Source: Mesorhizobium sp. (GTDB lineage: Bacteria > Pseudomonadota > Alphaproteobacteria > Rhizobiales > Rhizobiaceae). From it: 64,000 nt of DNA. This document shows positions 1 to 64,000 of this stretch, one piece after another. The first letter of the stretch is position 1. The number at the start of each line of letters is the position of its first letter. Made by a program: the position numbers and the translations under genes. Location: assembly GCF_016793485.1 (NCBI RefSeq), contig NZ_JAEULZ010000003.1:124001-188000 (forward strand). Reading direction: 5' to 3'. Under the pieces are notes generated by a model. It was not told the origin of the DNA and did no database searches. It saw nothing but the letters and a program-made list of their open reading frames with translations.

Positions 1-115
1 GGAGAGGGTGGCTGAGCGAAGCGAAGTCGGATGAGGGGTGTCTTAGCGCCAACATACGCTTCATCCGTCTCGGCGCTTTGCGCCGATCCACCTTCTCCCT
101 CAAGGGGAGAAAGAA
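1..115. repeat. Imperfect palindromic intergenic repeat (RIME-like)
   Basis: The first 36 bases and the stretch from about 61 to 103 are imperfect reverse complements: a block like GGTGGCTGAGCGAAGCG and GGATGAGG on the left, and CATCCGTCTCGGCGC, GATCCACC, TTCTCCC on the right. Rhizobial genomes carry many copies of palindromic intergenic elements of this general look. The family name is inferred from resemblance; only one copy was seen here and the left end may continue outside the window. Confidence 0.6.
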
Positions 116-224
116 GGCTTTGTGGCGTAACAGGCCGGATACACGAGGTCCGGCAGGCAGCATCGGCCCGATACAACCTCAGGGCATCCTGCCAGCCATG
201 AAAAGCGCGAGCCGGAACCGAGCC

Positions 225-250
225 GGAACCAGGTGACGCGCCATTTCGTT
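225..250 (+). promoter_or_regulatory. EcfG-type stress promoter upstream of the 53-aa gene
   Basis: GGAAC at 225-229 and CGTT at 247-250 with a 17-base spacer match the general stress response sigma factor consensus GGAAC-N16/17-CGTT. The start codon of the small gene lies 30 bases downstream. A second GGAAC sits at 214-218 but is too far from the -10 element to be used with it. Confidence 0.7.
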
Positions 251-279
251 CAAGAACAATCGAAACAGGAACGGCCGTC

Positions 280-441
280 ATGCACGGGAAAAGTTCAAAA
301 CTCGCCGCAGCCGCTTTGATGGGGCTGCTTTATGCACAGGGCTTGCTTGGTGTCGCCGCAGTAACATTCGTCGTGCTGAAGGACCGGCCGGAACCCACGC
401 CGGTCGTGATGGCCGCTTCAGCCCAGTCGCTGGTACGCTAA
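280..441 (+). CDS. Small membrane protein, 53 aa
   Basis: A short reading frame starting ATG at 280 and ending TAA at 441. It encodes a basic N-terminus (MHGKSSK), one hydrophobic segment of about 25 residues (roughly residues 8-33) and a short proline-containing tail. It could be a single-pass inner-membrane protein or an exported peptide with an uncleaved signal. No family is recognised. Support that it is real comes from the EcfG-type promoter 30 bases upstream, which would place it in the general stress regulon although the main stress island begins about 8.5 kb away. No strong ribosome binding site is visible. Confidence 0.55.
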   Translation: MHGKSSKLAAAALMGLLYAQGLLGVAAVTFVVLKDRPEPTPVVMAASAQSLVR

Positions 442-496
442 GGCGACCATGCGCGGTGCCCGGATATCTGTTCCGCAGACAACAGCTTTGCGGGCA

Positions 497-1183
497 TCAG
501 ATCTGACCGGGCAATGGCGGATCGAAGCGATATCCGGAGCCGCGGATGGTCGCGATACTCTCCGTGTCGAGCTTGCGCCGCAGCCTCACGATGCGGGAAT
601 CGATCGAGCGGTCGAAGGCATCCGCGCTTTCGGCAGGCGCGGCCGCCATGATGTCGTCGCGCGTCAGCACCTTGCGCGGATTGGCGAGGAAAAGCTTCAG
701 CAACGCCACCTGGCCGGGCGAAAGCTGATCCTCGCTGCCGGAGCGATGCATCACCAGCGCCGCCCTCAGGTCGACAGTCGCGTTTTCCAGCACCACGAGT
801 TCGCGCTGGGACTTGCCGCGCCGTCCGACAATACCGCCTATCCGGGCCGCGAGTTCACGCCACACGACCGGGCTGGCGACGATGTCGGCTGCGCCGAGTT
901 CGAGCGCAAGGACCTTGTCGACCAGGTCGGCACGGCCCGGCACCATGATGAAGCTCGGGCCACCGCCGCCAGCATGCTTCCGCAAGAGGTCGAGGCCCGC
1001 CCCCGGCGGATAGCGGTCGCCGATGACCGCGACTTCGATGTCGCCGCGCGAAAGCAGCGATTCGACCATCCAGTCCTCGTCGGCCTGGCGAACCTCGTAG
1101 CCTCGACGCTCCAGATAGTCGCCGAGGCTGTCGTCCGGATCCTGCGACAGGCAAATCAGCGCGATGACCGGCCTTGCTCCCAT
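497..1183 (-). CDS. OmpR-family regulator with a degenerate receiver domain
   Basis: 228 aa: receiver-like domain (about 5-120) followed by an OmpR/PhoB winged-helix domain (about 128-222, with SRIVRLRRKLD and a closing RGSGYRF). The key receiver residues are missing when aligned with the neighbouring regulator. The acidic pair is replaced by Ser-Gln (SQDPD), the phospho-acceptor position is Gly55 (next to Asp56), and the conserved Lys is Ser104 (ASP-V instead of VKP-Y). It is therefore probably a pseudo-receiver that cannot be phosphorylated in the usual way and may act constitutively or by protein contact. It is divergent from the canonical regulator at 1237, with about 50 bases between starts, so the two may share regulation. 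Confidence 0.85.
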   Translation of the reverse strand: MGARPVIALICLSQDPDDSLGDYLERRGYEVRQADEDWMVESLLSRGDIEVAVIGDRYPPGAGLDLLRKHAGGGGPSFIMVPGRADLVDKVLALELGAADIVASPVVWRELAARIGGIVGRRGKSQRELVVLENATVDLRAALVMHRSGSEDQLSPGQVALLKLFLANPRKVLTRDDIMAAAPAESADAFDRSIDSRIVRLRRKLDTESIATIRGSGYRFDPPLPGQI

Positions 1184-1236
1184 GCTTCACCCTTGTTTCC
1201 AACAATTCCCGACAACCGCCCAAATCAACGCTGGAC

Positions 1237-2025
1237 ATGATGTTTATACCCAATCTACTTTCCTCCGCCGATAGCGGAGGCACGATTTCCCTGCCTATAC
1301 GGATCGCAATCGTCGAGGACGAGCCCGACCTGCGGGATGCCGTCGCCGAGTATCTCGGCGCGAATGGTTATGATGTGCTGACGGCCGAGAACGCCGACGC
1401 CATGCGCGAGTTGGTGGCGACCGAAAGTTTCGACCTCGCCATCCTCGACATCGCCATGCCGGGCGAGGATGGACTTTCGCTGGGCCGCTGGCTGCGCCAG
1501 CAGGCGCCGATGGGAATCATCTACGCGACCGCCGCCGGCTCCGCGATCGACCGCATTGTCGGGCTGGAACTCGGCGCCGACGATTACGTCGTGAAACCCT
1601 ACGAGTTGCGCGAACTGCTGGCGCGCGTGCGCAGCGTGCTGCGTCGCGTTCCGCGCCCGGGCGAAACACCGGCTTCGACCGGCAAGGCGGCCGAGCCCGA
1701 GCGGCGGATCATCAGTTTCGGCGACTTCAAGGCCGATCTCGATGGCCGCATGGTGACGGGTCGCGGCGGCGCGATCCTCGATCTCGCCAAGAGTGAGTTC
1801 GACGTGCTGGAAATCTTCCTGACGCGCTGCAACAGGCTGCTCAGCCGAGCCACCATCTCGGACGCGATCGGCTTTGCCGAGGATCCGGAATCCTCGCGCG
1901 CCGTCGACATCCGCATCATGCGGCTGCGCAAGAAGATCGAGGACGACCCCGCGAACCCGAAATTCCTGCGCACGGTGCGCGGCGAAGGCTATATTTTCTC
2001 GCTGCCGGAAGACGCATCCCGATAA
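1237..2025 (+). CDS. OmpR-family two-component response regulator
   Basis: 262 aa from the chosen ATG. The receiver domain (about 22-140) has the VEDEPD acidic pocket, phospho-acceptor Asp71 in LDIAMPG and Lys120 in VVKPY. The C-terminal winged helix includes DIRIMRLRKKIE and ends VRGEGYIF. A TTG start at 1174 is possible but would overlap the divergent gene's start; ATG at 1237 or 1240 gives normal spacing, with no clear ribosome binding site. The hybrid kinase follows 50 bases downstream on the same strand and is the likely phosphate donor. The domain layout resembles TorR/OmpR-type regulators, but the signal is unknown. Confidence 0.88.
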   Translation: MMFIPNLLSSADSGGTISLPIRIAIVEDEPDLRDAVAEYLGANGYDVLTAENADAMRELVATESFDLAILDIAMPGEDGLSLGRWLRQQAPMGIIYATAAGSAIDRIVGLELGADDYVVKPYELRELLARVRSVLRRVPRPGETPASTGKAAEPERRIISFGDFKADLDGRMVTGRGGAILDLAKSEFDVLEIFLTRCNRLLSRATISDAIGFAEDPESSRAVDIRIMRLRKKIEDDPANPKFLRTVRGEGYIFSLPEDASR

Positions 2026-2074
2026 CTGGGCTGCCCGTTGACCGGCAACGGTGAGTGACGTTTAAAGGGCTGAC

Positions 2075-4159
2075 ATGATCGACACCCAGCCCCCAAGCAC
2101 CGACCTTTCCCTCACCGAGCCGGGATGCACGGTAGCTGCCGCGCGCATCGTCAGGCGGCTGCACGAGACAGCCGAGTGGCAGCGCATCATCGACGACGTG
2201 CTCGAACTGCTGGCGAGGTCTCTGCATTGCCATCGCGGCATCCTCTTCCGCCTGCGGGAACTTCCCGGCGAAGGTTTTGCCCAGTCAATCGCCTCCTACT
2301 GGGAAGACGAGCCGGTGGTGCGTGGCGCCAACAGCCCGAAAGTCATCCTGCAATCCGTGGTCAACACGGATGAGCTGCTGTCTCGCCTGGGAGAGGAGGT
2401 TCGGCAGGGCAAGATGTTCGCCGGGCGCACGCGCGAGATCGACGGCTATTTGCGAGAGGACTTCGAGGGCCAGCGTATCAAGTCCTTCATGTCGGTGACG
2501 GTGTTCGCCAACGGCAATCTCTGGGGCACGCTGGCGGTCAATGACTGCACCGTCGAGCGGCGCTGGACCGACGAGGAAAAGGCTGCCGTTGAGATCGTCG
2601 CCATGGCCATCGGCGCGGCGGTCGAGCGTTCGCTTTCGGACGCACATGTCAGCGAGATCATCCGCCAGACGATGCTGCAATCCTCGCTCGACGCCATCAT
2701 CGTCATCGACGAGACGGCGTCGATTGTCGAATTCAACCCCGCTGCCGAGCGGATGTACGGTTTCAAGCGCGCCGACATCCTAGGCAAGGACCTGATCGAC
2801 ACCATCGTGCCGAGCTTCTACCGAAAGGGATATGCGACCGGAGCCGAATACATGCTCGGGCGCGGCGCGCCGATGGTTGGCCAGCGCATGGAGACCGTGA
2901 CGCAGACCGCGAGCGGCGAGATCTTCCCGATCGAGCTGACCGTGACGGAAATGCACGTTGCCGACCGGCGTTTCTTCTTCGGCTCCATGCGCGACCTGCG
3001 CGAAAAGCGGCGGGCGGAGGAAGAAATAAACCGGCAGCGCGAGCGGTTGCACCAGAACGAGAAGATGGCCGCGATGGGCTCGCTGCTGGCGGGTGTCTCG
3101 CACGAGCTGAACAACCCACTGGCGGTGGTGGTGGCGCAGTCGACGCTGCTGCACGAATTCGCGCCCGACCAGCAGACCAAGCTGCGAGCTGAGAAAGTGC
3201 GCGCCGCCGCCGAGCGTTGCGGGCGCATCGTCAAGAGCTTCCTCGGCATGGTGCGCCTGCACCCGACCGTGCCGGCAGAGACCGATCTGAACGCCGCGAT
3301 CCGCGCGGCGCTGGAGGTTACGGCCTATGGCGCACGTTCCAGCGGCATCGTGATCTCGACGGATTTCGCGCCGGGTGCGATGCCGGTGATGGCCGACTCC
3401 GACCACATCACGCAGGTCGCCGCGAACTTCCTCATCAACAGCCAGCACGCACTTGCGGCGCAGAATGGCGAACGCAAGATCGTTGTCAGGAGCTACCGGG
3501 TCAGCGACGGCATGGTGGGCTTCTGCGTGGAGGACACCGGGCCCGGCATTCCGGTTGCAATCAGGCACCGTATCTTCGAGTCCTATTTCACCACCAAGCC
3601 TGTCGGCGTCGGCACCGGCATCGGCCTGTCGATCTCCAAGGCGATCGTCGAACGCCACAAGGGCTCGATCCGCTTCGAGGAGGTGGAGCCGAACGGCGCG
3701 CGCTTCGTCGTGGAGCTGCCTGCCTTTGTTGGTGCGCATGTGAGCGCCGCCGCGCAGGAGACGCGCTCGACCGGACTGCGCGAGGCGCTCATCATCGACG
3801 ACGAACCCGATGTCGCAAGCTCGCTGTCGGACATTCTCGAACTGATGGGCATCAAGTCGCGCATCGTCACCACGTGGAGTTCGGCCCCTGCAGTGCTCGC
3901 CGAGTTCACACCTGACATTGTGTTCAGCGACCTGCGCATGCCCGAGGCGAGCGGCATCACCATCCTGCACGAACTGGCAGCGACGAACCCCAACCTGGTG
4001 AAGCGCTTCGTGCTCGTCACCGGCGACATGGTCGGTGCGCGCGCGGAGATCGGTGCGCTTGCGCCGCACCAAAGACCGCTGGTGCTGGAGAAACCGTTCT
4101 CGACGCTGGATGTGCGCAGCGTGCTTGCCGCCGTCAACGACCAGGCCATGCAGCGCTGA
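2075..4159 (+). CDS. GAF-PAS hybrid sensor histidine kinase/response regulator
   Basis: 694 aa with no membrane segment, so probably cytoplasmic. Domains in order: GAF (about 25-185); PAS (about 195-310, with EFNPAAERMYGF); HisKA with phospho-acceptor His343 in GVSHELNNPL; HATPase (about 430-555, with DTGPGIP and GTGIGLSISK); C-terminal receiver (about 568-690) with IDDEPD, Asp619 in FSDLRMP and Lys in LEKPF. All catalytic motifs look intact. It follows the regulator at 1237 by 50 bases, so the two likely form one phosphorelay unit. The attached receiver may pass phosphate on or act as a phosphate sink. Confidence 0.92.
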   Translation: MIDTQPPSTDLSLTEPGCTVAAARIVRRLHETAEWQRIIDDVLELLARSLHCHRGILFRLRELPGEGFAQSIASYWEDEPVVRGANSPKVILQSVVNTDELLSRLGEEVRQGKMFAGRTREIDGYLREDFEGQRIKSFMSVTVFANGNLWGTLAVNDCTVERRWTDEEKAAVEIVAMAIGAAVERSLSDAHVSEIIRQTMLQSSLDAIIVIDETASIVEFNPAAERMYGFKRADILGKDLIDTIVPSFYRKGYATGAEYMLGRGAPMVGQRMETVTQTASGEIFPIELTVTEMHVADRRFFFGSMRDLREKRRAEEEINRQRERLHQNEKMAAMGSLLAGVSHELNNPLAVVVAQSTLLHEFAPDQQTKLRAEKVRAAAERCGRIVKSFLGMVRLHPTVPAETDLNAAIRAALEVTAYGARSSGIVISTDFAPGAMPVMADSDHITQVAANFLINSQHALAAQNGERKIVVRSYRVSDGMVGFCVEDTGPGIPVAIRHRIFESYFTTKPVGVGTGIGLSISKAIVERHKGSIRFEEVEPNGARFVVELPAFVGAHVSAAAQETRSTGLREALIIDDEPDVASSLSDILELMGIKSRIVTTWSSAPAVLAEFTPDIVFSDLRMPEASGITILHELAATNPNLVKRFVLVTGDMVGARAEIGALAPHQRPLVLEKPFSTLDVRSVLAAVNDQAMQR

Positions 4160-4168
4160 CATGAAAAA

Positions 4169-4196
4169 AAGCCCCGCCGGGCAGGTGGCGGGGCTT
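4169..4196 (-). terminator. Intrinsic terminator
   Basis: Ten-base inverted repeat AAGCCCCGCC / GGCGGGGCTT with an 8-base loop. On the minus strand the stem is followed by seven or more T residues (the A run at 4164-4170), so it best terminates the minus-strand gene at 4311-4685. On the plus strand it may also catch transcripts leaving the hybrid kinase gene. Confidence 0.8.
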
Positions 4197-4310
4197 GAGT
4201 TGCGCGCAGGAGGAATTGCGCGATAGCGCAATGGGGACTGCGCGGGGACTACCCGGTATTTCGATGCAATTCCGGACGCAAAACCGCGGCACACTTTTGC
4301 TGGAATTGCC

Positions 4311-4685
4311 TTAGGCGCCGGCGATGACGCGAACGGGGCGGCCGTCGGGACGGCCGGAATCCTTGGCGATTACAGCGAGGCATTCGGCGCTTTCGGCGCC
4401 CCATGCCTGTCCATGGCAGGCGATATCGATCTCCGACAGCCCTATCGTCTTCGGCGTGCCCGCGTCGATGGGAGGCGCCGCCGTGGTGGCACTGCCGAGC
4501 GACGTAAGCGCGATGCCGGAAGGGGGGACCAGGGCCATCGCCATAAACGCCGTCAGGATAACCAGAAAGAACAGGATCATCGGATGGTCCGCGCTGCGCT
4601 GGCGCAGGGCAATTTTCGGGAAACGACCGTTGCGTTCGCGCGGGCGCAGGTTGCGGTCGAAGTCCTTGTCGGTGATGGCGGTCAT
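4311..4685 (-). CDS. Hypothetical single-pass membrane protein, 124 aa
   Basis: A charged cytoplasmic-looking N-terminus (about 1-34) is followed by one hydrophobic segment (about 35-53, PMILFFLVILTAFMAMALV). The rest is a presumably periplasmic tail with two cysteines, in ACHGQ and AECLAV, that could pair. No known family is recognised. Nothing precedes it in an operon, and a minus-strand terminator lies just past its end. Codon use matches its neighbours, which supports a real gene. Confidence 0.65.
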   Translation of the reverse strand: MTAITDKDFDRNLRPRERNGRFPKIALRQRSADHPMILFFLVILTAFMAMALVPPSGIALTSLGSATTAAPPIDAGTPKTIGLSEIDIACHGQAWGAESAECLAVIAKDSGRPDGRPVRVIAGA

Positions 4686-4972
4686 GGCCGTCGGCTTTCG
4701 CTAGAATTGATTTTATGAAACGAAATTAGGGGGCTTTCGTTTTCGACCGATGTTGCAGTTTCATGCCTGTGTATCGTCGTTGTTGCACATATTTCGGGCG
4801 AAATCGGTCAATTTTGGGGCGTGAAAAATGGTCGAACGGCATGTCGCAACCACTCAAACGCATGAAGATATTGAGGTTTTTGCCCGGCGACCGCACCCGG
4901 TGCGTGAATGGAGTCAGAGGAGCCGGCTCATGCCGGGCAAGCGGACTTCGTGTCGCCGTCCACCATCGGCGC

Positions 4973-5269
4973 CTACCGCGCCAGTACATCGGACCATTCG
5001 GGATGACGCCGGAACTCAGCGGCGACGTAGCCGCAAAGCGGCGTGATCGTGAATTGATGCGCCCGCGCGTCTTCCACCGCCCGGCGGATCAGTTTCAGCG
5101 CCACGCCGCGACCGCGCCAGGCGGGCGGCACGAAGCTGTAGTCGATCGCAATGTGACCCGGCCCGCGCTCCGTGAAGGTCAGGCGCGCCGGCTGGTCGCT
5201 CGGCAAAGGCAGGAGGTATGCCCCCTGCCCGCCATTGCGTTCGACGATGATTGCGGAGTTTTCGTTCAT
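4973..5269 (-). CDS. Small GNAT-like N-acetyltransferase (YjdJ/PF14542 type), second copy
   Basis: 98 aa from the internal ATG at 5269. An upstream start at 5329 would overlap the preceding paralog, whereas 5269 gives exactly the same length as that paralog. It is a compact GNAT-type fold: hydrophobic strands followed by IDYSFVPPAWRGRGVALKLI, where RGRGVA is the acetyl-CoA loop, and the typical ending CGYVAAEFRRHPEW. Proteins of this family are predicted acetyltransferases without a firmly known substrate. It follows the first copy by 35 bases in the same direction, so tandem duplication is likely. Confidence 0.85.
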   Translation of the reverse strand: MNENSAIIVERNGGQGAYLLPLPSDQPARLTFTERGPGHIAIDYSFVPPAWRGRGVALKLIRRAVEDARAHQFTITPLCGYVAAEFRRHPEWSDVLAR

Positions 5270-5304
5270 GTCGGAAACAAGCACCCGGCGGCTGCCGGGT
5301 TCCT

Positions 5305-5601
5305 TCATTTCTTCAGGACGTCGGCCCATTCCGGATGCCTGCGGAACTGGGCGGCCGCGAAAGGGCAGAGCGGGATGATTGTCTTGCCCGCCGCCCGTGC
5401 ATCCTCGACCGCGCGCGTGACGAGGCGCAGGCCGGTGCCCTGCCCGCGAAACGCATCCGGCACGCCGGTATGGTCGATGATGATCTGGCGTTCGCCGAGC
5501 TTGCTGAACGTCATCTCGGCAACATCGCCTGCCGGGCTGCGAGCGAAATAGCGGCCTTTCGTGTCGCTCTCTTCAAGCTTGATCTCGGTCTCGTCGGTCA
5601 T
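5305..5601 (-). CDS. Small GNAT-like N-acetyltransferase (YjdJ/PF14542 type), first copy
   Basis: 98 aa, clearly paralogous to the next gene: IIDHTGVPDAFRGQGTGLRL carries the acetyl-CoA loop RGQGTG, and the C-terminus reads CPFAAAQFRRHPEW. Its start overlaps the end of the upstream hydrolase gene by four bases (5598-5601), indicating translational coupling. The hydrolase, this gene and its paralog probably share one transcript with the dioxygenase gene. The substrate is unknown. Confidence 0.87.
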   Translation of the reverse strand: MTDETEIKLEESDTKGRYFARSPAGDVAEMTFSKLGERQIIIDHTGVPDAFRGQGTGLRLVTRAVEDARAAGKTIIPLCPFAAAQFRRHPEWADVLKK

Positions 5602-6227
5602 GCCGCTTCTCCTGTCCTTGCGGAGGCGACAGCCAGAAACTGCCTGGTCGCCTCGATCTCGTTGGGTCTCACTTCATGTCCGCCCTCGTGCCACTCGACG
5701 GCAGCGTCGGTGCCACGCTCCTGCAGAAGCGCCATCAGCCGCGTGGTGAGTTGCGGCGGGCAGATCGGATCGCGCCGGCCGGCGGTGACCAGCACGCGCC
5801 TGCCCGACAAATCGTTGCGAACAGGCTCGAACGGGATCAGCGGATGCATCAGCACGCTGGCGTTAAAGAGGCTGGGCTCTTCGAACAGCACCGAGGCAAG
5901 GATGTTCGCGCCGTTGGAGTAACCGAGGCCAAGCACCGCCGACGGCTTTGTGGCAACGACATGGGCGCGGACGAATTCAGCCATCTTGCCGGTCGCGCGG
6001 GCAAGATCGGCCATGTCGTAGACCCCCTCGCCCGTGCGACGGAAGAAGCGCGCCGCGCCATATTCCGACACGTCGCCGCGCGGCGACACGATAGTCGCCG
6101 CAGGCAGAAGCTCACGGGCGAGCCCGAGGAACTGGTTCTCGTCGCCGCCGGTGCCGTGGAAGGTGAACAGGAGCGGTCCGCCCGGTTGACCGGGCAGGAC
6201 CTTGTGGACGTAGCTTTCGATCGACAT
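5598..6227 (-). CDS. Alpha/beta hydrolase of the phospholipase/carboxylesterase family, MhqD-like
   Basis: 209 aa with the family's standard layout: the oxyanion motif TFHGTGGDENQF near the N-terminus, nucleophile Ser in the GYSNG elbow (about residue 104), an acid in AGRRDPICP and catalytic His in EGGHEV. No signal peptide, so cytoplasmic. Its operon partner upstream is a ring-cleaving dioxygenase, the same pairing as mhqO/mhqD of Bacillus, which respond to quinones. A role in quinone or aromatic detoxification is therefore a reasonable inference, but the substrate is not shown by the sequence. Confidence 0.83.
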   Translation of the reverse strand: MSIESYVHKVLPGQPGGPLLFTFHGTGGDENQFLGLARELLPAATIVSPRGDVSEYGAARFFRRTGEGVYDMADLARATGKMAEFVRAHVVATKPSAVLGLGYSNGANILASVLFEEPSLFNASVLMHPLIPFEPVRNDLSGRRVLVTAGRRDPICPPQLTTRLMALLQERGTDAAVEWHEGGHEVRPNEIEATRQFLAVASARTGEAA

Positions 6228-6238
6228 CGTCGTCTCCC

Positions 6239-7171
6239 TCAGTTGCCGAGTGGCTGCAACTGCTTCTCCAGATAGCCACGCAGATGGGCGTGCTGGGTGG
6301 GCAGCTTCAGCGCCTCGCCGAGATGGGCGGTGTCCTCGTCACGGTCGAAGCCAGGCTCGTTCGTCGCGATCTCGAACAGCACACCGCCCGGGGTGCGGAA
6401 ATAGATCGCCCAGAAATAGTCGCGGTCGATGACCGGCGTGACGTGGTAGCCGGTGTCGATCAGCGCCTTGCGGACTTCGAGCTGCTTGGCGCGATCCTCC
6501 ACCGCAAAGGCGATGTGGTGGACCGAGCCCGCGCCGAGGTCGGCGAATTGCGCGCCAGGCAGCGTCTCGAGGTCGATGATGTCAGCGCCGTTGCCATCCT
6601 TGATCGCCAGACGCTTGACGTTGCCGGACTGATCGACGGTCTCATAGCCCATATACTTCAGAAGCTCCTCAGTCTTGCCGGCATCGCGCAGCCTGAGCGA
6701 AGCCGAGTGGAAACCACGGATGGCCTCGTCAGAGGGCACGCCGCCCTTTGCCCAGGGTGCACGGGTGTCGCCCTTCGCCTCGACGAGCGCGAAGCTGTCG
6801 CCATCGGGACCATCGAAGACCAGGCGATTCTCGCCAAAGGTCGTTTCCGCCTTCAGGCCGGTCACGCCCTGCTTCTCGAAACGCTCCTTCCAGTAGCCGA
6901 GCGAACCCTCGGGAACCGAAAAGACCGTCGTGCCGACCTCGCCGACGCCGGGGCGCCCCTTGGCTATGTGCGGGAACGGGAAATAGGTCATGACGGAACC
7001 GGGCGTGCCGACCTCGTCGGCATAATAGAGGTGGTATACGTCCGGCGCGTCGAAGTTCACGGTCTTCTTGACGCGGCGCAGGCCGAGCTTGTTGGTGAAG
7101 AAGTCATTGTTCTGCCGGGCATCCTTCGCCATCGATGTGACGTGGTGCAGGCCCTTGATCTGGTCGAGCAT
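6239..7171 (-). CDS. VOC-family ring-cleaving dioxygenase, MhqO-like
   Basis: 310 aa from the ATG at 7171, chosen because GAAGGGAG lies just upstream and the protein then begins MLDQIKGLHHVTSMAKDA. It has two vicinal-oxygen-chelate modules (about 5-135 and 150-290). Candidate metal ligands are His in GLHHVT, His in VHHIAF and Glu in FEIATNEPG. The family resembles LinE/MhqO-type extradiol dioxygenases acting on hydroquinones. The hydrolase gene follows after 11 bases. The upstream region contains GTTCAC (7240-7245) and GTGAAC (7284-7289), which might be regulator half-sites. Confidence 0.87.
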   Translation of the reverse strand: MLDQIKGLHHVTSMAKDARQNNDFFTNKLGLRRVKKTVNFDAPDVYHLYYADEVGTPGSVMTYFPFPHIAKGRPGVGEVGTTVFSVPEGSLGYWKERFEKQGVTGLKAETTFGENRLVFDGPDGDSFALVEAKGDTRAPWAKGGVPSDEAIRGFHSASLRLRDAGKTEELLKYMGYETVDQSGNVKRLAIKDGNGADIIDLETLPGAQFADLGAGSVHHIAFAVEDRAKQLEVRKALIDTGYHVTPVIDRDYFWAIYFRTPGGVLFEIATNEPGFDRDEDTAHLGEALKLPTQHAHLRGYLEKQLQPLGN

Positions 7172-7375
7172 TTTGAGGCTCCCTTCGTTCCTGGCGGCCG
7201 GTTGCCGCTTTCGATGGGTCATATGTTGTCGATTTGATCGTTCACTGCCAGCGACCAATCAAAGCATGCACTGTTCCATATTTGTGAACGACGAAACTTT
7301 TGCCGACCGCACTCTGCCTCATCTTGCAACGAAGCGGAAATCGGGTTCCATGGCTGCCCTATCCCGGAGATAGTG

Positions 7376-8941
7376 ATGGCGCGCCCGAACCCCAACGTCC
7401 TCCTGATCACATGCGACCAGTGGCGCGGAGACTCGCTGTCGGCAGCCGGGCACCCGGTGGTGCGCACCCCTAACACGGACGCCCTTGCAGCCGAGGGCGT
7501 GCTGTTCCGCCGTCACTTCGGCGGCGCAGCGCCCTGCTCGCCGGCGCGGGCATGCCTCTATACGGGCCTCTACCAAATGAACAACCGGGTGTGCCGGAAC
7601 GGCAGCCCACTCGACCGGCGGCATGGCAACATCGCGCTCGCGGCCCGCGCGCTGGGCTACGACCCGACGCTGTTCGGGTACACTGACGTTTCGCCCGACC
7701 CGCGCACGCGTGCCCCGCAGGATCCGTTGCTGCGCAGCTATGAAGGCGTGCTGCCCGGTTTTACCGTGTGCCAGCTGCTGCCCGAGCACCAGAAGCCTTG
7801 GCTGTCATGGTTGGCGGCGCGCGGCGTCGATGCCTCGGCTGGTCATCCGAATATACACCGGCCCCTGGAGGGCGTTGGAAAAACCGTCAGCAACAGACCG
7901 CCGATCTATTCCGCCGAAGAGACGCCTGCGGCCTTCATCGCCGGCGAGTTCATCCGCTGGCTCGGCGAACAGGATAGGCCGAAGGACGGAGGGCGCCCAT
8001 GGTTTGCCCACCTCTCCTTCATCAGCCCGCATCCGCCTTTCATCGTGCCGGAACCCTACAACACGATGTACGACCCGGCCGACGGACCGGACTTTGGGCG
8101 GCGCAAGACCTGGAAGCACGAGGCTAAGGCTCATCCCTTCCTCGACTACGTGATAGGCCGGCAGAAGAAGGGGAAGTTCCTGCCCGGCATGAAGGGCAAG
8201 GTGCATGACTTCTCACCGGAGGAGTTCCGGGCGATCCGCGCGCTGTATTGGGGCATGATCTCGGAGACGGACGCGCAGCTCGGCCGCATCTGGGACGCGA
8301 TCAAGTCGAAGGGCGATTGGGACGACACCATCATCGTCCTGACCTCGGACCACGCGGAGATGATGGGCGACCACTTCATGCTCGGCAAGGGCGGCTTCTT
8401 CGACCAGAGCTTCCATATCCCGCTCGTCATCCGCGACCCGCGCCGGCGCAAGGCGGCGGGCGCGATCGTCGACCGCTTCACCGAAGCCGTGGACGTAATG
8501 CCGACGCTGCTCGACCTGCTCGGCGCAGCGGTCCCGGCACATCTCGACGGCCGGTCGCTACAGCCATTCATGGACGGCAAGCCACCCGCCGCCTGGCGCG
8601 ACGCGGCGCATTGGGAATTCGATTTCCGGTCGATCGAAAAAGGCTCGGCCGAACGGCATTTCGGACTGAAGCCGCAGCAGTGCAACCTCGCCGTGGTTCG
8701 AGGCGAGCGATGGAAGTATGTGCATTTCGGCGGCGGCTTGGCGCCATTGCTCTACGATCTGGACAACGATCCGGGAGAGTTGAACGACCTTGCAGGCAAT
8801 CCAGCCTATGCGTCGATACGGCTGGAAATGGCGGAACGGTTGCTTTCGTGGCGCGCGGAGCACCTCGATCAGTCGCTGGCGCTTTCCGCGCTGACGGAAG
8901 GCGGGGTGGCGGGGAGCCAGGCGGCCCTACCGCTAATCTGA
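7376..8941 (+). CDS. Sulfatase/phosphonate monoester hydrolase family protein
   Basis: 521 aa from ATG 7376, with GGAG six bases upstream; the GTG at 7373 is too close to it. Alkaline-phosphatase-superfamily sulfatase: metal site NVLLITCDQWRGD at the N-terminus, formylglycine motif CSPAR in APCSPARACLYTGLY, and further metal ligands in SDHAEMMGDH (about 323-332). The Cys must be converted to formylglycine; no modifying enzyme is in the window. No signal peptide, so cytoplasmic. Members include arylsulfatases and rhizobial phosphonate monoester hydrolases; the sequence does not decide between them. Confidence 0.87.
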   Translation: MARPNPNVLLITCDQWRGDSLSAAGHPVVRTPNTDALAAEGVLFRRHFGGAAPCSPARACLYTGLYQMNNRVCRNGSPLDRRHGNIALAARALGYDPTLFGYTDVSPDPRTRAPQDPLLRSYEGVLPGFTVCQLLPEHQKPWLSWLAARGVDASAGHPNIHRPLEGVGKTVSNRPPIYSAEETPAAFIAGEFIRWLGEQDRPKDGGRPWFAHLSFISPHPPFIVPEPYNTMYDPADGPDFGRRKTWKHEAKAHPFLDYVIGRQKKGKFLPGMKGKVHDFSPEEFRAIRALYWGMISETDAQLGRIWDAIKSKGDWDDTIIVLTSDHAEMMGDHFMLGKGGFFDQSFHIPLVIRDPRRRKAAGAIVDRFTEAVDVMPTLLDLLGAAVPAHLDGRSLQPFMDGKPPAAWRDAAHWEFDFRSIEKGSAERHFGLKPQQCNLAVVRGERWKYVHFGGGLAPLLYDLDNDPGELNDLAGNPAYASIRLEMAERLLSWRAEHLDQSLALSALTEGGVAGSQAALPLI

Positions 8942-8952
8942 CCCGCAAAGCA

Positions 8953-8978
8953 AAAGCCCGCGCCGGGGCGCGGGCTTT
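8953..8978. terminator. Bidirectional terminator between convergent genes
   Basis: Perfect ten-base inverted repeat AAAGCCCGCG / CGCGGGCTTT around a 6-base loop. It lies between the sulfatase stop (8941) and the PRC-barrel gene stop (8999), which converge. A run of A on the left and T on the right suits both strands. Confidence 0.8.
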
Positions 8979-8998
8979 CACAACTGGTAAAGCTACGC

Positions 8999-9919
8999 TT
9001 ACTGAACCATCAGGCGCTGGTCGTCGCGCTTCTCGGTAAAGGTGGTCTTGTCGTAGGTGGCGGCGGCTTCAAGCTGCTCCTTGGTAAAGGTGGTGTAGAG
9101 ATACTTGTTGCCGTCGGCGTCGGTCATGAAGGCGAGGTTGTCGCTACCGATGGCGACTTCCTTGGCGCCGATGCCCAAGAACCCACCGACATTCACGACA
9201 TAAGCGTCGATTTTGCCGTCGGCCGTCAGCACGACGTCGTTGATCGAACCGACATTGGCGTCATTGGCGCCATAGACCGTCGTGCCGATGACTTCGTCAG
9301 CCGTGATCTTGTCGGCCGGCAACTGGGTCAGCGTCGAGCGGTCGATTGCAGCGGTGGTCGTCTGGTCGGTAGTAGCGTCTGCAGCAGGAGCTGCCGGATC
9401 AACGACCGGCGCCTCAGCCATCGTGTCTGGCGCCGGGGCGATCGGCGTCGGCGACATTGCCGGGTCGTTTGCTGCCGTCGTCTGTGCAGGCGCTGGCTCG
9501 TAAGGACGTGTGTCGAATTCGGCCTGCTGCTCGAGTTGCTCCTTGCTCATCGGCGCGACCAGCCACCGGTCACCATCTCGCTCTACCCATTCGAGGTTCG
9601 CGTATTCCATGGCGACGTTCTTCTGGCCGAGGCCGAGGAAGCCGCCGACGCCTACGACGACGAGTTGGATGTTGCCGTCAGGGCCGATGACGAAGTCAGT
9701 GACACTACCGATGTTCTCGGCGTCATCGCCGGTGCCGTTGTATACGGTCTCGCCGATGATTTTCGTTGCAAGATTGCCGTCAGCCTTCACGACAGGCGCC
9801 ACGTCTTGCGTCATGGGAGCGGGTTCTGCCGGAGCAGGGGCGGTGGTGTCCTGAGCGAAAGCGCCCGTGGCGATAAGGGCGGCAGCAACAGCGGTGCTGG
9901 CTAGAAGATTGCGGATCAT
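8999..9919 (-). CDS. Exported protein with two PRC-barrel domains
   Basis: 306 aa. Signal peptide about 1-22, cleavage after AFA-Q. Two PRC-barrel repeats at about 50-125 (KIIGETVYN, then GFLGLGQKNVAM) and 212-290 (EVIGTTVYG, then GFLGIGAKEVAI) are separated by a low-complexity Ala/Pro/Thr linker. The two copies share GSV/GSI-D-V and VGGFLG-G motifs and come from internal duplication. Proteins of this type are common stress-induced periplasmic proteins in rhizobia, with unknown biochemistry. A consensus EcfG promoter lies about 100 bases upstream, so it is a likely general-stress gene. Confidence 0.87.
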   Translation of the reverse strand: MIRNLLASTAVAAALIATGAFAQDTTAPAPAEPAPMTQDVAPVVKADGNLATKIIGETVYNGTGDDAENIGSVTDFVIGPDGNIQLVVVGVGGFLGLGQKNVAMEYANLEWVERDGDRWLVAPMSKEQLEQQAEFDTRPYEPAPAQTTAANDPAMSPTPIAPAPDTMAEAPVVDPAAPAADATTDQTTTAAIDRSTLTQLPADKITADEVIGTTVYGANDANVGSINDVVLTADGKIDAYVVNVGGFLGIGAKEVAIGSDNLAFMTDADGNKYLYTTFTKEQLEAAATYDKTTFTEKRDDQRLMVQ

Positions 9920-10020
9920 GATAGCTTCTCCTCGTGCGTGATTTCGTTCTCGATCTCATTGCATCGACGCACCGGCCTGACTCGTCGCTGGGGAGGGCCG
10001 GTGCGGCGGCACATGATCCC

Positions 10021-10045
10021 AACGTGGCGTGCGCGATTCCGTTCC
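10021..10045 (-). promoter_or_regulatory. EcfG-type promoter of the PRC-barrel gene
   Basis: On the minus strand GGAAC (10045-10041), a 16-base spacer and CGTT (10024-10021). This is an exact match to the stress sigma consensus. The PRC-barrel start codon is about 100 bases downstream. Confidence 0.78.
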
Positions 10046-10077
10046 GAAAAACTGGCCTGTCAAAAATGCTTATCGAC

Positions 10078-10113
10078 GGCACGATGCGCTCAGAAGGCAC
10101 GATGCGCTCAGAA
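10078..10113. repeat. Two perfect tandem copies of an 18-bp unit
   Basis: GGCACGATGCGCTCAGAA occurs at 10078-10095 and again at 10096-10113 without a mismatch. It lies between the PRC-barrel gene's promoter and the next gene's terminator. It could be a replication-slippage duplication or a doubled binding site. Confidence 0.85.
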
Positions 10114-10120
10114 ACGGAAA

Positions 10121-10146
10121 AGCCGGCGTTAGCCGGCTAATCTTTT
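10121..10146 (-). terminator. Probable terminator of the 83-aa gene
   Basis: Seven-base stem AGCCGGC / GCCGGCT with a GTTA loop (10121-10138). Read on the minus strand it is followed by TTTTCCGTTT, a moderate T-rich tract. It lies 23 bases past the end of the 83-aa gene. Confidence 0.6.
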
Positions 10147-10168
10147 GAAACAACCGCGTGCAGTGACG

Positions 10169-10420
10169 TCACTGCGTGGTGGCGGGTGCCGTCTCGTTGG
10201 AGGGAGCCGTCAAAGCCCCCGATTGCACAGCTGTTGCCGGCGCGCCCGCGCTTTCTGTATCGATTGCTTGGCCGTAGAATTCCACCGCCATCCAAACCAA
10301 TCCAACGAGAACGAGGCTGACTGCCAGGATCGTAAATCCATGGACGCCCCACCTGCCTTGACGGGCCTTGTTGGCCGGCAATTCGGGAGCGGTGAAACCA
10401 CCATGTGTTCGTTGCTGCAT
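10169..10420 (-). CDS. Small single-pass membrane protein, 83 aa
   Basis: The start at 10420 is chosen for the AGGAG placed seven to eight bases upstream; a longer frame to 10459 lacks one. A basic N-terminal part (about 1-24) precedes one hydrophobic helix (about 25-46, FTILAVSLVLVGLVWMAVEF), followed by an Ala/Thr-rich presumably periplasmic tail. No named family is recognised. A near-consensus EcfG promoter (GGAAC-N16-CATT) lies about 40 bases upstream and the gene sits inside the stress island, so stress induction is likely. Confidence 0.65.
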   Translation of the reverse strand: MQQRTHGGFTAPELPANKARQGRWGVHGFTILAVSLVLVGLVWMAVEFYGQAIDTESAGAPATAVQSGALTAPSNETAPATTQ

Positions 10421-10457
10421 TTGAATCTCCTGCGGACAAGCTACTCTATCGCCTGAC

Positions 10458-10482
10458 AATGCGCGCGGAGACGGGTGGTTCC
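10458..10482 (-). promoter_or_regulatory. Near-consensus EcfG promoter of the 83-aa gene
   Basis: Minus strand GGAAC (10482-10478), 16-base spacer, then CATT (10461-10458) in place of CGTT. There is one mismatch in the -10 element, so support is weaker than for the other sites. Confidence 0.45.
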
Positions 10483-10494
10483 AGATGACCCGGG

Positions 10495-10956
10495 TTACCG
10501 ATCCGGAAAGGGACCCTTGTCGTCCTTGTCGCCCCTGCTCACATTCTCGCGGTAGATCGCATAGGCGATGACGGCGAGGCCGGGGACAAGCAATGTGGAG
10601 AGCCCAAGGGGACGACGCAGCAGCGTCGGCAAGGCGGCTATTCCGGCCGCCGTGGCAAGCGCGGTCAGATCGGATTTGCGCTGCCGCGACGCTCGGCGGG
10701 CTCTGGAGCCGGCAGTGAGCTTGTAGACCAGAAGAATGATGAGCGCGGCAACGATGAACACCGCGCCGAAGATCAGCGCCGCTTCCAGGCTGCCTAATTG
10801 TCGCGCGGTCCAGATATAGGCGGCCGCCAGAAGGAAGCCGGCGCCGATGCTGCCCGAAATAACGGCCATCAGATAGATGGTGGCCATACGGCGCGCCCGC
10901 TTGAGGGCCAGGACCGTCTCGCCTGACGCCAGGCTCGCGAGAAGCGACGCCAGCAC
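10495..10956 (-). CDS. Phage holin family (holin_3_6-like) membrane protein
   Basis: 153 aa with two strong central hydrophobic segments (about 25-48 and 55-78), a basic stretch (about 82-94) and weaker hydrophobic stretches near the C-terminus. The layout fits the small superfamily named after actinobacterial phage holins. Such proteins are usually found in bacterial chromosomes beside DUF883/YqjD-type proteins rather than in phages, as here. It lies six bases downstream of the DUF883 gene and is certainly co-transcribed with it. A role in envelope stress is an inference. It is not evidence of a prophage. Confidence 0.75.
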   Translation of the reverse strand: MLASLLASLASGETVLALKRARRMATIYLMAVISGSIGAGFLLAAAYIWTARQLGSLEAALIFGAVFIVAALIILLVYKLTAGSRARRASRQRKSDLTALATAAGIAALPTLLRRPLGLSTLLVPGLAVIAYAIYRENVSRGDKDDKGPFPDR

Positions 10957-10962
10957 GGCGGT

Positions 10963-11292
10963 CTACCGGCGGGCGATGAGCGCGAAGAGGAAGCCGACGC
11001 CCGCGGCGATCGCTAGCGAGGTAACCGGCTTCTCCCGTACGTGGGAAAGTACCTGCTCCTCGATATCACGGGCACTGGCACGCAATTCCTCGAATTTCGC
11101 CTCGCCATGGAGGCGTAGTTGCTCCGCGCCAAGCGCCGCTGCCTTCCTGGCTGTGCCATAACCGTGCTCGCCGGTCGACTGCGCCTGCCTGGCTAGCTTC
11201 TCCAGCTCTGCCCTCAGCGCCTTGATCTCAGCCTCGAGTTCCGCGAATTCCTTCGATCCGTCGCCGGATTTTCCGGCAGCCGTAGTCGCCAT
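10963..11292 (-). CDS. DUF883 / YqjD-ElaB-like membrane-anchored protein
   Basis: 109 aa: a long charged helix with coiled-coil character (about 14-85, ELEAEIKALRAELEKLA) and one C-terminal hydrophobic anchor (about 90-106) ending RR. This is the layout of YqjD/ElaB, stationary-phase inner-membrane proteins of enterobacteria reported to bind ribosomes. The gene leads the two-gene unit with the holin-like protein. A consensus EcfG promoter lies 30 bases upstream, which places it in the general stress regulon and agrees with the stress-linked expression of the enterobacterial homologues. Confidence 0.82.
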   Translation of the reverse strand: MATTAAGKSGDGSKEFAELEAEIKALRAELEKLARQAQSTGEHGYGTARKAAALGAEQLRLHGEAKFEELRASARDIEEQVLSHVREKPVTSLAIAAGVGFLFALIARR

Positions 11293-11321
11293 GGTCTACA
11301 CTCCTTGCGTTAGCGTCGTTC

Positions 11322-11346
11322 AACGCCGCCTCGGTGTCGAAGTTCC
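11322..11346 (-). promoter_or_regulatory. EcfG-type promoter of the DUF883 operon
   Basis: Minus strand GGAAC (11346-11342), 16-base spacer, CGTT (11325-11322). Exact consensus; the DUF883 start codon is 30 bases downstream. Confidence 0.78.
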
Positions 11347-11436
11347 GATGCCGGCCCATGAAAGTCAAAGGGCGTTTTTGTCGATTATCATCGCGACGAT
11401 GGACTTTTAAGCCCGGTCCCACCTGAAAGAGCAGGC

Positions 11437-11985
11437 CTAAGCGGCGCTGGAGCCCATCACCTGCGAGGAAATGGCGTCGGGTCCGAACTCCGCCTCGCCC
11501 GAAATCTGCAGGATGTCCTGCAGGCGGGTGCGGGCGCGGCTGACCCGGCTCTTGATGGTGCCGACTGCGCAGTCGCAAATCTCGGCGGCTTCCTCGTAGG
11601 AAAAGCCGGACGCGCCGATGAGGATAATCGCCTCGCGCTGGTCTTCCGGAAGCTGCTCGAGCGCAGCCCTGAAATCCTTGAGGTCAAGCTGGCCGTGCTG
11701 GCTGGGGTGGACCGCCATACGCGCGGTCATCAGGCCGTCGGAATCCTGCACCTCGCGCCCGCGCTTGCGCATCTGCGAGTAGAATTCGTTGCGCAGGATC
11801 GTGAAAAGCCAAGCCTTGAGGTTGGTGCCAAGCTGGAAGCTCTGATGCTTGTCCCACGCCTTGACCAACGTCTCCTGCACCAGATCGTCGGCCTTGTCCC
11901 CGTTCTGGGACAACGACATGGCAAAGGCGCGAAGGCTGGGTATGGCCCGTAGCAGGTCGGCCTTGAATTCAGCTGAGACTGCCAT
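11437..11985 (-). CDS. ecfG: General stress response ECF sigma factor EcfG
   Basis: 182 aa ECF sigma factor: region 2 (about 10-80, with ADDLVQETLVKAWDKHQSF and AWLFTILRNEFYSQMRKRG) and region 4 (about 105-160, with LPEDQREAIILIGASGFSYE and GTIKSRVSRAR). It belongs to the EcfG group, which directs RNA polymerase to GGAAC-N16/17-CGTT promoters in alphaproteobacteria. It sits four bases downstream of nepR with phyR divergent, the diagnostic order of this system. An EcfG promoter ahead of nepR implies positive autoregulation. Confidence 0.95.
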   Translation of the reverse strand: MAVSAEFKADLLRAIPSLRAFAMSLSQNGDKADDLVQETLVKAWDKHQSFQLGTNLKAWLFTILRNEFYSQMRKRGREVQDSDGLMTARMAVHPSQHGQLDLKDFRAALEQLPEDQREAIILIGASGFSYEEAAEICDCAVGTIKSRVSRARTRLQDILQISGEAEFGPDAISSQVMGSSAA

Positions 11986-11989
11986 GCGG

Positions 11990-12184
11990 TCAGTCCTTTT
12001 TCGACTGCGGCCGCGCGTCTTCCAACTGCGCCAGCAGGGATGCGAATCGATCGGGTATCTCGTCCGACACGAGGTCGTCGTAATATTGCTTCAGCTTGCG
12101 CCCGATTTCGGTATTCGCCCCAAGCGGGTCCGTGCCCGCACGTTTCGGCGTCGCGGTGTCCGCAACACTGGCTTTTTTCGTCAT
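11990..12184 (-). CDS. nepR: Anti-sigma factor NepR
   Basis: 64 aa, typical of the family. The core two-helix segment IGRKLKQYYDDLVSDEIPDR (about 27-46) and the following FASLLAQLE bind EcfG in unstressed cells and phospho-PhyR under stress. The N-terminal part is basic and probably disordered. It is the first gene of the nepR-ecfG operon and divergent from phyR. Confidence 0.95.
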   Translation of the reverse strand: MTKKASVADTATPKRAGTDPLGANTEIGRKLKQYYDDLVSDEIPDRFASLLAQLEDARPQSKKD

Positions 12185-12268
12185 GACCGATATTTCGCCC
12201 TCATTTCCCCAAACACACCGCTTACACTTAACATAAATCGGATATCTGGCCCCGATTGCCGGCCCGTA

Positions 12269-12293
12269 AACGCCGGGTTTTCATTTTGGTTCC
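12269..12293 (-). promoter_or_regulatory. EcfG-type promoter of nepR-ecfG
   Basis: Minus strand GGAAC (12293-12289), 16-base spacer, CGTT (12272-12269). Exact consensus, about 85 bases before the nepR start codon. It shows that the sigma factor drives its own operon. Confidence 0.85.
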
Positions 12294-12311
12294 GCTCAAG
12301 CCGATTTTTTC

Positions 12312-12336
12312 GGAACCTTTTTTGACAGAGTGCGTT
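12312..12336 (+). promoter_or_regulatory. EcfG-type promoter of phyR
   Basis: GGAAC 12312-12316, 16-base spacer, CGTT 12333-12336, about 75 bases before phyR. Its -35 element lies back to back with that of the nepR promoter, 18 bases apart, so two polymerases could hardly bind at once. Confidence 0.85.
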
Positions 12337-12410
12337 TCTGTCGCCGGGGCTGCCACAAGCACAATCTGCCGGGTTTGCCCTTCGATTCATTTTGAGGGAG
12401 ACGGTTCAAC

Positions 12411-13205
12411 ATGAGTTTATCCGCCACCATTGCCCCGCACCTGCCGTTTCTCCGGCGGTTTTCGCGGGCGGTATCGGGATCGCAGCACAGTGGCGATGCC
12501 CTTGTCGCCGCCATGCTCGAAGCGATCATCGCGGACACAAGCATTTTTCCCAGCGCGTCAAGCGACAGGATCGCGCTCTACAAGCTTTTTGCCCAGCTCT
12601 TTACGTCGGTTTCCATACGCGTGCCGCAGGAAAAAGCCCCCAGCGCCTGGGAACAGCGCGCAGCCGCCAATCTCGGCGCGCTGGCGCCACAGGCCCGGCA
12701 GGCTTTCCTGCTGATCGCCGTCGAGGGCTTCTCCAACGACCAGGCAGCGGAAGTCCTCGACGTTTCGGAAGCTGGCTTCGCGGACCTACTGGCTGAGGCG
12801 AGCGCGGAAATCTCGCGGCAGGTGGCGACCGATATCCTCATCATCGAGGACGAGCCGCTAATCGCGATGGATATCGAGCAGATGGTCGAGAGCCTGGGAC
12901 ATCGCGTGGTCGGAACCGCGCGCACCCACTCCGAGGCAACCGCTCTGTTCAGGTCTTCGCGACCCAAGATGATCCTGGCCGACATCCAGTTGGCGGACGG
13001 CAGCTCCGGTATCGATGCCGTCAACGAAATCCTCGCCAACACGTCTGTACCCGTCATCTTCATAACGGCGTTCCCGGAGCGACTGTTGACTGGAGAGCGG
13101 CCCGAGCCGGCCTTCCTTGTGACCAAGCCTTTCAACCCGGACATGGTCAAGGCGCTGATCAGCCAGGCGCTGTTCTTCGACAGGCAGGCGAAGGCCGCCG
13201 CCTGA
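12411..13205 (+). CDS. phyR: Anti-anti-sigma response regulator PhyR
   Basis: 264 aa. The N-terminal sigma-like domain (about 1-130, with an AFLLIAVEGFSNDQAAEVLD region-4-like segment) mimics EcfG. The C-terminal receiver (about 138-258) has IIEDEPL, phospho-acceptor Asp191 in ILADIQLADG and Lys in VTKPFNPD. When phosphorylated the sigma-like domain opens and captures NepR, releasing EcfG. All key residues are present. It is divergent from nepR-ecfG and preceded by its own EcfG promoter, giving a positive feedback loop. The likely phosphate donors are HWE-type kinases, two of which lie within 4 kb. Confidence 0.95.
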   Translation: MSLSATIAPHLPFLRRFSRAVSGSQHSGDALVAAMLEAIIADTSIFPSASSDRIALYKLFAQLFTSVSIRVPQEKAPSAWEQRAAANLGALAPQARQAFLLIAVEGFSNDQAAEVLDVSEAGFADLLAEASAEISRQVATDILIIEDEPLIAMDIEQMVESLGHRVVGTARTHSEATALFRSSRPKMILADIQLADGSSGIDAVNEILANTSVPVIFITAFPERLLTGERPEPAFLVTKPFNPDMVKALISQALFFDRQAKAAA

Positions 13206-13229
13206 TCAGATGCGTTCCACCACAAGGAT

Positions 13230-13254
13230 AAGGCCGCTTCTGGCGGCCTTTTTC
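13230..13254 (+). terminator. Intrinsic terminator after phyR
   Basis: Eight-base stem AAGGCCGC / GCGGCCTT with a short loop, followed by TTTTTC, 25 bases past the phyR stop codon. Confidence 0.8.
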
Positions 13255-13265
13255 TTGATCGAGCA

Positions 13266-13291
13266 GGAACGAAACCTCTACCTCCACCGTT
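13266..13291 (+). promoter_or_regulatory. EcfG-type promoter of the DUF1328 gene
   Basis: GGAAC 13266-13270, 17-base spacer, CGTT 13288-13291; the start codon is 34 bases downstream. The promoter follows directly on the phyR terminator, so the small gene is an independent unit. Confidence 0.78.
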
Positions 13292-13324
13292 CTTCCGACA
13301 TCTGAATTTCGAGGAGTTCGAACA

Positions 13325-13489
13325 ATGCTTTACTGGGCTCTTGTGTTTCTCGTCGTAGCCATCATCGCCGGCGCTCTCGGCTTCGGCGGCATCGCGGGAA
13401 CGTCCGCGGGAATTGCGCAGATTCTGTTCTTCGTGTTCCTCGCCTTCCTTGTTATTTCGCTGCTCGCCGGGTTGTTCCGCCGAGCCTAG
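13325..13489 (+). CDS. DUF1328 (UPF0391) small membrane protein, 54 aa
   Basis: A very short gene with GAGGAG upstream. The protein is almost wholly two hydrophobic helices: [20 protein letters not shown], then a Gly-rich turn [12 protein letters not shown], then a second helix ending LLAGLFRRA. This is the full-length signature of the DUF1328/YtjA family of small inner-membrane proteins, widespread in proteobacteria and without known biochemistry. It has its own EcfG promoter and strong terminator, so it is a single-gene stress transcript. Confidence 0.9.
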
Positions 13490-13533
13490 CAGGCCGATAC
13501 CGGCGACCGCACCCCTCAATCGGTTTCCGGTTT

Positions 13534-13580
13534 CCGCCGGGCGGCTTTCTTCGCAGAGGCCGTCCGGCGGTCTTTTTTTT
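13534..13580 (+). terminator. Strong intrinsic terminator after the DUF1328 gene
   Basis: Twelve-base stem CCGCCGGGCGGC / GCCGTCCGGCGG (two mismatched positions) and a T run of eight at 13573-13580. Confidence 0.8.
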
Positions 13581-13616
13581 CTGGTAACGCATCGCATACC
13601 TCCATGAGCTGCACGC

Positions 13617-14573
13617 ATGAGCGCAGGAAAGGAAAATCGCGGACCTGATAGTCTCGTAACTCCGGACTCCGCGTTGGAAAACGACCTTGCGCCGGAATCC
13701 GCAGTCAGCCTTCTGCGCGCGTTGCGCAACACTGCGGTGTCCGTGTTGTACCAGAGCCCGGACCTCAGCGTACGTTGGGCTCGGAATGTGCCCCCGTCCT
13801 GGTCGACCGGAAGCCTGATTGGACAAACCGACCAGGATTTCCTGCCACACCACGAGGCCAAGGCGGTCGTCGACAGCAAATTGACCGTGCTCGCGGGCGC
13901 AGGCCCGCAACGCCTGGAAATCCATGTACCGTCAACGCCGGGACATCGCGACAAATGGTTCAACCTGTGGATCGACGCTGACAAAGGCCCGGCTGGAGAC
14001 ATCCGTGGCCTCATAACAACGGCCGTCGAGATCACCGACCAGAAGCAGCGCGAGCAGACCCTGCGGGTGCTCTTGCGCGAGGTCAGTCACCGGTCGCGGA
14101 ACCTTCTGGCGATCATCCAGAGCATTGCCACCCAGACCGGACGTCACGCGCCGACCGTGGATGCATTCCTGACGCGTTTTCGGGGTCGCGTGCAGTCCCT
14201 GGCAGCCTCCCAGGACCTGGTCACATCATCCAACTGGCGCGGCGCGGACCTCGGCGAACTCGCCTACGGACAGGCTGCGCGTTATACCGACAAGCCGCAC
14301 GACGCCTTGAGACTGGAAGGCGACAGGCCGTGGCTGAACCCTAATGCCACGCTTCATGTAGGCCTGGCGCTGCACGAATTGATCGCTAACTCGGTCAGCT
14401 ACGGCGCCATGTCGCGCCCCGACGGCTACGCGACCTTTCGGGCTGCCGTTCAACGCAACCCGCAGGACGGCGCGACACTGCTTCTCGTCTGGCGGGAAGT
14501 TATCGGGTCTCAGGGCGATACCACCCCGGCCCCGACGCCGCAGGAAAAGCGCTTCGGCAGCGTGGCGCTGTAG
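13617..14573 (+). CDS. PAS-HWE sensor histidine kinase, truncated by an in-frame amber codon
   Basis: 318 aa as read: a PAS-like sensor (about 25-140), then the HWE/HisKA_2 domain with His158 in REVSHRSRNLLAII, the N-box GLALHELIANSVSYGA and the lid start LVWRE, then KRFGSVAL before TAG at 14571-14573. The same frame stays open for 33 more codons to TGA at 14673-14675. The extension (RLVPASLNGSAQLKIDRDLL then EYRLTVPPGNFEA) is exactly the terminal strand-helix expected in this family and matches the end of the intact kinase at 15463. So either a nonsense mutation, a sequencing error or read-through is present. As an HWE kinase beside phyR it is a candidate PhyR kinase; loss of the last ATPase strand would probably impair it. 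No membrane segment. Confidence 0.85.
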   Translation: MSAGKENRGPDSLVTPDSALENDLAPESAVSLLRALRNTAVSVLYQSPDLSVRWARNVPPSWSTGSLIGQTDQDFLPHHEAKAVVDSKLTVLAGAGPQRLEIHVPSTPGHRDKWFNLWIDADKGPAGDIRGLITTAVEITDQKQREQTLRVLLREVSHRSRNLLAIIQSIATQTGRHAPTVDAFLTRFRGRVQSLAASQDLVTSSNWRGADLGELAYGQAARYTDKPHDALRLEGDRPWLNPNATLHVGLALHELIANSVSYGAMSRPDGYATFRAAVQRNPQDGATLLLVWREVIGSQGDTTPAPTPQEKRFGSVAL

Positions 14574-14675
14574 CGACTCGTTCCCGCGTCGCTAAACGGC
14601 AGCGCCCAACTGAAGATTGATCGCGACCTGCTGGAGTACCGGCTGACCGTTCCACCCGGAAACTTTGAAGCCTGA
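14571..14675 (+). pseudogene. Severed C-terminal coding segment of the HWE kinase
   Basis: Continuation of the kinase frame past TAG, ending at TGA 14673-14675. Its predicted residues (GSAQLKIDRDLLEYRLTV and flanks) correspond to the last helix and beta strand of the HATPase domain. It has no start codon or ribosome binding site of its own, so it would be made only by read-through or if the stop is an error. Confidence 0.75.
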
Positions 14676-14728
14676 CGAAACCGTTTCCCTGGCTTCAAAG
14701 ACGCGACCTCACTTCGTTTCCAGACATT

Positions 14729-14754
14729 GGAACCCTGTGGTTCCCCCCGGCGTT
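14729..14754 (+). promoter_or_regulatory. EcfG-type promoter of the 108-aa gene
   Basis: GGAAC 14729-14733, 17-base spacer, CGTT 14751-14754, with the start codon 46 bases downstream. Confidence 0.75.
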
Positions 14755-14799
14755 TCCACGTTACGAGGAGCCTTTGTCCCATCTCGGGAGGTATATGCC

Positions 14800-15126
14800 A
14801 TGGAACATATCGCTGCCCTGCTGTTGATTGTCGCCTGTTCGGATGGCATCGAGCAGTGCAGGGAGATCGAGGCCGCTTCGGCAGTCTACGAAACCGAGCA
14901 AGAGTGCGACGCCGATCTGCAGCCGACGATAAGCCGGTTTGTGACCCGCGATCGGCAGGTGCTGGGCAGATGCGTCAGCGTCGATCCCGCCATCGAGGAC
15001 GAGGACGCAGATCTGGTTTGGAACGTAAAGCCGGACGGCACCCTGTTCGCCATGATAGAAGTGTCGGAGATCATGATCGCATCAGGGCCGGAAGCCGGTG
15101 CAAACCAGTATCTTAGCCATGAATGA
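14800..15126 (+). CDS. Hypothetical exported protein, 108 aa
   Basis: The start at ATG 14800 is chosen because CGGGAGG precedes it by nine bases; a longer frame from 14665 would run through the promoter. The N-terminus MEHIAALLLIVACSDG is weakly hydrophobic, and several cysteines (about residues 13, 20, 35 and 58) suggest an oxidising compartment. No family was recognised with certainty. It lies in the stress island and has a consensus EcfG promoter, so it is a likely stress-regulon member. Confidence 0.7.
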   Translation: MEHIAALLLIVACSDGIEQCREIEAASAVYETEQECDADLQPTISRFVTRDRQVLGRCVSVDPAIEDEDADLVWNVKPDGTLFAMIEVSEIMIASGPEAGANQYLSHE

Positions 15127-15195
15127 TTTCTGCCGCGCAAAGACCAAGTTTTGTGTTAAATCCCACGTCGGGACGATCTTGATGAGGAGCCACAT

Positions 15196-15447
15196 ATGAA
15201 AAAGACTATCATCGCACTCGCCGCCATGATGGCGATTGCAGGCTGCACCACTGCGGAACAGGATGGTGTTGTCGGCGGCACCGCAGGCGCGATCATCGGT
15301 GGCCTTGCGACCGGCGATGCCGGCGGCGCGATCGTGGGCGGCGTCGTGGGCGCGGCTTCCGGCGTTCTGCTCGGCAAAGCCACGCGCACCGGCTGGTGCC
15401 GCTATCGCGACCGCAACGGCCGCATCTACGAGGCCCGTTGCCGCTAA
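15196..15447 (+). CDS. Glycine-zipper lipoprotein, 83 aa
   Basis: Lipoprotein signal MKKTIIALAAMMAIAGC with lipidated Cys17. The mature part carries a glycine-zipper repeat (about 26-60, with GGTAGAIIGGLATGDAGG and the following GAIVGGVVG), typical of small outer-membrane lipoproteins of the YMGG/OmpA-like 17-kDa type. It ends in a short basic Cys-containing tail (WCRYRDRNGR). GAGGAG lies upstream. No EcfG promoter was found ahead of it, unlike its neighbours. Confidence 0.8.
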   Translation: MKKTIIALAAMMAIAGCTTAEQDGVVGGTAGAIIGGLATGDAGGAIVGGVVGAASGVLLGKATRTGWCRYRDRNGRIYEARCR

Positions 15448-15462
15448 TTAAGGCCTTTTGGT

Positions 15463-17097
15463 TCAGGGCTGTTCCGTCGGCTGAGATGGAACGGCCCTGT
15501 TGCCCGTCTTGCGGCCCTTTTCCTCTGCAAGCGGAATGAGAATCTCTATCTGAAGGCCGTCAGGCGTGTAGTTGCGCTTGATCCGGCCTTTTAATTCGCG
15601 CGTTATGTTCATATCGATGAGCTTGGTGCCGAAGCCCGCCTTTTCCGGCTGTACCACAGCCTGACCGCCGGATTCCCGCCAGGAAAGCCAAAGCACGCTC
15701 TCTCCTTGGCGCAGGCCCCAACTCACCTGCAGTGTATCCGGCGACCGGCCGACTTCGCCATATTTCAGCGCGTTGGTTGCCAGTTCGTGGAACGTCAGGC
15801 CGAGTGCCTGGGTGACAGTCTCGGACAGCAAGACGCGCGGGCCGTTGATCATTCCCTCTGGCAACTCCTTGCCGAAAGCCTGCGAGAGTTCCATGCGCAG
15901 GAGTTCGCTGAGGTCCGCCTTCTGCCAGCGCGAGCGCGTCAGCATATCCTGGGAGGCCGCCATCGCTTGCAGGCGGGCGGAAAACGACTCGGAGAATTCG
16001 TTGACATCCTTTGCGTTCGCCGCTGTCTGCCGGGCGATCGCCAGGACGCGCGTAATCGAATTCTTGATGCGATGCTTCATTTCCTGAAGCATCAGATCCT
16101 TTTCCAGGAGACTCTTCTCCGCATTTTCCCGCAACTCGGCGGCGGCGTCGTAGGCGCGCATCTGGTAGCGCTGCAGGAAGGCAATCGCAGTCGCCAGCAG
16201 CAACCCGAACGCGGCTAGCAGGAACGGCACGATCGACGACGTTGGCGCGGTAAACTCAGCAGTCGGGCTGAATTCGATCGTCCAGGGGCGCCCCCCGACG
16301 AGAAGCTGGCGCGTGGTGACGAGATCGCCAGTCGCCGCCCTCTCCGACCTGAACAGCAGGTTCTGTTCCCCTACTGCCCCATCATAAACATCGGCATGAA
16401 CGGGCAGGACGGGAAACTTGTCGAGAATCTGGCGGAAAAGATCGTTCACCCGGAAGGTCGAAAAGACCAGCCACGCGGGTTTGCCGGCGCCCTGCTTCTC
16501 GACGACCGAGAAGATCAGGAAGCCCGGCCAGACCTCCGCACCGGTCGCCTGTCCGAGAAGCAGACGGCCTGTTGCGCGGGGCTCTCCGGTGTCGATCGCC
16601 GACAGGATCGCCTCGCGCCGCGCCGGATCGCTGAACATGTCGAAACCAAGCCCGACAAGCGCCGGTCGCTCCATCGGCTCGTAGAGCATGATTGGCGTGC
16701 GCCATTCGCCGCCAGAGGCCGGATAGATGGCCCTGCGCACGCCCTGACGCTCGAATATCTCGTTTTCGAGTGCAGGTTCGGATCCTGCCTTCGCCAGCGA
16801 AAGCACGCCAAGACCCCGAAGACCTTCGAAATTCGTCTCGATCTGCAGCGTGTCGAAATATTTTCTGAACTCGTTGGCCGAAACCTCGCCGTCGAGCATG
16901 GTGAAGAGGGCGTCGGCGGAGCGCAGCAGCGAAACTTGCGTGACGACGCGGCTCTCGATGCGATTCAGGGCATCGTCGGCCGTCGCCTCGAACTTTATGC
17001 GCGTCGCTTCCTCGCCGGACATATAGGCGAAAACCGCCATGGCAAGGCCAGCGAGCGCGACCGCGACGAACGCCAGGACAGGAAGGTATCTTTTCAC
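15463..17097 (-). CDS. CHASE-domain HWE sensor histidine kinase
   Basis: 544 aa: first membrane helix about 5-25, periplasmic CHASE sensor (about 40-275, with RGLGVLSLAK and YEPMERPALVGLGFDM), second membrane helix about 285-308, then an HWE/HisKA_2 domain with His342 in QEMKHRIKNS, N-box LTFHELATNALKYG and lid LWLSWRE, and an intact C-terminal end (FGTKLIDMNITRELKG and the final strand). CHASE domains bind small extracellular ligands. The HWE class is the one that feeds PhyR in alphaproteobacteria, so this gene within 2.3 kb of phyR is a candidate input kinase. It is convergent with the lipoprotein gene. Confidence 0.9.
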   Translation of the reverse strand: MKRYLPVLAFVAVALAGLAMAVFAYMSGEEATRIKFEATADDALNRIESRVVTQVSLLRSADALFTMLDGEVSANEFRKYFDTLQIETNFEGLRGLGVLSLAKAGSEPALENEIFERQGVRRAIYPASGGEWRTPIMLYEPMERPALVGLGFDMFSDPARREAILSAIDTGEPRATGRLLLGQATGAEVWPGFLIFSVVEKQGAGKPAWLVFSTFRVNDLFRQILDKFPVLPVHADVYDGAVGEQNLLFRSERAATGDLVTTRQLLVGGRPWTIEFSPTAEFTAPTSSIVPFLLAAFGLLLATAIAFLQRYQMRAYDAAAELRENAEKSLLEKDLMLQEMKHRIKNSITRVLAIARQTAANAKDVNEFSESFSARLQAMAASQDMLTRSRWQKADLSELLRMELSQAFGKELPEGMINGPRVLLSETVTQALGLTFHELATNALKYGEVGRSPDTLQVSWGLRQGESVLWLSWRESGGQAVVQPEKAGFGTKLIDMNITRELKGRIKRNYTPDGLQIEILIPLAEEKGRKTGNRAVPSQPTEQP

Positions 17098-17184
17098 TCA
17101 CCGGGCCCGCATGATTTCCCGGCTCTTTATCGACACTCGGTCACGAGAATACAATGCCAAATAAGCGCCGTGCCTTCCGCGTCA

Positions 17185-17970
<786 letters not shown>

Positions 17971-17984
17971 GACGTATTCTCCCT

Positions 17985-19298
17985 TCAAAGCCGCTTGCGA
18001 TAGATCGTGTCGAGCCAGACGGCGACGACGAGGACCGCACCTACCACGATGCTCTGCAGGGGCGCGTCGATGCCGAGCAGCACCATGCCCGACTGCAGCG
18101 ACTGCATGAGCAGTGCGCCGAGCATGGCCCCGACAACCGTGCCCGCACCGCCCGCAAGCGACGTGCCGCCGATGACGGCCGCCGCAATGACGAGAAGCTC
18201 GTCAAGCGTACCCAGCGCATTCGTTGCCGCGTTGAGGCGCGCCGTGCCAATACAGGCGGCCAGCGCGGCAAGGATGCCCATCACGATGAAGATCTTCATG
18301 ATCGTCCAGCGGGTGTTGATGCCGGCGAGATCGGCCGCTTCCGGGTTGCCGCCGATGGCGAAGACATAGCGCCCGAACCGGGTGCGCTTCGTCACAAACG
18401 TCATGATGACGCCGGTGGCGATCGCCATCAAAACGGGGATCGCGATGCCGTGCCCGATGAACAGGCCGCCTTCCGGAATGGTGATGCCGTTCTGCTGCGC
18501 GTAGCGGTTCACGATGCCGACCGGCCATGGATAAGCATTCATCACCCAGACCGCGCCCAGGATTGCGCCGCAGGCGACCAATCCGAGAAACGTCTCTGCC
18601 CACACCGGTCTTTGCGGGAAATTGAAGCGCTGGCGCTGCCGGCGGGCGTTGAGCATCGAGAACACGAGCGCCACGCAGGCGACGACGCCCACCACCCAGC
18701 TCCAGGTCGTGCCTATCGCTCCATCCGGCCCGCCGCCCATCAGGCGGAACGTGGCGTCTATCGGCGCGACGGTCTGTCCGCTGGTGACCCACCAGGCGGC
18801 GCCCCGCCAGACAAGGAGACCACCGAGTGTGACGATAAAGGCCGGGATGGCGAGATAGGCGATCAGGAACCCCTGGAACGCGCCGACGGCAATGCCGAGC
18901 GCCAGGGCAACCGCAACGGCGATGATCCAGATGTAGGGATCGCCGAGCGGGAACCCGAACATCTGCGGCAGGATCTGCACCTGCGTCACGCCGACGATCA
19001 TGCCGATGAAGCCCTGCACCGAACCGACCGAAAGGTCGATGTTGCGGGTGACGATGACGAGCACCATGCCGGTCGCCATGATGGCGACGGAAGAACTCTG
19101 CACCGAGAGGTTCCAGAGATTGCGCGGCGTCAGGAACAAACCGCCCGACGCGAAGTTCAGGCCGATCCAGATGATGAGCAGCGCGCCGACCATGCCGAGC
19201 ATGCGCGTGTCGAGTTCGGTGGCCTGCAGGAAGCGGCCGATAGGCCCGAGTTCGGACGCCCTGGCGCGATCCGGCTGCGCGGTGGTGGTGTCGGTCAT
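17985..19298 (-). CDS. xylH: Sugar ABC transporter permease, XylH-type
   Basis: 437 aa from ATG 19298 (GGGGAG six bases upstream; the ATG at 19304 abuts it). Ten or more hydrophobic segments, typical of the ribose/xylose permease family, with [12 protein letters not shown] near the first third and [20 protein letters not shown] near the end. It is longer than FrcC or RbsC (about 320-360 aa) and fits the XylH group, which has an extra loop. It forms the membrane pore with the neighbouring binding protein and ATPase. Confidence 0.87.
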
Positions 19299-19392
19299 GA
19301 TCATCTCCCCGCCATCAAGCGCGCCAATCGAACTCAGAGGGACGCGGCCGTCAGGGTTTGGACGTTAGCCGCTTTGTCCGGCCGTTTGAAGT

Positions 19393-19448
19393 GAGGGGTT
19401 TTTCGTCCCCTCCTGGTGAAACGCCGCGGCTCTTGCGAGCCGCGGCGT
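19393..19448 (-). promoter_or_regulatory. Two strong hairpins between xylF and xylH
   Basis: A 12-base perfect stem ACGCCGCGGCTC / GAGCCGCGGCGT (19421-19448, TTGC loop) and a six-base stem GAGGGG / CCCCTC (19393-19412) lie in the gap after the xylF stop. On the minus strand they are not followed by a long T run. They probably protect the xylF message or partly terminate, giving more binding protein than membrane components. Confidence 0.65.
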
Positions 19449-19471
19449 CAAAAATCGAACCGTCCGAAGGA

Positions 19472-20512
19472 TCAGTTGCAGGCGGCGACCGAACCGGCGG
19501 CGACGCCGGCGCAGGCCTCGTCCTTGCTGATCCAGCCGGCGTCGATCACCACGTTGAGGTTGTCCTTGGTGATGGCGACCGGCGTCAGGAACACCGACTT
19601 GGTGACGTTGCCGCCAGGCGTCGTGAAGTCGACGACGCCGGCGATGTCGGTGAACTGCTTGCCGTCTGCGAGTTCAGACGCGATGGCGCCGGCGGACTTG
19701 CCGAGCTCACGCGCGTCCTTCCAGACCGAAACCGTCTGCGTGCCGAGCGCGATGCGGTTGAGCGCCGCCTTATCGCCGTCCTGTCCGGATACCGGCACCG
19801 TCCCGGCAAGGCCCTGCGCCTCGAGCGCCGCGACAACGCCGCCGGCCGTGCCGTCATTGGAGGCGACGACGGCGTCGATCTTGTTGTCGTTGGCGGTCAG
19901 CATCTGCTCCATGTTGCGCTGGGCATTGGCCGGGAGCCAGCCGTCCGTATAGGCCTCGCCGACATTCTTGATCTTGCCGGCGTCGATGGCTTCCTTCAGC
20001 ACTTCCATCTGGCCGGAGAACAGGAAGTCGGCGTTCGGATCGGCAGACGAGCCCTTGATGAAGGCATAGTTGCCCTCGGGCTTGATCTTGAACACGGCAG
20101 CAGCCTGCTGGCGGCCGACTTCCTTGTTATCGAAGGTCAGGTAGAAAACGTTGCTGTTCTCGATCAGCCGGTCGTAGCCGAGTACCGGAATTCCCTCGTC
20201 GAGCGCCTTCTGGACGGCCGGGCCGATCGCGGAAGCGTCCTGCGACAGGATGATGAGCGCGTTGGCACCCTGGCTGATCAGGCTCTCGACGTCGGTTAGC
20301 TGCTTCGTCGGCGACGACTGGGCGTCTGCCGAGATGTAGGTGTTGCCGGCAGCCTCGACCGCAGCCTTGATGGCGGCCTCGTCCGTCTTCCAGCGCTCTT
20401 CCTGGAAGTTCGACCAGGAAACGCCGATGACCTTGCCTGCGGCATGCGCGGCGCCGGACAGCACGAACGACATGGCGACACCCGCCAGGATGGCGGTGGT
20501 AAACTTTTTCAT
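19472..20512 (-). CDS. xylF: D-xylose-type sugar ABC transporter substrate-binding protein
   Basis: 346 aa from ATG 20512 (GGAGG upstream). Signal peptide about 1-24 (AAHA-A). Periplasmic binding protein of the ribose/xylose type I fold: [52 protein letters not shown] and [13 protein letters not shown]. These match the XylF group closely, so xylose or a related pentose is the probable ligand. It is the first gene of the xylFHG operon, divergent from a ROK regulator. Confidence 0.88.
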
Positions 20513-20568
20513 GACAATCCTCCCTGCGCCCTCGGGCGCACAGTGACACTCAGTTTCAGCCCGAAGAC

Positions 20569-20608
20569 TTTTTTCGAGCCTCGAAAAAATAGTGGCGTAT
20601 CGGCCACT
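20569..20608. promoter_or_regulatory. Candidate ROK operators near the xylF promoter
   Basis: A perfect palindrome TTTTTTCGAG-C-CTCGAAAAAA at 20569-20589 and a six-base inverted repeat AGTGGC / GCCACT at 20591-20608 lie 57-96 bases upstream of xylF, in the gap between xylF and the divergent regulator gene. This is the position expected for repressor binding. Confidence 0.6.
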
Positions 20609-20664
20609 TTCTGTCAATATCGATTCCGGAGGAGCCTACCCGCGTTGCAGGATGGCTGAAGATG

Positions 20665-20700
20665 CATTGGCAAAGCGACTCAATGTCTGCTTTGCCAATG
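20665..20700. promoter_or_regulatory. 12-bp perfect inverted repeat, candidate operator of the ROK gene
   Basis: CATTGGCAAAGC (20665-20676) and GCTTTGCCAATG (20689-20700), separated by 12 bases, lie about 55 bases upstream of the ROK regulator start. They may be a regulator site controlling the ROK gene, or a leader hairpin. A longer reading of the ROK gene would cover it, which argues for the shorter start. Confidence 0.6.
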
Positions 20701-20753
20701 AATATTGGGGCCGCATGCGGAAACGCAGGGCGATCCGGGAGGAGTATGAGCAA

Positions 20754-21995
20754 ATGACGGCTGGAATACGTCACGACGATCTGCGGCGTCGCAATCGCGG
20801 ACTCGTGATCGCGGCCGTGCGGCGCGCCGGCCTGCCGTCGCGCACCGAAATCGCCTCCACGACCGGGCTCAGCCATTCCACGATATCGGCAATCTCGGCC
20901 GATCTAATCAACGAGGGAATCCTGGCGGAGGCGAAGGCTGGCGAACTCGCCAGCGCACGCCGCGGCAGGCCTCAGGTGGGACTGTCCCTCAACGCCGACG
21001 CGGCGACGGTGATCGTCGCCGTCCTGTCACTGAACGAGCTATCGGCCGCGACGATCAATTATGCGGGAGGTCTCGTCGCCGAAGAGAGTCGAACGCTGGC
21101 GACAGCAACGATTTCGCGAGACGACCTGATCTCCGAGCTGGTCGCGATGCTTTGCCGGCTGACCTCAGGAATGGAGGGCAGCGCCCGCCCGCTGCGCATC
21201 GTGCTGGCCATACAGGGCATCACCGACGCGGATGCACGTGTGATGCTCTGGTCGCCGATCACGCCGCACAGGGACATACCCTTCGCCGAAATCCTCGAGC
21301 GCAAGCTCGGGATCCCGACGGCGGTCGAGAACGATTGCAACATGATGGCGGTGGCGCTGCGCTGGCGCGACCCCGCGCGCTACCGCGCCGATTTCATCGC
21401 CATCCTGCTCTCGCACGGCATCGGCATGGGGCTGGTGCTTAAGGGCAACCTCTTCACCGGAACGCGATCATCCGGCGGCGAATTCGGACATGTCATCCAT
21501 CGGCCGGAGGGGGCGCTCTGCCGCTGCGGTCGGCGCGGCTGCATAGAGGCCTATGCGGGCGACTACGCCATCTGGCGCAACGCGCACGGCAAGAGCGAGT
21601 TCTCGACGCCAGAAGACGGCGTGCGGCCCGAAGACATGAAGGAACTGGCAGAGCGGGCTCGTGCGTCCGACGGGCCGGAACGGGAGGCCTACCGCAAGGC
21701 TGGCAACGCGATCGGCTACGGCATCGGCAGCCTGTTCGCGCTGATCGACCCGGCTCCGATCGCTTTCGTCGGGGCAGGCGCGGCAGCCTTCGACCTGCTG
21801 GAGCCGGCGATACGCGCGGCGGTCGCGGAAACGGCGGGCGGACAGCACTCCGACGCGATCGCGTTCGACACGATACCGGACGAGCTGCCGCTGATACGGC
21901 AGGGCTGCGCCATGCGGGCGCTGACCTATGTCGACCAGGAAATCTTCTCGGACGGATACCCGGCGTCTCCGCTTCTGCACGCGGACATCGCGTAA
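20754..21995 (+). CDS. ROK-family transcriptional regulator (XylR type)
   Basis: 413 aa from ATG 20754, chosen for the GGAGGAG nine bases upstream and because the protein then starts at the conserved GIRHDDLRRRNRGLV. N-terminal winged helix (about 10-65, SRTEIASTTGLSHSTISAIS). ROK sugar-kinase-like domain (about 90-390) with VENDCNMMAVALRW, GGEFGHVIH and the zinc cluster CRCGRRGCIEAY. Such proteins repress sugar genes and release DNA on binding the sugar. Being divergent from xylFHG, it most likely controls that operon. Confidence 0.88.
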   Translation: MTAGIRHDDLRRRNRGLVIAAVRRAGLPSRTEIASTTGLSHSTISAISADLINEGILAEAKAGELASARRGRPQVGLSLNADAATVIVAVLSLNELSAATINYAGGLVAEESRTLATATISRDDLISELVAMLCRLTSGMEGSARPLRIVLAIQGITDADARVMLWSPITPHRDIPFAEILERKLGIPTAVENDCNMMAVALRWRDPARYRADFIAILLSHGIGMGLVLKGNLFTGTRSSGGEFGHVIHRPEGALCRCGRRGCIEAYAGDYAIWRNAHGKSEFSTPEDGVRPEDMKELAERARASDGPEREAYRKAGNAIGYGIGSLFALIDPAPIAFVGAGAAAFDLLEPAIRAAVAETAGGQHSDAIAFDTIPDELPLIRQGCAMRALTYVDQEIFSDGYPASPLLHADIA

Positions 21996-22005
21996 GGCCG
22001 GACCG

Positions 22006-22695
22006 TCAGTCCTCGCGGATCGCGTAGCCTGCGCCCCGGATCGTGCGAATGACGTCGGGCATGCGACCGGTGTTGACGGCCTTGCGCAGGCGACCGACAT
22101 GCACGTCCACGGTGCGTTCGTCGATATAGATGGTTTCGCCCCACACATTGTCGAGCAACTGGCTGCGCGAGAAGACGCGACCTGGATGCCGCATCATGAA
22201 CTCGAGCAGGCGGAATTCGGTCGGGCCAAGCCTGATCTCGTTCTTCTTGCGATAGACGCGATGCGCTTCGCGATCGAGCATGATGTCGCCGACCTTGAGC
22301 ACGGACGACAGCACCTCGGGCTTGGCCCGGCGCAGCAACGCCCGCACCCGCGCCATGAATTCGGGCGTCGAGAACGGCTTGACCAGGTAGTCGTCAGCGC
22401 CGGTGGAAAGGCCGCGCACACGGTCGCTTTCCTCGCCGCGCGCCGTCAACATGATGACAGGCAGGCGCTGCGTCTCGGGGCGCATGCGCAGCCTACGGCA
22501 AAGCTCGATGCCGGAAATGCCAGGGATCATCCAGTCGAGCACGAGGAGGTCGGGCACATGCTCCTGCAGCCTGACCTCGGCTTCGTCGCCGCGCGTGACG
22601 ATCTCGACCTGGTAGCCTTCGGCCTCAAGGTTGTAGCGCAGGAGGACGCCCAGCGGCTCCTCGTCTTCCACCACCATGATTTTCGGCGCGATCAT
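22006..22695 (-). CDS. phoB: Phosphate regulon response regulator PhoB
   Basis: 229 aa from ATG 22695 (GGAG upstream). Receiver with VVEDEEPLGVLLRYNLEAEG, Asp in VLDWMIPGISG and Lys in YLVKPFS; winged helix with YIDERTVDVHVGRLRKA and a closing IRTIRGAGYA. These are PhoB hallmarks. It is the last gene of the pst-phoU operon, 23 bases after phoU. PhoB binds Pho boxes such as the one before pstS. Its kinase PhoR is not in the window. Confidence 0.95.
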   Translation of the reverse strand: MIAPKIMVVEDEEPLGVLLRYNLEAEGYQVEIVTRGDEAEVRLQEHVPDLLVLDWMIPGISGIELCRRLRMRPETQRLPVIMLTARGEESDRVRGLSTGADDYLVKPFSTPEFMARVRALLRRAKPEVLSSVLKVGDIMLDREAHRVYRKKNEIRLGPTEFRLLEFMMRHPGRVFSRSQLLDNVWGETIYIDERTVDVHVGRLRKAVNTGRMPDVIRTIRGAGYAIRED

Positions 22696-22718
22696 CCCTG
22701 GATCTCCTGCCGTCTTGT

Positions 22719-23426
22719 CTATTCCGCCAAGGCCGAGACCTGCGTCTCGTCGATCTTCGGGCGGTTTACCGGCAACTGTTCGCCCGTCACCACATAATAT
22801 GCATTTTCGGCGATGTTCGTCACATGATCGCCGATGCGCTCGAGGTTCTTGGCGCAGAACAGCAGATGCGTGCACGCGGTGATGTTGCGCGGGTCTTCCA
22901 TCATGTAGGTGAGGAGCTCGCGGAAAACCGCAGTATACTTGACGTCGACCTTCTCGTCGTCGGCACGCAGCGTTCGCAAACCTTCGGCGTCGCCGACGGC
23001 ATACCGATCGATGACGCCGCGCACCTGATCGAGCACCAGTTGCGACATGTCCTCGATGCCATAGGCGAGGTTGCGCGGCGTCGCGCCATGGCCGACGGCG
23101 CTGACCCGCTTGGCGACGTTCTTGGCGAGATCGCCGATCCGTTCGAGGTCGCCCGCCATGCGGATGGCGCCGACCACGGCGCGCAAATCCTGCGCCATCG
23201 GCTGGCGCCTCGCGATCAAAGCGATTGAACGATCGTCGAGCTCGCGCTGGCGCGCGTCCATGATGACGTCGTCCGAGATGATGCGCTGCGCCAGCGCATT
23301 GTCGGACGTGAGCAGCGCGCGGATCGAATCGCCGACCATGGAACCCGCGAGGTCGCTCATGTCGCGCACCAGCCGCTGGATGTGGTCGAGTTCCTCATCG
23401 AAGGAGGTGACGGTATGTTCGCGCAT
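22719..23426 (-). CDS. phoU: Phosphate signalling protein PhoU
   Basis: 235 aa, all-helical with the two repeated PhoU halves (about 15-110 and 120-215). Each carries a metal-binding motif: IRMAGDLERIGDLAKNVAKR and KNLERIGDHVTNIAE. PhoU couples the Pst transporter to PhoR, keeping the regulon off when phosphate is plentiful. It lies between pstB and phoB in the expected order. Confidence 0.95.
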   Translation of the reverse strand: MREHTVTSFDEELDHIQRLVRDMSDLAGSMVGDSIRALLTSDNALAQRIISDDVIMDARQRELDDRSIALIARRQPMAQDLRAVVGAIRMAGDLERIGDLAKNVAKRVSAVGHGATPRNLAYGIEDMSQLVLDQVRGVIDRYAVGDAEGLRTLRADDEKVDVKYTAVFRELLTYMMEDPRNITACTHLLFCAKNLERIGDHVTNIAENAYYVVTGEQLPVNRPKIDETQVSALAE

Positions 23427-23472
23427 GGAAGGAGCCTTTCAGGTTCCGGATGTTCTGCGACTTCGTATCGGC

Positions 23473-24348
23473 TCAGCCGAAGCGGCCGGTGATGTAGTCC
23501 TGGGTGCGCTTCTCGTGCGGGCTGGTGAAGATCAGGTCGGTCGGGCCTTCCTCGACCAGCACGCCAAGGTGGAAGAACGCTGTACGCTGGGAAACGCGCG
23601 CGGCCTGCTGCATCGAGTGCGTCACGATGACGATCGTGTAGTTCTCCCTGAGCTCGTCGATCAGTTCCTCTACCTTTGCGGTGGCGATCGGATCGAGGGC
23701 AGAGCACGGCTCGTCCATCAGGATGACTTCCGGCGACACCGCGATGGTGCGCGCGATGCACAGGCGCTGCTGCTGGCCGCCCGACAGGCCGGTGCCAACT
23801 TCGTGCAGGCGGTCCTTCACTTCCTCGAAGAGCGACGCCTTCTTCAGGCTGGTAACAACGATCTCCTCGAGATCTGCCTTGTTCCGGGCCAGGCCGTGGA
23901 TGCGCGGGCCGTAGGCGACGTTCTCGAAGATCGTCTTCGGGAACGGGTTCGGCTTCTGGAAAACCATGCCGATGCGGGCGCGCAATTCCACCACGTCGAG
24001 CTTCGGATCGTAGAGGTCGTTGCCGTCGAGGGAAATCTTGCCCTCAATGCGCGCGCCCTCGATCGTATCGTTCATGCGGTTGATGCAGCGCAGGAAGGTC
24101 GACTTGCCGCAGCCTGACGGGCCGATGAACGCGGTGACTGCCTTCTCCGGAATGTCGATCGAGACATTGAAGAGGGCCTGCTTGGGTCCGTAGAAGACGC
24201 GCACGTCTTCCGCCTTCACACGGACGGGACGCGGCTGCGCGTCCGGCGTGCGTATGGTGGAGAAGGCTCCGGCCTGCGTGGGCTGCATGCGCGCCACTGC
24301 GGCCTCGACTTCGGTTGCGGTCATCGCTGTCATTGTCGGGTTCTCCAT
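23473..24348 (-). CDS. pstB: Phosphate ABC transporter ATPase PstB
   Basis: 291 aa, somewhat longer than E. coli PstB because of about 35 extra N-terminal residues; ATGs near residues 6 and 9 are alternative starts. Walker [10 protein letters not shown], PstB-specific [19 protein letters not shown], signature LSGGQQQRL, Walker [14 protein letters not shown] and H-loop VTHSMQQA. Pst imports phosphate at high affinity and takes part in PhoR signalling. It starts four bases after pstA. Confidence 0.95.
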
Positions 24349-24352
24349 GGTC

Positions 24353-25738
24353 CTACTGCCGACGCTCGAAACGGGAACGCAGGTAGATCGCGGCCGCGTT
24401 CAGGATGAGCATGACGGCCAGAAGGATGATGATGGCTGCGGCCGTGCGCGGCTCGAAGAAGTTGCGGTTCTCGTTGCCTTGCCAGAGGAAGATCTGCACG
24501 GGAAGCGCGGTCGATTGGTCGAGCGGCGTTGCCGGCAGGGTCGCGACGAAGGCGTTCATGCCGATGAGCAGCAGCGGAGCTGTTTCGCCAATCGCCTGGG
24601 CAACACCGATGATCGTAGCGGTCATGATGCCCGGATAGGTGATCGGCAGGACGTGGTGGAACACCATCTGCGTCTTCGAGGCTCCGAGGCCGAGCGCAGC
24701 CTGCCGGATCGACGGCGACACCGCTTTCAGGGCACTTCGAGTGGCAATGATGATTGTCGGCAGCGTCATCAACACCAGCACAAGACCACCGACGAGCGGC
24801 GCCGACAGCGGCAGGCGGAAGTAGCCGATGAAGACCGCGGCGCCGAGCAGACCGAAGACGATGGACGGCACCGCCGCCAGATTGTTGATGTTGACCTCGA
24901 TCAGGTCGGTGATCTTGTTCTTCGGCGCGAACTCCTCGAGGTAGATCGCGGCGGCGACGCCGATCGGCACGGCGAGCAGGATGACGATCAGCATCATGTA
25001 GAGCGAGCCGATGAATGCGCCGAGCAGACCAGCCTCGGCCGGCGCAGCGCGCGAATCCGGGTTGGTGAACAGCACGTAGGAGAAGATCATGCGCACCGTG
25101 CCGTCGGCATAGAGCGTGTCCGCGAGTGAGCGCACTCCGGGCGAAAGCTGCTGGCGGTCATCCGCGAGAGATCGTTCGATGTTGCCCTTCAGCCAGTTGT
25201 CGACATTGGCCGACAGCAGAAGCTCGACATCGACGGTCTGGCCGAGCAGGCCCGGATCCCGGACGAACATGTCGCGCAGCACGAACCGCTGGTTCGGTGA
25301 CACGAAGGCCTGCACGTCCTTCGGGGTGAACTCGACGTTGGGCGCTGCCTCGCGCACCGCATTCTCGATGACGCGATTCCAGTTCACCATCGTCACGGCA
25401 CGCTCCCAGTCGAGCGTGGCGCGGCGGAACTCGGCGGGCGACTGTCCGTCCTGCTGCACAGGCTTGGGGTCTACCTTGATCAGCGTGGGATCGAAGGTGA
25501 CCTTCAGGTCGGCAGCCGGCTGCCAGAAGGCCGGAATGCCCTGCATCAGGATCGAGCCGAACAGGAAGACGACAAAACCGACGGCAAGAAGCACCGCGCC
25601 AGCGCCATAGGCACGGAAGCGGGTCTCGGCAGCGCGGCGGCGGCGCAGTCCCTTCTGGATGCGGACGAGCCGGTCCTGGTTGCTTTCCACGCCACGCGTC
25701 GGGCGGGGCGTCATCGAGGCGGTATCCACGTTGGCCAT
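24353..25738 (-). CDS. pstA: Phosphate ABC transporter permease PstA (long form)
   Basis: 461 aa against about 296 in E. coli. The additional N-terminal part (about 35-225) holds one membrane helix and a periplasmic segment, consistent with the DUF3333 extension known from alphaproteobacterial PstA. The C-terminal half carries the six-helix permease with [20 protein letters not shown] (the ATPase-coupling loop). It lies two bases after pstC and four before pstB. Confidence 0.93.
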
Positions 25739-25740
25739 GG

Positions 25741-27114
25741 CTATTCGTACTGCTCCCGATACTTGCGGACGACGTAGAGGGCGATGACGTTGAGGATCAG
25801 CGTCATGACGAAGAGCGTCAGGCCGAGCGCAAAGGCGACCAGCGCCTGCGGGCTGGCGAAGTTCGTGTCGCCGGTGAGCTGGTTGACGATCGAGACGGTA
25901 ACCGTCGAGATGGCGTCGAACGGGTTGGCGCGCAGGATCGGCGCGTTGCCGGCCGCGAGCACCACGATCATGGTTTCGCCGAACGCCTTGCTGATCGCCA
26001 GCATGAATGCGCCAACGATGCCTGGAAGCGCTGCCGGCAGCACGACCTTGCGGATCGTCTCGGACTTGGTCGCGCCGATGCCGAGCGAGCCGTCACGCAT
26101 GGCGCGCGGAACCTGGGTGATGATGTCGTCGGAGAGCGAGGAGACGAACGGAACGATCATCAGGCCCATTGCTATACCAGCCGTCAGGGCGCTGGTGGCG
26201 CGGATCTGGAGACCGAAGAGGGCTCCGAGGTCGCTGAGCAGCGGCCCAAGCGTGATCAGCGCGAACACACCGTAGATGACCGACGGAATGCCGGCAAGGA
26301 TTTCGATGATCGGCTTGGCGACGGCGCGCACGCGAGGGTCGGCGTATTCGGCCATGTAGATGGCCGACAGCAGGCCGACCGGTATCGCGACCGCCATGGC
26401 GATCGCGCTGACCATGATCGTGCCCCACAGGAGCGGCAGCAGGCCGTATTGGCCGCCAGCTTCGCCGGTTGTCGTGAACCCAGGGTTCCAGACTGTCCCG
26501 AAGAAGAATTCGATCGGGCTGACCAAGGTAAAGAAGCGCATTGCCTCCGAGAGCAGGGAGGCGACGATGCCGACCGTGGTGAGGATGGCAACGGCCGAGC
26601 AGGCGATGAGAAGCAAGCGGACGGCGCCCTCAAATTCGTTGCGGGCCCGCAACCTCGGCGCGATGCGGCGCGCCATGAGCAGGAGACCGAGCAGCCCCAG
26701 CAAGGCAGCGGCGACCATCATCGCCCAGAAACTCGTTGTCCGGAAAGAGCGCAGGGCCTCGCCGGCCGCGACCTCGTAAGGCTGTGCATCACCGACAACG
26801 CCGAAGCCGCTGGCGATCTGCTCTACGCGGCGCATCGTTTCGCGCAACGCGGCGGGATCGCCATTGACGAGTTCGGGTGGCAGGAAGGACTGCGCGTTGC
26901 CAAGCGCAAGGCTGTTGGAAAAGAGCGCCCAAGCCAGAAGGACGACAACCGCCGGGATCGCGCACCACAACGCCACCATCAACCCGTGATAGTTGGGGCG
27001 CGAATGCATTGTTCGCTGCGCGGTGGTGGCGACGGCGCGTCCCCGCGTCAGGCCAACCTGATAGCCCACCGAAAGCAGGACAAGCAGGAACACGACTACA
27101 ATAAGGCTGTTCAC
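25741..27114 (-). CDS. pstC: Phosphate ABC transporter permease PstC (long form)
   Basis: 457 aa against about 319 in E. coli. An N-terminal membrane helix and periplasmic loop (about 60-125) precede the core permease. The coupling loop is AMRDGSLGIGATKSETIRKV, and the typical AGIPSVIYGVFALITLGP is present. It pairs with the long PstA, so the two extensions probably face each other in the periplasm. It is separated from pstS by 137 bases containing a hairpin. Confidence 0.93.
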   Translation of the reverse strand: MNSLIVVVFLLVLLSVGYQVGLTRGRAVATTAQRTMHSRPNYHGLMVALWCAIPAVVVLLAWALFSNSLALGNAQSFLPPELVNGDPAALRETMRRVEQIASGFGVVGDAQPYEVAAGEALRSFRTTSFWAMMVAAALLGLLGLLLMARRIAPRLRARNEFEGAVRLLLIACSAVAILTTVGIVASLLSEAMRFFTLVSPIEFFFGTVWNPGFTTTGEAGGQYGLLPLLWGTIMVSAIAMAVAIPVGLLSAIYMAEYADPRVRAVAKPIIEILAGIPSVIYGVFALITLGPLLSDLGALFGLQIRATSALTAGIAMGLMIVPFVSSLSDDIITQVPRAMRDGSLGIGATKSETIRKVVLPAALPGIVGAFMLAISKAFGETMIVVLAAGNAPILRANPFDAISTVTVSIVNQLTGDTNFASPQALVAFALGLTLFVMTLILNVIALYVVRKYREQYE

Positions 27115-27216
27115 GGCAAAAACGCTCCGCAGCGGGCGCAGTCAATATTGGGGGCGATCAAGCCCGCGAAACGCTGATCCGGCTCCCCCGTCAAGCCGTC
27201 TTCAGCGCAAGCCGAC

Positions 27217-27244
27217 GGATGGGGCGACGAACGCCGCCCCATCC
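27217..27244 (-). promoter_or_regulatory. Hairpin directly after pstS
   Basis: Ten-base perfect stem GGATGGGGCG / CGCCCCATCC with an eight-base loop, seven bases past the pstS stop codon, and no long T run on the minus strand. The probable role is message stabilisation or partial termination, keeping PstS in excess. Confidence 0.65.
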
Positions 27245-27251
27245 TGGTCGA

Positions 27252-28274
27252 TCAGTTGGTGCCTACCGTCTTGCCTTCCTTGAAGGCCTCCAGCACAGCG
27301 GTGCGGTCAGCATCGGGCTGCGGGATCAGGCCAGCGGTCTCAAGCGTGCCGCCATTGCCAGAAATGCCGTCGGACAGGAAGAACTCGGTATACTCCGCCA
27401 GACCCGGGATCGTGCCGATGTGCTCGCCCTTCACGTAGAAGAAGAGCGGACGCGAGACCGGATAGTCGCCGCTGGCGACCGTCTCGAGCGAAGGTGTAAC
27501 GCCGTTCACGGTCGCGACCTTCAGCTTGTCCTTGTTCTGGTCGTAGAAGGACAGGCCGAACACGCCGACGGTGGCCGGGTTGGCCTGCAGGCGGGCGAGC
27601 GTCTCTGTGTAGTCACCGGCGATCTCGACCACGACGTCCTGACGGAACGTCTCGCAGGCCTTCTTCATCGCTTCCTTGTCCATCTCGGGCAGGCCAGCTT
27701 CCTTGCAGCCCGGCGCGATCACCTTCTCCTGGAAGACTTCGCGGGTGCCGTGGTTGGAGCCCGGGATGGCGAGGTTGATTTCCTGCGCAGGCAGGGAAGC
27801 ATCGATCTCGTTCCAGGTCTTGTACGGGTTGGCGACCATCTTGCCATCGACCGGAACTTCAGCGGCCACTGCCTTGAACACGTGCACCGGCAGCAGTGCG
27901 AAGTCGCCCTGGCTGGCGGAGGTGGCGAAAACGATGCCGTCGAAGCCGAACTTGACTTCGCGGATGTCCTTCACGCCGTTGTCGTTGCAGGTCTTGATTT
28001 CGTCTTCCTTGATCGGACGCGAGGCATTGGCGATGTCGACGGTGTTTTCGCCGACGCCCTCGCAGAACTGCTTAAGGCCGCCGCCCGTTCCGCCGGAGCC
28101 GACGACCGGCGCCTTGAAGTCGGGGAAAGCGTTGCCGAATTCCTCGGCCACGATGCTCGCGAACGGAAGCACCGTCGACGAGCCTGCGATCTGGATGGTG
28201 TCACGCGACTGCGCATATGCATGGCCCGCGAAGACAACCGCAAGCGCGGCCGTCGAAAGCATGATCTTCTTCAT
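27252..28274 (-). CDS. pstS: Phosphate-binding periplasmic protein PstS
   Basis: 340 aa with a signal peptide (about 1-21, HAYA-Q). Phosphate-binding protein family: IQIAGSSTVLPFASIVAEEF (phosphate loop), VGSGGTGGGLKQFCEG and SNHGTREVF. It is the first gene of the pstSCAB-phoU-phoB operon and lies behind the Pho box. Confidence 0.95.
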   Translation of the reverse strand: MKKIMLSTAALAVVFAGHAYAQSRDTIQIAGSSTVLPFASIVAEEFGNAFPDFKAPVVGSGGTGGGLKQFCEGVGENTVDIANASRPIKEDEIKTCNDNGVKDIREVKFGFDGIVFATSASQGDFALLPVHVFKAVAAEVPVDGKMVANPYKTWNEIDASLPAQEINLAIPGSNHGTREVFQEKVIAPGCKEAGLPEMDKEAMKKACETFRQDVVVEIAGDYTETLARLQANPATVGVFGLSFYDQNKDKLKVATVNGVTPSLETVASGDYPVSRPLFFYVKGEHIGTIPGLAEYTEFFLSDGISGNGGTLETAGLIPQPDADRTAVLEAFKEGKTVGTN

Positions 28275-28352
28275 GGGTGCCTAACTCCTGGTCGGAAATC
28301 TCTTTGTCGAGGCGCGATCCTTCAGCGCCCGGTGAGCCAATAGCCGCGGACT

Positions 28353-28381
28353 ATTACAGTTGGATGACAGTTTGATGTCAG
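28353..28381 (-). promoter_or_regulatory. Pho box with three PhoB half-units upstream of pstS
   Basis: On the minus strand CTGACAT, CTGTCAT and CTGTAAT follow each other with four-base spacers (11-base period), against the consensus CTGTCAT-N4-CTGTCAT. The box lies about 80 bases before the pstS start codon. The middle unit is a perfect match. Confidence 0.9.
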
Positions 28382-28702
28382 TCCCGTAACGCGGATACTG
28401 GAAACACGCCGGCTAATGAAATGCGGGCGCTTCCCGGACCAGCATGTACGGCAGCGCCGTCAACGGCTTGCGCAAATCGCATACACCGAAACGTCCATCC
28501 CGATGGCTGTGCTGGAAAAGCAGGCTGGATAAAAAAACCGGACGGGAGGCGAAGACGCCAACCAGTATCAGAAGCTGGCCAGCCGCACCGAACGATGTCC
28601 CGTTGGGGATATGACACCGTGTTTTCTCGGCGGTCGCTCTTCCCGTCCGTGGAACCAAAACGGAACCTGGCAATATGGTTAATCTCCGTGCCGAACGCGG
28701 AG

Positions 28703-28724
28703 CTATGGTGCGATCGCACCATAG
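28703..28724. repeat. Perfect 22-bp palindrome downstream of the hybrid kinase
   Basis: CTATGGTGCGA followed by its exact reverse complement, centred on GATC, 16 bases past the kinase stop. It could form a nine-base stem with a GATC loop, but no T run follows on either strand, so a simple terminator is doubtful. The core contains GCGATCGC. Confidence 0.8.
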
Positions 28725-28739
28725 CGGGTTTGCGGGTTC

Positions 28740-32411
<3,672 letters not shown>

Positions 32412-32657
32412 GTCGTTCCACCCCGGGCCGCGGAGCTTGCTGCCACGGCTTCCTCGGTGGACTGTGCGGGAGAAGCCTTAAGGATTGACTAACCATAACT
32501 TTGCCGGCGCGCTGGGCTTTCGGGCAAGCGCTGGCCGCGCGCGACGGAACGGTTAACGAGCCGTTAGCGGGAAAGTAACCAACGGTTCATCATTGCCTGC
32601 ACACGCCAGCGGGTCTGCTATCGTAACGTCAGCTGTTTCCAAGCTGGAGCGTTTGCG

Positions 32658-32795
32658 ATGAGAAAGGGACTTGAGCTTTCCGAATCCGGCGGCCGGCTCG
32701 CCGCCAAGGCAGGCGGCTGGCGTGTTGACCTGCTCTTCCCGGCATTCCTTGTCGGTGCGACATATCTGATCGCCAGAACGTTCTTCGGATTCTGA
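32658..32795 (+). CDS. Small hypothetical protein with one hydrophobic segment, 45 aa
   Basis: ATG at 32658 preceded by GGAGC at ten bases; stop TGA at 32795. The N-terminal half is polar (MRKGLELSESGGRLAAKAGG) and the C-terminal half hydrophobic (LLFPAFLVGATYLIARTFFG), suggesting a tail-anchored membrane peptide. No family recognised and no EcfG promoter found. Short length and lack of homology evidence keep confidence modest. Confidence 0.45.
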   Translation: MRKGLELSESGGRLAAKAGGWRVDLLFPAFLVGATYLIARTFFGF

Positions 32796-33255
32796 TCCGG
32801 CAGAGCCTGACCTTGCCGCCAACGTCACCTCACGAGGCTATCGCTCGTAGGTGCATTCAGGCAGGATAGGACGCTGCGTGCGCTCCTGGGCGAAAAGTCG
32901 CTATCGGGCCAATATCGCAATATCCCCTAGAAACGCGTCAATTGGTGTGAAAACACACCTTCTGGAAGTTGATCCGTCTTATTCGGCTATTTACACCAGT
33001 GCTTGCGCAAGGTCGTGAGGGACCGGCCGAGCGCAAATCTGTGCGCACCGGATGTTTTGCAGCGATGATTCCGGCGTTTTGCAGGGTAAATCGACGCGGC
33101 GACGAGCAGCCGCCATGATGTTGGCCAGGGGACTACCAGCGGTGGATTGCTCCACTAATTCAAAAGAAGCACTTGCTTTTCAGCGAAGCACCCAAAAAAA
33201 TGGGTCACGGCACATCCGTCTCATCGAAGGTGGACAACCCCGAGAAGTGGTAGCC
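32796..33255. other. Intergenic region upstream of the glycosyltransferase
   Basis: 460 bases with lower GC than the surroundings. The glycosyltransferase frame is open from 33052 but without a convincing start. A symmetric GGTGTG-AAAA-CACACC (32944-32959) is the only clear structure. Nothing else is recognised. Confidence 0.5.
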
Positions 33256-34230
33256 ATGCTTCCTTTGAGTAAACGGGAACGCTCGCTAAACGTCGTCATC
33301 GCGACGATAACCCGTCGCCGCCCCAAAATGCTTGGAGCGCTTTTGGAGTCATGGGCAAGGCTCGAGCGCCCGCGCGACTGTCATTGCACATTCCTTGTGG
33401 TTGAAAACGACGAGTCCCGCAACGTCAGGCTGCCTCAAGAAATAGGGGGCGACTGGGGTGATGCGGAACTGGTTTACTATCTCGAACCCAGCCAGGGCAT
33501 TCCGATCGCCAGGAACAGGGCCTGCAAGATCGCTCTGGAGCGAAATGCCGATGTGATGCTCTTCATCGATGATGACGAAACAGCGGACGCCCGTTGGTTG
33601 GTCAACATGGTGGAAACCTATCGAAAGACGGGCTGGGGCCTGATCGGCGGGCCGGTCGAGCCGGTGCGCCCGCCAGAACAGCTCACTTTTTGGCAACGAG
33701 TCGTTTTCCGCGGAGTTCGCGACAGGCTTGCCAGAAAGTACGCGAGGGCCCGCGTCAACGGCTTGGAAGCCACAACCGTGGTGACAAGCAACTGGCTTGC
33801 AGACATGTCGCTGATCTCGAAATACGATCTGTCGTTCGACGAGCGCCTGCGGTTCACCGGGGGCAGCGACGCGAAGTTTTGTTATGACGCCAGGACGGCG
33901 GGCGTTCGTGTCGGCTGGACTTCCGACGCGATCGTGCGGGAAACCGTTTCCGTCGATCGCTTGTCGCTGCGCTATCAGTTCCGCCGGGCGCGGGACCAGT
34001 CCAACGTGTCGCTGAGACGCAAGATAGACAGGGATTCCTCCGCGCTGTCATGGGTGCCGGTGTCCGTGGCCATGCGGGCAGCGGGAGCCGGGCTCCAGAT
34101 CCTGGTGATTCCCCTCACCAGAGGCTCCAGCCTCGTGCCGATAGCGCGCTCTTTCGGCTGGATCGTCGGACGCCTGTCCGTGTTCTGGGGCGCGACATCC
34201 TCGCACTATCGCGAAACAACCGGCGCCTAG
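33256..34230 (+). CDS. Family 2 glycosyltransferase
   Basis: 324 aa from the ATG at 33256, where homology-like sequence begins (SLNVVIATITRRRPKMLGAL). A GT-A fold: nucleotide-binding N-terminus, acidic metal motif MLFIDDDETADARW (about 101), and an acceptor region with DMSLISKYDLSFDERLRFTG. A weak hydrophobic segment near 270-290 might associate with the membrane. It may add a sugar to a surface polysaccharide; donor and acceptor are not evident. It is monocistronic and convergent with the HAD gene. Confidence 0.8.
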   Translation: MLPLSKRERSLNVVIATITRRRPKMLGALLESWARLERPRDCHCTFLVVENDESRNVRLPQEIGGDWGDAELVYYLEPSQGIPIARNRACKIALERNADVMLFIDDDETADARWLVNMVETYRKTGWGLIGGPVEPVRPPEQLTFWQRVVFRGVRDRLARKYARARVNGLEATTVVTSNWLADMSLISKYDLSFDERLRFTGGSDAKFCYDARTAGVRVGWTSDAIVRETVSVDRLSLRYQFRRARDQSNVSLRRKIDRDSSALSWVPVSVAMRAAGAGLQILVIPLTRGSSLVPIARSFGWIVGRLSVFWGATSSHYRETTGA

Positions 34231-34254
34231 AGACCTGGCGCCCTCTCGCTGCGG

Positions 34255-35250
34255 CTACTGGAACGCAAATACAGTCCTCCAGTCGTTCTTCATGTCGACA
34301 ATCGTCCACCCGCTGGCCAAGCCTTCATCCAGCGCCTTGTCCAGCTTGCCTATGGGCGACTGGCGGTCATAAGCCCATTCGCGGGCGGCGTCCGTGTGAT
34401 GGACGATGCCCATGAAGCGTGGTCCCTCTCCCGAAGCGGTCCATTCAAGCATCTGTTGGTCCCCGTCCGAATTGCCGAAGGCGAAGATTGGCCGTCGCCC
34501 AATGAACCGGTTGATGCCAACTGGCTTGCCCGAACCGTCGTCGATAAACTCCACCTTGGCAAGCTTTTCGAGCACAGGCTTGCCATCCGGCCCGATCTTG
34601 AACTCGGTGACGCCAGACGAGCCAACAACCTGTTCGGGCGGAATGCCGTAGACGCGCTCAGTCCAAGGCCGCATGAACTCGATGCCGCCGCCTGACACGA
34701 TGAATGTCTTGAAGCCGTTTGCGCGCAGGTAGGCGAGAAGCTCGATCATCGGCTTGTAGGCCAGATCGGTGTAAGGCCGGTCAAAGCGGGGGTGGCGCGC
34801 GGACGCGATCCACTCCTTGACGTCCGCGGTAAATGCCTCGGTTGTCATGCCCGCATGCGTCTCAGCGATGATCGCGAGCAGACCTTGCTCGCCGGTTGCG
34901 GCGAGCGCCTGCATGTCACCGTCCATGACCGCCTTGTAAGGCTGCTGCTGCCTCCATTCGGGATGGTCGGCCGCCATCGCCTTGAGACGGTCGAATGCGA
35001 AGGCAACCTGGAAATAGACAGGTTGTTCGGCCCAAAGCGTTCCGTCATTGTCGAAGGTCGCGATGCGCTCTTCTTCCGGCACGAAATCGGCATGGCCTTG
35101 CGTCGTGATGCGCTTGACGAAATCGGTGATCGACCGCTTGGCCGGCCCCTCGTTCCACGACGGCAGCGGATCGGTCTGCGAAAAGGCGTGCTGTGCTGCC
35201 GCAAAGACGCCAAGGACGAGCAGCAGCACTGGAAAAATCTTGCGGAGCAT
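34255..35250 (-). CDS. Exported HAD-superfamily phosphatase
   Basis: 331 aa with a signal peptide (about 1-25, HAFS-Q). HAD motifs: IATFDNDGTLWAEQPVYF (nucleophile and acid Asp, motif I), TFIVSGGGIEFM (motif II), a Lys region around KIGPDGKPVLEK, and FAFGNSDGDQQML (motif IV). It resembles phosphoserine-phosphatase-like HAD enzymes but is periplasmic, so it probably dephosphorylates an exported or external compound. It lies last in the direction of the arylsulfatase-DUF2092-proline-rich gene group, 88 bases after the previous gene. Confidence 0.85.
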   Translation of the reverse strand: MLRKIFPVLLLVLGVFAAAQHAFSQTDPLPSWNEGPAKRSITDFVKRITTQGHADFVPEEERIATFDNDGTLWAEQPVYFQVAFAFDRLKAMAADHPEWRQQQPYKAVMDGDMQALAATGEQGLLAIIAETHAGMTTEAFTADVKEWIASARHPRFDRPYTDLAYKPMIELLAYLRANGFKTFIVSGGGIEFMRPWTERVYGIPPEQVVGSSGVTEFKIGPDGKPVLEKLAKVEFIDDGSGKPVGINRFIGRRPIFAFGNSDGDQQMLEWTASGEGPRFMGIVHHTDAAREWAYDRQSPIGKLDKALDEGLASGWTIVDMKNDWRTVFAFQ

Positions 35251-35338
35251 TTCATTTTCCTTGCCGGCGGCAGAGTCGAGGATTGCCGACTTCGCCCCGC
35301 CTATGTGCCACGATGGATCGGCTGTCGCCTATGCGTTC

Positions 35339-35899
35339 CTACCGGGGATCGCCGACCACCACATAAACAACGCTGTTGCCGCGATACTCCGGCCGATACC
35401 ATGTCTCGCCGCAGTGCTCGTAGCTGACGCCGTTGACAACCACCTTCGCGCATCCGCCCGGCAATGCATATTCCAACGTACCGATCTCGATCGCCGCGCC
35501 GACTGCCGAGCCCCAATAATAGCCAGGATAGTATGGCGCCGGCCAGTATCCGGGATGATAGGGATAAGGACGAGGCGGTGGCGGCCCCGGCGGATGGGGT
35601 GGCGGCCCCGGCGGATGGGGATGCGGACCAGGACCAGGCCCGGGACGAGGTCCAGGGTGCGGGTGGGGTCCGGGATGCGGGCCGGGATGTGGACGATAGT
35701 GAGGGCCTACATTCATGGCTGGGCCATGGAACCCGCCATGCATGCCTCCGCCCCCGCCATGGAAGCCGCCTCCGCCAAAATGCGCTCCGCCTCTCGCATC
35801 TGCCTGCGTGGCGAGGAAGCCGCCCGCCAGCAAGACGGCGATGGCAAGCCGTGAAGCCCTCGCGCGGGAGTGCGTGACGCCGTGTGTGCTTGTCATCAC
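35339..35899 (-). CDS. Secreted Gly/His/Pro-rich protein, 186 aa
   Basis: Signal peptide about 1-36 (TQADA-R). Then a Gly/His region (GGAHFGGGGFHGGGGGMHGG), a Pro/His/Gly low-complexity stretch with repeated PGPHP and HPPGPP units (about 70-110), a Tyr/Pro segment and a conserved-looking C-terminus with two Cys (GGCAKVVVNGVSYEHCGETW). The C-terminal motif recalls DUF6515-type envelope proteins. His-rich repeats could bind metal, which is an inference. At DNA level the repeat includes two copies of a 20-base unit (35580-35599 and 35601-35620). Its ATG overlaps the DUF2092 stop codon (ATGA), so the two are translationally coupled. Confidence 0.8.
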   Translation of the reverse strand: MMTSTHGVTHSRARASRLAIAVLLAGGFLATQADARGGAHFGGGGFHGGGGGMHGGFHGPAMNVGPHYRPHPGPHPGPHPHPGPRPGPGPGPHPHPPGPPPHPPGPPPPRPYPYHPGYWPAPYYPGYYWGSAVGAAIEIGTLEYALPGGCAKVVVNGVSYEHCGETWYRPEYRGNSVVYVVVGDPR

Positions 35900-36666
35900 T
35901 GTGCTCCCTCATCCCTGGGCGCGCCTATGGCGAACGCTATGCTCTTGTGATCAGCGGATGGGGTAAAGGTGAAGGTGTCAGCTGCGATGACTGCCGGAAC
36001 CGTCCACTTCGCGGTCGAAACATAGCGAGGCTGCGTATCCTGTGTCGGATCGACGATCGCCACCTTCACCGGCAGGGGTTGGTCTCCCTTGGCGATCCAT
36101 ATCTCCCAGTTGCGATCGGCGCCTTGCAGCGCATAGTGATCGGCCTCGCTTCCATTGACGATCCCGGTACCGACGTAGAACGCCGACGAAATGGACTTGA
36201 TGGGACTTTTGTCGGTCCCGAGGTCGAAAAGGTCCGCCAGCGGGATCTGCACTCCAAGCTTCTGGGCAGCATCGTCGAGCATCTCATGGATCGTCGGCTT
36301 CGCAGGGTGGCTGGCGTAGTATTTCTCTTCGGGCGCCACCACCGTCAGTGTCTTGCCATCGTAGAAGTAGTCACGAGCGAAAAGATCGTTCTCGATCTTG
36401 ACCGAAAGCTTATCGGGGCGTTGCGCGATATACTTTCCGGTTCCGTCGATCGTGACCGTCTGCCCGTTTCCGGCGACCAGATCGAATGAGAAGGAGGTGT
36501 CGAGTTGGAAGTTGTCGAGCCCCGACACGTAGTCGTTCATCTTCTCGAGAGCCGCGAGCGCCGCCGGATCGATCGTGGTCTGCGGGTCCTCGGCCGCGTC
36601 CTGTGATCTTGAGACACCGCATGTCGCGACGAGTGCGAGCATCGTGGCGAGAACCTTCAGTCGCAT
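35896..36666 (-). CDS. DUF2092-family exported protein
   Basis: 256 aa with a signal peptide (about 1-21). The mature protein is rich in beta strands (LDTSFSFDLVAGNGQTVTID, KYIAQRPDKLSVKIENDLF and FYDGKTLTVVAPEEKYYASH), matching the DUF2092 family, whose fold is thought to resemble LolA/LppX lipid carriers. The function is unknown. It follows the arylsulfatase by 71 bases containing a hairpin and overlaps the next gene. Confidence 0.82.
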   Translation of the reverse strand: MRLKVLATMLALVATCGVSRSQDAAEDPQTTIDPAALAALEKMNDYVSGLDNFQLDTSFSFDLVAGNGQTVTIDGTGKYIAQRPDKLSVKIENDLFARDYFYDGKTLTVVAPEEKYYASHPAKPTIHEMLDDAAQKLGVQIPLADLFDLGTDKSPIKSISSAFYVGTGIVNGSEADHYALQGADRNWEIWIAKGDQPLPVKVAIVDPTQDTQPRYVSTAKWTVPAVIAADTFTFTPSADHKSIAFAIGAPRDEGAQ

Positions 36667-36698
36667 CTTCAGCCTCCGTCTGAACGGGCAGGTTCAAG

Positions 36699-36720
36699 GG
36701 CGGCGGATTGCTCCGCCGCC
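36699..36720 (-). promoter_or_regulatory. Hairpin between the arylsulfatase and DUF2092 genes
   Basis: Perfect nine-base stem GGCGGCGGA / TCCGCCGCC with a TTGC loop, and no T run following. It may stabilise the upstream message or attenuate read-through into the DUF2092 gene. Confidence 0.5.
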
Positions 36721-36737
36721 TGCTGTTGTGTTTTGCG

Positions 36738-38324
36738 TCAACCGGCTCCGCTGACGGTTTCCGACATCTTGCGAAGGGCATCGTCGACGGTGAACGTGTT
36801 CGGATGCTGGACGACGGGGAAGTCCTTGAACGTCTCGACGAATTTGCCCATTGCAGCCTGCGCCGCGTAGATGAAGTAGGCGTTGTGGATCATCCAGTCC
36901 CAATAGGTATTGGAGGTCACGTCCGCGAACTCGTAGGGATCGGTGCGCAGGTTGAAAATCTTCGGCAACCTTAGCCGCACGAACGGCTCGGCCCATACGC
37001 CCATGGTGCCGTGCAGGCGCTGTTCCATGAACACCACCTTCCAGTTGTCATAGCGCAACCCGAGCACATCGCCGTCGTCGCTGAAGTAGAAGAAGAAGTT
37101 GCGGGGGCTCTCCTTGGCCTGCCCGGTCAGGTAGGGAAGCAGGTTGAAGCCGTCGATGTGGTTCTTGTAGGTGCGGCCTATCGCCTTGTAGCCCTTCTTG
37201 AGCTTTTCGACGACGTCCGGGGCGCCGGCTGCCGCCATGAAGGTCGGCAGCCAGTCGTGGTGCTGGACGATGCCGTTGGCTATCGACCCGGCCTTGATCC
37301 TGTTCGGCCAGCGGGCAAGCTGCGGCACCCTGAATGCGCCTTCCCAGTTGGTGTTCTTTTCCGAGCGGAAAGGCGTCATGCCGCCATCCGGCCAGGAATT
37401 GCGATGCGGGCCGTTGTCGGTCGAATAGACAAGCAGCGTATCATCGGCGACGCCAAGGCTGTCGAGCAGATCGAGCATCTGGCCGACATTTTTGTCGTGG
37501 TCGATCATGGTGTCATGGTAGGGAGACTGCCAGCGGCCGGCCTGCCCGAGGCTCTTCTTCTTCGTGTGGGTGATGAAGTGCATGTGCGTGGTGTTCAGCC
37601 ACACGAACCATGGTTTCCCAGCCTTCTCCTGACGCCTGATGAAGTCGGTGGCAGCCGCCACGAATTCGTCGTCGCAGGTTTCCATGCGCTTCGTGTTGAG
37701 CGGCCCGGTGTCCTCGATCTTCTGCTTGCCGACCTTGCCCCAGCGCGGGTGAACGGTTTTGTCGTCCTTGTCCGTCGCCCATGAATGGATGACGCCGCGC
37801 GGGCCGAACGTCTTGCGGAAATTCGGGAAGTCCTTCTCTGTCGGATAGTCGTACATCTCCGGCTCTTCCTCGGCATTGAGGTGGTAGAGATTGCCGAAGA
37901 ACTCGTCGAAGCCGTGATTGGTCGGCAGCATGTGGTTCATGTCGCCGAGGTGGTTCTTGCCGAACTGGCCGGTCGCGTAACCCTGCTCCTTCAGCAGGGC
38001 GGCAATCGTCACCAGCTTTTCGTTCATTCCGACGGGCGCTGCCGGGATGCCGACCTTGGAAAGGCCGGTCCGGTAGACGCTCTGGCCGGTGATGAAGGAC
38101 GAGCGCCCGGCCGTGCAGGACTGCTCGCCGTAGCTGTCGGTGAACAGGACGCCTTCCCTGGCGATGCGGTCGATGTTGGGCGTTTGGTAGCCCATCAGCC
38201 CGTGCGTGTAGCAGCTGAGGTTCGACTGCCCGATATCGTCGCCCCAGATAACCAGGATGTTGGGCTTCTTCGTACTCGGCGCCCCGCTCCTCGCCGCGGG
38301 CGCCCTGCTCGGTGATCTAGCCAT
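36738..38324 (-). CDS. Arylsulfatase family protein
   Basis: 528 aa with AGGAGG before ATG 38324. Sulfatase fold: metal ligands in ILVIWGDDIGQSN, the formylglycine motif CTAGRSSF in EQSCTAGRSSFITGQ, His/Lys active-site residues in GQFGKNHLGD and metal ligands in YSTDNGPH. The motif has Ala instead of the more usual Pro at its third position, still within the accepted C-x-P/A-x-R pattern. There is no signal peptide, although its downstream neighbours are exported. It probably releases sulfate from a sulfate ester; the substrate is unknown and no maturase is nearby. Confidence 0.87.
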   Translation of the reverse strand: MARSPSRAPAARSGAPSTKKPNILVIWGDDIGQSNLSCYTHGLMGYQTPNIDRIAREGVLFTDSYGEQSCTAGRSSFITGQSVYRTGLSKVGIPAAPVGMNEKLVTIAALLKEQGYATGQFGKNHLGDMNHMLPTNHGFDEFFGNLYHLNAEEEPEMYDYPTEKDFPNFRKTFGPRGVIHSWATDKDDKTVHPRWGKVGKQKIEDTGPLNTKRMETCDDEFVAAATDFIRRQEKAGKPWFVWLNTTHMHFITHTKKKSLGQAGRWQSPYHDTMIDHDKNVGQMLDLLDSLGVADDTLLVYSTDNGPHRNSWPDGGMTPFRSEKNTNWEGAFRVPQLARWPNRIKAGSIANGIVQHHDWLPTFMAAAGAPDVVEKLKKGYKAIGRTYKNHIDGFNLLPYLTGQAKESPRNFFFYFSDDGDVLGLRYDNWKVVFMEQRLHGTMGVWAEPFVRLRLPKIFNLRTDPYEFADVTSNTYWDWMIHNAYFIYAAQAAMGKFVETFKDFPVVQHPNTFTVDDALRKMSETVSGAG

Positions 38325-38480
38325 TCAATGCCTCCTTGTGATGGATTGGGCCGCGAAGTTTCCTGAAAAATCGTCGATGGCCGCCGGGGCAGTCCGCTTC
38401 ACCGGCAACACAGCGCCAACATCGAAAGACAATGCCGATGCGGCGAGAGAGGATTGCTTTTGCGCGCGGGTGGAGCATTG

Positions 38481-39089
38481 TCACCCGGCCTGAAACAGCA
38501 TGCTGAAAATGGCTACAATGCCTATCGCCAGCAGGATGACAGCCGTGATCAACGTCATCGATGGAGGAAAGATGCTCTCGCCATGGATCAATCCCTCCGC
38601 CTTCATAGCCGCGCGCTCGTGGCGCAGGCCAAGCATGAACTGGACGTGGTAGACGATCCCCAGGACAAGCATGACTATGCCAAGCAACACCAGTGTGACG
38701 CCGAAATTTCGCGGCGCTGCGGCGTGGGCGATCGTCCCGGCGTCCCGCAGTTTCTCGAAAACCTGGAAGATCGTGAAACCGAAGGAAATCAGCGACAGTG
38801 AGGTGCGGATCACCGACATCAGCGTTCTGTCCGCGCTCATGCGTGTGCGCTGAAAGGAAAGGCCGGTGCGGCGCATCGACATCTCCGTCCTTTCGGTTGA
38901 AAGGTCGGTTCTGTACTCGGAGAGCGAGGTCCGGTGCTCGGAGAGCCCGGTGCGATGATTTGAGAGGCCTGTGCGATAGGCGGAGTACTGCACCGATGCG
39001 ACGTCGGGCTTTGACTCGTCAACTTTCGGGATCGGTGGGACCGGCGTGACGGGCAGATGCTCGGGCCGGACTGGAAGAGTCTTCGTCAT
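38481..39089 (-). CDS. DUF202 membrane protein with nine tandem x-R-T-x-L/M-S-x heptads
   Basis: 202 aa. A proline-rich head (1-37) leads to nine consecutive seven-residue units (38-100), each with Arg-Thr at positions 2-3 and Leu/Met-Ser at 5-6: YRTGLSN, HRTGLSE, HRTSLSE, YRTDLST, ERTEMSM, RRTGLSF, QRTRMSA, DRTLMSV, IRTSLSL. The last two or three correspond to the normal DUF202 motif before the first membrane helix (about 98-115). Two more helices follow (about 128-150 and 180-200). In standard DUF202 proteins only a few such units are present. The extension should form a long amphipathic helix with a stripe of Arg-Thr. Function unknown. Confidence 0.85.
   Translation of the reverse strand: MTKTLPVRPEHLPVTPVPPIPKVDESKPDVASVQYSAYRTGLSNHRTGLSEHRTSLSEYRTDLSTERTEMSMRRTGLSFQRTRMSADRTLMSVIRTSLSLISFGFTIFQVFEKLRDAGTIAHAAAPRNFGVTLVLLGIVMLVLGIVYHVQFMLGLRHERAAMKAEGLIHGESIFPPSMTLITAVILLAIGIVAIFSMLFQAG
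38790..38978 (-). repeat. Nine tandem 21-bp coding repeats
   Basis: DNA coding for the nine heptads of the DUF202 protein. The units are diverged in sequence but keep CG-x-ACC/ACG and CTC-TCG/AGC positions with a 21-base period. Confidence 0.8.
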
Positions 39090-39437
39090 TACAGTTTCTG
39101 CTCCCTGATTGAAGGCTCCCTGGCCGCGAAGTTATCGCCAAGCGCGCGGCCAGTTCCGTGTCAGCAACGGAAAGACACCGAGCAGCGCAGCGACCGGGTC
39201 TGCAAAGCCTTGGACATGGCGCCCTGGAGGGTCGGCACGGATATTCAAGAAGGCTTGCCTCCAGCTTCACCAGCCACTTCCGCCAGTCGGTCGACCAGCA
39301 GGGTCAGGCGCGCGATGTACAGCAAGCATCTATTCGGCAAGATCGGTAAGGCGATTACCGTAACAATGACCGATGCAACACGTAACCGGGCACCTGAAGT
39401 TACAGTTGCGGCCTTTCATTGTCGGCAGCCATGTTGA
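39090..39437. other. Intergenic region with no recognised gene
   Basis: 348 bases between the divergent DUF202 gene and the 108-aa frame. Several overlapping short frames exist, but none has a convincing start site or protein character. It must hold the DUF202 promoter; no GGAAC-CGTT pair with correct spacing was found. Confidence 0.5.
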
Positions 39438-39764
39438 ATGCTTCCGCAACACAATCTTCGGTCCCTGGTGACTGCGGTGAATTCAGAGGCGCAACTCAAC
39501 CGCCGAGGGCTGTTGAAGCTCATGCTGCGGATGCCGGAAATGCGCGAGCACCTCAAGGAGCTCAGCGCAACCAATGAAAGCGTGGCATTGTTGTGCGGCG
39601 CTTTCGAAGATGCAAGCGCGATTCTGGAAAAGCTTCAAATGAATCCTGCAGAGGCCAATCATTCGGCCATCAGCGAATACAGACTAATCTGCAGCGAAAT
39701 CGAAAGCGAAGTCAGATCGATATGCCTCCACATATATAGCCGGCGCAAAGGAAAGCATTCGTAA
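39438..39764 (+). CDS. Hypothetical protein, 108 aa
   Basis: A soluble, mostly helical, charged protein (such as LNRRGLLKLMLRMPEMREHL and LICSEIESEVRSICLHIYSR). No family recognised. There is no strong ribosome binding site, but base composition by codon position looks coding and no better frame overlaps it. Codon use is somewhat less GC-rich than its neighbours, hinting at acquired or weakly expressed DNA. A start at the GTG further in is possible. Confidence 0.45.
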   Translation: MLPQHNLRSLVTAVNSEAQLNRRGLLKLMLRMPEMREHLKELSATNESVALLCGAFEDASAILEKLQMNPAEANHSAISEYRLICSEIESEVRSICLHIYSRRKGKHS

Positions 39765-39876
39765 AATTTATATCACTATCTTCCTTTGGCTGCGGCATGG
39801 TCTTCTGTTGATTGACATAGATGAGGCGCGGACGGATAGTATCCGTTGAGTACCCCGTGGTGATGAGGAAAACGCG

Positions 39877-41574
39877 GTGATCGGGCGGGAGGAGCACGAA
39901 CGATCGCTACCGGCTGAAGAGATCGAAGCCGCCCTTTCTGGCCTTGTTGCGGACTCCAACTTCCTGGCGAGCCCTCGAAACAGGAAGTTCCTGGAATATA
40001 TCGTACGTGAGCAGCTTGCCGGCCGTGGCGACAGGATCAAGGCGTATTCCATAGCGACCGAGATTTTCGGCCGTTCGGTCGATTTCGACCCCATTCAGGA
40101 CCCGATCGTCCGCATAGAAGCGAGGCGGTTGCGCGCCGCTCTCGACCAGTTCTATGATGACCCTTCACATATCTGCACCGTCAGGATCTCGATACCGAAG
40201 GGGGGCTACTCTCCGTCGTTCGAACCCGTTGTCCCACAGCCCAAGCGCTGGGCCATCGTCGGACCGACCCCGATCCGCAACCCCAATCGTTTTCGGTTGC
40301 CGAGCTTTCTGGGTATCAGGCTACCGCGCCGGGTATCCGACATTGCGCTTGGCATTTGCCTGGGGGTCGTGGCCGTTCTGGTCGTACTCCAGAACGAAAG
40401 GCCGCCAGGTGATCCGGCCTTGCTGATGGCAAGAAAGCCGGTCCTGCTCGTCGAATTGGCCGAGACGGGCGGTCCGCCCTTCAGCCTGGCGTTCCGCGAC
40501 CAATTGCTGGGCTCTCTCGCGAAATTCGAGCGATGGCAGGTCCGCGATATCGTTCCCGGCGCCGCATTGACCGTCGCATCGGTTTCGTCAGCGCCCGGGG
40601 GACCATACAAGCTCTATCTGCGTCAGGATCAGACCCGCCTCTGGTGGAAATTGACGGACCAGTCTACCGGCGAGGTTCTCGGGTCCGATGTCATCCCGAG
40701 CAAAACAGTCAGCGGCGGCTTTTCGGAAGACACAAACTTCATCAATGATCTCGCCGACCGGTTGGGCGGCAGCAAGGGCCTTGTCACCACGTCCGAGATA
40801 CGGCGCAATGTCGGGTCCGAGGCGCTGGGCTTTGGCTGTATCGCCAAGATGGAGGCCGAAATCTGGGCAAGGGACCGAAGTGAGGGATTGCCAGCCATCA
40901 AGACTTGCCTGGAAGAAAGCCTGAGCCTCCAGCCGAACGATGCGGACCTCCTGACCGCGCTCGCGCGAGTTCTGATACGGATGGAGCCTCTTACGAACCC
41001 GAAGCAGGAAGCTTTCCAGCAGGCAGAAAGCCTGATCGCGCGTTCTTCGGCCCTAAATCCAAACTCGTCGCAGACTGAACTCGCGTTGATGATATTGCGT
41101 GTGCGGCAGGCGAATTTCGACGCAGCCTCACAAGCCGCACGGCGCGCCCTGGCGACCAATCCAGCCGATCGCACCGTCAGGAGTTATGCCGGCGCCGCAC
41201 TGTTTGCGAACGGCAGACTGGACGAGGGAGCCGCATTGATGCGCTCGGCGGAATCCCTTCATTATTCGCTGCTCCCGGAAGTTCAGATGTATCTCGCCGC
41301 ATACTCCTATCTTCGCTCGGATTTCCGCGCCGCGCTCCGACATACCGACATGCTGACTTCAACTCCCTGCTTCTGCTGGAACGCAATCCGCGTTGCATCC
41401 TTCGAAGCGCTGGGAGACAGCGAAAGCGCACAAAAGGAACTGGCCATCATGTTGGCGGCGAGCCCGGATGTCGGTTCGACCTATACACAAAAAATGACTG
41501 AACGCGGATTTGCGCCTGAAATAAGAGACAAGCTGCGCATCGCCTTGCTCAAGGCTGGCCTCGCCGTTCAATAG
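39877..41574 (+). CDS. TPR protein with an N-terminal regulatory-type domain
   Basis: 565 aa from a GTG start with GAGGA upstream. The N-terminal domain (about 10-110, including NRKFLEYIVREQLAGRGDRI, IATEIFGR and FDPIQDPIVRIEARRLRAAL) is a recurring module of rhizobial adenylate-cyclase-like and TolB/TPR regulators and is thought to be a winged-helix-like head. One membrane helix follows (about 155-172), then a probably periplasmic part with tetratricopeptide-like repeats (about 325-540). The layout suggests a membrane-bound regulator sensing in the periplasm. Its neighbour is the convergent cellulose operon, a possible target; this is inferred from position only. Confidence 0.72.
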   Translation: MIGREEHERSLPAEEIEAALSGLVADSNFLASPRNRKFLEYIVREQLAGRGDRIKAYSIATEIFGRSVDFDPIQDPIVRIEARRLRAALDQFYDDPSHICTVRISIPKGGYSPSFEPVVPQPKRWAIVGPTPIRNPNRFRLPSFLGIRLPRRVSDIALGICLGVVAVLVVLQNERPPGDPALLMARKPVLLVELAETGGPPFSLAFRDQLLGSLAKFERWQVRDIVPGAALTVASVSSAPGGPYKLYLRQDQTRLWWKLTDQSTGEVLGSDVIPSKTVSGGFSEDTNFINDLADRLGGSKGLVTTSEIRRNVGSEALGFGCIAKMEAEIWARDRSEGLPAIKTCLEESLSLQPNDADLLTALARVLIRMEPLTNPKQEAFQQAESLIARSSALNPNSSQTELALMILRVRQANFDAASQAARRALATNPADRTVRSYAGAALFANGRLDEGAALMRSAESLHYSLLPEVQMYLAAYSYLRSDFRAALRHTDMLTSTPCFCWNAIRVASFEALGDSESAQKELAIMLAASPDVGSTYTQKMTERGFAPEIRDKLRIALLKAGLAVQ

Positions 41575-41660
41575 TCGCGAGGCGGAACCGTGTATCGAAG
41601 AAGCAAGCCGACGCGGCGCACCGATAACCGTAGTTCAGTCGGGCTGTCGCCCCGGCGACG

Positions 41661-44030
41661 TCAATATGTCGAAGCGGGGTTGCGCGCGGCCCACAGGTCG
41701 TTCAACCCGCGCATGGCATCGCGATTGCCTGCGCTTGCGGCTGCGCGGAAAACTCTCTCCGCATCGCGATAGCGGATCAGGTTCATGTAGGCATAGCCGC
41801 GCAGGACCATCAGGTCGAGAGGCTCGGGAACGATGCGGGCGCGTTCGTCGAGCGCCAGCAAAGTCTCCACGTAGCGCTTGTTCTGAAAGGCGGAAGTGGC
41901 CCGCTGCGAAAGCAGCGCCGCATTGATTTCCACGCTGCGGCTCGAGCCGACCGGGGCCTTCGTGGCCGAGACCGCCGCAAGGTCGGTCAGTCCGACGCGC
42001 ATATAGGCCAGGCTCTGTCCGTAGGCTGCATCGCTCCTGGTCTGGCCGCTGCCTCGCAGCGCGACCTCGAACGCCTTCGCGGCCTCAACGGGACGGTTTG
42101 CTTCCATCAAACACCATCCGCGCGTGAGCGCGGCTTGAGGCGACATGCCCTCGGGGTCTTCTGTCGTGCGACAGCCTTTCGCCCGCACGCGATCGCCCTT
42201 CTGACGCGGCGGCGTCTTGCGCGACACCGGAGGCTCTTGTGCGACATAGGAAACGGCGGCCTCACGTGTGACCTGCGGAAGCGGCTGCCTGTCCGATTGG
42301 CTCTCACCGGCCTGGCCGACCGCGACAGGCGATCTGGCAGGAGCGGGAGCCGCAACGATATCGAGTTCGATCGGCTGACGAGGCTGGCTGACCGCGACCG
42401 CCTTTACGGGCCTTGGCGCGACTGGATCGGCGGCCACGCCGACCTCTACCTGCCGCCGTTCGCGCGGAGCGAGGGCCGCGGTTTCGATGCTGCGCTCGCC
42501 GACGATCGGGATACGGTCCGAACGGCCTGCCCAGGCTGTCTGCACATCGCGCACGCCGGCCTGATCGCCAAGCTTCCAGCGCATGAGTGCAAGGCCGAAC
42601 GCTGCGGGCTCGCTGTCCGGCCCCCATTCCAGCGCACTGCGAAACCACCGCTCCGCGGTGTCGAACTGGTTGAAATTATCCGCGTACCAACCAAGTTGCT
42701 CGGCCGAGGCGGAATCCTTGGCTTTCGCGACTTCGGCGACCACGCGCTGCAGGACTTCCGGCGCGAACTGAGGCGAAGGTCTGAGCGCCAGCATGTTGGC
42801 GATGGCGGCGAGATAGACTGCGCGAACGTCGTCGCTGGCGTCGCGCCACTCATAGAGGACGGCTTCCGCCTCCTGCGGCCGGTCCTGGTTTATGAGCGCC
42901 AGCGCAAGCCCCTGCGACGAGGCCGCGTCGCGCTGCCGGGCAACCGCCTTGCGGAACCAGGTTTCGGCCACCGCCGGGTTGTCCCGGCGCAAGTAGTACC
43001 AGCCAAGCAGGAGATCGTCGCCCTGCGTACCGCCGGCGTTGGCAAGCTTCTCGACAAGGGCGAGATCGGTTGCGGACACGGTAATGGTCGGGTCGGCATC
43101 TGCCGCGACGATCGCGCGCCGGGCGATTTCGCCACGCACGGGCTCGAACTCCGGCTTGCCGTCGACAGTTCGCTCCAGCGCGAGGAGCTGGTCGAGATCG
43201 GCCCGCGGCAGCAGTTCCGCGGCCTTCTGGATCGTTGCGAGCCGTTCCTGCGGCTGCTCGCAGCTGCGCAGGATGTAGAGATAGGCATCGAGAGCACGCT
43301 GCCGGCGGTCGGTGCGTGCGAAGGCTTCTCCAACACGCCAGAGCACGTCGATGTCGCCGCAGGTCAGCATCGCCGGGTTCGCCGAAGCGACACGGACGAC
43401 GGTGTCGTATTGCTTGATGTCGGAGGCGTTGACGAGTTGCTCGCGCGCCTCGGCAAGCTGCAATCTGTCGAGCAGATCGGAAGGCACCTGCCAGCCGGGT
43501 TCGCGCGTCTGGCGGTCGCTGATGGCCTTGCGGACATCAGCTATCCGCCCTTCCGAATAGAGTTTCCACATCTGGTCGAGTTGCGGGTCGCCCTGAGGAA
43601 CGGCAGCCAGAGGGTTCTCCGGAGGTACCCAGTCGGGATAGAGCGCCCGAAGGCGAGCAATCTCAGCCTCCAGACGCCTCGTGTCGCCCTGGGCGGCAAA
43701 ATAGCGAAGCGCCGTTTCGTCAACGACCGGGCCAGTCGATGCCGGATTTCGCGACGGCGTCACGGACGGGGCGGCCTGCCCGGGGAGAGAGGGCTCGTGA
43801 GCCTGAGCAATGCGCATCTCCGGGCCAGAAGTCGCGGTGTCGGTCGGCGCACTCGACCTGTTTAGCGCGAGGGCTGAGACATCATTTGAGGGTCGTTGCG
43901 CCGCCGCGTCGCCGCTCGCATCGGAGAAGACGTTTTCCGCAGCCCCGAACGGGCCGATGCCAGTCTGCTGCATGACCAGAATGCCGGCAGTTCCGACGAC
44001 CGCAGCCAGGAGAAAGGGCCTCAAAGGCAT
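41661..44030 (-). CDS. Cellulose-operon TPR protein (BcsC-position protein without barrel)
   Basis: 789 aa. An N-terminal membrane anchor or signal (about 5-22, FLLAAVVGTAGILVMQQTG) is followed by many tetratricopeptide-like repeats (about 100-480 and 640-780), split by a Pro/Arg-rich linker. The start overlaps the bcsZ end by ten bases, so it is translated as part of bcsABZ. It occupies the place of BcsC but lacks BcsC's C-terminal outer-membrane beta-barrel and is shorter (BcsC is about 1,150 aa). It may act as the periplasmic scaffold, with export through another porin. Confidence 0.82.
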   Translation of the reverse strand: MPLRPFLLAAVVGTAGILVMQQTGIGPFGAAENVFSDASGDAAAQRPSNDVSALALNRSSAPTDTATSGPEMRIAQAHEPSLPGQAAPSVTPSRNPASTGPVVDETALRYFAAQGDTRRLEAEIARLRALYPDWVPPENPLAAVPQGDPQLDQMWKLYSEGRIADVRKAISDRQTREPGWQVPSDLLDRLQLAEAREQLVNASDIKQYDTVVRVASANPAMLTCGDIDVLWRVGEAFARTDRRQRALDAYLYILRSCEQPQERLATIQKAAELLPRADLDQLLALERTVDGKPEFEPVRGEIARRAIVAADADPTITVSATDLALVEKLANAGGTQGDDLLLGWYYLRRDNPAVAETWFRKAVARQRDAASSQGLALALINQDRPQEAEAVLYEWRDASDDVRAVYLAAIANMLALRPSPQFAPEVLQRVVAEVAKAKDSASAEQLGWYADNFNQFDTAERWFRSALEWGPDSEPAAFGLALMRWKLGDQAGVRDVQTAWAGRSDRIPIVGERSIETAALAPRERRQVEVGVAADPVAPRPVKAVAVSQPRQPIELDIVAAPAPARSPVAVGQAGESQSDRQPLPQVTREAAVSYVAQEPPVSRKTPPRQKGDRVRAKGCRTTEDPEGMSPQAALTRGWCLMEANRPVEAAKAFEVALRGSGQTRSDAAYGQSLAYMRVGLTDLAAVSATKAPVGSSRSVEINAALLSQRATSAFQNKRYVETLLALDERARIVPEPLDLMVLRGYAYMNLIRYRDAERVFRAAASAGNRDAMRGLNDLWAARNPASTY

Positions 44031-45067
44031 TCGGGAAGCCTCCGCCGTGCGTAGGAAAGAGCCAGCAGGTGCAGCGTCGAAGGATAGTAATCTGTCGGCA
44101 CGAAGGTTTTTAGATCATCGGCAAGCGGCGTGCGGTCGAGCACGCAGCCGACAAGCGCGGGGATAACGCGGTAGCCGGGGTCGTCGAGCAACTGGCGCGT
44201 CGATCCCGTGCTGATGTCGACCAGGCGCACTCGTCCCTGAGCATCGACCATGTTCTTCTGGAACGGCTCCAGCAAGGCACGGTTGCGATTCCCGGCGCGC
44301 AGCAGATAGAGCGGTATGCGGATGGCGTTGTAGCCGAACTCCTGCGGAAAACCGTCGGCCGCCGCCGGCTTTGACCGAAGCGAAACCCAGTCCGGAGGGA
44401 GGCCGGCAGCGCCGATCATCATCGAGGACGAGACGAGTTTCTCGCCGTCCTGCGCCAACCGCGTCCAAGCTCCCTGCGGGACAAGCTCGGCCATGACCGG
44501 CAGCGCCTCGAAAACCCAGTAGGACGGGTTCACCACCGGACCGTCCTTCCGATCGTTAAGACCGAAACCGCTGTTGCCGGGCTTGAGCAGGACCGAGCCT
44601 GCAATCGTCTCTATGCTGTTTTCGGACAGCGACGACGCCATGGCTGTCGCGGCTGCGGTCAGGTCCGGTCGCCGCCAGTCGCGACCGGCCAGCGCAGCTG
44701 CATAGGCGATGAGCAGGTCGCCGTCGGTCGCGTTGTTGGCGTCGGTCACGTGCGGGGTCGCGGCCGGGTCCCAGCGCCAGACCGACAGGCCGTCGTCGCG
44801 CAACAGCATCTCGGTGCGCGTGAAGGTCCAGATCGTATCGAAGTCCGCCCGATTGTTGGCGAGATAGGCGAGCAGCAGACCGTAGCCCTGGCCTTCGCTA
44901 TGGCTGATGTTGTTGTTGGCCGTATCGACGATGCGCCCCGACGGATCGAGGAATTTCTGCCTGTAGGCCTGCCATTCGTCGCTCTGGATGACGCCGGCAA
45001 GGCCAGGGATCGACGACCCGACCAGGAGAAGCCCGGCCACTACAAGATTCCGCCAGCCACCCCTCAC
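44021..45067 (-). CDS. bcsZ: Endoglucanase of glycoside hydrolase family 8 (BcsZ/CelC)
   Basis: 348 aa from a GTG at 45067 that overlaps the bcsB stop (GTGA). Signal-like helix VRGGWRNLVVAGLLLVGSSI at the N-terminus. GH8 hallmarks: catalytic acid Glu in SHSEGQGYGLLLAY (about 60), Asp in NNATDGDLLIAYA and the conserved VNPSYWVFEALP. It trims or edits nascent cellulose in the periplasm. It lies third in the bcsA-bcsB-bcsZ-TPR unit. Confidence 0.92.
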   Translation of the reverse strand: MRGGWRNLVVAGLLLVGSSIPGLAGVIQSDEWQAYRQKFLDPSGRIVDTANNNISHSEGQGYGLLLAYLANNRADFDTIWTFTRTEMLLRDDGLSVWRWDPAATPHVTDANNATDGDLLIAYAAALAGRDWRRPDLTAAATAMASSLSENSIETIAGSVLLKPGNSGFGLNDRKDGPVVNPSYWVFEALPVMAELVPQGAWTRLAQDGEKLVSSSMMIGAAGLPPDWVSLRSKPAAADGFPQEFGYNAIRIPLYLLRAGNRNRALLEPFQKNMVDAQGRVRLVDISTGSTRQLLDDPGYRVIPALVGCVLDRTPLADDLKTFVPTDYYPSTLHLLALSYARRRLPECL

Positions 45068-47415
45068 CTTCGCCTCCCGAAGGTCCCGAGAAGGCCGGCG
45101 GTCGCGAGGCCAAGGAATATGCAGAGGACTGTTACGGCCAGACCGTAGGCCAGCGCGTTGCTTGACAGCCAATTGGCGGCGATCAGACGGAAATTGCTGA
45201 ACGAATAGGGGACCGTCTCGATGAACTCGATCTGCTCGGCAGGTATCCGCGACACGCTTCCGGTGGCGGATCCGAAGGTCGTGATATGACCGCGAAGCTC
45301 CGCCCAGCCGGATTGGCTGGTGAGTTCGTCCATGCCTTCCCGGAGTGCACCGACCGTGGGAGCTGTCACGAGCGTCCATGTCCCTTCGCCACCGGCGTTG
45401 AAATTGGAAGCCACCAGCAGACTCGCATTCCCACCGGGCACGAAGGGTGGGGCCTCGCTTCGGAAAATGCGGAACGTGTCCACGGTTACGTTGAAGGTGC
45501 GGTTCACCCATTCCTCGAAGCGGCTGACCTGGCCACGCCAGCCGCTTCCGCGCAGGCGGTCACGCCATTGGTCGAAAGTCGTCTGTGTGTCGGGCCTGAT
45601 GGACGCAACCGTCTCGCCCCAACTGGCCCGGCTTTCGTCGCCGATGCCCAGTTGCGCCAGCACCACCGGCGGCGTCTGGGATATTGTGGTGACAAAAAGC
45701 GCATTCCTTCCAACGAGCGCCGCCGCCGAAGCAACCGTGTCCACATCGATCAAACGGCCCGCCTGTACGGCGATGCGCGCCAGCAATGTCGTCGCGGCGG
45801 ACAGCGTTTCAGGCTGGGTGCGATCCATCACCAGAGCCACAGGATTATCGGCACGACCATAGGGGAAACCGGTGCCTGACAGGCCCCCGAGCTCGGGTGT
45901 CCGGCCGATGCGGGCGTAGTCTGGCATCACGAATTCGGAGCTGTCGAAGATGACGAAGCGGCCGTTGTCGAGCGCCGTCGCGCCGGGAGCGCAAACCTCG
46001 TCCGCCTTGGTGCGCAACACGGCCTCGATGGCGATCGTGTTCTCTCCAGGCTTGAAATGGCGCATCGTCACCTTGATCGGGAGATGCCTCAGTATTTCTC
46101 CGCCGGACGTGGTGATCGGGACGGTCGCCGCGATATTGTCGTTCACATAGACGTCGATACTGCTGCCCGGCAGGACCTCCTGCGAATAGGCCGCGTCGAG
46201 CAGGATGGTCGTCTCGCCATAAGCGTTGGCGTAGAAGTCGGCTGGCACGCCCACCGCGAAATCTGTCCGCACCCGACGCCCTGAAAATTCCAGCGTGCCG
46301 ATGCCCAGATCGGAGAACTTCAGACGCGCCGCGCCGAACAACATCGGCACGTCGGGCGTCCGCCAGGGACGGGTCGCCAGATAGGTGCGCTGGATTTCGA
46401 GCGGGCGATCGACCTGCTGGCCAAGGCTTCCGACGGCGGCGCTCACCATTTCCCAGGTGGGTCCGGTCACGACGAGATTGGATGGGCCAAGGCGTGGGTC
46501 ATCGATCATCGCGATGGTCGGGGCAGTTTCAGAGCCAGGCGGAAGCGTGGTGAGGATACCTGCCAGATCGGAGGCAGTGCCGACGATGACGTTGGCGTCT
46601 CCCTGCATTGCGGGTCTGGTTGTCGCCTCCGAGACATCGAAGGACTGGTTCGGCATGTTGGCCATCAGCGCGACGGACTGGGCCAGTCGGACGATCCCGG
46701 GCGTGGCCGTCGCCTGCTGCATCGAAGGCGCCACGAGGTTGAACGTTGTCCGGCCGGAACCGTTCACGCCGACGGCACGGATATCTTCTACGCGCCTCCA
46801 GCGCATCGCATCCGGGTTGTCGAAGGTCAGAAAGGTTTCAGAAGGCTCGATCTGGGTCCACAATTCGTAAGTCGATTCGATCGTGCAGTCGGTACGATGA
46901 CGCTGGGATGACTCAATGGTTATGTCATTCAGGCCGGCGCGCAGAAGGCCATCGGGAATGTCGGCCTTCAGGCCCGAAGAGGTGCCCGGCGAAGCAACCG
47001 GCGAATCGATCAGCCTCGTGCCGTTGAGGGTCACGCGCAGGCGCGAAATCTCGGGCGCGACGACAATGGCGTTCTGGTAGCCCAGATTGATCGACGCACC
47101 CGACGCCGCCTGCTCCGGTGTCAGATAAATGGACCAGGACCGGCGGGCATGTTCGCCCGCGAGCACGAATTCCGGGGACGGGATGATGTAACGGCGCGCC
47201 GGCTCGGTCGACACCGGCACGGTCTGCGGCGCGGCGAGAGGCTCTACCGGCATTCCGGGCGCAGGAGCTTCAGAGGGAACCGGCTTGGAAAGAGACGGTG
47301 TCGACGTCTCCGAAGACAAAGAGCGCTCCGGCGACATATCGAAAGGCTGCATCTGCGCGACGGCCGTTCCGGCCATTGCAAGTATAATGCCGAGTGTGCA
47401 AGCTGACCGCTTCAC
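45064..47415 (-). CDS. bcsB: Cellulose synthase regulatory subunit BcsB
   Basis: 783 aa from a GTG at 47415 overlapping the bcsA stop codon (GTGA). Signal peptide (about 1-22, AVAQ). A large periplasmic body with the repeated carbohydrate-binding and flavodoxin-like modules of BcsB (GYQNAIVVAPEISRLRVTLN, VVLRCS-like strands, FPYGRADNPVALVMDRTQPE). One C-terminal membrane helix (about 748-775) pairs with BcsA. It guides the polymer across the periplasm. Confidence 0.92.
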   Translation of the reverse strand: MKRSACTLGIILAMAGTAVAQMQPFDMSPERSLSSETSTPSLSKPVPSEAPAPGMPVEPLAAPQTVPVSTEPARRYIIPSPEFVLAGEHARRSWSIYLTPEQAASGASINLGYQNAIVVAPEISRLRVTLNGTRLIDSPVASPGTSSGLKADIPDGLLRAGLNDITIESSQRHRTDCTIESTYELWTQIEPSETFLTFDNPDAMRWRRVEDIRAVGVNGSGRTTFNLVAPSMQQATATPGIVRLAQSVALMANMPNQSFDVSEATTRPAMQGDANVIVGTASDLAGILTTLPPGSETAPTIAMIDDPRLGPSNLVVTGPTWEMVSAAVGSLGQQVDRPLEIQRTYLATRPWRTPDVPMLFGAARLKFSDLGIGTLEFSGRRVRTDFAVGVPADFYANAYGETTILLDAAYSQEVLPGSSIDVYVNDNIAATVPITTSGGEILRHLPIKVTMRHFKPGENTIAIEAVLRTKADEVCAPGATALDNGRFVIFDSSEFVMPDYARIGRTPELGGLSGTGFPYGRADNPVALVMDRTQPETLSAATTLLARIAVQAGRLIDVDTVASAAALVGRNALFVTTISQTPPVVLAQLGIGDESRASWGETVASIRPDTQTTFDQWRDRLRGSGWRGQVSRFEEWVNRTFNVTVDTFRIFRSEAPPFVPGGNASLLVASNFNAGGEGTWTLVTAPTVGALREGMDELTSQSGWAELRGHITTFGSATGSVSRIPAEQIEFIETVPYSFSNFRLIAANWLSSNALAYGLAVTVLCIFLGLATAGLLGTFGRRR

Positions 47416-49613
47416 GCGCGCCGCTCCGCGACTTTCGTGGCCACCTCTGTAGACGCCGGCTTCGACCGGATGGAGCGCCAGAGATAGAAAAGGCCCCGAT
47501 AGGTCTGGAACAGGGCAAGACGCAGGAAGCGCACAGTGCCCCTGATCAAACCCGGATTGCCACGCCGTGAAAGCTGGAATTGCTCCCATTGCCGGGAGTT
47601 GGCGAAGAGGAGGTCCGCGATCAGCCGATGGTGGTTCGCCTCACTCGGAAAATAATGGCAGCCGACGGCAATCGAGTCCGCCGTGCGCTCGAAGTTGCGG
47701 ACCGTTACGGGGAGCACCCCTTCTGTTCCGTCGGCAAACCTCTTGAACCGGAGTTCCGAGACATTGCCCTTGGCGAACTCGTCCATGCCCGCACCGAACA
47801 CCAGCACGCGCGCGCCGTTGACGGAGACATCCTCGATCGTGCCCTTGAGCCACTGATTTCCGATCTTGAAATCGCAACGCCTGCTCACCTTGACGCGGCG
47901 AGACGCGGCCTTCTCTCCGCGTTCCGAAACGACGCCGAGGGCGCATCCGGCAATGATGAGGTTTATGATGTTCCATCCCCCGACGACCAGGGTGACGTCG
48001 GCTTTGAACGGTTCGGCATAGACCTTGTAGACCGTCATGGCGACGCCGAGCACAAGCACGCCGAATATGATGAAGAACGGCATGCCGATCTCAGAGATGC
48101 GGCTGGTCGCGATGGATTCGTCCTTGGCGGTCACCTTGAATGTAGGCTTGCGCGGATTGACGATGACGGAGACGACGGCGGGCAGCAGGTGGACCGTCTG
48201 CACATACTCATAGAGTTCCGATATCCACGGCCAGCGGAACGCACCGTAGAGATAATTCTGCATCATCAGGTTCACGATCATGTAGGTGAGCGTGTAGGCA
48301 AGAAACTCGCCGCCTGAAGCCGTGAATATCTGCAGGTCAAAGAACAGGTAAAAAAGCGGCGCGATGAGAAAGATCGTGCGCGGGAACGGGAACAGCCAGA
48401 ACAGTGTCGACGAGGCGTAGCAGAGGCGCTGCGCCAGCGAGAGGCCTCGCTTCATAGGCGGGAACCGGAAGCGCAGGATCTGCATCATGCCCTGCGCCCA
48501 GCGGCTGCGTTGGCCTATGAAGCTGGCGAATGTCGCCGGCTGCAACCCCGCAATCAGCGGCTTGTCGACATAGATGCTGTTCCAGCCACGCGAATGCAGC
48601 TCGACCGCCGTCTCGCAGTCCTCGGTGATCGAAATGCCGCTGAAGCCGTCGGTTTCCATAAGCGCCCCGCGGCGCAGCACGGCGGCAGAGCCGCAGAAGA
48701 ACGACGCGTTCCACTTGTCCAGCCCACGCTGGATGACGCCATAGAACATCTCGTTCTCGGATGGCATTTTCTCGAAGGTGCGCAGGTTGCGCTCCACCGG
48801 GTCGGGATTGAGGAAGAAGTGCGGCGTCTGCACGAGGAAAAGACGCGGATCCTCGCCGAAGTATCCGACGGTTTCCTGCAGGAAATCGCGCGCGGGCGCA
48901 TGGTCGGCGTCGAACACCGCGACGAGCTCCCCACGCGAATGAAGCAGACCGTTGTTGAGGTTGCCTGCCTTGGCATGCTCGTTGCGATCGCGCGTCAGGT
49001 AGATGACGCCAAGGTCGGCTGCCAGCTTCTGCAATTCGGCATGCCGGCGCTCAGCAGCATTGGCTTCGCCGATCTTCTCGGAGTTTCGTTTCTGGAGCGT
49101 CCCGCCATCATCGAGCAACCAGACCGTCAGCTTGTCCGGCGGATAGTCCATGGCCTTGGCGGCGGCCATCGTGTTGGCCAGAAGCTCCGGCTCCTCATTG
49201 TAGGTCGGGATGAAGACGTCGACGGAAGGGAGGTCGTCATCAGCAGACCTTACCCGGGCGGGGCGCGGGGCCAGCGGTTGGGCGACGACGAAAAGGCTGA
49301 GCGCCAGCATGAGCACGCTGTACATCTCGGCCAGGTAAAGCAGGAATCCGGGAATGAAGTTTTCGGGTTGATTGAGCGGCGGCAGGGTCGATGTCGAGCG
49401 CCAGTAGACATAGCGCATGACGATCGCCGTACCGAATGCGAGAGCGATCAGCCTCCAGATGCCGTCGGGTCGCAGCAGTTTCAGGATCATCATTGCGAAC
49501 AGCACGGACATGCCGGCAACGAGCTGGGTCTCCAGGCTGATGGGCAGAGTGATCAGCATGATGACCATCGCCGAAGCGAGAGCCCAAAGAACGATCATCA
49601 TGAGTTTCTGCAT
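47412..49613 (-). CDS. bcsA: Cellulose synthase catalytic subunit BcsA
   Basis: 733 aa. Several membrane helices at both ends of a family 2 glycosyltransferase domain: LLDDGGTLQ, FDADHAPARDFL, SITEDCETAV and the processivity motif QRSRWAQGM. The C-terminal PilZ domain has the arginine motif (SRRVKVSRRC) and DVSVNGARV, matching D/N-x-S-x-x-G, so activation by cyclic di-GMP is expected. It polymerises UDP-glucose into cellulose and extrudes it. It is the first gene of bcsA-bcsB-bcsZ-TPR, with coupled overlaps throughout. Confidence 0.95.
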   Translation of the reverse strand: MQKLMMIVLWALASAMVIMLITLPISLETQLVAGMSVLFAMMILKLLRPDGIWRLIALAFGTAIVMRYVYWRSTSTLPPLNQPENFIPGFLLYLAEMYSVLMLALSLFVVAQPLAPRPARVRSADDDLPSVDVFIPTYNEEPELLANTMAAAKAMDYPPDKLTVWLLDDGGTLQKRNSEKIGEANAAERRHAELQKLAADLGVIYLTRDRNEHAKAGNLNNGLLHSRGELVAVFDADHAPARDFLQETVGYFGEDPRLFLVQTPHFFLNPDPVERNLRTFEKMPSENEMFYGVIQRGLDKWNASFFCGSAAVLRRGALMETDGFSGISITEDCETAVELHSRGWNSIYVDKPLIAGLQPATFASFIGQRSRWAQGMMQILRFRFPPMKRGLSLAQRLCYASSTLFWLFPFPRTIFLIAPLFYLFFDLQIFTASGGEFLAYTLTYMIVNLMMQNYLYGAFRWPWISELYEYVQTVHLLPAVVSVIVNPRKPTFKVTAKDESIATSRISEIGMPFFIIFGVLVLGVAMTVYKVYAEPFKADVTLVVGGWNIINLIIAGCALGVVSERGEKAASRRVKVSRRCDFKIGNQWLKGTIEDVSVNGARVLVFGAGMDEFAKGNVSELRFKRFADGTEGVLPVTVRNFERTADSIAVGCHYFPSEANHHRLIADLLFANSRQWEQFQLSRRGNPGLIRGTVRFLRLALFQTYRGLFYLWRSIRSKPASTEVATKVAERRA

Positions 49614-49819
49614 TTTCGGGCCCTTTACCAGCGCCCCTGACGCCCGGCCTGTAGCCGAGCCCGGAATCCCGCGGTGAGCTTCGCCCCTCCAAGCCCCGCC
49701 ACGCGACCCCTGACAAAGGGTGCTCGCATATGAAACGGCAGATCAAACCGTTACGGTCCCACCGAACAGGAACATGGTTAACAAAGCCCTAACGGGAGCC
49801 CTGGCATCCGTTTTTCTGG

Positions 49820-50836
49820 CTAGTTGCAGGCGGTTTGCGCAGCGCCCGGCTGGCAGGGCGGGGCCGGGACCAGCGGTACGGTCTGCCGGGAAGCGGCAGC
49901 GCCCGCTGCTGACGACGCCACCGAATCGCCAGGCGGAGGCGGAACCACAGGTCCGACCGGGGCTGGCAATTGCGCAGGCGTCTGCTGAGCGGTCGAGGAT
50001 GAAGATGCCGTCCTGGCGGCGGCTTGCCTTGTCGGCTGCGGCTCCTCGCTTACCGTTTCGAAGCGGGACGCACTGATCGGATAGATCGGTGCGCCCGGCC
50101 TGCCGAGCGTTTCGTCAGGCGGCAGGGGTTCGCCGAAAGGATTCCAGTTCCTGTCCTTGAACGAAGCGCTGATCGTGTAGCCGTACATCGACTGGAGCAG
50201 GCGCTGCTCGGAAGCCGTCTCGTCACACAGCCGGAGGCGCACCTGAATGGATCCCTTGTTGCCGATCCATGTCTGGGCGAACCCTGTCGACGTTATCCTC
50301 TGCCAGCCATAGAAGCAGGTGTCGCCGCCGCTGGTGCGTCCGACCGCATAGCCGAAAGCTCCATACTTGTTCTGGACGAAATAGGACGACGTGCGCATCC
50401 GCACGCCCGGAAACAACTCCCGCATCTCGGCCTGCACGTTCTTCGCCGGCAGGTAGCCGGGACGCAGGCCCTTGCCGCCCCCGAGCGACGTCTCGACCGG
50501 GCCGAAAATCTGGATGCGCAACATGTTCTGGCCGGACGTTCCGGCCGAGTTTGCAAGCAGGACATCCTGCTGTGTCGCATTGGAGTATCGCGTCTGCAAA
50601 ACCGCGGTTACCGCAGGGCCGCCGACTTCCGGCAAGGCGAATGCCTGTTCAGCAGGGACGATCGTGGTCTGGTCGTCGCTGCGAAGCGGCATGCCCTTGG
50701 AGCAGCCGGCAAGCAACGCCACTGCTACCATGCAAGCCACTCGTAGCGGGCTTGCGGATGCAGAATTCCCAAGGTCGGAACAAAACGCAGAACGAGGGCT
50801 GTTCGTCGCGGAACGTTCAACCGAATCAGTGCTCAT
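49820..50836 (-). CDS. bcsN: Cellulose biosynthesis protein BcsN (lipoprotein)
   Basis: 338 aa from ATG 50836; starts downstream (such as the TTG coding MGNSASASPLR) are plausible because about 30 residues precede the signal. Lipobox VALLAGC gives a lipidated Cys. The mature part (SNATQQDVLLANSAGTSGQN, FPGVRMRTSSYFVQNKYGAF and CFYGWQRI) matches the rhizobial BcsN family; the C-terminal 90 residues are Pro/Ala/Gln-rich. It precedes bcsA by about 200 bases on the same strand, as in other rhizobial cellulose loci. Its exact role is unknown. Confidence 0.85.
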   Translation of the reverse strand: MSTDSVERSATNSPRSAFCSDLGNSASASPLRVACMVAVALLAGCSKGMPLRSDDQTTIVPAEQAFALPEVGGPAVTAVLQTRYSNATQQDVLLANSAGTSGQNMLRIQIFGPVETSLGGGKGLRPGYLPAKNVQAEMRELFPGVRMRTSSYFVQNKYGAFGYAVGRTSGGDTCFYGWQRITSTGFAQTWIGNKGSIQVRLRLCDETASEQRLLQSMYGYTISASFKDRNWNPFGEPLPPDETLGRPGAPIYPISASRFETVSEEPQPTRQAAARTASSSSTAQQTPAQLPAPVGPVVPPPPGDSVASSAAGAAASRQTVPLVPAPPCQPGAAQTACN

Positions 50837-50960
50837 GCAGCACAAATTATTTGATTAGCGCCGTTCGACAAGGAAACTGTCGAAGTGTTTACGCGATCAG
50901 ATCCTGGAATGACCGGTCGCTGTAGGGAATATGCAGCCCTGATAGGATTGAAAACACCCG

Positions 50961-51755
50961 CTAGCGCAACGCGGTTGCGATCGCACCCCCGTCGACCGTG
51001 AGGACGGCGGCGTTGACCTTGTCCATCTGCGCGAGGTGCAGGAAGGCGTCGGCGACATCGCTTGCGCTGACTTCAACGCCGAGCAGGTTGCCCGACATAT
51101 AGGCGTCCGGGCTGAGGCCGCGCGCGGCGGCGCGCTCGACGATCATCCGGTCCGTCATAAGGCCGGAGCGTATCCGCCCCGCATTGACGCCATTGCAGCG
51201 GATGCCTTCATGGCCGTGATCCAGCGCATATTGCTTCATCAGCGCCAGTGTGGCCGCTTTTGGCAGGCCATAGGGACCGAAATCCTTGCCGGGATTGACC
51301 GACTGGTTGGAGATATTGAAAAGGATAGTGCCACCCCTGCCCTGCCTGCGGAAAATCTTCAGTGCAGCCTGGCTGGCGAGATGATGGCCGAAGAAATTCA
51401 GGTCGAAGCTGCGCTTGAGGTCGTCAACGGCGAGATCGCCGATGGCGCCCTGTGGAGCCGAACCTGCGTTTGAGACGAGGATATCGAGGCCGCCTAGCGC
51501 CCGGTCCAGCCCTTCGAACGCCTCGGTTACAGAGGCGGCGTCGGTGACGTCGCAAAATCCGGTATGGCAGCGAAGTTCCTTGCCGAGTTCGCCCAGCAGC
51601 GCCAAGTTGACGTCCAGCGCCGAGACCTTCGCCCCGGCGCTCATGAACGTCCGCGCGATCTCTCGACCGATACCGCTGGCGGCACCGGTGACCGCCACGA
51701 GGCGGCCCTCCAGGGGAGCTGAGTATACCTGCACGGAGGTCGCCGGGCTGTTCAT
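50961..51755 (-). CDS. Short-chain dehydrogenase/reductase
   Basis: 264 aa from ATG 51755; the longer open frame upstream is antisense-like and overlaps the aldolase gene. Classical SDR: cofactor motif TGAASGIG (about 20-27), NAG in LVSNAGSAPQG, catalytic Ser in NISNQS and Y-x-x-x-K in PYGLPKA. An Asp follows beta-2 (ALDVN), favouring NAD. It is the last gene of the ten-gene carbohydrate operon, four bases after the LsrF-type gene. It may oxidise a sugar alcohol to the keto compound used by DhaK/L. The substrate is not shown. Confidence 0.87.
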   Translation of the reverse strand: MNSPATSVQVYSAPLEGRLVAVTGAASGIGREIARTFMSAGAKVSALDVNLALLGELGKELRCHTGFCDVTDAASVTEAFEGLDRALGGLDILVSNAGSAPQGAIGDLAVDDLKRSFDLNFFGHHLASQAALKIFRRQGRGGTILFNISNQSVNPGKDFGPYGLPKAATLALMKQYALDHGHEGIRCNGVNAGRIRSGLMTDRMIVERAAARGLSPDAYMSGNLLGVEVSASDVADAFLHLAQMDKVNAAVLTVDGGAIATALR

Positions 51756-51759
51756 AGCG

Positions 51760-52647
51760 TCAGGCCGCCTTCTTCTGTTCGAAGTCCTTGAAGAGCGCAT
51801 AGGCCTGGTCCGGTCGCTCGTTGTCGTGAACCACCGCCTGCAGCGCCTGCAGCATGGCCGACGGGCTCGACGACTGGAACACGTTGCGGCCCATGTCGAC
51901 GCCGGCAGCGCCCTGGTCGATCGCCTGCCAGGCCATTTCGAGCGCCTCGCGCTCCGGCAGCTTCTTGCCGCCGGCGATGACGATCGGCACCGGGCAGCCA
52001 AGGACGATCTTCTCGAAACCCTCCTCGACATAATAGGACTTCACGAACTGCGCGCCGATCTCGGCAGCGATGCGCGTGGCGAGGCCAAAATAGCGGGCGT
52101 CGCGCACCATGTCCTTGCCGACGCCCGTCACCGCCATCGTCGGGATGCCGTAGCGCGTGCCGGTGTCGATCAGCTTCACGACGTTGGAGATCGACTTGTG
52201 CTCGTATTCGGCGCCGACATAGACCTGAGCGGCCATGGCGACCGCGCCAAGGCGGATCGCATCGTCGATGTCGACAGCGACGAGTTCATTGGAGAGTTCG
52301 GTCAGGATCGAGTTGCCGCCGGAACAGCGCAGCACGACAGGCTTGTTCACCTCGGGCGGGATCACCGAGCGCAGTGCACCGCGCGTGCACATCAGGACAT
52401 CTGCATGTTCAGCGAGCGGCGCGATCGTCAGGTCCATGCGTTCCAGCCCGGTGGTCGGGCCCTGGAAGTAGCCATGGTCGAAGGCGAGCATGACGGTGCG
52501 GCCGCTGGCCGGATTGAAGATGCGCGACAGCCGCGCCTTCATGCCCCAGTCGTGATGTGCCGCGCCCTTGAGGAAGAAGCGGCTGGTGTCGGCCGGACGG
52601 CCCTGGCCCCAGTCCTTGCCGTCCTTGATGTCGTCCAGATCGGCCAT
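51760..52647 (-). CDS. lsrF: LsrF-type class I aldolase/thiolase
   Basis: 295 aa, very close to E. coli LsrF throughout: [69 protein letters not shown] and [18 protein letters not shown]. The Schiff-base Lys position in [12 protein letters not shown] is kept. E. coli LsrF cleaves the phosphorylated autoinducer-2 product with coenzyme A to dihydroxyacetone phosphate and acetyl-CoA. Here lsrK, lsrG and the Lsr transporter are absent and DhaK/DhaL replace the kinase, so the physiological substrate may differ. Confidence 0.9.
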
Positions 52648-52674
52648 GGTCGTATCCTCTTTCGTACCTTGTTT

Positions 52675-53307
52675 TCAGTTCGTCTGCGCGTAGTCGCGCA
52701 TTGCGGTCAGGATCAGCGAGATGGAGATCGCGCCGGGGTCGGGGTGGCCGACACTGCGCTCGCCGAGCGAGCGCGCCTTGCCTGTCGTAGCAACCATCGC
52801 CTTGGAAGCCTCGACACCCTGCAACGCACCATCCACCGCGGCAGCGGTTGTCGCCTGTAGCCCATCTGCCGAAGCCGCGCGGGCGGCACGGGCCGCGGGG
52901 GCCAATGCATCGACCATCGTCTTCTGGCCCTCGGTGACGCCGCCGCGCTTCAACACGGCGGCAAGGCCTTCCTCGAGAAAGGCAGCGAAGCCCGCTCCGT
53001 CGATGACGTCGCCGGGAATGCCTTTCGAGCCGGCCCGGAACAGCGTGCCGAAGACGGCACCGGCAGCGCCTCCCGTGTTCGACATGATCGCCATGCCGGT
53101 CGCCTTGAACGGCGCATCGACCGTTTCCGGCGCTTCGCCATTCAGCGCTTCGAGCGCCGCTTCAAAGCCCCGCCGCATGCCGATGCCGTGGTCGCCATCG
53201 CCGATGGCGAGATCGGCGTCGGTGAGCGTATCGGTCCGGTCAATCATGTAGTTCGAGACCGCGACCAGCATGTCGCGAGCCTGAGTGGCGTCGAGTGTGT
53301 CGCTCAT
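52675..53307 (-). CDS. dhaL: Dihydroxyacetone-kinase-type subunit DhaL
   Basis: 210 aa, all-helical ATP/ADP-binding subunit. The Mg-binding Asp cluster is intact in LAIGDGDHGIGMRRGFEA (about 31-48), and SNTGGAAGAVFGTLFRAGSK and RSVGHPDPGAIS are characteristic. It follows dhaK by ten bases. No dhaM (phosphotransferase partner) is in the window, so whether it uses ATP directly or a distant DhaM is open. Confidence 0.9.
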   Translation of the reverse strand: MSDTLDATQARDMLVAVSNYMIDRTDTLTDADLAIGDGDHGIGMRRGFEAALEALNGEAPETVDAPFKATGMAIMSNTGGAAGAVFGTLFRAGSKGIPGDVIDGAGFAAFLEEGLAAVLKRGGVTEGQKTMVDALAPAARAARAASADGLQATTAAAVDGALQGVEASKAMVATTGKARSLGERSVGHPDPGAISISLILTAMRDYAQTN

Positions 53308-53317
53308 CGTCTCGCCC

Positions 53318-54325
53318 TCACATCCGGGAGTAGCCGAGCGATTCCGCCGGCAGGTCGAGATAGTGCTTCAGTTCGTCGTCGAGCCTCAGCAGCGTCACCG
53401 AGAAGCCCGCCATCTCCTGCACCGTCAGCCACGTGCCGACATCCGTGCGATGAACCTTGATGCCTTCACGATCGAGGATTTGGCGGATGCGACGGTTGAC
53501 GATCAGCATCTCCATCATCGTGGTCGCGCCGAGATTGTTGATCAGCAGAGCGACCTCGTCGCCGCGCTTGAACGGCAAGTCGGACAGCAACTTTTCCATG
53601 ATCTGGTCGGCGACGGTATCGGCGGGGGCGATCTTCTGGCGCGACACGCCGGCCTCGCCATGCGCGCCCATGCCGATCTCGATCTCATCGTCGGCGAGTT
53701 CGAAGGTGAGCTTGCCGGTTTCGGGGATGGAACCTGCCGCAACCGCTATGCCAATCGAGCGGAGGTTGGCGACTGCTTTGCGGGCAATGCGCTCGACCTC
53801 ATCCAACGTATCGCACTCGGTCGCTGCGCCACCGGCGATCTTGATCGCATAAAGATCGCCCGCGACGCCACGGCGGTCATGCATGCGCTCGGGCGGTGCT
53901 GCTGCGACATCGTCGGTGACGCGCACTGTCCGTACCTCGATGCCCTCGTCCTCGGTGAGGATTTCCGAGGCCATGTCGAAGTTCATGTTGTCGCCGGCGT
54001 AGTTGCCATAGAGGAACAGCACGCCTTTGCCACGATGCACGGCCTTGGCCGCTTCCACGATGATATCAGGCGAAGGTGCCGCGAAAACCTGGCCGCAGGC
54101 CGCGCCGTCGCCCATGTTCTTGCCGACGAAGCCATGGAAAATCGGTTCGTGACCGCTACCGCCGCCGATCAGCAGCGCGACCTTGCTCTCCGGCAGGTCG
54201 GTGCGCACGATCGCGGCGTGCTTGTCCAGCTTGCGCAGGCGCCCGTCATTGGCGAACACCAGTCCTTCAAGCATCTCGGCGACGACCTTCTTGGGGTCGT
54301 TGAGAATCTTCTTCGGATTAGCCAA
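53318..54325 (-). CDS. dhaK: Dihydroxyacetone-kinase-type subunit DhaK
   Basis: 335 aa from a TTG start at 54325 with a strong AGGAGGAG upstream; the protein then begins MANPKKILNDP as in the family. Glycine-rich loop LIGGGSGHEPIFHGFVG, the substrate-binding His in EIGMGAHGEAGV and the ending with VNRRIRQILDREGI. DhaK binds a short keto compound covalently through that His, and DhaL delivers the phosphate. Members also phosphorylate erythrulose and related ketoses, so the real substrate here is uncertain. It overlaps the upstream 67-aa gene by eight bases. Confidence 0.9.
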   Translation of the reverse strand: MANPKKILNDPKKVVAEMLEGLVFANDGRLRKLDKHAAIVRTDLPESKVALLIGGGSGHEPIFHGFVGKNMGDGAACGQVFAAPSPDIIVEAAKAVHRGKGVLFLYGNYAGDNMNFDMASEILTEDEGIEVRTVRVTDDVAAAPPERMHDRRGVAGDLYAIKIAGGAATECDTLDEVERIARKAVANLRSIGIAVAAGSIPETGKLTFELADDEIEIGMGAHGEAGVSRQKIAPADTVADQIMEKLLSDLPFKRGDEVALLINNLGATTMMEMLIVNRRIRQILDREGIKVHRTDVGTWLTVQEMAGFSVTLLRLDDELKHYLDLPAESLGYSRM

Positions 54326-54521
54326 TTTTCTCCTCCTGATCTTGTGGCCGTGCGTCCGGCACATGGTCGAGGATCATGAACAGCACGACGCCTGCAAGCA
54401 AAACCGGAAAGCCGAACACAAATAAATCGTGGGTAAAAGGCTGGCAGAGCATCGCGAAGCCGATCAGGATCAGGCCCGACGCAATGCGATAGAACCAGGC
54501 CTTGGTGAGGTAGGCGCTCAT
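54318..54521 (-). CDS. Small two-helix membrane protein of the transporter operon, 67 aa
   Basis: 67 aa with two hydrophobic segments (about 12-29 and 31-50) and a polar C-terminus. It starts within the end of the upstream ATPase gene (four-base overlap) and overlaps dhaK, so it is translated with them. A small membrane protein also accompanies the rhizobial glycerol ABC importer (GlpU, DUF2160-like), which has the same two-ATPase layout. Its role in transport is unknown. Confidence 0.75.
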   Translation of the reverse strand: MSAYLTKAWFYRIASGLILIGFAMLCQPFTHDLFVFGFPVLLAGVVLFMILDHVPDARPQDQEEKIG

Positions 54522-55618
54522 GCCGGTTTCCCTCCCAGGTGAGAGATGCGCGCACCGGTCGTTGCGTCAAACAGGAAGCCGGAGCCGATGCGGAAGGAGC
54601 AGGCGTCGCCCTGTTTGAAGGACTGTTCGGATGGCAGGACCTTGCGGAACGATCCGGCGTCCGAATTGACCTGCACGGCGCGCTCGAAGCCGCGATTGTC
54701 GACCGCGTAAATCGTGCCGGAGTTCGCACCCGCGCCGCCCACTGCCTCGACATCGATATCCTCCGGCCAGGCGCCGAGGCGGATCTTGCCGCTTCCCAGC
54801 CGCGTTTCGCCGAAGGAGGCGAGCGGCAGCGCCTGCGCGCCACCGGCAAGCCGCACCGATCCGTCCACGATCGTCGCATCGAAGAATGCCATGGAGGGGC
54901 TGCCGATGAGGCGGCCGACGGTGACATTCGCCGGCAACGCGATGATCTCCTCGATGGTGCCTGTCTGTTGCATGACGCCGCCGTCGATGATCGCGAGGCG
55001 GTCAGCGATCGCGATCGCGCCGTGATAGTCATGCGTGGCGTAGAGCATGGTCGACCGATGCTGGCGATGGATCTGCTTCAGCTCCGCCCGCAGCCCTTCG
55101 CGGAGCTTGAGGTCGAGCGCCGACAGAGGTTCGTCAAGCAGGAACATCTTGGGACGCCGCACCAGAGCGCGGGCGATGGCGACACGCTGCCGTTCGCCAC
55201 CGGACAGTGTATCGACGTCACGGTCGAGCAGATGCGAGATGCGCAGCAGCTCGGCCGTGCGCCCGACACGTGTTCTGATCTCGGCCTCCTCCTCGCGATA
55301 GGTCGGCGAGCGCAGGGCGAAGGCGATGTTGTCCTTCACGTCGAGCACGGGCAGCAGATTGAATCCCTCGAAGACGATGGAGACGTCGCGCGCCGACGGA
55401 TCGATGTCCGTGACGTCTCGACCGCCCAGCGAAACCTTCCCTGCATCGAGCCTTACGAGCCCGGCCGAAGCGAGGAGCGTGGTGCTCTTGCCGGCCCCGG
55501 TCGGCCCCAGCAACGCCAGGATCTCGTTATCCGGAACCTCTAAATCGAGCCCGCGCAATGCGCGCTTTGCGCCATAGGTTTTCTTCAGCCCTTCGAGTCG
55601 CAACATGGGAGCGGTCAT
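54518..55618 (-). CDS. Sugar ABC transporter ATPase 1, with Glu in the Q-loop
   Basis: 366 aa: ABC domain (about 1-235) plus a C-terminal TOBE-like regulatory domain. Walker A GPTGAGKST, signature LSGGERQR, Walker B MFLLDEPLSALD and H-loop ATHDYHG are standard. The Q-loop reads IVFEGFNLLP with Glu84 in place of the nearly invariant Gln. Together with the next ATPase it should form an asymmetric heterodimer. Two-ATPase importers of this layout include the rhizobial glycerol transporter GlpST; the substrate here is inferred to be a polyol or ketose from the downstream genes. Confidence 0.87.
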   Translation of the reverse strand: MTAPMLRLEGLKKTYGAKRALRGLDLEVPDNEILALLGPTGAGKSTTLLASAGLVRLDAGKVSLGGRDVTDIDPSARDVSIVFEGFNLLPVLDVKDNIAFALRSPTYREEEAEIRTRVGRTAELLRISHLLDRDVDTLSGGERQRVAIARALVRRPKMFLLDEPLSALDLKLREGLRAELKQIHRQHRSTMLYATHDYHGAIAIADRLAIIDGGVMQQTGTIEEIIALPANVTVGRLIGSPSMAFFDATIVDGSVRLAGGAQALPLASFGETRLGSGKIRLGAWPEDIDVEAVGGAGANSGTIYAVDNRGFERAVQVNSDAGSFRKVLPSEQSFKQGDACSFRIGSGFLFDATTGARISHLGGKPA

Positions 55619-56706
55619 GCTGCGTCTCCCGTCACGCGAAGGCCCGTTTCGGCGTCGAAGAAGAGAAGACCATCCGGCACGAAATGTACGGCATTGGCCG
55701 CACCGCCCGTGGTCTTGCGCTTGTCGACACCTTGATAGGGAACGCCGTCGATCGAGAACATGAAGAAGCGTTCACGCCCAACGGAGAAAACATCGTCCAC
55801 GGCAAGCGGGAAAGCGGTCGGGTCGCTGCCCGGTTCGACGAGATGCACGTTGAGCGGCCGTACTCCGAGCTTGAGTTTCCGGCGGCTGGCTACCGCCCAT
55901 TCGGGAATGAGATTGCTGGCCGGCGTGAGCGTCACGTTGCTGCCGCCGAGCCTGAGGCCGCCGTCGACAGGCGTAAGGTCGATCAGGTTCATCGACGGCG
56001 AGCCGATAAACTGGCCGGCAAAGACATTCTCCGGTTCGAGGAAGATGCGGTCGGGCTCGCCGACCTGCACGATGCGCCCGTCGCTCATCAGCACGATGCG
56101 GTCCGCCAGGCTCATCGCCTCGCGCTGGTCGTGCGTGACGTAGATCGTGGTGACCCCGAGCTCGCGCTGCAGATGACCGAGCTCCCAGCGCATTTCCTCG
56201 CGGAATTGCTCGTCGATCGCCGACAATGGCTCGTCAAGCAGCAGCACGGCAGGATTGCGGATCACGGCGCGCGCCAGCGCCACTTTCTGGCGGGCGCCCG
56301 GCGGCAGTGCCGAGGGATAACGCTTGAGCTCGTCGCCCAAGTTGAAGATGCCGGTTACCCAGTCGAGCTTGCGAGCGATCTCGGCGCGGGGAATGCCGCG
56401 CGCCTTGAGCGGGAAGATGATGTTCTCGCGGATGTTGAGATGCGGGTAGAGCGAGACGAACTGGAACACCATGGCGATGTTGCGTTCGCTTGCCGTGAGG
56501 TCGTTGACCCGCTGGCCGTCGAACAGCACGTCGCCGGAAGTCGCCTGCACCAGACCGGCGATGCAGCGCAGCGTTGTCGTCTTGCCGCAGCCGGACGGTC
56601 CCAAATAAACGACGAACTCACCGTTCTTGACCGTCAGGTTGACCTTGTCGACGGCCTTGAAGGCGCCGAACTCGATCGACAGGTCCTTGAGTACGATCTC
56701 GGCCAT
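55615..56706 (-). CDS. Sugar ABC transporter ATPase 2, with a degenerate signature motif
   Basis: 363 aa, MalK/UgpC-like: ABC domain plus C-terminal regulatory domain. Walker A GPSGCGKTT, Q-loop MVFQFVSLYPHL, Walker B VLLLDEPLSAID and H-loop VTHDQREAM are standard. The signature, however, is L-P-P-G-A at residues 134-138 (SALPPGARQKVALAR) instead of LSGGQ. This would spoil the ATP site formed with the Walker A of ATPase 1 while leaving the other site complete. It overlaps the next gene by four bases and the permease by one. Confidence 0.87.
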   Translation of the reverse strand: MAEIVLKDLSIEFGAFKAVDKVNLTVKNGEFVVYLGPSGCGKTTTLRCIAGLVQATSGDVLFDGQRVNDLTASERNIAMVFQFVSLYPHLNIRENIIFPLKARGIPRAEIARKLDWVTGIFNLGDELKRYPSALPPGARQKVALARAVIRNPAVLLLDEPLSAIDEQFREEMRWELGHLQRELGVTTIYVTHDQREAMSLADRIVLMSDGRIVQVGEPDRIFLEPENVFAGQFIGSPSMNLIDLTPVDGGLRLGGSNVTLTPASNLIPEWAVASRRKLKLGVRPLNVHLVEPGSDPTAFPLAVDDVFSVGRERFFMFSIDGVPYQGVDKRKTTGGAANAVHFVPDGLLFFDAETGLRVTGDAA

Positions 56707-57623
56707 CAGTACCGCTCGCCCAGTTTCTGCAGGTGACGCACGAGGATCATCGACAGGCCGATGATGATGACGAGCAGGATGACCGCCAGCGCCGAGGCCT
56801 CTCCGGTATAGAAATAGCTGAACGCCGTCTTGGCGACCGCAAAGGATACCGTCTCTGTGGCCGTGCCGGGACCGCCGCCGGTCAACGCCACAAACAGGTC
56901 GTACTGTTTGAAGCTGTCGATCAGCCGCAGGATGAGCGCGATGAACAGGACCGGGGCCGCCATCGGCAAGGTGATGCGGAAGAACTTATAGGTGGGGCTC
57001 GCGCCATCCACCTCGGCCGCTTCGTAGATCGTCTCGGGAATGCCGCGGAACGCAGCAGTCGCGAGCAGGATGATGAATGGCGTCCACATCCACGTGTCGG
57101 CAGCGGCCGCCGCCCAGAGCGCTGCATTGGCCTGGCCGAGCCAATCCACCTTCGGCAGCCCCACCGAATAGAGCAGGAAGTTCACGATGCCCCATTCGGA
57201 GTTCAGCATATAGCGCCACAGGAAGCCGACGACGACCGGCGACAGCATCATCGGCATCATCAGCGCCGTGAAGACGATGTCGCGCCCCTTGAAGTTCTTC
57301 TGCAACTGGTAGCCGACGAAAATGCCGATCAGCATCTGCAGCGTCACGCAGATGAAGACGAACTTTCCAGTGAAGACGAAGCGTTCCCAGAGCTGGGGGT
57401 CGGACAGCAGGAATTCGTAGTTCCGCAGGCCGATCGGCTTCATTGTCGTCTGGCGCAGCGCCGAGAAGTTGAAGAACGAATAATAGACCAGCGAGAAGAT
57501 CGGGTAGGCGACCATGAACAGCAGGATCGCCAGCGTTGGCGACAGGAAGCCGAAGATCATCAGACGACCGGACGACTGGCGCTTGAGCTCGGCCTGACGA
57601 GCGGTGTGGGATTGCGTGCTCAT
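56706..57623 (-). CDS. Sugar ABC transporter permease, MalF-type
   Basis: 305 aa with six hydrophobic segments. The ATPase-coupling loop (EAA motif) reads ETIYEAAEVDGASPTYKFFR (about 205-224). The N-terminal 20 residues are polar and cytoplasmic. It lies between the second permease and ATPase 2, overlapping the ATPase start by one base. It forms the pore with the MalG-type partner. Confidence 0.9.
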   Translation of the reverse strand: MSTQSHTARQAELKRQSSGRLMIFGFLSPTLAILLFMVAYPIFSLVYYSFFNFSALRQTTMKPIGLRNYEFLLSDPQLWERFVFTGKFVFICVTLQMLIGIFVGYQLQKNFKGRDIVFTALMMPMMLSPVVVGFLWRYMLNSEWGIVNFLLYSVGLPKVDWLGQANAALWAAAAADTWMWTPFIILLATAAFRGIPETIYEAAEVDGASPTYKFFRITLPMAAPVLFIALILRLIDSFKQYDLFVALTGGGPGTATETVSFAVAKTAFSYFYTGEASALAVILLVIIIGLSMILVRHLQKLGERY

Positions 57624-57627
57624 CGGA

Positions 57628-58500
57628 TCACCTCCTGCCCAGCACGCCGAAGGTCATGCCCATCAGGAGATGCTTTCGGATCAGGTAGAAGAAGATGAGC
57701 ACCGGGATGATGAGTACGACGCCGGCGGCGCAGATCTGCGTCCACTCGAGGCCGGTGGCGCCGGAGGCCGCCGAAATCTTGACCGGCAGCGTCTTGGCCT
57801 GCGTCGTGGTCAGGATCGAGGCAAAAGCGAACTCGTTCCACGCAAAGATGAAGCAGAAACCGGCTGTCGCCGCGATGCCGCCCTTCACCATTGGGAGCAC
57901 CAAGCGCGTAAAGGCGTACATCCGGGTATAGCCGTTGACGATGGCGATCTGCTCGACCTCTTTCGGCACGCCGTCGAAGAACCCCTTCATGATCCATGTG
58001 GCGAGGCCGACATTGGCGAAGATGGAAACGAGCGTGAGGCCGAAGCGCGTGTCGGCAAGGCCGAGCCGCGCGAACATGAGGTGATAGAACACCAGCACCG
58101 CGACCGGCGGCAGCATGCGGGTCGACAGGACGAAGAACATGAAGTCGCCCTTGCCGATGAAATTGAAGCGCGAGCAGACATAGCCCGCCAGCGTACCGAA
58201 GGCGACGGCCAGCGTCGTGCCGCTTACGGAGACGATGATGCTGTTGACGAGCGAGTCGAAGACGCCGACCGAGGAAGCGCTGTTTGCGGCCGCGCCGACG
58301 CCGAAGACGCTCTGGTAGCCGGAGAAATCAGGCGTGAAGAAGAGCTTTGGCGGCATGGCGAAAAGGTCCATGCGGCTCTTGAACGACGACAGCACCAGCC
58401 AGAAGACCGGCCCGATATTGTATAGCGTGTAGACCGCGAGCAGGCCGAAGATCAGCCAGCGGCTTACGAGGTCAAACGTGGTCGTCCGGGAGGGGCTCAT
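57628..58500 (-). CDS. Sugar ABC transporter permease, MalG-type
   Basis: 290 aa with six hydrophobic segments; the coupling loop is EVEQIAIVNGYTRMYAFTRL (about 190-209). In it the usual EAA is EQIA, a mild deviation. It is separated from the binding-protein gene by 104 bases with two hairpins and from the next permease by four bases. Confidence 0.9.
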   Translation of the reverse strand: MSPSRTTTFDLVSRWLIFGLLAVYTLYNIGPVFWLVLSSFKSRMDLFAMPPKLFFTPDFSGYQSVFGVGAAANSASSVGVFDSLVNSIIVSVSGTTLAVAFGTLAGYVCSRFNFIGKGDFMFFVLSTRMLPPVAVLVFYHLMFARLGLADTRFGLTLVSIFANVGLATWIMKGFFDGVPKEVEQIAIVNGYTRMYAFTRLVLPMVKGGIAATAGFCFIFAWNEFAFASILTTTQAKTLPVKISAASGATGLEWTQICAAGVVLIIPVLIFFYLIRKHLLMGMTFGVLGRR

Positions 58501-58531
58501 GCGTCAGCCTGTGCAAAAAATGCTCGGAAGC

Positions 58532-58593
58532 GGCGTCCGGCCGCAATGCATCCGGACGCCCTTGGGAGGACCGGGCACGGAAAACGTGCCCGG
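58532..58593 (-). promoter_or_regulatory. Two perfect hairpins after the binding-protein gene
   Basis: GGCGTCCGG / CCGGACGCC (58532-58560, nine-base stem) and CCGGGCACG / CGTGCCCGG (58571-58593, nine-base stem with a GAAAA loop) lie just past the binding-protein stop codon (58605). No T run follows on the minus strand. They probably stabilise the binding-protein message relative to the rest of the operon. Confidence 0.7.
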
Positions 58594-58604
58594 AACCATA
58601 ACCA

Positions 58605-60014
58605 TCACTCGACGGGAACGACCTTGTCCTGGCCGACCGGCGAGATGTTCTGGTCCGGAACCTCAGGCGTGGTCTCGCCACGCTTGATCTCATAGCCGGC
58701 GCGCTCGAGCGTGCGCTCGTTCTTCTCGGCAGCATCGGACAGCGCCTGCTGGACCGTCTTGGTGCCGGCTGCGGCGGCAGAGACTTCCTGCTGCAGCTCG
58801 TCGAGCAGGATCGGATACTCCGGCAGGTGCCAGTAGTCGTTCAGGTAGGCCAGCGCCTTCGAGAACTGGGCGTTGTAAGAGTTCAGGTTCTGCCAGTCGG
58901 GGCTCTCCAGAACCGACTTCAGGCCTGTCTGGCAGACAGCGGCATAACGCTTCTGCTGTTCGGGCTGGAAGTACCACTCCATGAACTTGGTCAGCTCGGG
59001 GAGCTTCTTGGAATATTTGTTGATGCCCATGCCCTGACCACCGACCGAGAACTGACGGCGGAACTTGCCGTCACGGCCGACGGCGCCGGGAAGAACCGCG
59101 AAGCCGACCTTGTCGGCGAACTTCGAGACCTTCGGATCGGCGTTCGATCCGTTGAAGTAGAACCACTGCATGGCCATCGCCACCTGACCCTGCTGGATCG
59201 CGGTGTTGACCTCGTCGAAGCCCCAGTTGGTCGAACCGGGAGGTCCGAACTTGAACATGTCGACATAGGCCTGCACGCCGTCGACCGACGCCGGCGAGTC
59301 CAGATAGCCCTTCACCTCGAACGTCTCGGGATTGTAGAGCTCACCGCCGAACGACCAGAGGAAGGAGTTCGACGCCGTCGTCGCGAAGTCATAGTCGCGG
59401 CCGCCCATCTGCGCCCAGCCATAGAGGCCCTGGTCGGGACGGGTGAAGAATTCGGCAACTTCCTTGGCTTCCTGGTATGTCTGCGGCACGGCGAGGTCGC
59501 GGCCGTACTTGGCCTTGAACGCCTCCTGCTCCTTCGGGTCCTCGAAGAGGTCCTTGCGGTAGGTCAGGCCGTAGGCGTCCTGGTTGGCAGGCAGGCCGAA
59601 GAACTCGCCCGAACCATCAGGATATTCGCCGTAGCGCGACAGCGAGGCCGGCGGGAAGATGTCCGCCTTGAGATATTCCGACTTGTCGAAGATGTCGTTG
59701 ATCTTGACGGCGTGCGACGCGAATTCCGCGGTCGACTGGCTGTCCCACATGGCGAAATCGAAGGCATCGCCCTGGATGGCGAATTCGGATGCGATCTTGT
59801 CGTGCCACTGCGGGCCATACGGCACCAGGGCGGGAACGATCTTCACGCTTTTATCGGGATAGTCCTTGGAAATTTCCACCAGCGCGTCGGCGCAGGTTCC
59901 GGCATGCCAGACGAATGTAAGGTCGACGGCGCGAGCGGCGCCCGAGCTTGCGGCAAGGCCCGCCGCAAGCGCTGCGGCCGACGTCAAGAGACGCGTGCGC
60001 AAAGGCTTGTTCAT
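58605..60014 (-). CDS. Sugar ABC transporter substrate-binding protein (family 1)
   Basis: 469 aa with a signal peptide (about 1-29, ARAV). Family 1 extracellular solute-binding protein: DAFDFAMWDSQSTAEFASHA, FFGLPANQDAYGLTYRKDLF, GYLDSPASVDGVQAYVDMFK and the conserved GGQGMGINKYSKKLPELTKF. It is the first and probably most abundant product of the ten-gene operon. Its ligand is unknown; the downstream DhaK/DhaL, LsrF and dehydrogenase genes suggest a polyol or short ketose. Confidence 0.9.
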   Translation of the reverse strand: MNKPLRTRLLTSAAALAAGLAASSGAARAVDLTFVWHAGTCADALVEISKDYPDKSVKIVPALVPYGPQWHDKIASEFAIQGDAFDFAMWDSQSTAEFASHAVKINDIFDKSEYLKADIFPPASLSRYGEYPDGSGEFFGLPANQDAYGLTYRKDLFEDPKEQEAFKAKYGRDLAVPQTYQEAKEVAEFFTRPDQGLYGWAQMGGRDYDFATTASNSFLWSFGGELYNPETFEVKGYLDSPASVDGVQAYVDMFKFGPPGSTNWGFDEVNTAIQQGQVAMAMQWFYFNGSNADPKVSKFADKVGFAVLPGAVGRDGKFRRQFSVGGQGMGINKYSKKLPELTKFMEWYFQPEQQKRYAAVCQTGLKSVLESPDWQNLNSYNAQFSKALAYLNDYWHLPEYPILLDELQQEVSAAAAGTKTVQQALSDAAEKNERTLERAGYEIKRGETTPEVPDQNISPVGQDKVVPVE

Positions 60015-60389
60015 TGCATATCCTCCACTGGTTTCGCGGGGCGCCGGATCGCTGACCCAACCTCTCCTGCCCCTCGTTTCACCGTAGAAGCCATGTTAAA
60101 AAATATCAATAGAAAAGTTATTTTGACCAAAAATTTGCGTTATATTTCCCGAGAGGCCGAGGTCAAATATGCTGATAACATCGGCCGAAAGGAAACTGTG
60201 CTGCGGCGCAAAAAGGGGGAATTCGTCTTATATTGCGCGCTTTTCAGCACAATTTTTGAATACGGTTGTGTCCTCTCGACACATCGCGTCGCTGCATTGC
60301 AATATGGATTTTTTGATAAATTAACATATTTCTCTGGCGCAAGACGACAGTGTTGTTAAAAGTTAGAACAAGCTCGGGAGGAACGCACC
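60015..60389. promoter_or_regulatory. AT-rich divergent control region between the sugar operon and deoR gene
   Basis: 375 bases, strikingly AT-rich for this GC-rich genome (runs such as GTTAAAAAATATCAAT). TGTTAA occurs at 60094-60099 and 60354-60359 and its inverse TTAACA at 60321-60326. A TTTTGACC (60121-60128) faces a GGTCAAAT (60161-60168). These are candidate DeoR operator half-sites near both start codons. Both promoters must lie here. No gene is seen. Confidence 0.55.
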
Positions 60390-61175
60390 ATGGAAGAGGA
60401 TGATGCGCCGCAGATGTCGAAGGCCGACCTTCGAAGGTCGGAAATCATTCGCATCCTGATGGAAACAGGCTCGGCCCAGATCAAGGATCTGGCGGCGACG
60501 CTCAACGTGTCGCTGATGACCATCCACCGCGACCTCAACGACCTCCATGACCAGGGGCTGGTTCGGCGTATCCGCGGCGCTGTTTCAGCCGAAAAGTCGA
60601 TGCTGTTCGAGAGCAGCTACCTGTATCGCGCCCGTCAGCATGTCGACGAGAAAAGGCGGCTCGCCCGCGCCGCCGTCGCCCACATCGAGCCCGGCAACGC
60701 GGTGGTCTGGGACGACAGTTCGACAACCTTCCATGTCTGCGACTTCATCGAGCAGGTCACGCCCATAACCGTCATCACCAATGCCCTGCCGGTGATGGAG
60801 CAGTTGCGGGACAAGCAGGACGTCGATCTCATCGGCCTCGGCGGAAAATTCCACCGCGGCTACAACGGGTTCTTCGGCATGGCCTGCGAAAGGGCAATCC
60901 GATCCTACCACGTGGACGTGGCGCTTCTGTCAACGACGACAATCCAGGGAATGGCGCTATTCACCCAGGACGAGAATGTCGTCCGCACCAAGCAGGCAAT
61001 GATCGAAATTGCCCGGAAGAAGATCCTGATGGTGGACGAGAGCAAGTTTCATTTTTCCGCCCTGAACTACGTCGCCGACCTCAGCGTCTTCGATGTGGTC
61101 CTCGTTTCGAGCTCGGTCGACAAGTCGGTGGTCGAACGCATGACGCAGGCCGGCATCAAACCCGAACTGGTCTGA
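60390..61175 (+). CDS. DeoR-family transcriptional repressor
   Basis: 261 aa with GGGAGGAA before ATG. N-terminal DeoR helix-turn-helix (about 10-62, SEIIRILMETGSAQIKDLAA and SLMTIHRDLNDLHDQGLVRR) and a C-terminal sugar-phosphate sensor domain (about 85-255, with the phosphate-binding VVWDDSSTTFHVCDF, VITNALPV and DESKFHFSAL). DeoR proteins are usually released by a phosphorylated sugar intermediate, which would fit a product of DhaK/DhaL. It is divergent from the transport operon, its likely target, and co-directional with the second aldolase 37 bases on. Confidence 0.88.
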   Translation: MEEDDAPQMSKADLRRSEIIRILMETGSAQIKDLAATLNVSLMTIHRDLNDLHDQGLVRRIRGAVSAEKSMLFESSYLYRARQHVDEKRRLARAAVAHIEPGNAVVWDDSSTTFHVCDFIEQVTPITVITNALPVMEQLRDKQDVDLIGLGGKFHRGYNGFFGMACERAIRSYHVDVALLSTTTIQGMALFTQDENVVRTKQAMIEIARKKILMVDESKFHFSALNYVADLSVFDVVLVSSSVDKSVVERMTQAGIKPELV

Positions 61176-61212
61176 ACACAGGCCATCGAGATCACCCAAA
61201 CGGAGTGCAGAC

Positions 61213-62007
61213 ATGTCTGAAGTAGGCAAGGCCCGCAGGCTCGCGCGGCTGTCGAACAAGCGTTCAGGGCGCATGCTTTGTGTTCCCCTGGACCACGGGA
61301 TGCAGGTAGGACCCGTAGCGGGAATCGCCGACCCGGCCCCGCTGATCGACATCGTGGTCGAGGCGGGCGTCGATTCGGTCATTGTCAGCCCCGGAATGCT
61401 GCAGCGTTACGGGAAAAGACTGGCGGATGGCCCTGCGGTGATCCTGCGTCTAGACCAGACGACCATGTGGCGACACGAAACGCCTACGGGGTACCCCGAT
61501 ACGCACAGCCGTCTCGTCGCCACGGTCGAGGAAGCGGTGCAGATGGGGGCCGATGCGGTCATCACCTACCTCTTCACCTGCAACAACCAGCCGATCGAAG
61601 AGACCAAGTCATTCGAGAACGCTGGCGCGGTCGCTGCTGCCTGCCGCAAATGGGGCATGGTCCATGTCATTGAGGCGATGGCGGCCAAGGGCGGTTTTGC
61701 CCGCGCCGACGACCCGGACATCGTGGCGCTCAACTGTCGCATGGCTGGCGAGCTGGGCGCGGACTGGTTGAAGACCGATTGGTGCGACCCCACTCGTTTC
61801 GCCGCCATCGCCAGGCAGTCGCTGGCACCTATTGCGGTAGCCGGCGGTCCGGCGCTTGGTACTTTGGCCGACACCGTTCGCTTCGCCAAAGCAGCAATCG
61901 GCAGCGGGGCCAAGGGGCTGATGTTCGGGCGAAATGTTTTCCAGCAGGCCGACGTGCCGGCGGCCCTGGCAAAGCTGACAAAGGTGGTTCACGGCAACGA
62001 CGGCTGA
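61213..62007 (+). CDS. Second class I aldolase of the FbaB/LsrF (DeoC/LacD) family
   Basis: 264 aa with GGAGTG upstream. A TIM-barrel class I aldolase: CVPLDHGMQVGPVAGI, the Schiff-base Lys in GADWLKTDWCD, and the phosphate-binding end PIAVAGGPALGTL and GLMFGRNVFQ. It is paralogous to the LsrF-type enzyme in the divergent operon but much more distant from E. coli LsrF. It is probably co-transcribed with the deoR gene. It may cleave or form a phosphorylated keto sugar; donor specificity for dihydroxyacetone phosphate is a guess from the family. Confidence 0.85.
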   Translation: MSEVGKARRLARLSNKRSGRMLCVPLDHGMQVGPVAGIADPAPLIDIVVEAGVDSVIVSPGMLQRYGKRLADGPAVILRLDQTTMWRHETPTGYPDTHSRLVATVEEAVQMGADAVITYLFTCNNQPIEETKSFENAGAVAAACRKWGMVHVIEAMAAKGGFARADDPDIVALNCRMAGELGADWLKTDWCDPTRFAAIARQSLAPIAVAGGPALGTLADTVRFAKAAIGSGAKGLMFGRNVFQQADVPAALAKLTKVVHGNDG

Positions 62008-62137
62008 TTGAGCCGCGCCACCTGCGAAGCGGTGTCCAAATCCTCATCCTGCTGACCGCGCTCGCCCGCGGCGCCAGCTCTGCGCTGGCGCTCATGCGCC
62101 CCGGCGGCCCTGCGACTTGATAGCAGGCTGTCGATCT

Positions 62138-62168
62138 TTGACACATGGCCGCCGATCTATTGTATAAA
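62138..62168 (+). promoter_or_regulatory. Candidate housekeeping promoter of the GntR gene
   Basis: TTGACA at 62138-62143 and TATAAA at 62163-62168 (19-base spacer; TGTATA is the hexamer at 17). The start codon follows 20 bases later. ATTGTATAAAAT (62159-62170) is also partly symmetric and could be an autoregulatory GntR site. Confidence 0.45.
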
Positions 62169-62187
62169 ATTCCTGCGATTTGCCCTT

Positions 62188-62919
62188 ATGCAAGACGGTG
62201 AAATAGTGGCGCCCATCGGCAAGAGCCTGAAGCACAAGACGATTTCGACCGCTGCGGCGGAAGAGATTCGCCGGCGGATTCTCGGAGGCGTATTTCCGCC
62301 CGGCTTTCAGTTGCGGCAGGAAGAGCTCGCCAAGGATTTCGGGATCAGCCGCATCCCAATCCGCGAAGCCCTGCTGCTCCTGGAAAACGAAGGCATCGTG
62401 AAGATTTCGCCGCATCGCGGTGCGACCGTCGTCAAACTGTCGACCGACGAAATCGAAGAACTGTTCAACATGCGCATTTTGCTCGAACCGTTCCTGTTCG
62501 AGCGCTCGGCGCCGCTCCTGACGCCTGCGGACTACGAGGAGCTGAACAGCATCCTGGAGCGCTATGCGGTTTCCATCCACAAGCTCAATATCGCGGTCTG
62601 GAACGATCTCAACTCCGAGTTCCACATGCTGCTGTACCAACATGCACGCAGCCCGCGCATGTTGACCACCGTGCAGAATCTCCTGAGCGAATGCGACCGT
62701 CATACGCGAATACAATTGAGCAACATCGCGGGCGACCGCGAACGGGCCGTCCGCGAGCATGTGGAACTGGTCAGGCTCTGCGAGGCCGGAAAGTTTGCGG
62801 AAGGCGCAAAATTGCTGCGCGAACACATCGACCACATCCGCGTCGGCCTGCTCGAACTCCTGAACGCGAGCCATGACGAGGCCAAGACGAGCGGTATGAC
62901 CAGGCCGGCGAAGCAGTAG
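62188..62919 (+). CDS. GntR-family regulator with FCD ligand domain
   Basis: 243 aa. Winged helix (about 15-82, AAEEIRRRILGGVFPPGFQL, KDFGISRIPIREALLLLENE) and an all-helical FCD domain (about 90-225), with metal/ligand residues in NSEFHMLLYQHA (Asn/Glu/His), VREHVELVRL and LREHIDHIR. FadR-type regulators of this class respond to small organic acids or their sugar-acid relatives. It is convergent with the enolase-superfamily gene and could regulate that gene's operon or the nearby aldolase. No strong ribosome binding site is visible. Confidence 0.88.
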   Translation: MQDGEIVAPIGKSLKHKTISTAAAEEIRRRILGGVFPPGFQLRQEELAKDFGISRIPIREALLLLENEGIVKISPHRGATVVKLSTDEIEELFNMRILLEPFLFERSAPLLTPADYEELNSILERYAVSIHKLNIAVWNDLNSEFHMLLYQHARSPRMLTTVQNLLSECDRHTRIQLSNIAGDRERAVREHVELVRLCEAGKFAEGAKLLREHIDHIRVGLLELLNASHDEAKTSGMTRPAKQ

Positions 62920-62951
62920 CGCCGCAATAGCCACGGACGCCCGAGAAATCC

Positions 62952-64000
62952 CTATGCGATGGTGAACAGAGGCGAGCCCAGCCTGTCGACGTCGATCTCG
63001 ATGCCGAGGCCGGGTCCCTTTGGCGCAGAACCGAAGCCGTTTTCCGAGCGCGGCAGATACCCCGCGAGATGACCGTCGGTCCAATCGTTGAAGAACGGCG
63101 TCATCAGGAGCGATTCCGGCCGGGTGGTCGCCGCGACATGGCTGGTCGCCGCAGTGATGATGTCGCCGCCCCACATGTCTTCGACGGATACTGCAAGGTT
63201 GAGTTCCTGCATCAGGTCGCGAATTTTGACCGTATTGGTGAGGCCGCCCAGCTTGCCGAACTTCAGGTTTATGGAAACCGCGTTCGCCTCGTATTTGGCG
63301 CGATAGACCTCGTCCTGGTTGACGATGGATTCATCGAGAACCAGCGGCAAGGCCGAACCGCGATGCGCCAGTATGCAGTCAATCGTCGAACGGCAGGGTT
63401 GTTCGACATAGACCGGGAAGCCTGCCAACCCCTGGATGGCCAGTTTCGCCGAGGCCAGAGACCAGCCGCCGTTGGAATCCGCAACGATGATCGTCTGATC
63501 GTTCCCGGCGTTCACGCTTGCCTTCGTCCGCGCGATATCGTCGAAGGGATTGTTACCGACCTTTAGCTGGAAGCGATTGATGCCCGCCGCACGGCGCGCT
63601 TTGACGAACTCGCCCATGGCTTCCGGGCGGTCGAGCGGCACGGCTTCGTAGATCGGAAACCGTTCGTTGATGACGCCGCCGATAAGTGCCGAGATGGGCA
63701 GGCCGAGCGATTTTCCAAAAATGTCCCAGCAGGCGATGTCGATCGCGCTTTTGGCGAACTCCTGTCCCATCAGAGTCGCGTTCATTATACGGTTGACCTT
63801 GGAGAGGTTCCTGGGATCGGCACCGAGCAAAGCCAGCGCCAGATCCTTGAGAGCGGTGCGGATGCCTGCCGGAAAGGTCGGGAGATAGGTTTTGCCGAGC
63901 GTGGTGACCTCGCCCCAGCCCTCGATACCCTCGTCGGTGCGGACGCGGACGACCGTTCCATCCTCGGTCGCAGCCACGCGGTCGCCCGACATCACATAGG
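62952..64000 (-). CDS. Mandelate racemase/muconate lactonizing enzyme family protein (5' end cut by window)
   Basis: At least 349 codons are visible; the frame stays open at the window edge (upstream of MSGDRVAATEDGT), so the true N-terminus lies outside. Enolase superfamily: capping domain with VVRVRTDEGIEGWGE; catalytic Lys in RFQLKVGNN (the first Lys of the usual K-x-K is Gln); metal ligands in VADSNGGW, YVEQPC and LDES; Lys in INLKFGKLGGL. This pattern fits the muconate-lactonizing-enzyme subgroup (cycloisomerases, dehydratases, epimerases). The reaction cannot be named. It is convergent with the GntR gene. Confidence 0.87.
   Translation of the reverse strand, partial: YVMSGDRVAATEDGTVVRVRTDEGIEGWGEVTTLGKTYLPTFPAGIRTALKDLALALLGADPRNLSKVNRIMNATLMGQEFAKSAIDIACWDIFGKSLGLPISALIGGVINERFPIYEAVPLDRPEAMGEFVKARRAAGINRFQLKVGNNPFDDIARTKASVNAGNDQTIIVADSNGGWSLASAKLAIQGLAGFPVYVEQPCRSTIDCILAHRGSALPLVLDESIVNQDEVYRAKYEANAVSINLKFGKLGGLTNTVKIRDLMQELNLAVSVEDMWGGDIITAATSHVAATTRPESLLMTPFFNDWTDGHLAGYLPRSENGFGSAPKGPGLGIEIDVDRLGSPLFTIA

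Follow-up and report, generated by a model that had tools for sequence, protein, structure and literature searches.

What compound is taken up and degraded by an operon that joins an ABC importer, the kinase subunits DhaK and DhaL, the autoinducer-2 (AI-2) enzyme LsrF and a short-chain dehydrogenase (SDR)? The question is raised by a 64,000-nucleotide stretch of Mesorhizobium sp. DNA (hereafter the window), in which ten genes lie on the minus strand at positions 50961-60014 (Table 1). Their order and tight spacing are as claimed in the original prediction: 104 bases follow the binding-protein gene on its 3' side, and elsewhere neighbors overlap by 1-8 bases or are 4-27 bases apart. The gene order is kept in other genomes and is thus not due to chance; the operon is real and conserved. 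The SDR gene starts at ATG 51755, not at the mechanical open reading frame start at 52031, and for DhaK the most likely start is a TTG codon with a strong ribosome site upstream. No account of this gene set was found among openly licensed papers.

Table 1. Genes and regions of the operon and its divergent neighbors (positions in the window)
Feature	Position	Strand	Evidence
Solute-binding protein, CUT1-type ABC importer, 469 aa	58605..60014	-	PF01547 99.2 bits
ABC permease 1, MalG/UgpE-like, 290 aa	57628..58500	-	PF00528; below the cut-offs of all 14 listed NCBIfam families
ABC permease 2, UgpA-like, 305 aa	56706..57623	-	PF00528; below the cut-offs of all 22 listed NCBIfam families
ABC ATPase 1, MalK/UgpC-like, 363 aa	55615..56706	-	PF00005, OB_MalK
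ABC ATPase 2, MalK/UgpC-like, 366 aa	54518..55618	-	PF00005
Small protein, 67 aa, two membrane helices by eye	54318..54521	-	Conserved in relatives
DhaK-type ketose-binding kinase subunit, 335 aa, probable TTG start	53318..54325	-	Dak1 379.5 bits
DhaL nucleotide-binding kinase subunit, 210 aa	52675..53307	-	TIGR02365 172.9 bits, cut-off 138.3
LsrF, 3-hydroxy-2,4-pentadione-5-phosphate thiolase family, 295 aa	51760..52647	-	NF006081 500.7 bits, cut-off 297
SDR, 264 aa, predicted detached SDR half of RhaEW-type fusion	50961..51755	-	Best NCBIfam matches are C-terminal halves of PRK08324 fusions
Divergent DeoR-family regulator	60390..61175	+	DeoRC 140.2 bits
ald2, second DeoC/LsrF-superfamily aldolase behind deoR, 264 aa	61213..62007	+	PF01791 120.3 bits
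Divergent promoter region, deoR / binding protein	60015..60389	.	Between the two genes

From the gene set, the protein families, their conservation, the domain history and an exchange of gene slots, all directly observed, we infer the reactions, their order and the identity of the group R in the following candidate pathway, to which we assign a probability of roughly 0.36. Under a DeoR-type regulator, the CUT1 importer would take up a small ketose or sugar alcohol; DhaK/DhaL would phosphorylate the CH2OH next to the ketone to give a ketose-1-phosphate, R-CHOH-CHOH-CO-CH2OP; the SDR would oxidize C4 with NAD+, possibly ahead of phosphorylation, to the 3-hydroxy-2,4-dicarbonyl phosphate R-CO-CHOH-CO-CH2OP; and LsrF would cleave this with CoA into dihydroxyacetone phosphate (DHAP) and R-CO-CoA. 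With R = CH3 (a 5-deoxypentulose, or 1-deoxyxylulose oxidized first), the intermediate would be identical to P-HPD, on which LsrF acts when AI-2 is degraded, and acetyl-CoA would be released; a tetrulose (R = H) would yield formyl-CoA instead. Within this pathway, we place CH3 a little ahead of H. The history of the SDR points to a substrate at the 5-deoxypentose level, the operon of a genus-mate to one at the tetrose level. The sequence of import, oxidation, phosphorylation and DHAP-yielding cleavage originally put forward is supported in part and stays the best reading.

The oxidation-then-LsrF pathway is supported, first, by LsrF itself. Its assignment as a true LsrF, proposed earlier, is borne out by the NF006081 score, and the active site is conserved. 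Lys203, which we take to be the Schiff-base lysine, and the barrel motifs are kept: at 97 positions, Lys203, Asp57 and His58 included, no more than one of the 102 aligned LsrF proteins deviates. Since counting LsrF in loci of types A, B and C found through LsrF would be circular, such counts were left unused and a search by the binding protein was taken instead; in the importer loci found in this independent way, the operon includes LsrF in 10 of 11 evaluable cases. It is also the only LsrF of a genome whose lsr operon has no cleaving enzyme, a situation shared with G886. LsrK, LsrG and the Lsr importer, said earlier to be missing, are indeed absent from the window operon, as is LsrR, by profile search, but not from the genome: LsrK, LsrG, LsrR and LsrACDB are all encoded on contig C29, where only the cleaving enzyme is wanting. 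The E. coli lsr operon, with its LsrK-LsrG-LsrF route, shares with the window operon the near-invariant LsrF residues and, as we predict, DHAP and an acyl-CoA as products; the window operon differs in importer, kinase and regulator, and has a dehydrogenase instead of LsrG.

The second line of support is the ancestry of the SDR, which by its sequence is assigned as the detached SDR half of the class II aldolase/SDR fusions found beside MtnK/MtnA. It shares 53% identity with the fusion of an MtnK/MtnA/fusion cluster on contig C41 of the same genome, versus 31% with the type C fusion. In quick trees with SH-aLRT as the only support, seven SDRs of type A fall into a single clade (100) within a set of 27 (99) that includes 13 MtnK/MtnA-linked fusions, and the fusions of rhamnose loci form a separate clade; the YxxxK motif is kept in 54 of 54 SDRs. 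Type B relatives have the class II half; the window protein consists of the SDR half alone. The mirror image is seen in 11 lsr operons (four found via the class II protein, seven via LsrB), where a class II half alone occupies the slot held by lsrF in others; by SH-aLRT, these class II-only proteins form one clade (97) that groups (95) with the MtnK/MtnA-linked fusions L040 and L194 and with L189. Across a survey of 101 LsrF loci, the SDR accompanies LsrF in 31 of the 61 loci without LsrK/LsrG versus 0 of the 40 with them. MtnK and/or MtnA adjoin LsrF in L028, L040, L068 and L157. Finally, a passage of the report on RhaEW of rhamnose catabolism (PMC3870299) states that neither DHAP nor lactate was formed from L-rhamnulose-1-phosphate without NAD+, an outcome predicted by oxidation before cleavage. 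RhaEW, with this NAD+-dependent DHAP release, has an SDR half homologous to the window SDR, which has LsrF in place of the class II half. The DHAP shunt for 5-deoxyribose disposal (MtnK or DrdK, MtnA or DrdI, and a class II aldolase), as portrayed in parts of PMC6079011 and PMC12632272, likewise leads from a phosphorylated ketose to DHAP, and the window SDR would derive from fusions linked to MtnK/MtnA; the window operon has DhaK/DhaL instead of MtnK, MtnA and a class II aldolase. The string 'lsrf' occurs 0 times in PMC12632272.

Several observations count against this pathway. Type B and C loci retain both the class II half and LsrF, so the replacement of one by the other is no simple one; fusions occur without a neighboring LsrF (L179, L187, L191, L201); in the survey, an SDR without a class II domain is confined to type A (4 of the 61 LsrF loci without LsrK/LsrG), and 23 of these 61 show none of the listed partners. 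The strongest counter-evidence comes from the genus-mate G067, in which the same operon with a 75%-identical SDR stands in a genome that contains no LsrF anywhere. Behind the SDR follow, at gaps of about 40 bases or less, genes for a fused Dak kinase, TIM and an isomerase of D-erythrulose-4-phosphate (253.2 bits, cut-off 240). In G067 the SDR operates in the absence of LsrF, and what becomes of the product fits a tetrulose phosphate, which favors a tetritol or tetrulose substrate with the SDR as polyol dehydrogenase.

Tetritol and erythrulose pathways employ Dak-type kinases with TIM-like and RpiB-like isomerases (isomerase family NF051858). On this reading, the window operon would import a C4 polyol or erythrulose, the SDR would serve as polyol dehydrogenase and DhaK/DhaL would form an erythrulose phosphate, which LsrF would cut to DHAP and a one-carbon unit, or LsrF would have an accessory role; G067 would channel the same phosphate to erythrose-4-phosphate via the isomerases. 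The importer, SDR and DhaK-type kinase are alike in both settings, and TIM and RpiB-like genes also adjoin a type A operon in G950, convergent and about 1.1 kb beyond it. The window genome has a second DhaKL on contig C46, together with TIM and an isomerase of the same family (249.3 bits, cut-off 240), the type C front end (FGGY kinase, GlpD-like) resembles erythritol genes, and a sorbitol-binding protein is among the distant solved relatives of the binding protein. Yet LsrF stands where the isomerases would be, tetrulose-phosphate isomerases being absent from the window operon by profile search, and a tetritol substrate leaves unexplained both an LsrF with all family-typical residues in 10 of the 11 importer loci and an SDR descended from MtnK-linked fusions. 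It also leaves unexplained the DhaK pocket. His56, Asp109 and His218 (E. coli numbering), which we take to be catalytic, are kept in 11 of 11 aligned operon DhaKs, and the two-subunit form is that of dihydroxyacetone kinase, but Ser80, presumably a pocket residue of dihydroxyacetone kinases, is replaced by Ala in all 11; it is Ser in E. coli and in 3 of 3 paralogues of the same genome, including the TIM-linked DhaK of C46, the closest (49% identity). The pocket motif is FAAP, not FTSP; beyond the aligned proteins FAAP recurs in 8 more loci, of which one is probably L010 again. The operon lacks DhaM. The G067 locus lifts the tetritol explanation from decidedly improbable to somewhat unlikely, and lowers the oxidation-then-LsrF pathway from about 0.5. 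Even if a tetrulose is the substrate, what LsrF is used for can be tested directly, since two isomerases take its place in another member of the genus.

A longer ketose might instead be cleaved before oxidation: after phosphorylation by DhaK/DhaL to a ketose-1-phosphate, LsrF would act as a plain DHAP aldolase without CoA and the SDR would convert the released aldehyde, as proposed for RhaEW. LsrF is a member of the DeoC/class I aldolase superfamily, SDR-class II fusions exist without LsrF, passages of PMC3870299 interpret RhaEW as an aldolase plus a lactaldehyde dehydrogenase, the SDR being the latter, a reading that also weighs against oxidation before cleavage, and part of PMC6079011 describes release of acetaldehyde in the 5-deoxyribose pathway. 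We nevertheless consider cleavage first unlikely, the more so given G067: class II-only proteins take the LsrF slot in lsr operons, whose pathway proceeds through a diketone; RhaEW gave no DHAP without NAD+; and loci that retain the class II half would have no need of LsrF as an aldolase. A lactate dehydrogenase link was dropped: in L171, the 1,274-aa protein close to LsrF and the fusion has matches to helicase-associated domains only.

Of the two options first offered, a polyol or deoxy-ketose route fares better than a private AI-2 pathway, in which the operon would import an AI-2-like diketone and DhaK/DhaL would replace LsrK. The identity of LsrF, which may complete AI-2 breakdown for an lsr operon devoid of a cleaving enzyme, speaks for it; however, LsrACDB, LsrK and LsrG are already on C29, the importer is of another class, AI-2 requires no dehydrogenase and G067 has the operon without LsrF. 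Four relatives (G074, G038, G019, G946) carry the operon with LsrF and have no LsrB, which makes this variant, improbable before, a very remote prospect. A plain dihydroxyacetone or glycerol operon is not the first choice given LsrF and the DhaK pocket, and an apiose/apulose route was set aside, the locus having no isomerase or transketolase and the openly licensed literature yielding no paper that links LsrF with apulose.

More generally, we tentatively suggest that LsrF and the class II domain of RhaE type can stand in for each other, both cleaving 3-hydroxy-2,4-dicarbonyl phosphates that the accompanying SDR makes; G067 has slightly weakened this view. If so, the rhamnose and MtnK/MtnA-linked fusions would oxidize before they cleave, with an acid or acyl-CoA as product and no free aldehyde, and the routes for AI-2, 5-deoxyribose and other sugars would meet at such diketone phosphates. 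LsrF, known from quorum-signal removal, would be a more general tool of sugar breakdown, the NAD+ requirement of RhaEW for DHAP release would be explained, and by-products of S-adenosylmethionine may be turned into DHAP and acetyl-CoA by a route free of aldehydes. A candidate would also be at hand for the enzyme that completes AI-2 degradation in S. meliloti and other rhizobia, and a simple assay could correct the annotation of the large 'bifunctional aldolase/short-chain dehydrogenase' gene family.

In gene content, the importer resembles the GlpSTPQUV-type glycerol importer of rhizobia, which likewise comprises a binding protein, two permeases, two ATPases and a small membrane protein. The profile search assigned the binding protein to no NCBIfam family, and deriving its ligand from solved structures was abandoned because its PDB matches are distant sugar-binding proteins (the best MalE3, 8.8e-20, followed by a sorbitol-binding protein, 5.4e-16). 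The 67-aa protein matches nothing in Pfam or NCBIfam and is present in the 12 other type A/B loci at 51-77% identity. In one block of marine loci (L029, L033, L042, L044-L047), LsrF lies next to conserved unrelated genes that give no clue to a pathway. The sequence AAATGTTAAA occurs exactly in 9 of 15 promoter regions (10 of type A/B and 5 of type C, with L154, L156, L233 and later loci left out) versus 1 of 1,500 shuffled regions; the window promoter region has only two-mismatch copies, a level reached by 559 of 1,500 shuffles and hence by chance, and a shared DeoR operator was rejected for the window. The original prediction had passed over both the divergent deoR gene and ald2 behind it. 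A divergent deoR is found in every type A, B and C locus examined that is not cut off. The ald2 product scores below the LsrF and ADH-synthase cut-offs, and its gene also sits behind deoR in L247, L250 and L251 and in half (6) of the 12 further loci of type A/B, some of the remaining stretches ending earlier.

Gene calls and profile matches bore out the original prediction of a ten-gene operon, with every gene in the predicted order. LsrF scores 500.7 bits against a curated-model cut-off of 297, and the noted closeness to the E. coli enzyme was borne out by sequence comparison (72% identity to E. coli LsrF). The most likely start codons of dhaK and the SDR gene are TTG 54325 and ATG 51755. Divergent from the operon is a DeoR regulator gene, and a second LsrF-superfamily aldolase gene lies on the same divergent side. 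Directly downstream are a cellulose synthase-like gene and BcsN, apparently unrelated to the operon.

Coordinates and composition of the operon, its locus types and related loci
Feature	Location	Strand	Composition or remark
Operon	window 50961-60014	-	binding protein, two permeases, two MalK-like ATPases, 67-aa small protein, DhaK, DhaL, LsrF, SDR
Second LsrF-superfamily aldolase	window 61213-62007		behind deoR; present in some type A and B loci
Cellulose synthase-like gene, BcsN	window 47412-50845
Type A	window, L009, L018, L154, L155, L232, L233, L248, L249		importer, small protein, DhaK, DhaL, LsrF, lone SDR
Type B	L010, L011, L013, L017, L019, L156, L250, L251		as type A, class II aldolase/SDR fusion replacing SDR
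Type C	L012, L014, L015, L016, L020		fusion, CUT2 importer, FGGY kinase, GlpD-like dehydrogenase
Own-genome lsr operon (L206)	G000:C29:24650-43660		LsrK, LsrR, LsrG, LsrA, C, D, B; no lsrF or class II gene
lsr operon of G886	L207		likewise without lsrF or class II gene
Class II protein at LsrF slot of lsr operons (S. meliloti GR4 included)	L196, L197, L200, L202, seven of L208-L217
Operon of G067 (L247)	G067:C13:583000-602000		window's operon minus lsrF
Own-genome L180	G000:C41:8000-26000
Own-genome L181	G000:C46:137000-155000
Own-genome L183	G000:C10:22000-41000

LsrF at at least 86% identity was found in four of 101 genomes in the family scan, and at E <= 1e-60 in six of 385 genomes in the class scan, the window's own genome being counted in both. 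Three locus types (A, B and C) have DeoR and LsrF in common; one species may figure twice in some of their lists, and L010 and L250, whose contigs have the same length, are probably the same locus. The LsrFs of 16 type A-C loci form one clade (SH-aLRT 100, quick tree), nested in an alphaproteobacterial set that mixes LsrFs from lsr operons with MtnK-linked ones. In the window's own genome, a FGGY kinase, an LsrF-superfamily aldolase, a GlpD-like dehydrogenase, a SorC/LsrR-like regulator and a CUT2 importer occur together at L183, a locus that resembles type C but has a different aldolase. Judged by title and abstract, the papers found in searches of the openly licensed literature include no cluster combining LsrF with DhaK and an ABC transporter, or erythrulose with DhaK, nor any linking LsrF to apulose, 5-deoxyribose or deoxyxylulose, or in Rhizobium to dihydroxyacetone; a text search found "LsrF" nowhere in PMC12632272 or PMC3870299, and "lsr" nowhere in PMC6302742.

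We tabulated 101 LsrF loci by their autoinducer-2 (AI-2) and other neighbouring genes, comprising 80 from the genome-contig scan (best 80 of 582 relatives), 20 from a further collection and one Sagittula plasmid, with some loci duplicated between collections and several stopping at contig edges. LsrK or LsrG was found near LsrF in 40 loci, and no SDR, class II domain, MtnK/MtnA, DhaK or GlpD was found in any of them; one of the 40, from a Caldithrix MAG contig (L060), is evident E. coli contamination of the assembly, its lsr genes being 100% identical to those of E. coli K-12. The 61 loci without LsrK/LsrG have an SDR in 31 cases, a class II domain in 29 and an MtnK or MtnA match in 5, one of these being a distant kinase (38%) about 9 kb off at L011, and the MtnA at the contig edge of L043/L158 falling under the coverage cut; 23 of the 61 have none of the listed partners. 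The difference for the SDR (31/61 vs 0/40) gave 4e-9 in Fisher's exact test, with relatedness of the loci ignored. The locus on Sagittula plasmid p3 (L189) lacks an SDR; it combines a CUT2 importer, a SorC-like regulator, GlpD, a FGGY kinase and LsrF with a class II protein that stands alone.

The lsrF position is taken by a class II protein about 413 aa long in the lsr operons of Paracoccus aminophilus, Alloyangia pacifica, Ensifer canadensis and Sinorhizobium meliloti GR4, all of which contain LsrK, R, A, C, D, B and LsrG (LsrA of GR4 matching in two pieces). LsrG of P. aminophilus is 44% identical to that of E. coli, and the other three are 60-77% identical to the P. aminophilus protein. 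None of these four class II proteins has an SDR half; that of P. aminophilus shares 50% identity with its counterpart in the MtnK-linked fusion of the window's genome, the class II half. LsrB is present in 12 of 247 family genomes, and among the 12 contexts, all examined, a complete class II gene adjoins lsrB in seven; L216 has a 51-residue class II match only, L210 has none and L211 is cut off. The remaining two contexts, from the window's genome and its genus-mate G886, have neither a class II gene nor lsrF at the lsrB locus, and both genomes carry LsrF in a type A operon. At E <= 1e-60, LsrF is absent from the seven genomes with a class II gene beside lsrB, and from G075 and G909, with G081 (L211) left out. 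In a quick tree of 59 class II domains, 11 proteins of lsr operons form one clade (SH-aLRT 97), and a support of 95 unites this clade with two fusions linked to MtnK/MtnA and with the Sagittula protein; histidines that we take to be the metal site are kept in 59 of 59 domains. The absence of lsrF in S. meliloti may have been noticed earlier. LsrB at E <= 1e-60 is absent from G074, G038, G019, G946 and G067 (G946 and G038 being 87-88% complete), and in the first four the LsrF of the operon can thus hardly serve AI-2.

The SDR itself points to an origin from MtnK/MtnA-linked fusions. On contig C41 of the window's genome, a SorC/LsrR-like regulator and a 684-aa class II aldolase/SDR fusion are encoded with a CUT2 importer, MtnK and MtnA; the window SDR shares 53% identity with the SDR half of this fusion and 31% with the type C SDR half. 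In a quick tree of 54 SDRs, the seven type A SDRs included form one clade (SH-aLRT 100). It is nested in a group of 27 (99) with 13 MtnK/MtnA-linked fusions among its members, and the rhamnose-locus and type B/C fusions are placed outside this group. Some branches in this and the other quick trees are long. Among eight named plasmid contexts taken for relatives of the window SDR, six have MtnK and/or MtnA (L186, L192, L193, L194, L198 and L199), and L187 and L191 have neither. In the Rhizobiaceae loci L192, L198 and partly L199, split transketolase/DXP-synthase-like genes lie behind the MtnK/MtnA/fusion clusters, followed in L192 and L198 by a RuBisCO-like protein; this stretch is perhaps a further MTA salvage branch.

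P-HPD, the form in which AI-2 breakdown reaches LsrF, is a 3-hydroxy-2,4-diketone phosphate. The product of MtnK and MtnA, 5-deoxyribulose-1-phosphate, is P-HPD less one oxidation at C4, and this oxidation would be carried out by the SDR. As lsr operons start from a diketone, they would require no SDR, only an enzyme for the cleavage, either LsrF or the class II half; the MtnK/MtnA route would need both an SDR and a cleaving enzyme; and in the window operon, where DhaKL would supply the ketose-1-phosphate, the SDR would be paired with LsrF. The SDR as C4 oxidase would thus account for the gene pattern of the lsr, MtnK/MtnA and window loci. From the number of dehydrogenases per locus we infer agreement with this scheme: AI-2 loci have none, ketose or aldose loci (A, B and MtnK type) one, L189 one (GlpD) and type C two (GlpD and SDR), so that the type C input could be an alditol. 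The operon DhaK keeps its catalytic residues, and Ser80 is replaced by Ala in all 11 operon DhaKs of the alignment and in none of the three paralogues from the window's genome; the Ala-bearing motif also occurs in G067. In AI-2 breakdown, LsrF yields DHAP and acetyl-CoA, as stated in PMC7828210. According to PMC3870299, RhaEW without NAD+ formed neither DHAP nor lactate from L-rhamnulose-1-phosphate and was inactive with NADH, and its authors concluded that aldolase activity requires the dehydrogenase; the section concerned describes no assay on lactaldehyde itself. A direct explanation for the NAD+ need in DHAP formation is that oxidation precedes cleavage.

Several observations count against oxidation before cleavage: types B and C retain both cleaving enzymes, fusions occur without an adjoining LsrF (own-genome C41 locus, L187, L191 and L201), and the published 5-deoxyribose pathway (PMC6079011) uses a class II aldolase, which releases acetaldehyde. 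The chief rival comes from a search independent of LsrF, with the binding protein at E <= 1e-150. It was present in 12 of 247 family genomes; of the 12 loci, whose contexts were all examined, ten (seven type A, three type B) have LsrF inside the operon, and that of G089 stops at a contig end within dhaL. G067, from the window's own genus, lacks LsrF in both the operon and the genome, and its binding protein is 94% identical to that of the window. About 125 bases after its dhaL comes an SDR gene whose product is 75% identical to the window SDR. Three more genes follow at spacings of about 40 bases or less: one for a fused Dak kinase of 571 aa, one for a TIM, and one for an RpiB-like protein that scores 253.2 bits with the D-erythrulose-4-phosphate isomerase model, above its cut-off of 240. 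In G067 the SDR is retained without LsrF, in one gene row with tetrulose-phosphate isomerases. Read most simply, this locus would serve the breakdown of a tetritol or erythrulose, the SDR acting as polyol dehydrogenase; LsrF would, in the other genomes, split the tetrulose phosphate. Against this, a class II/SDR fusion at L234 of G067 could cleave in trans, which is a weak defence of the C4-oxidase reading. In G950, TIM and RpiB-like genes are convergent about 1.1 kb past the type A operon, and on C46 of the window's genome a TIM and a D-erythrulose-4-phosphate isomerase (249.3 bits, cut-off 240) occur with another DhaKL; there, at L181, the DhaK is 49% identical to the window's, and DhaL, TIM and the isomerase adjoin. 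At L180 of the same genome, genes for DhaL, a PEP-utilising EI-like protein and DhaK accompany a CUT1 importer paralogous to the window's (35-46% identity); this is probably a PTS-type dihydroxyacetone system.
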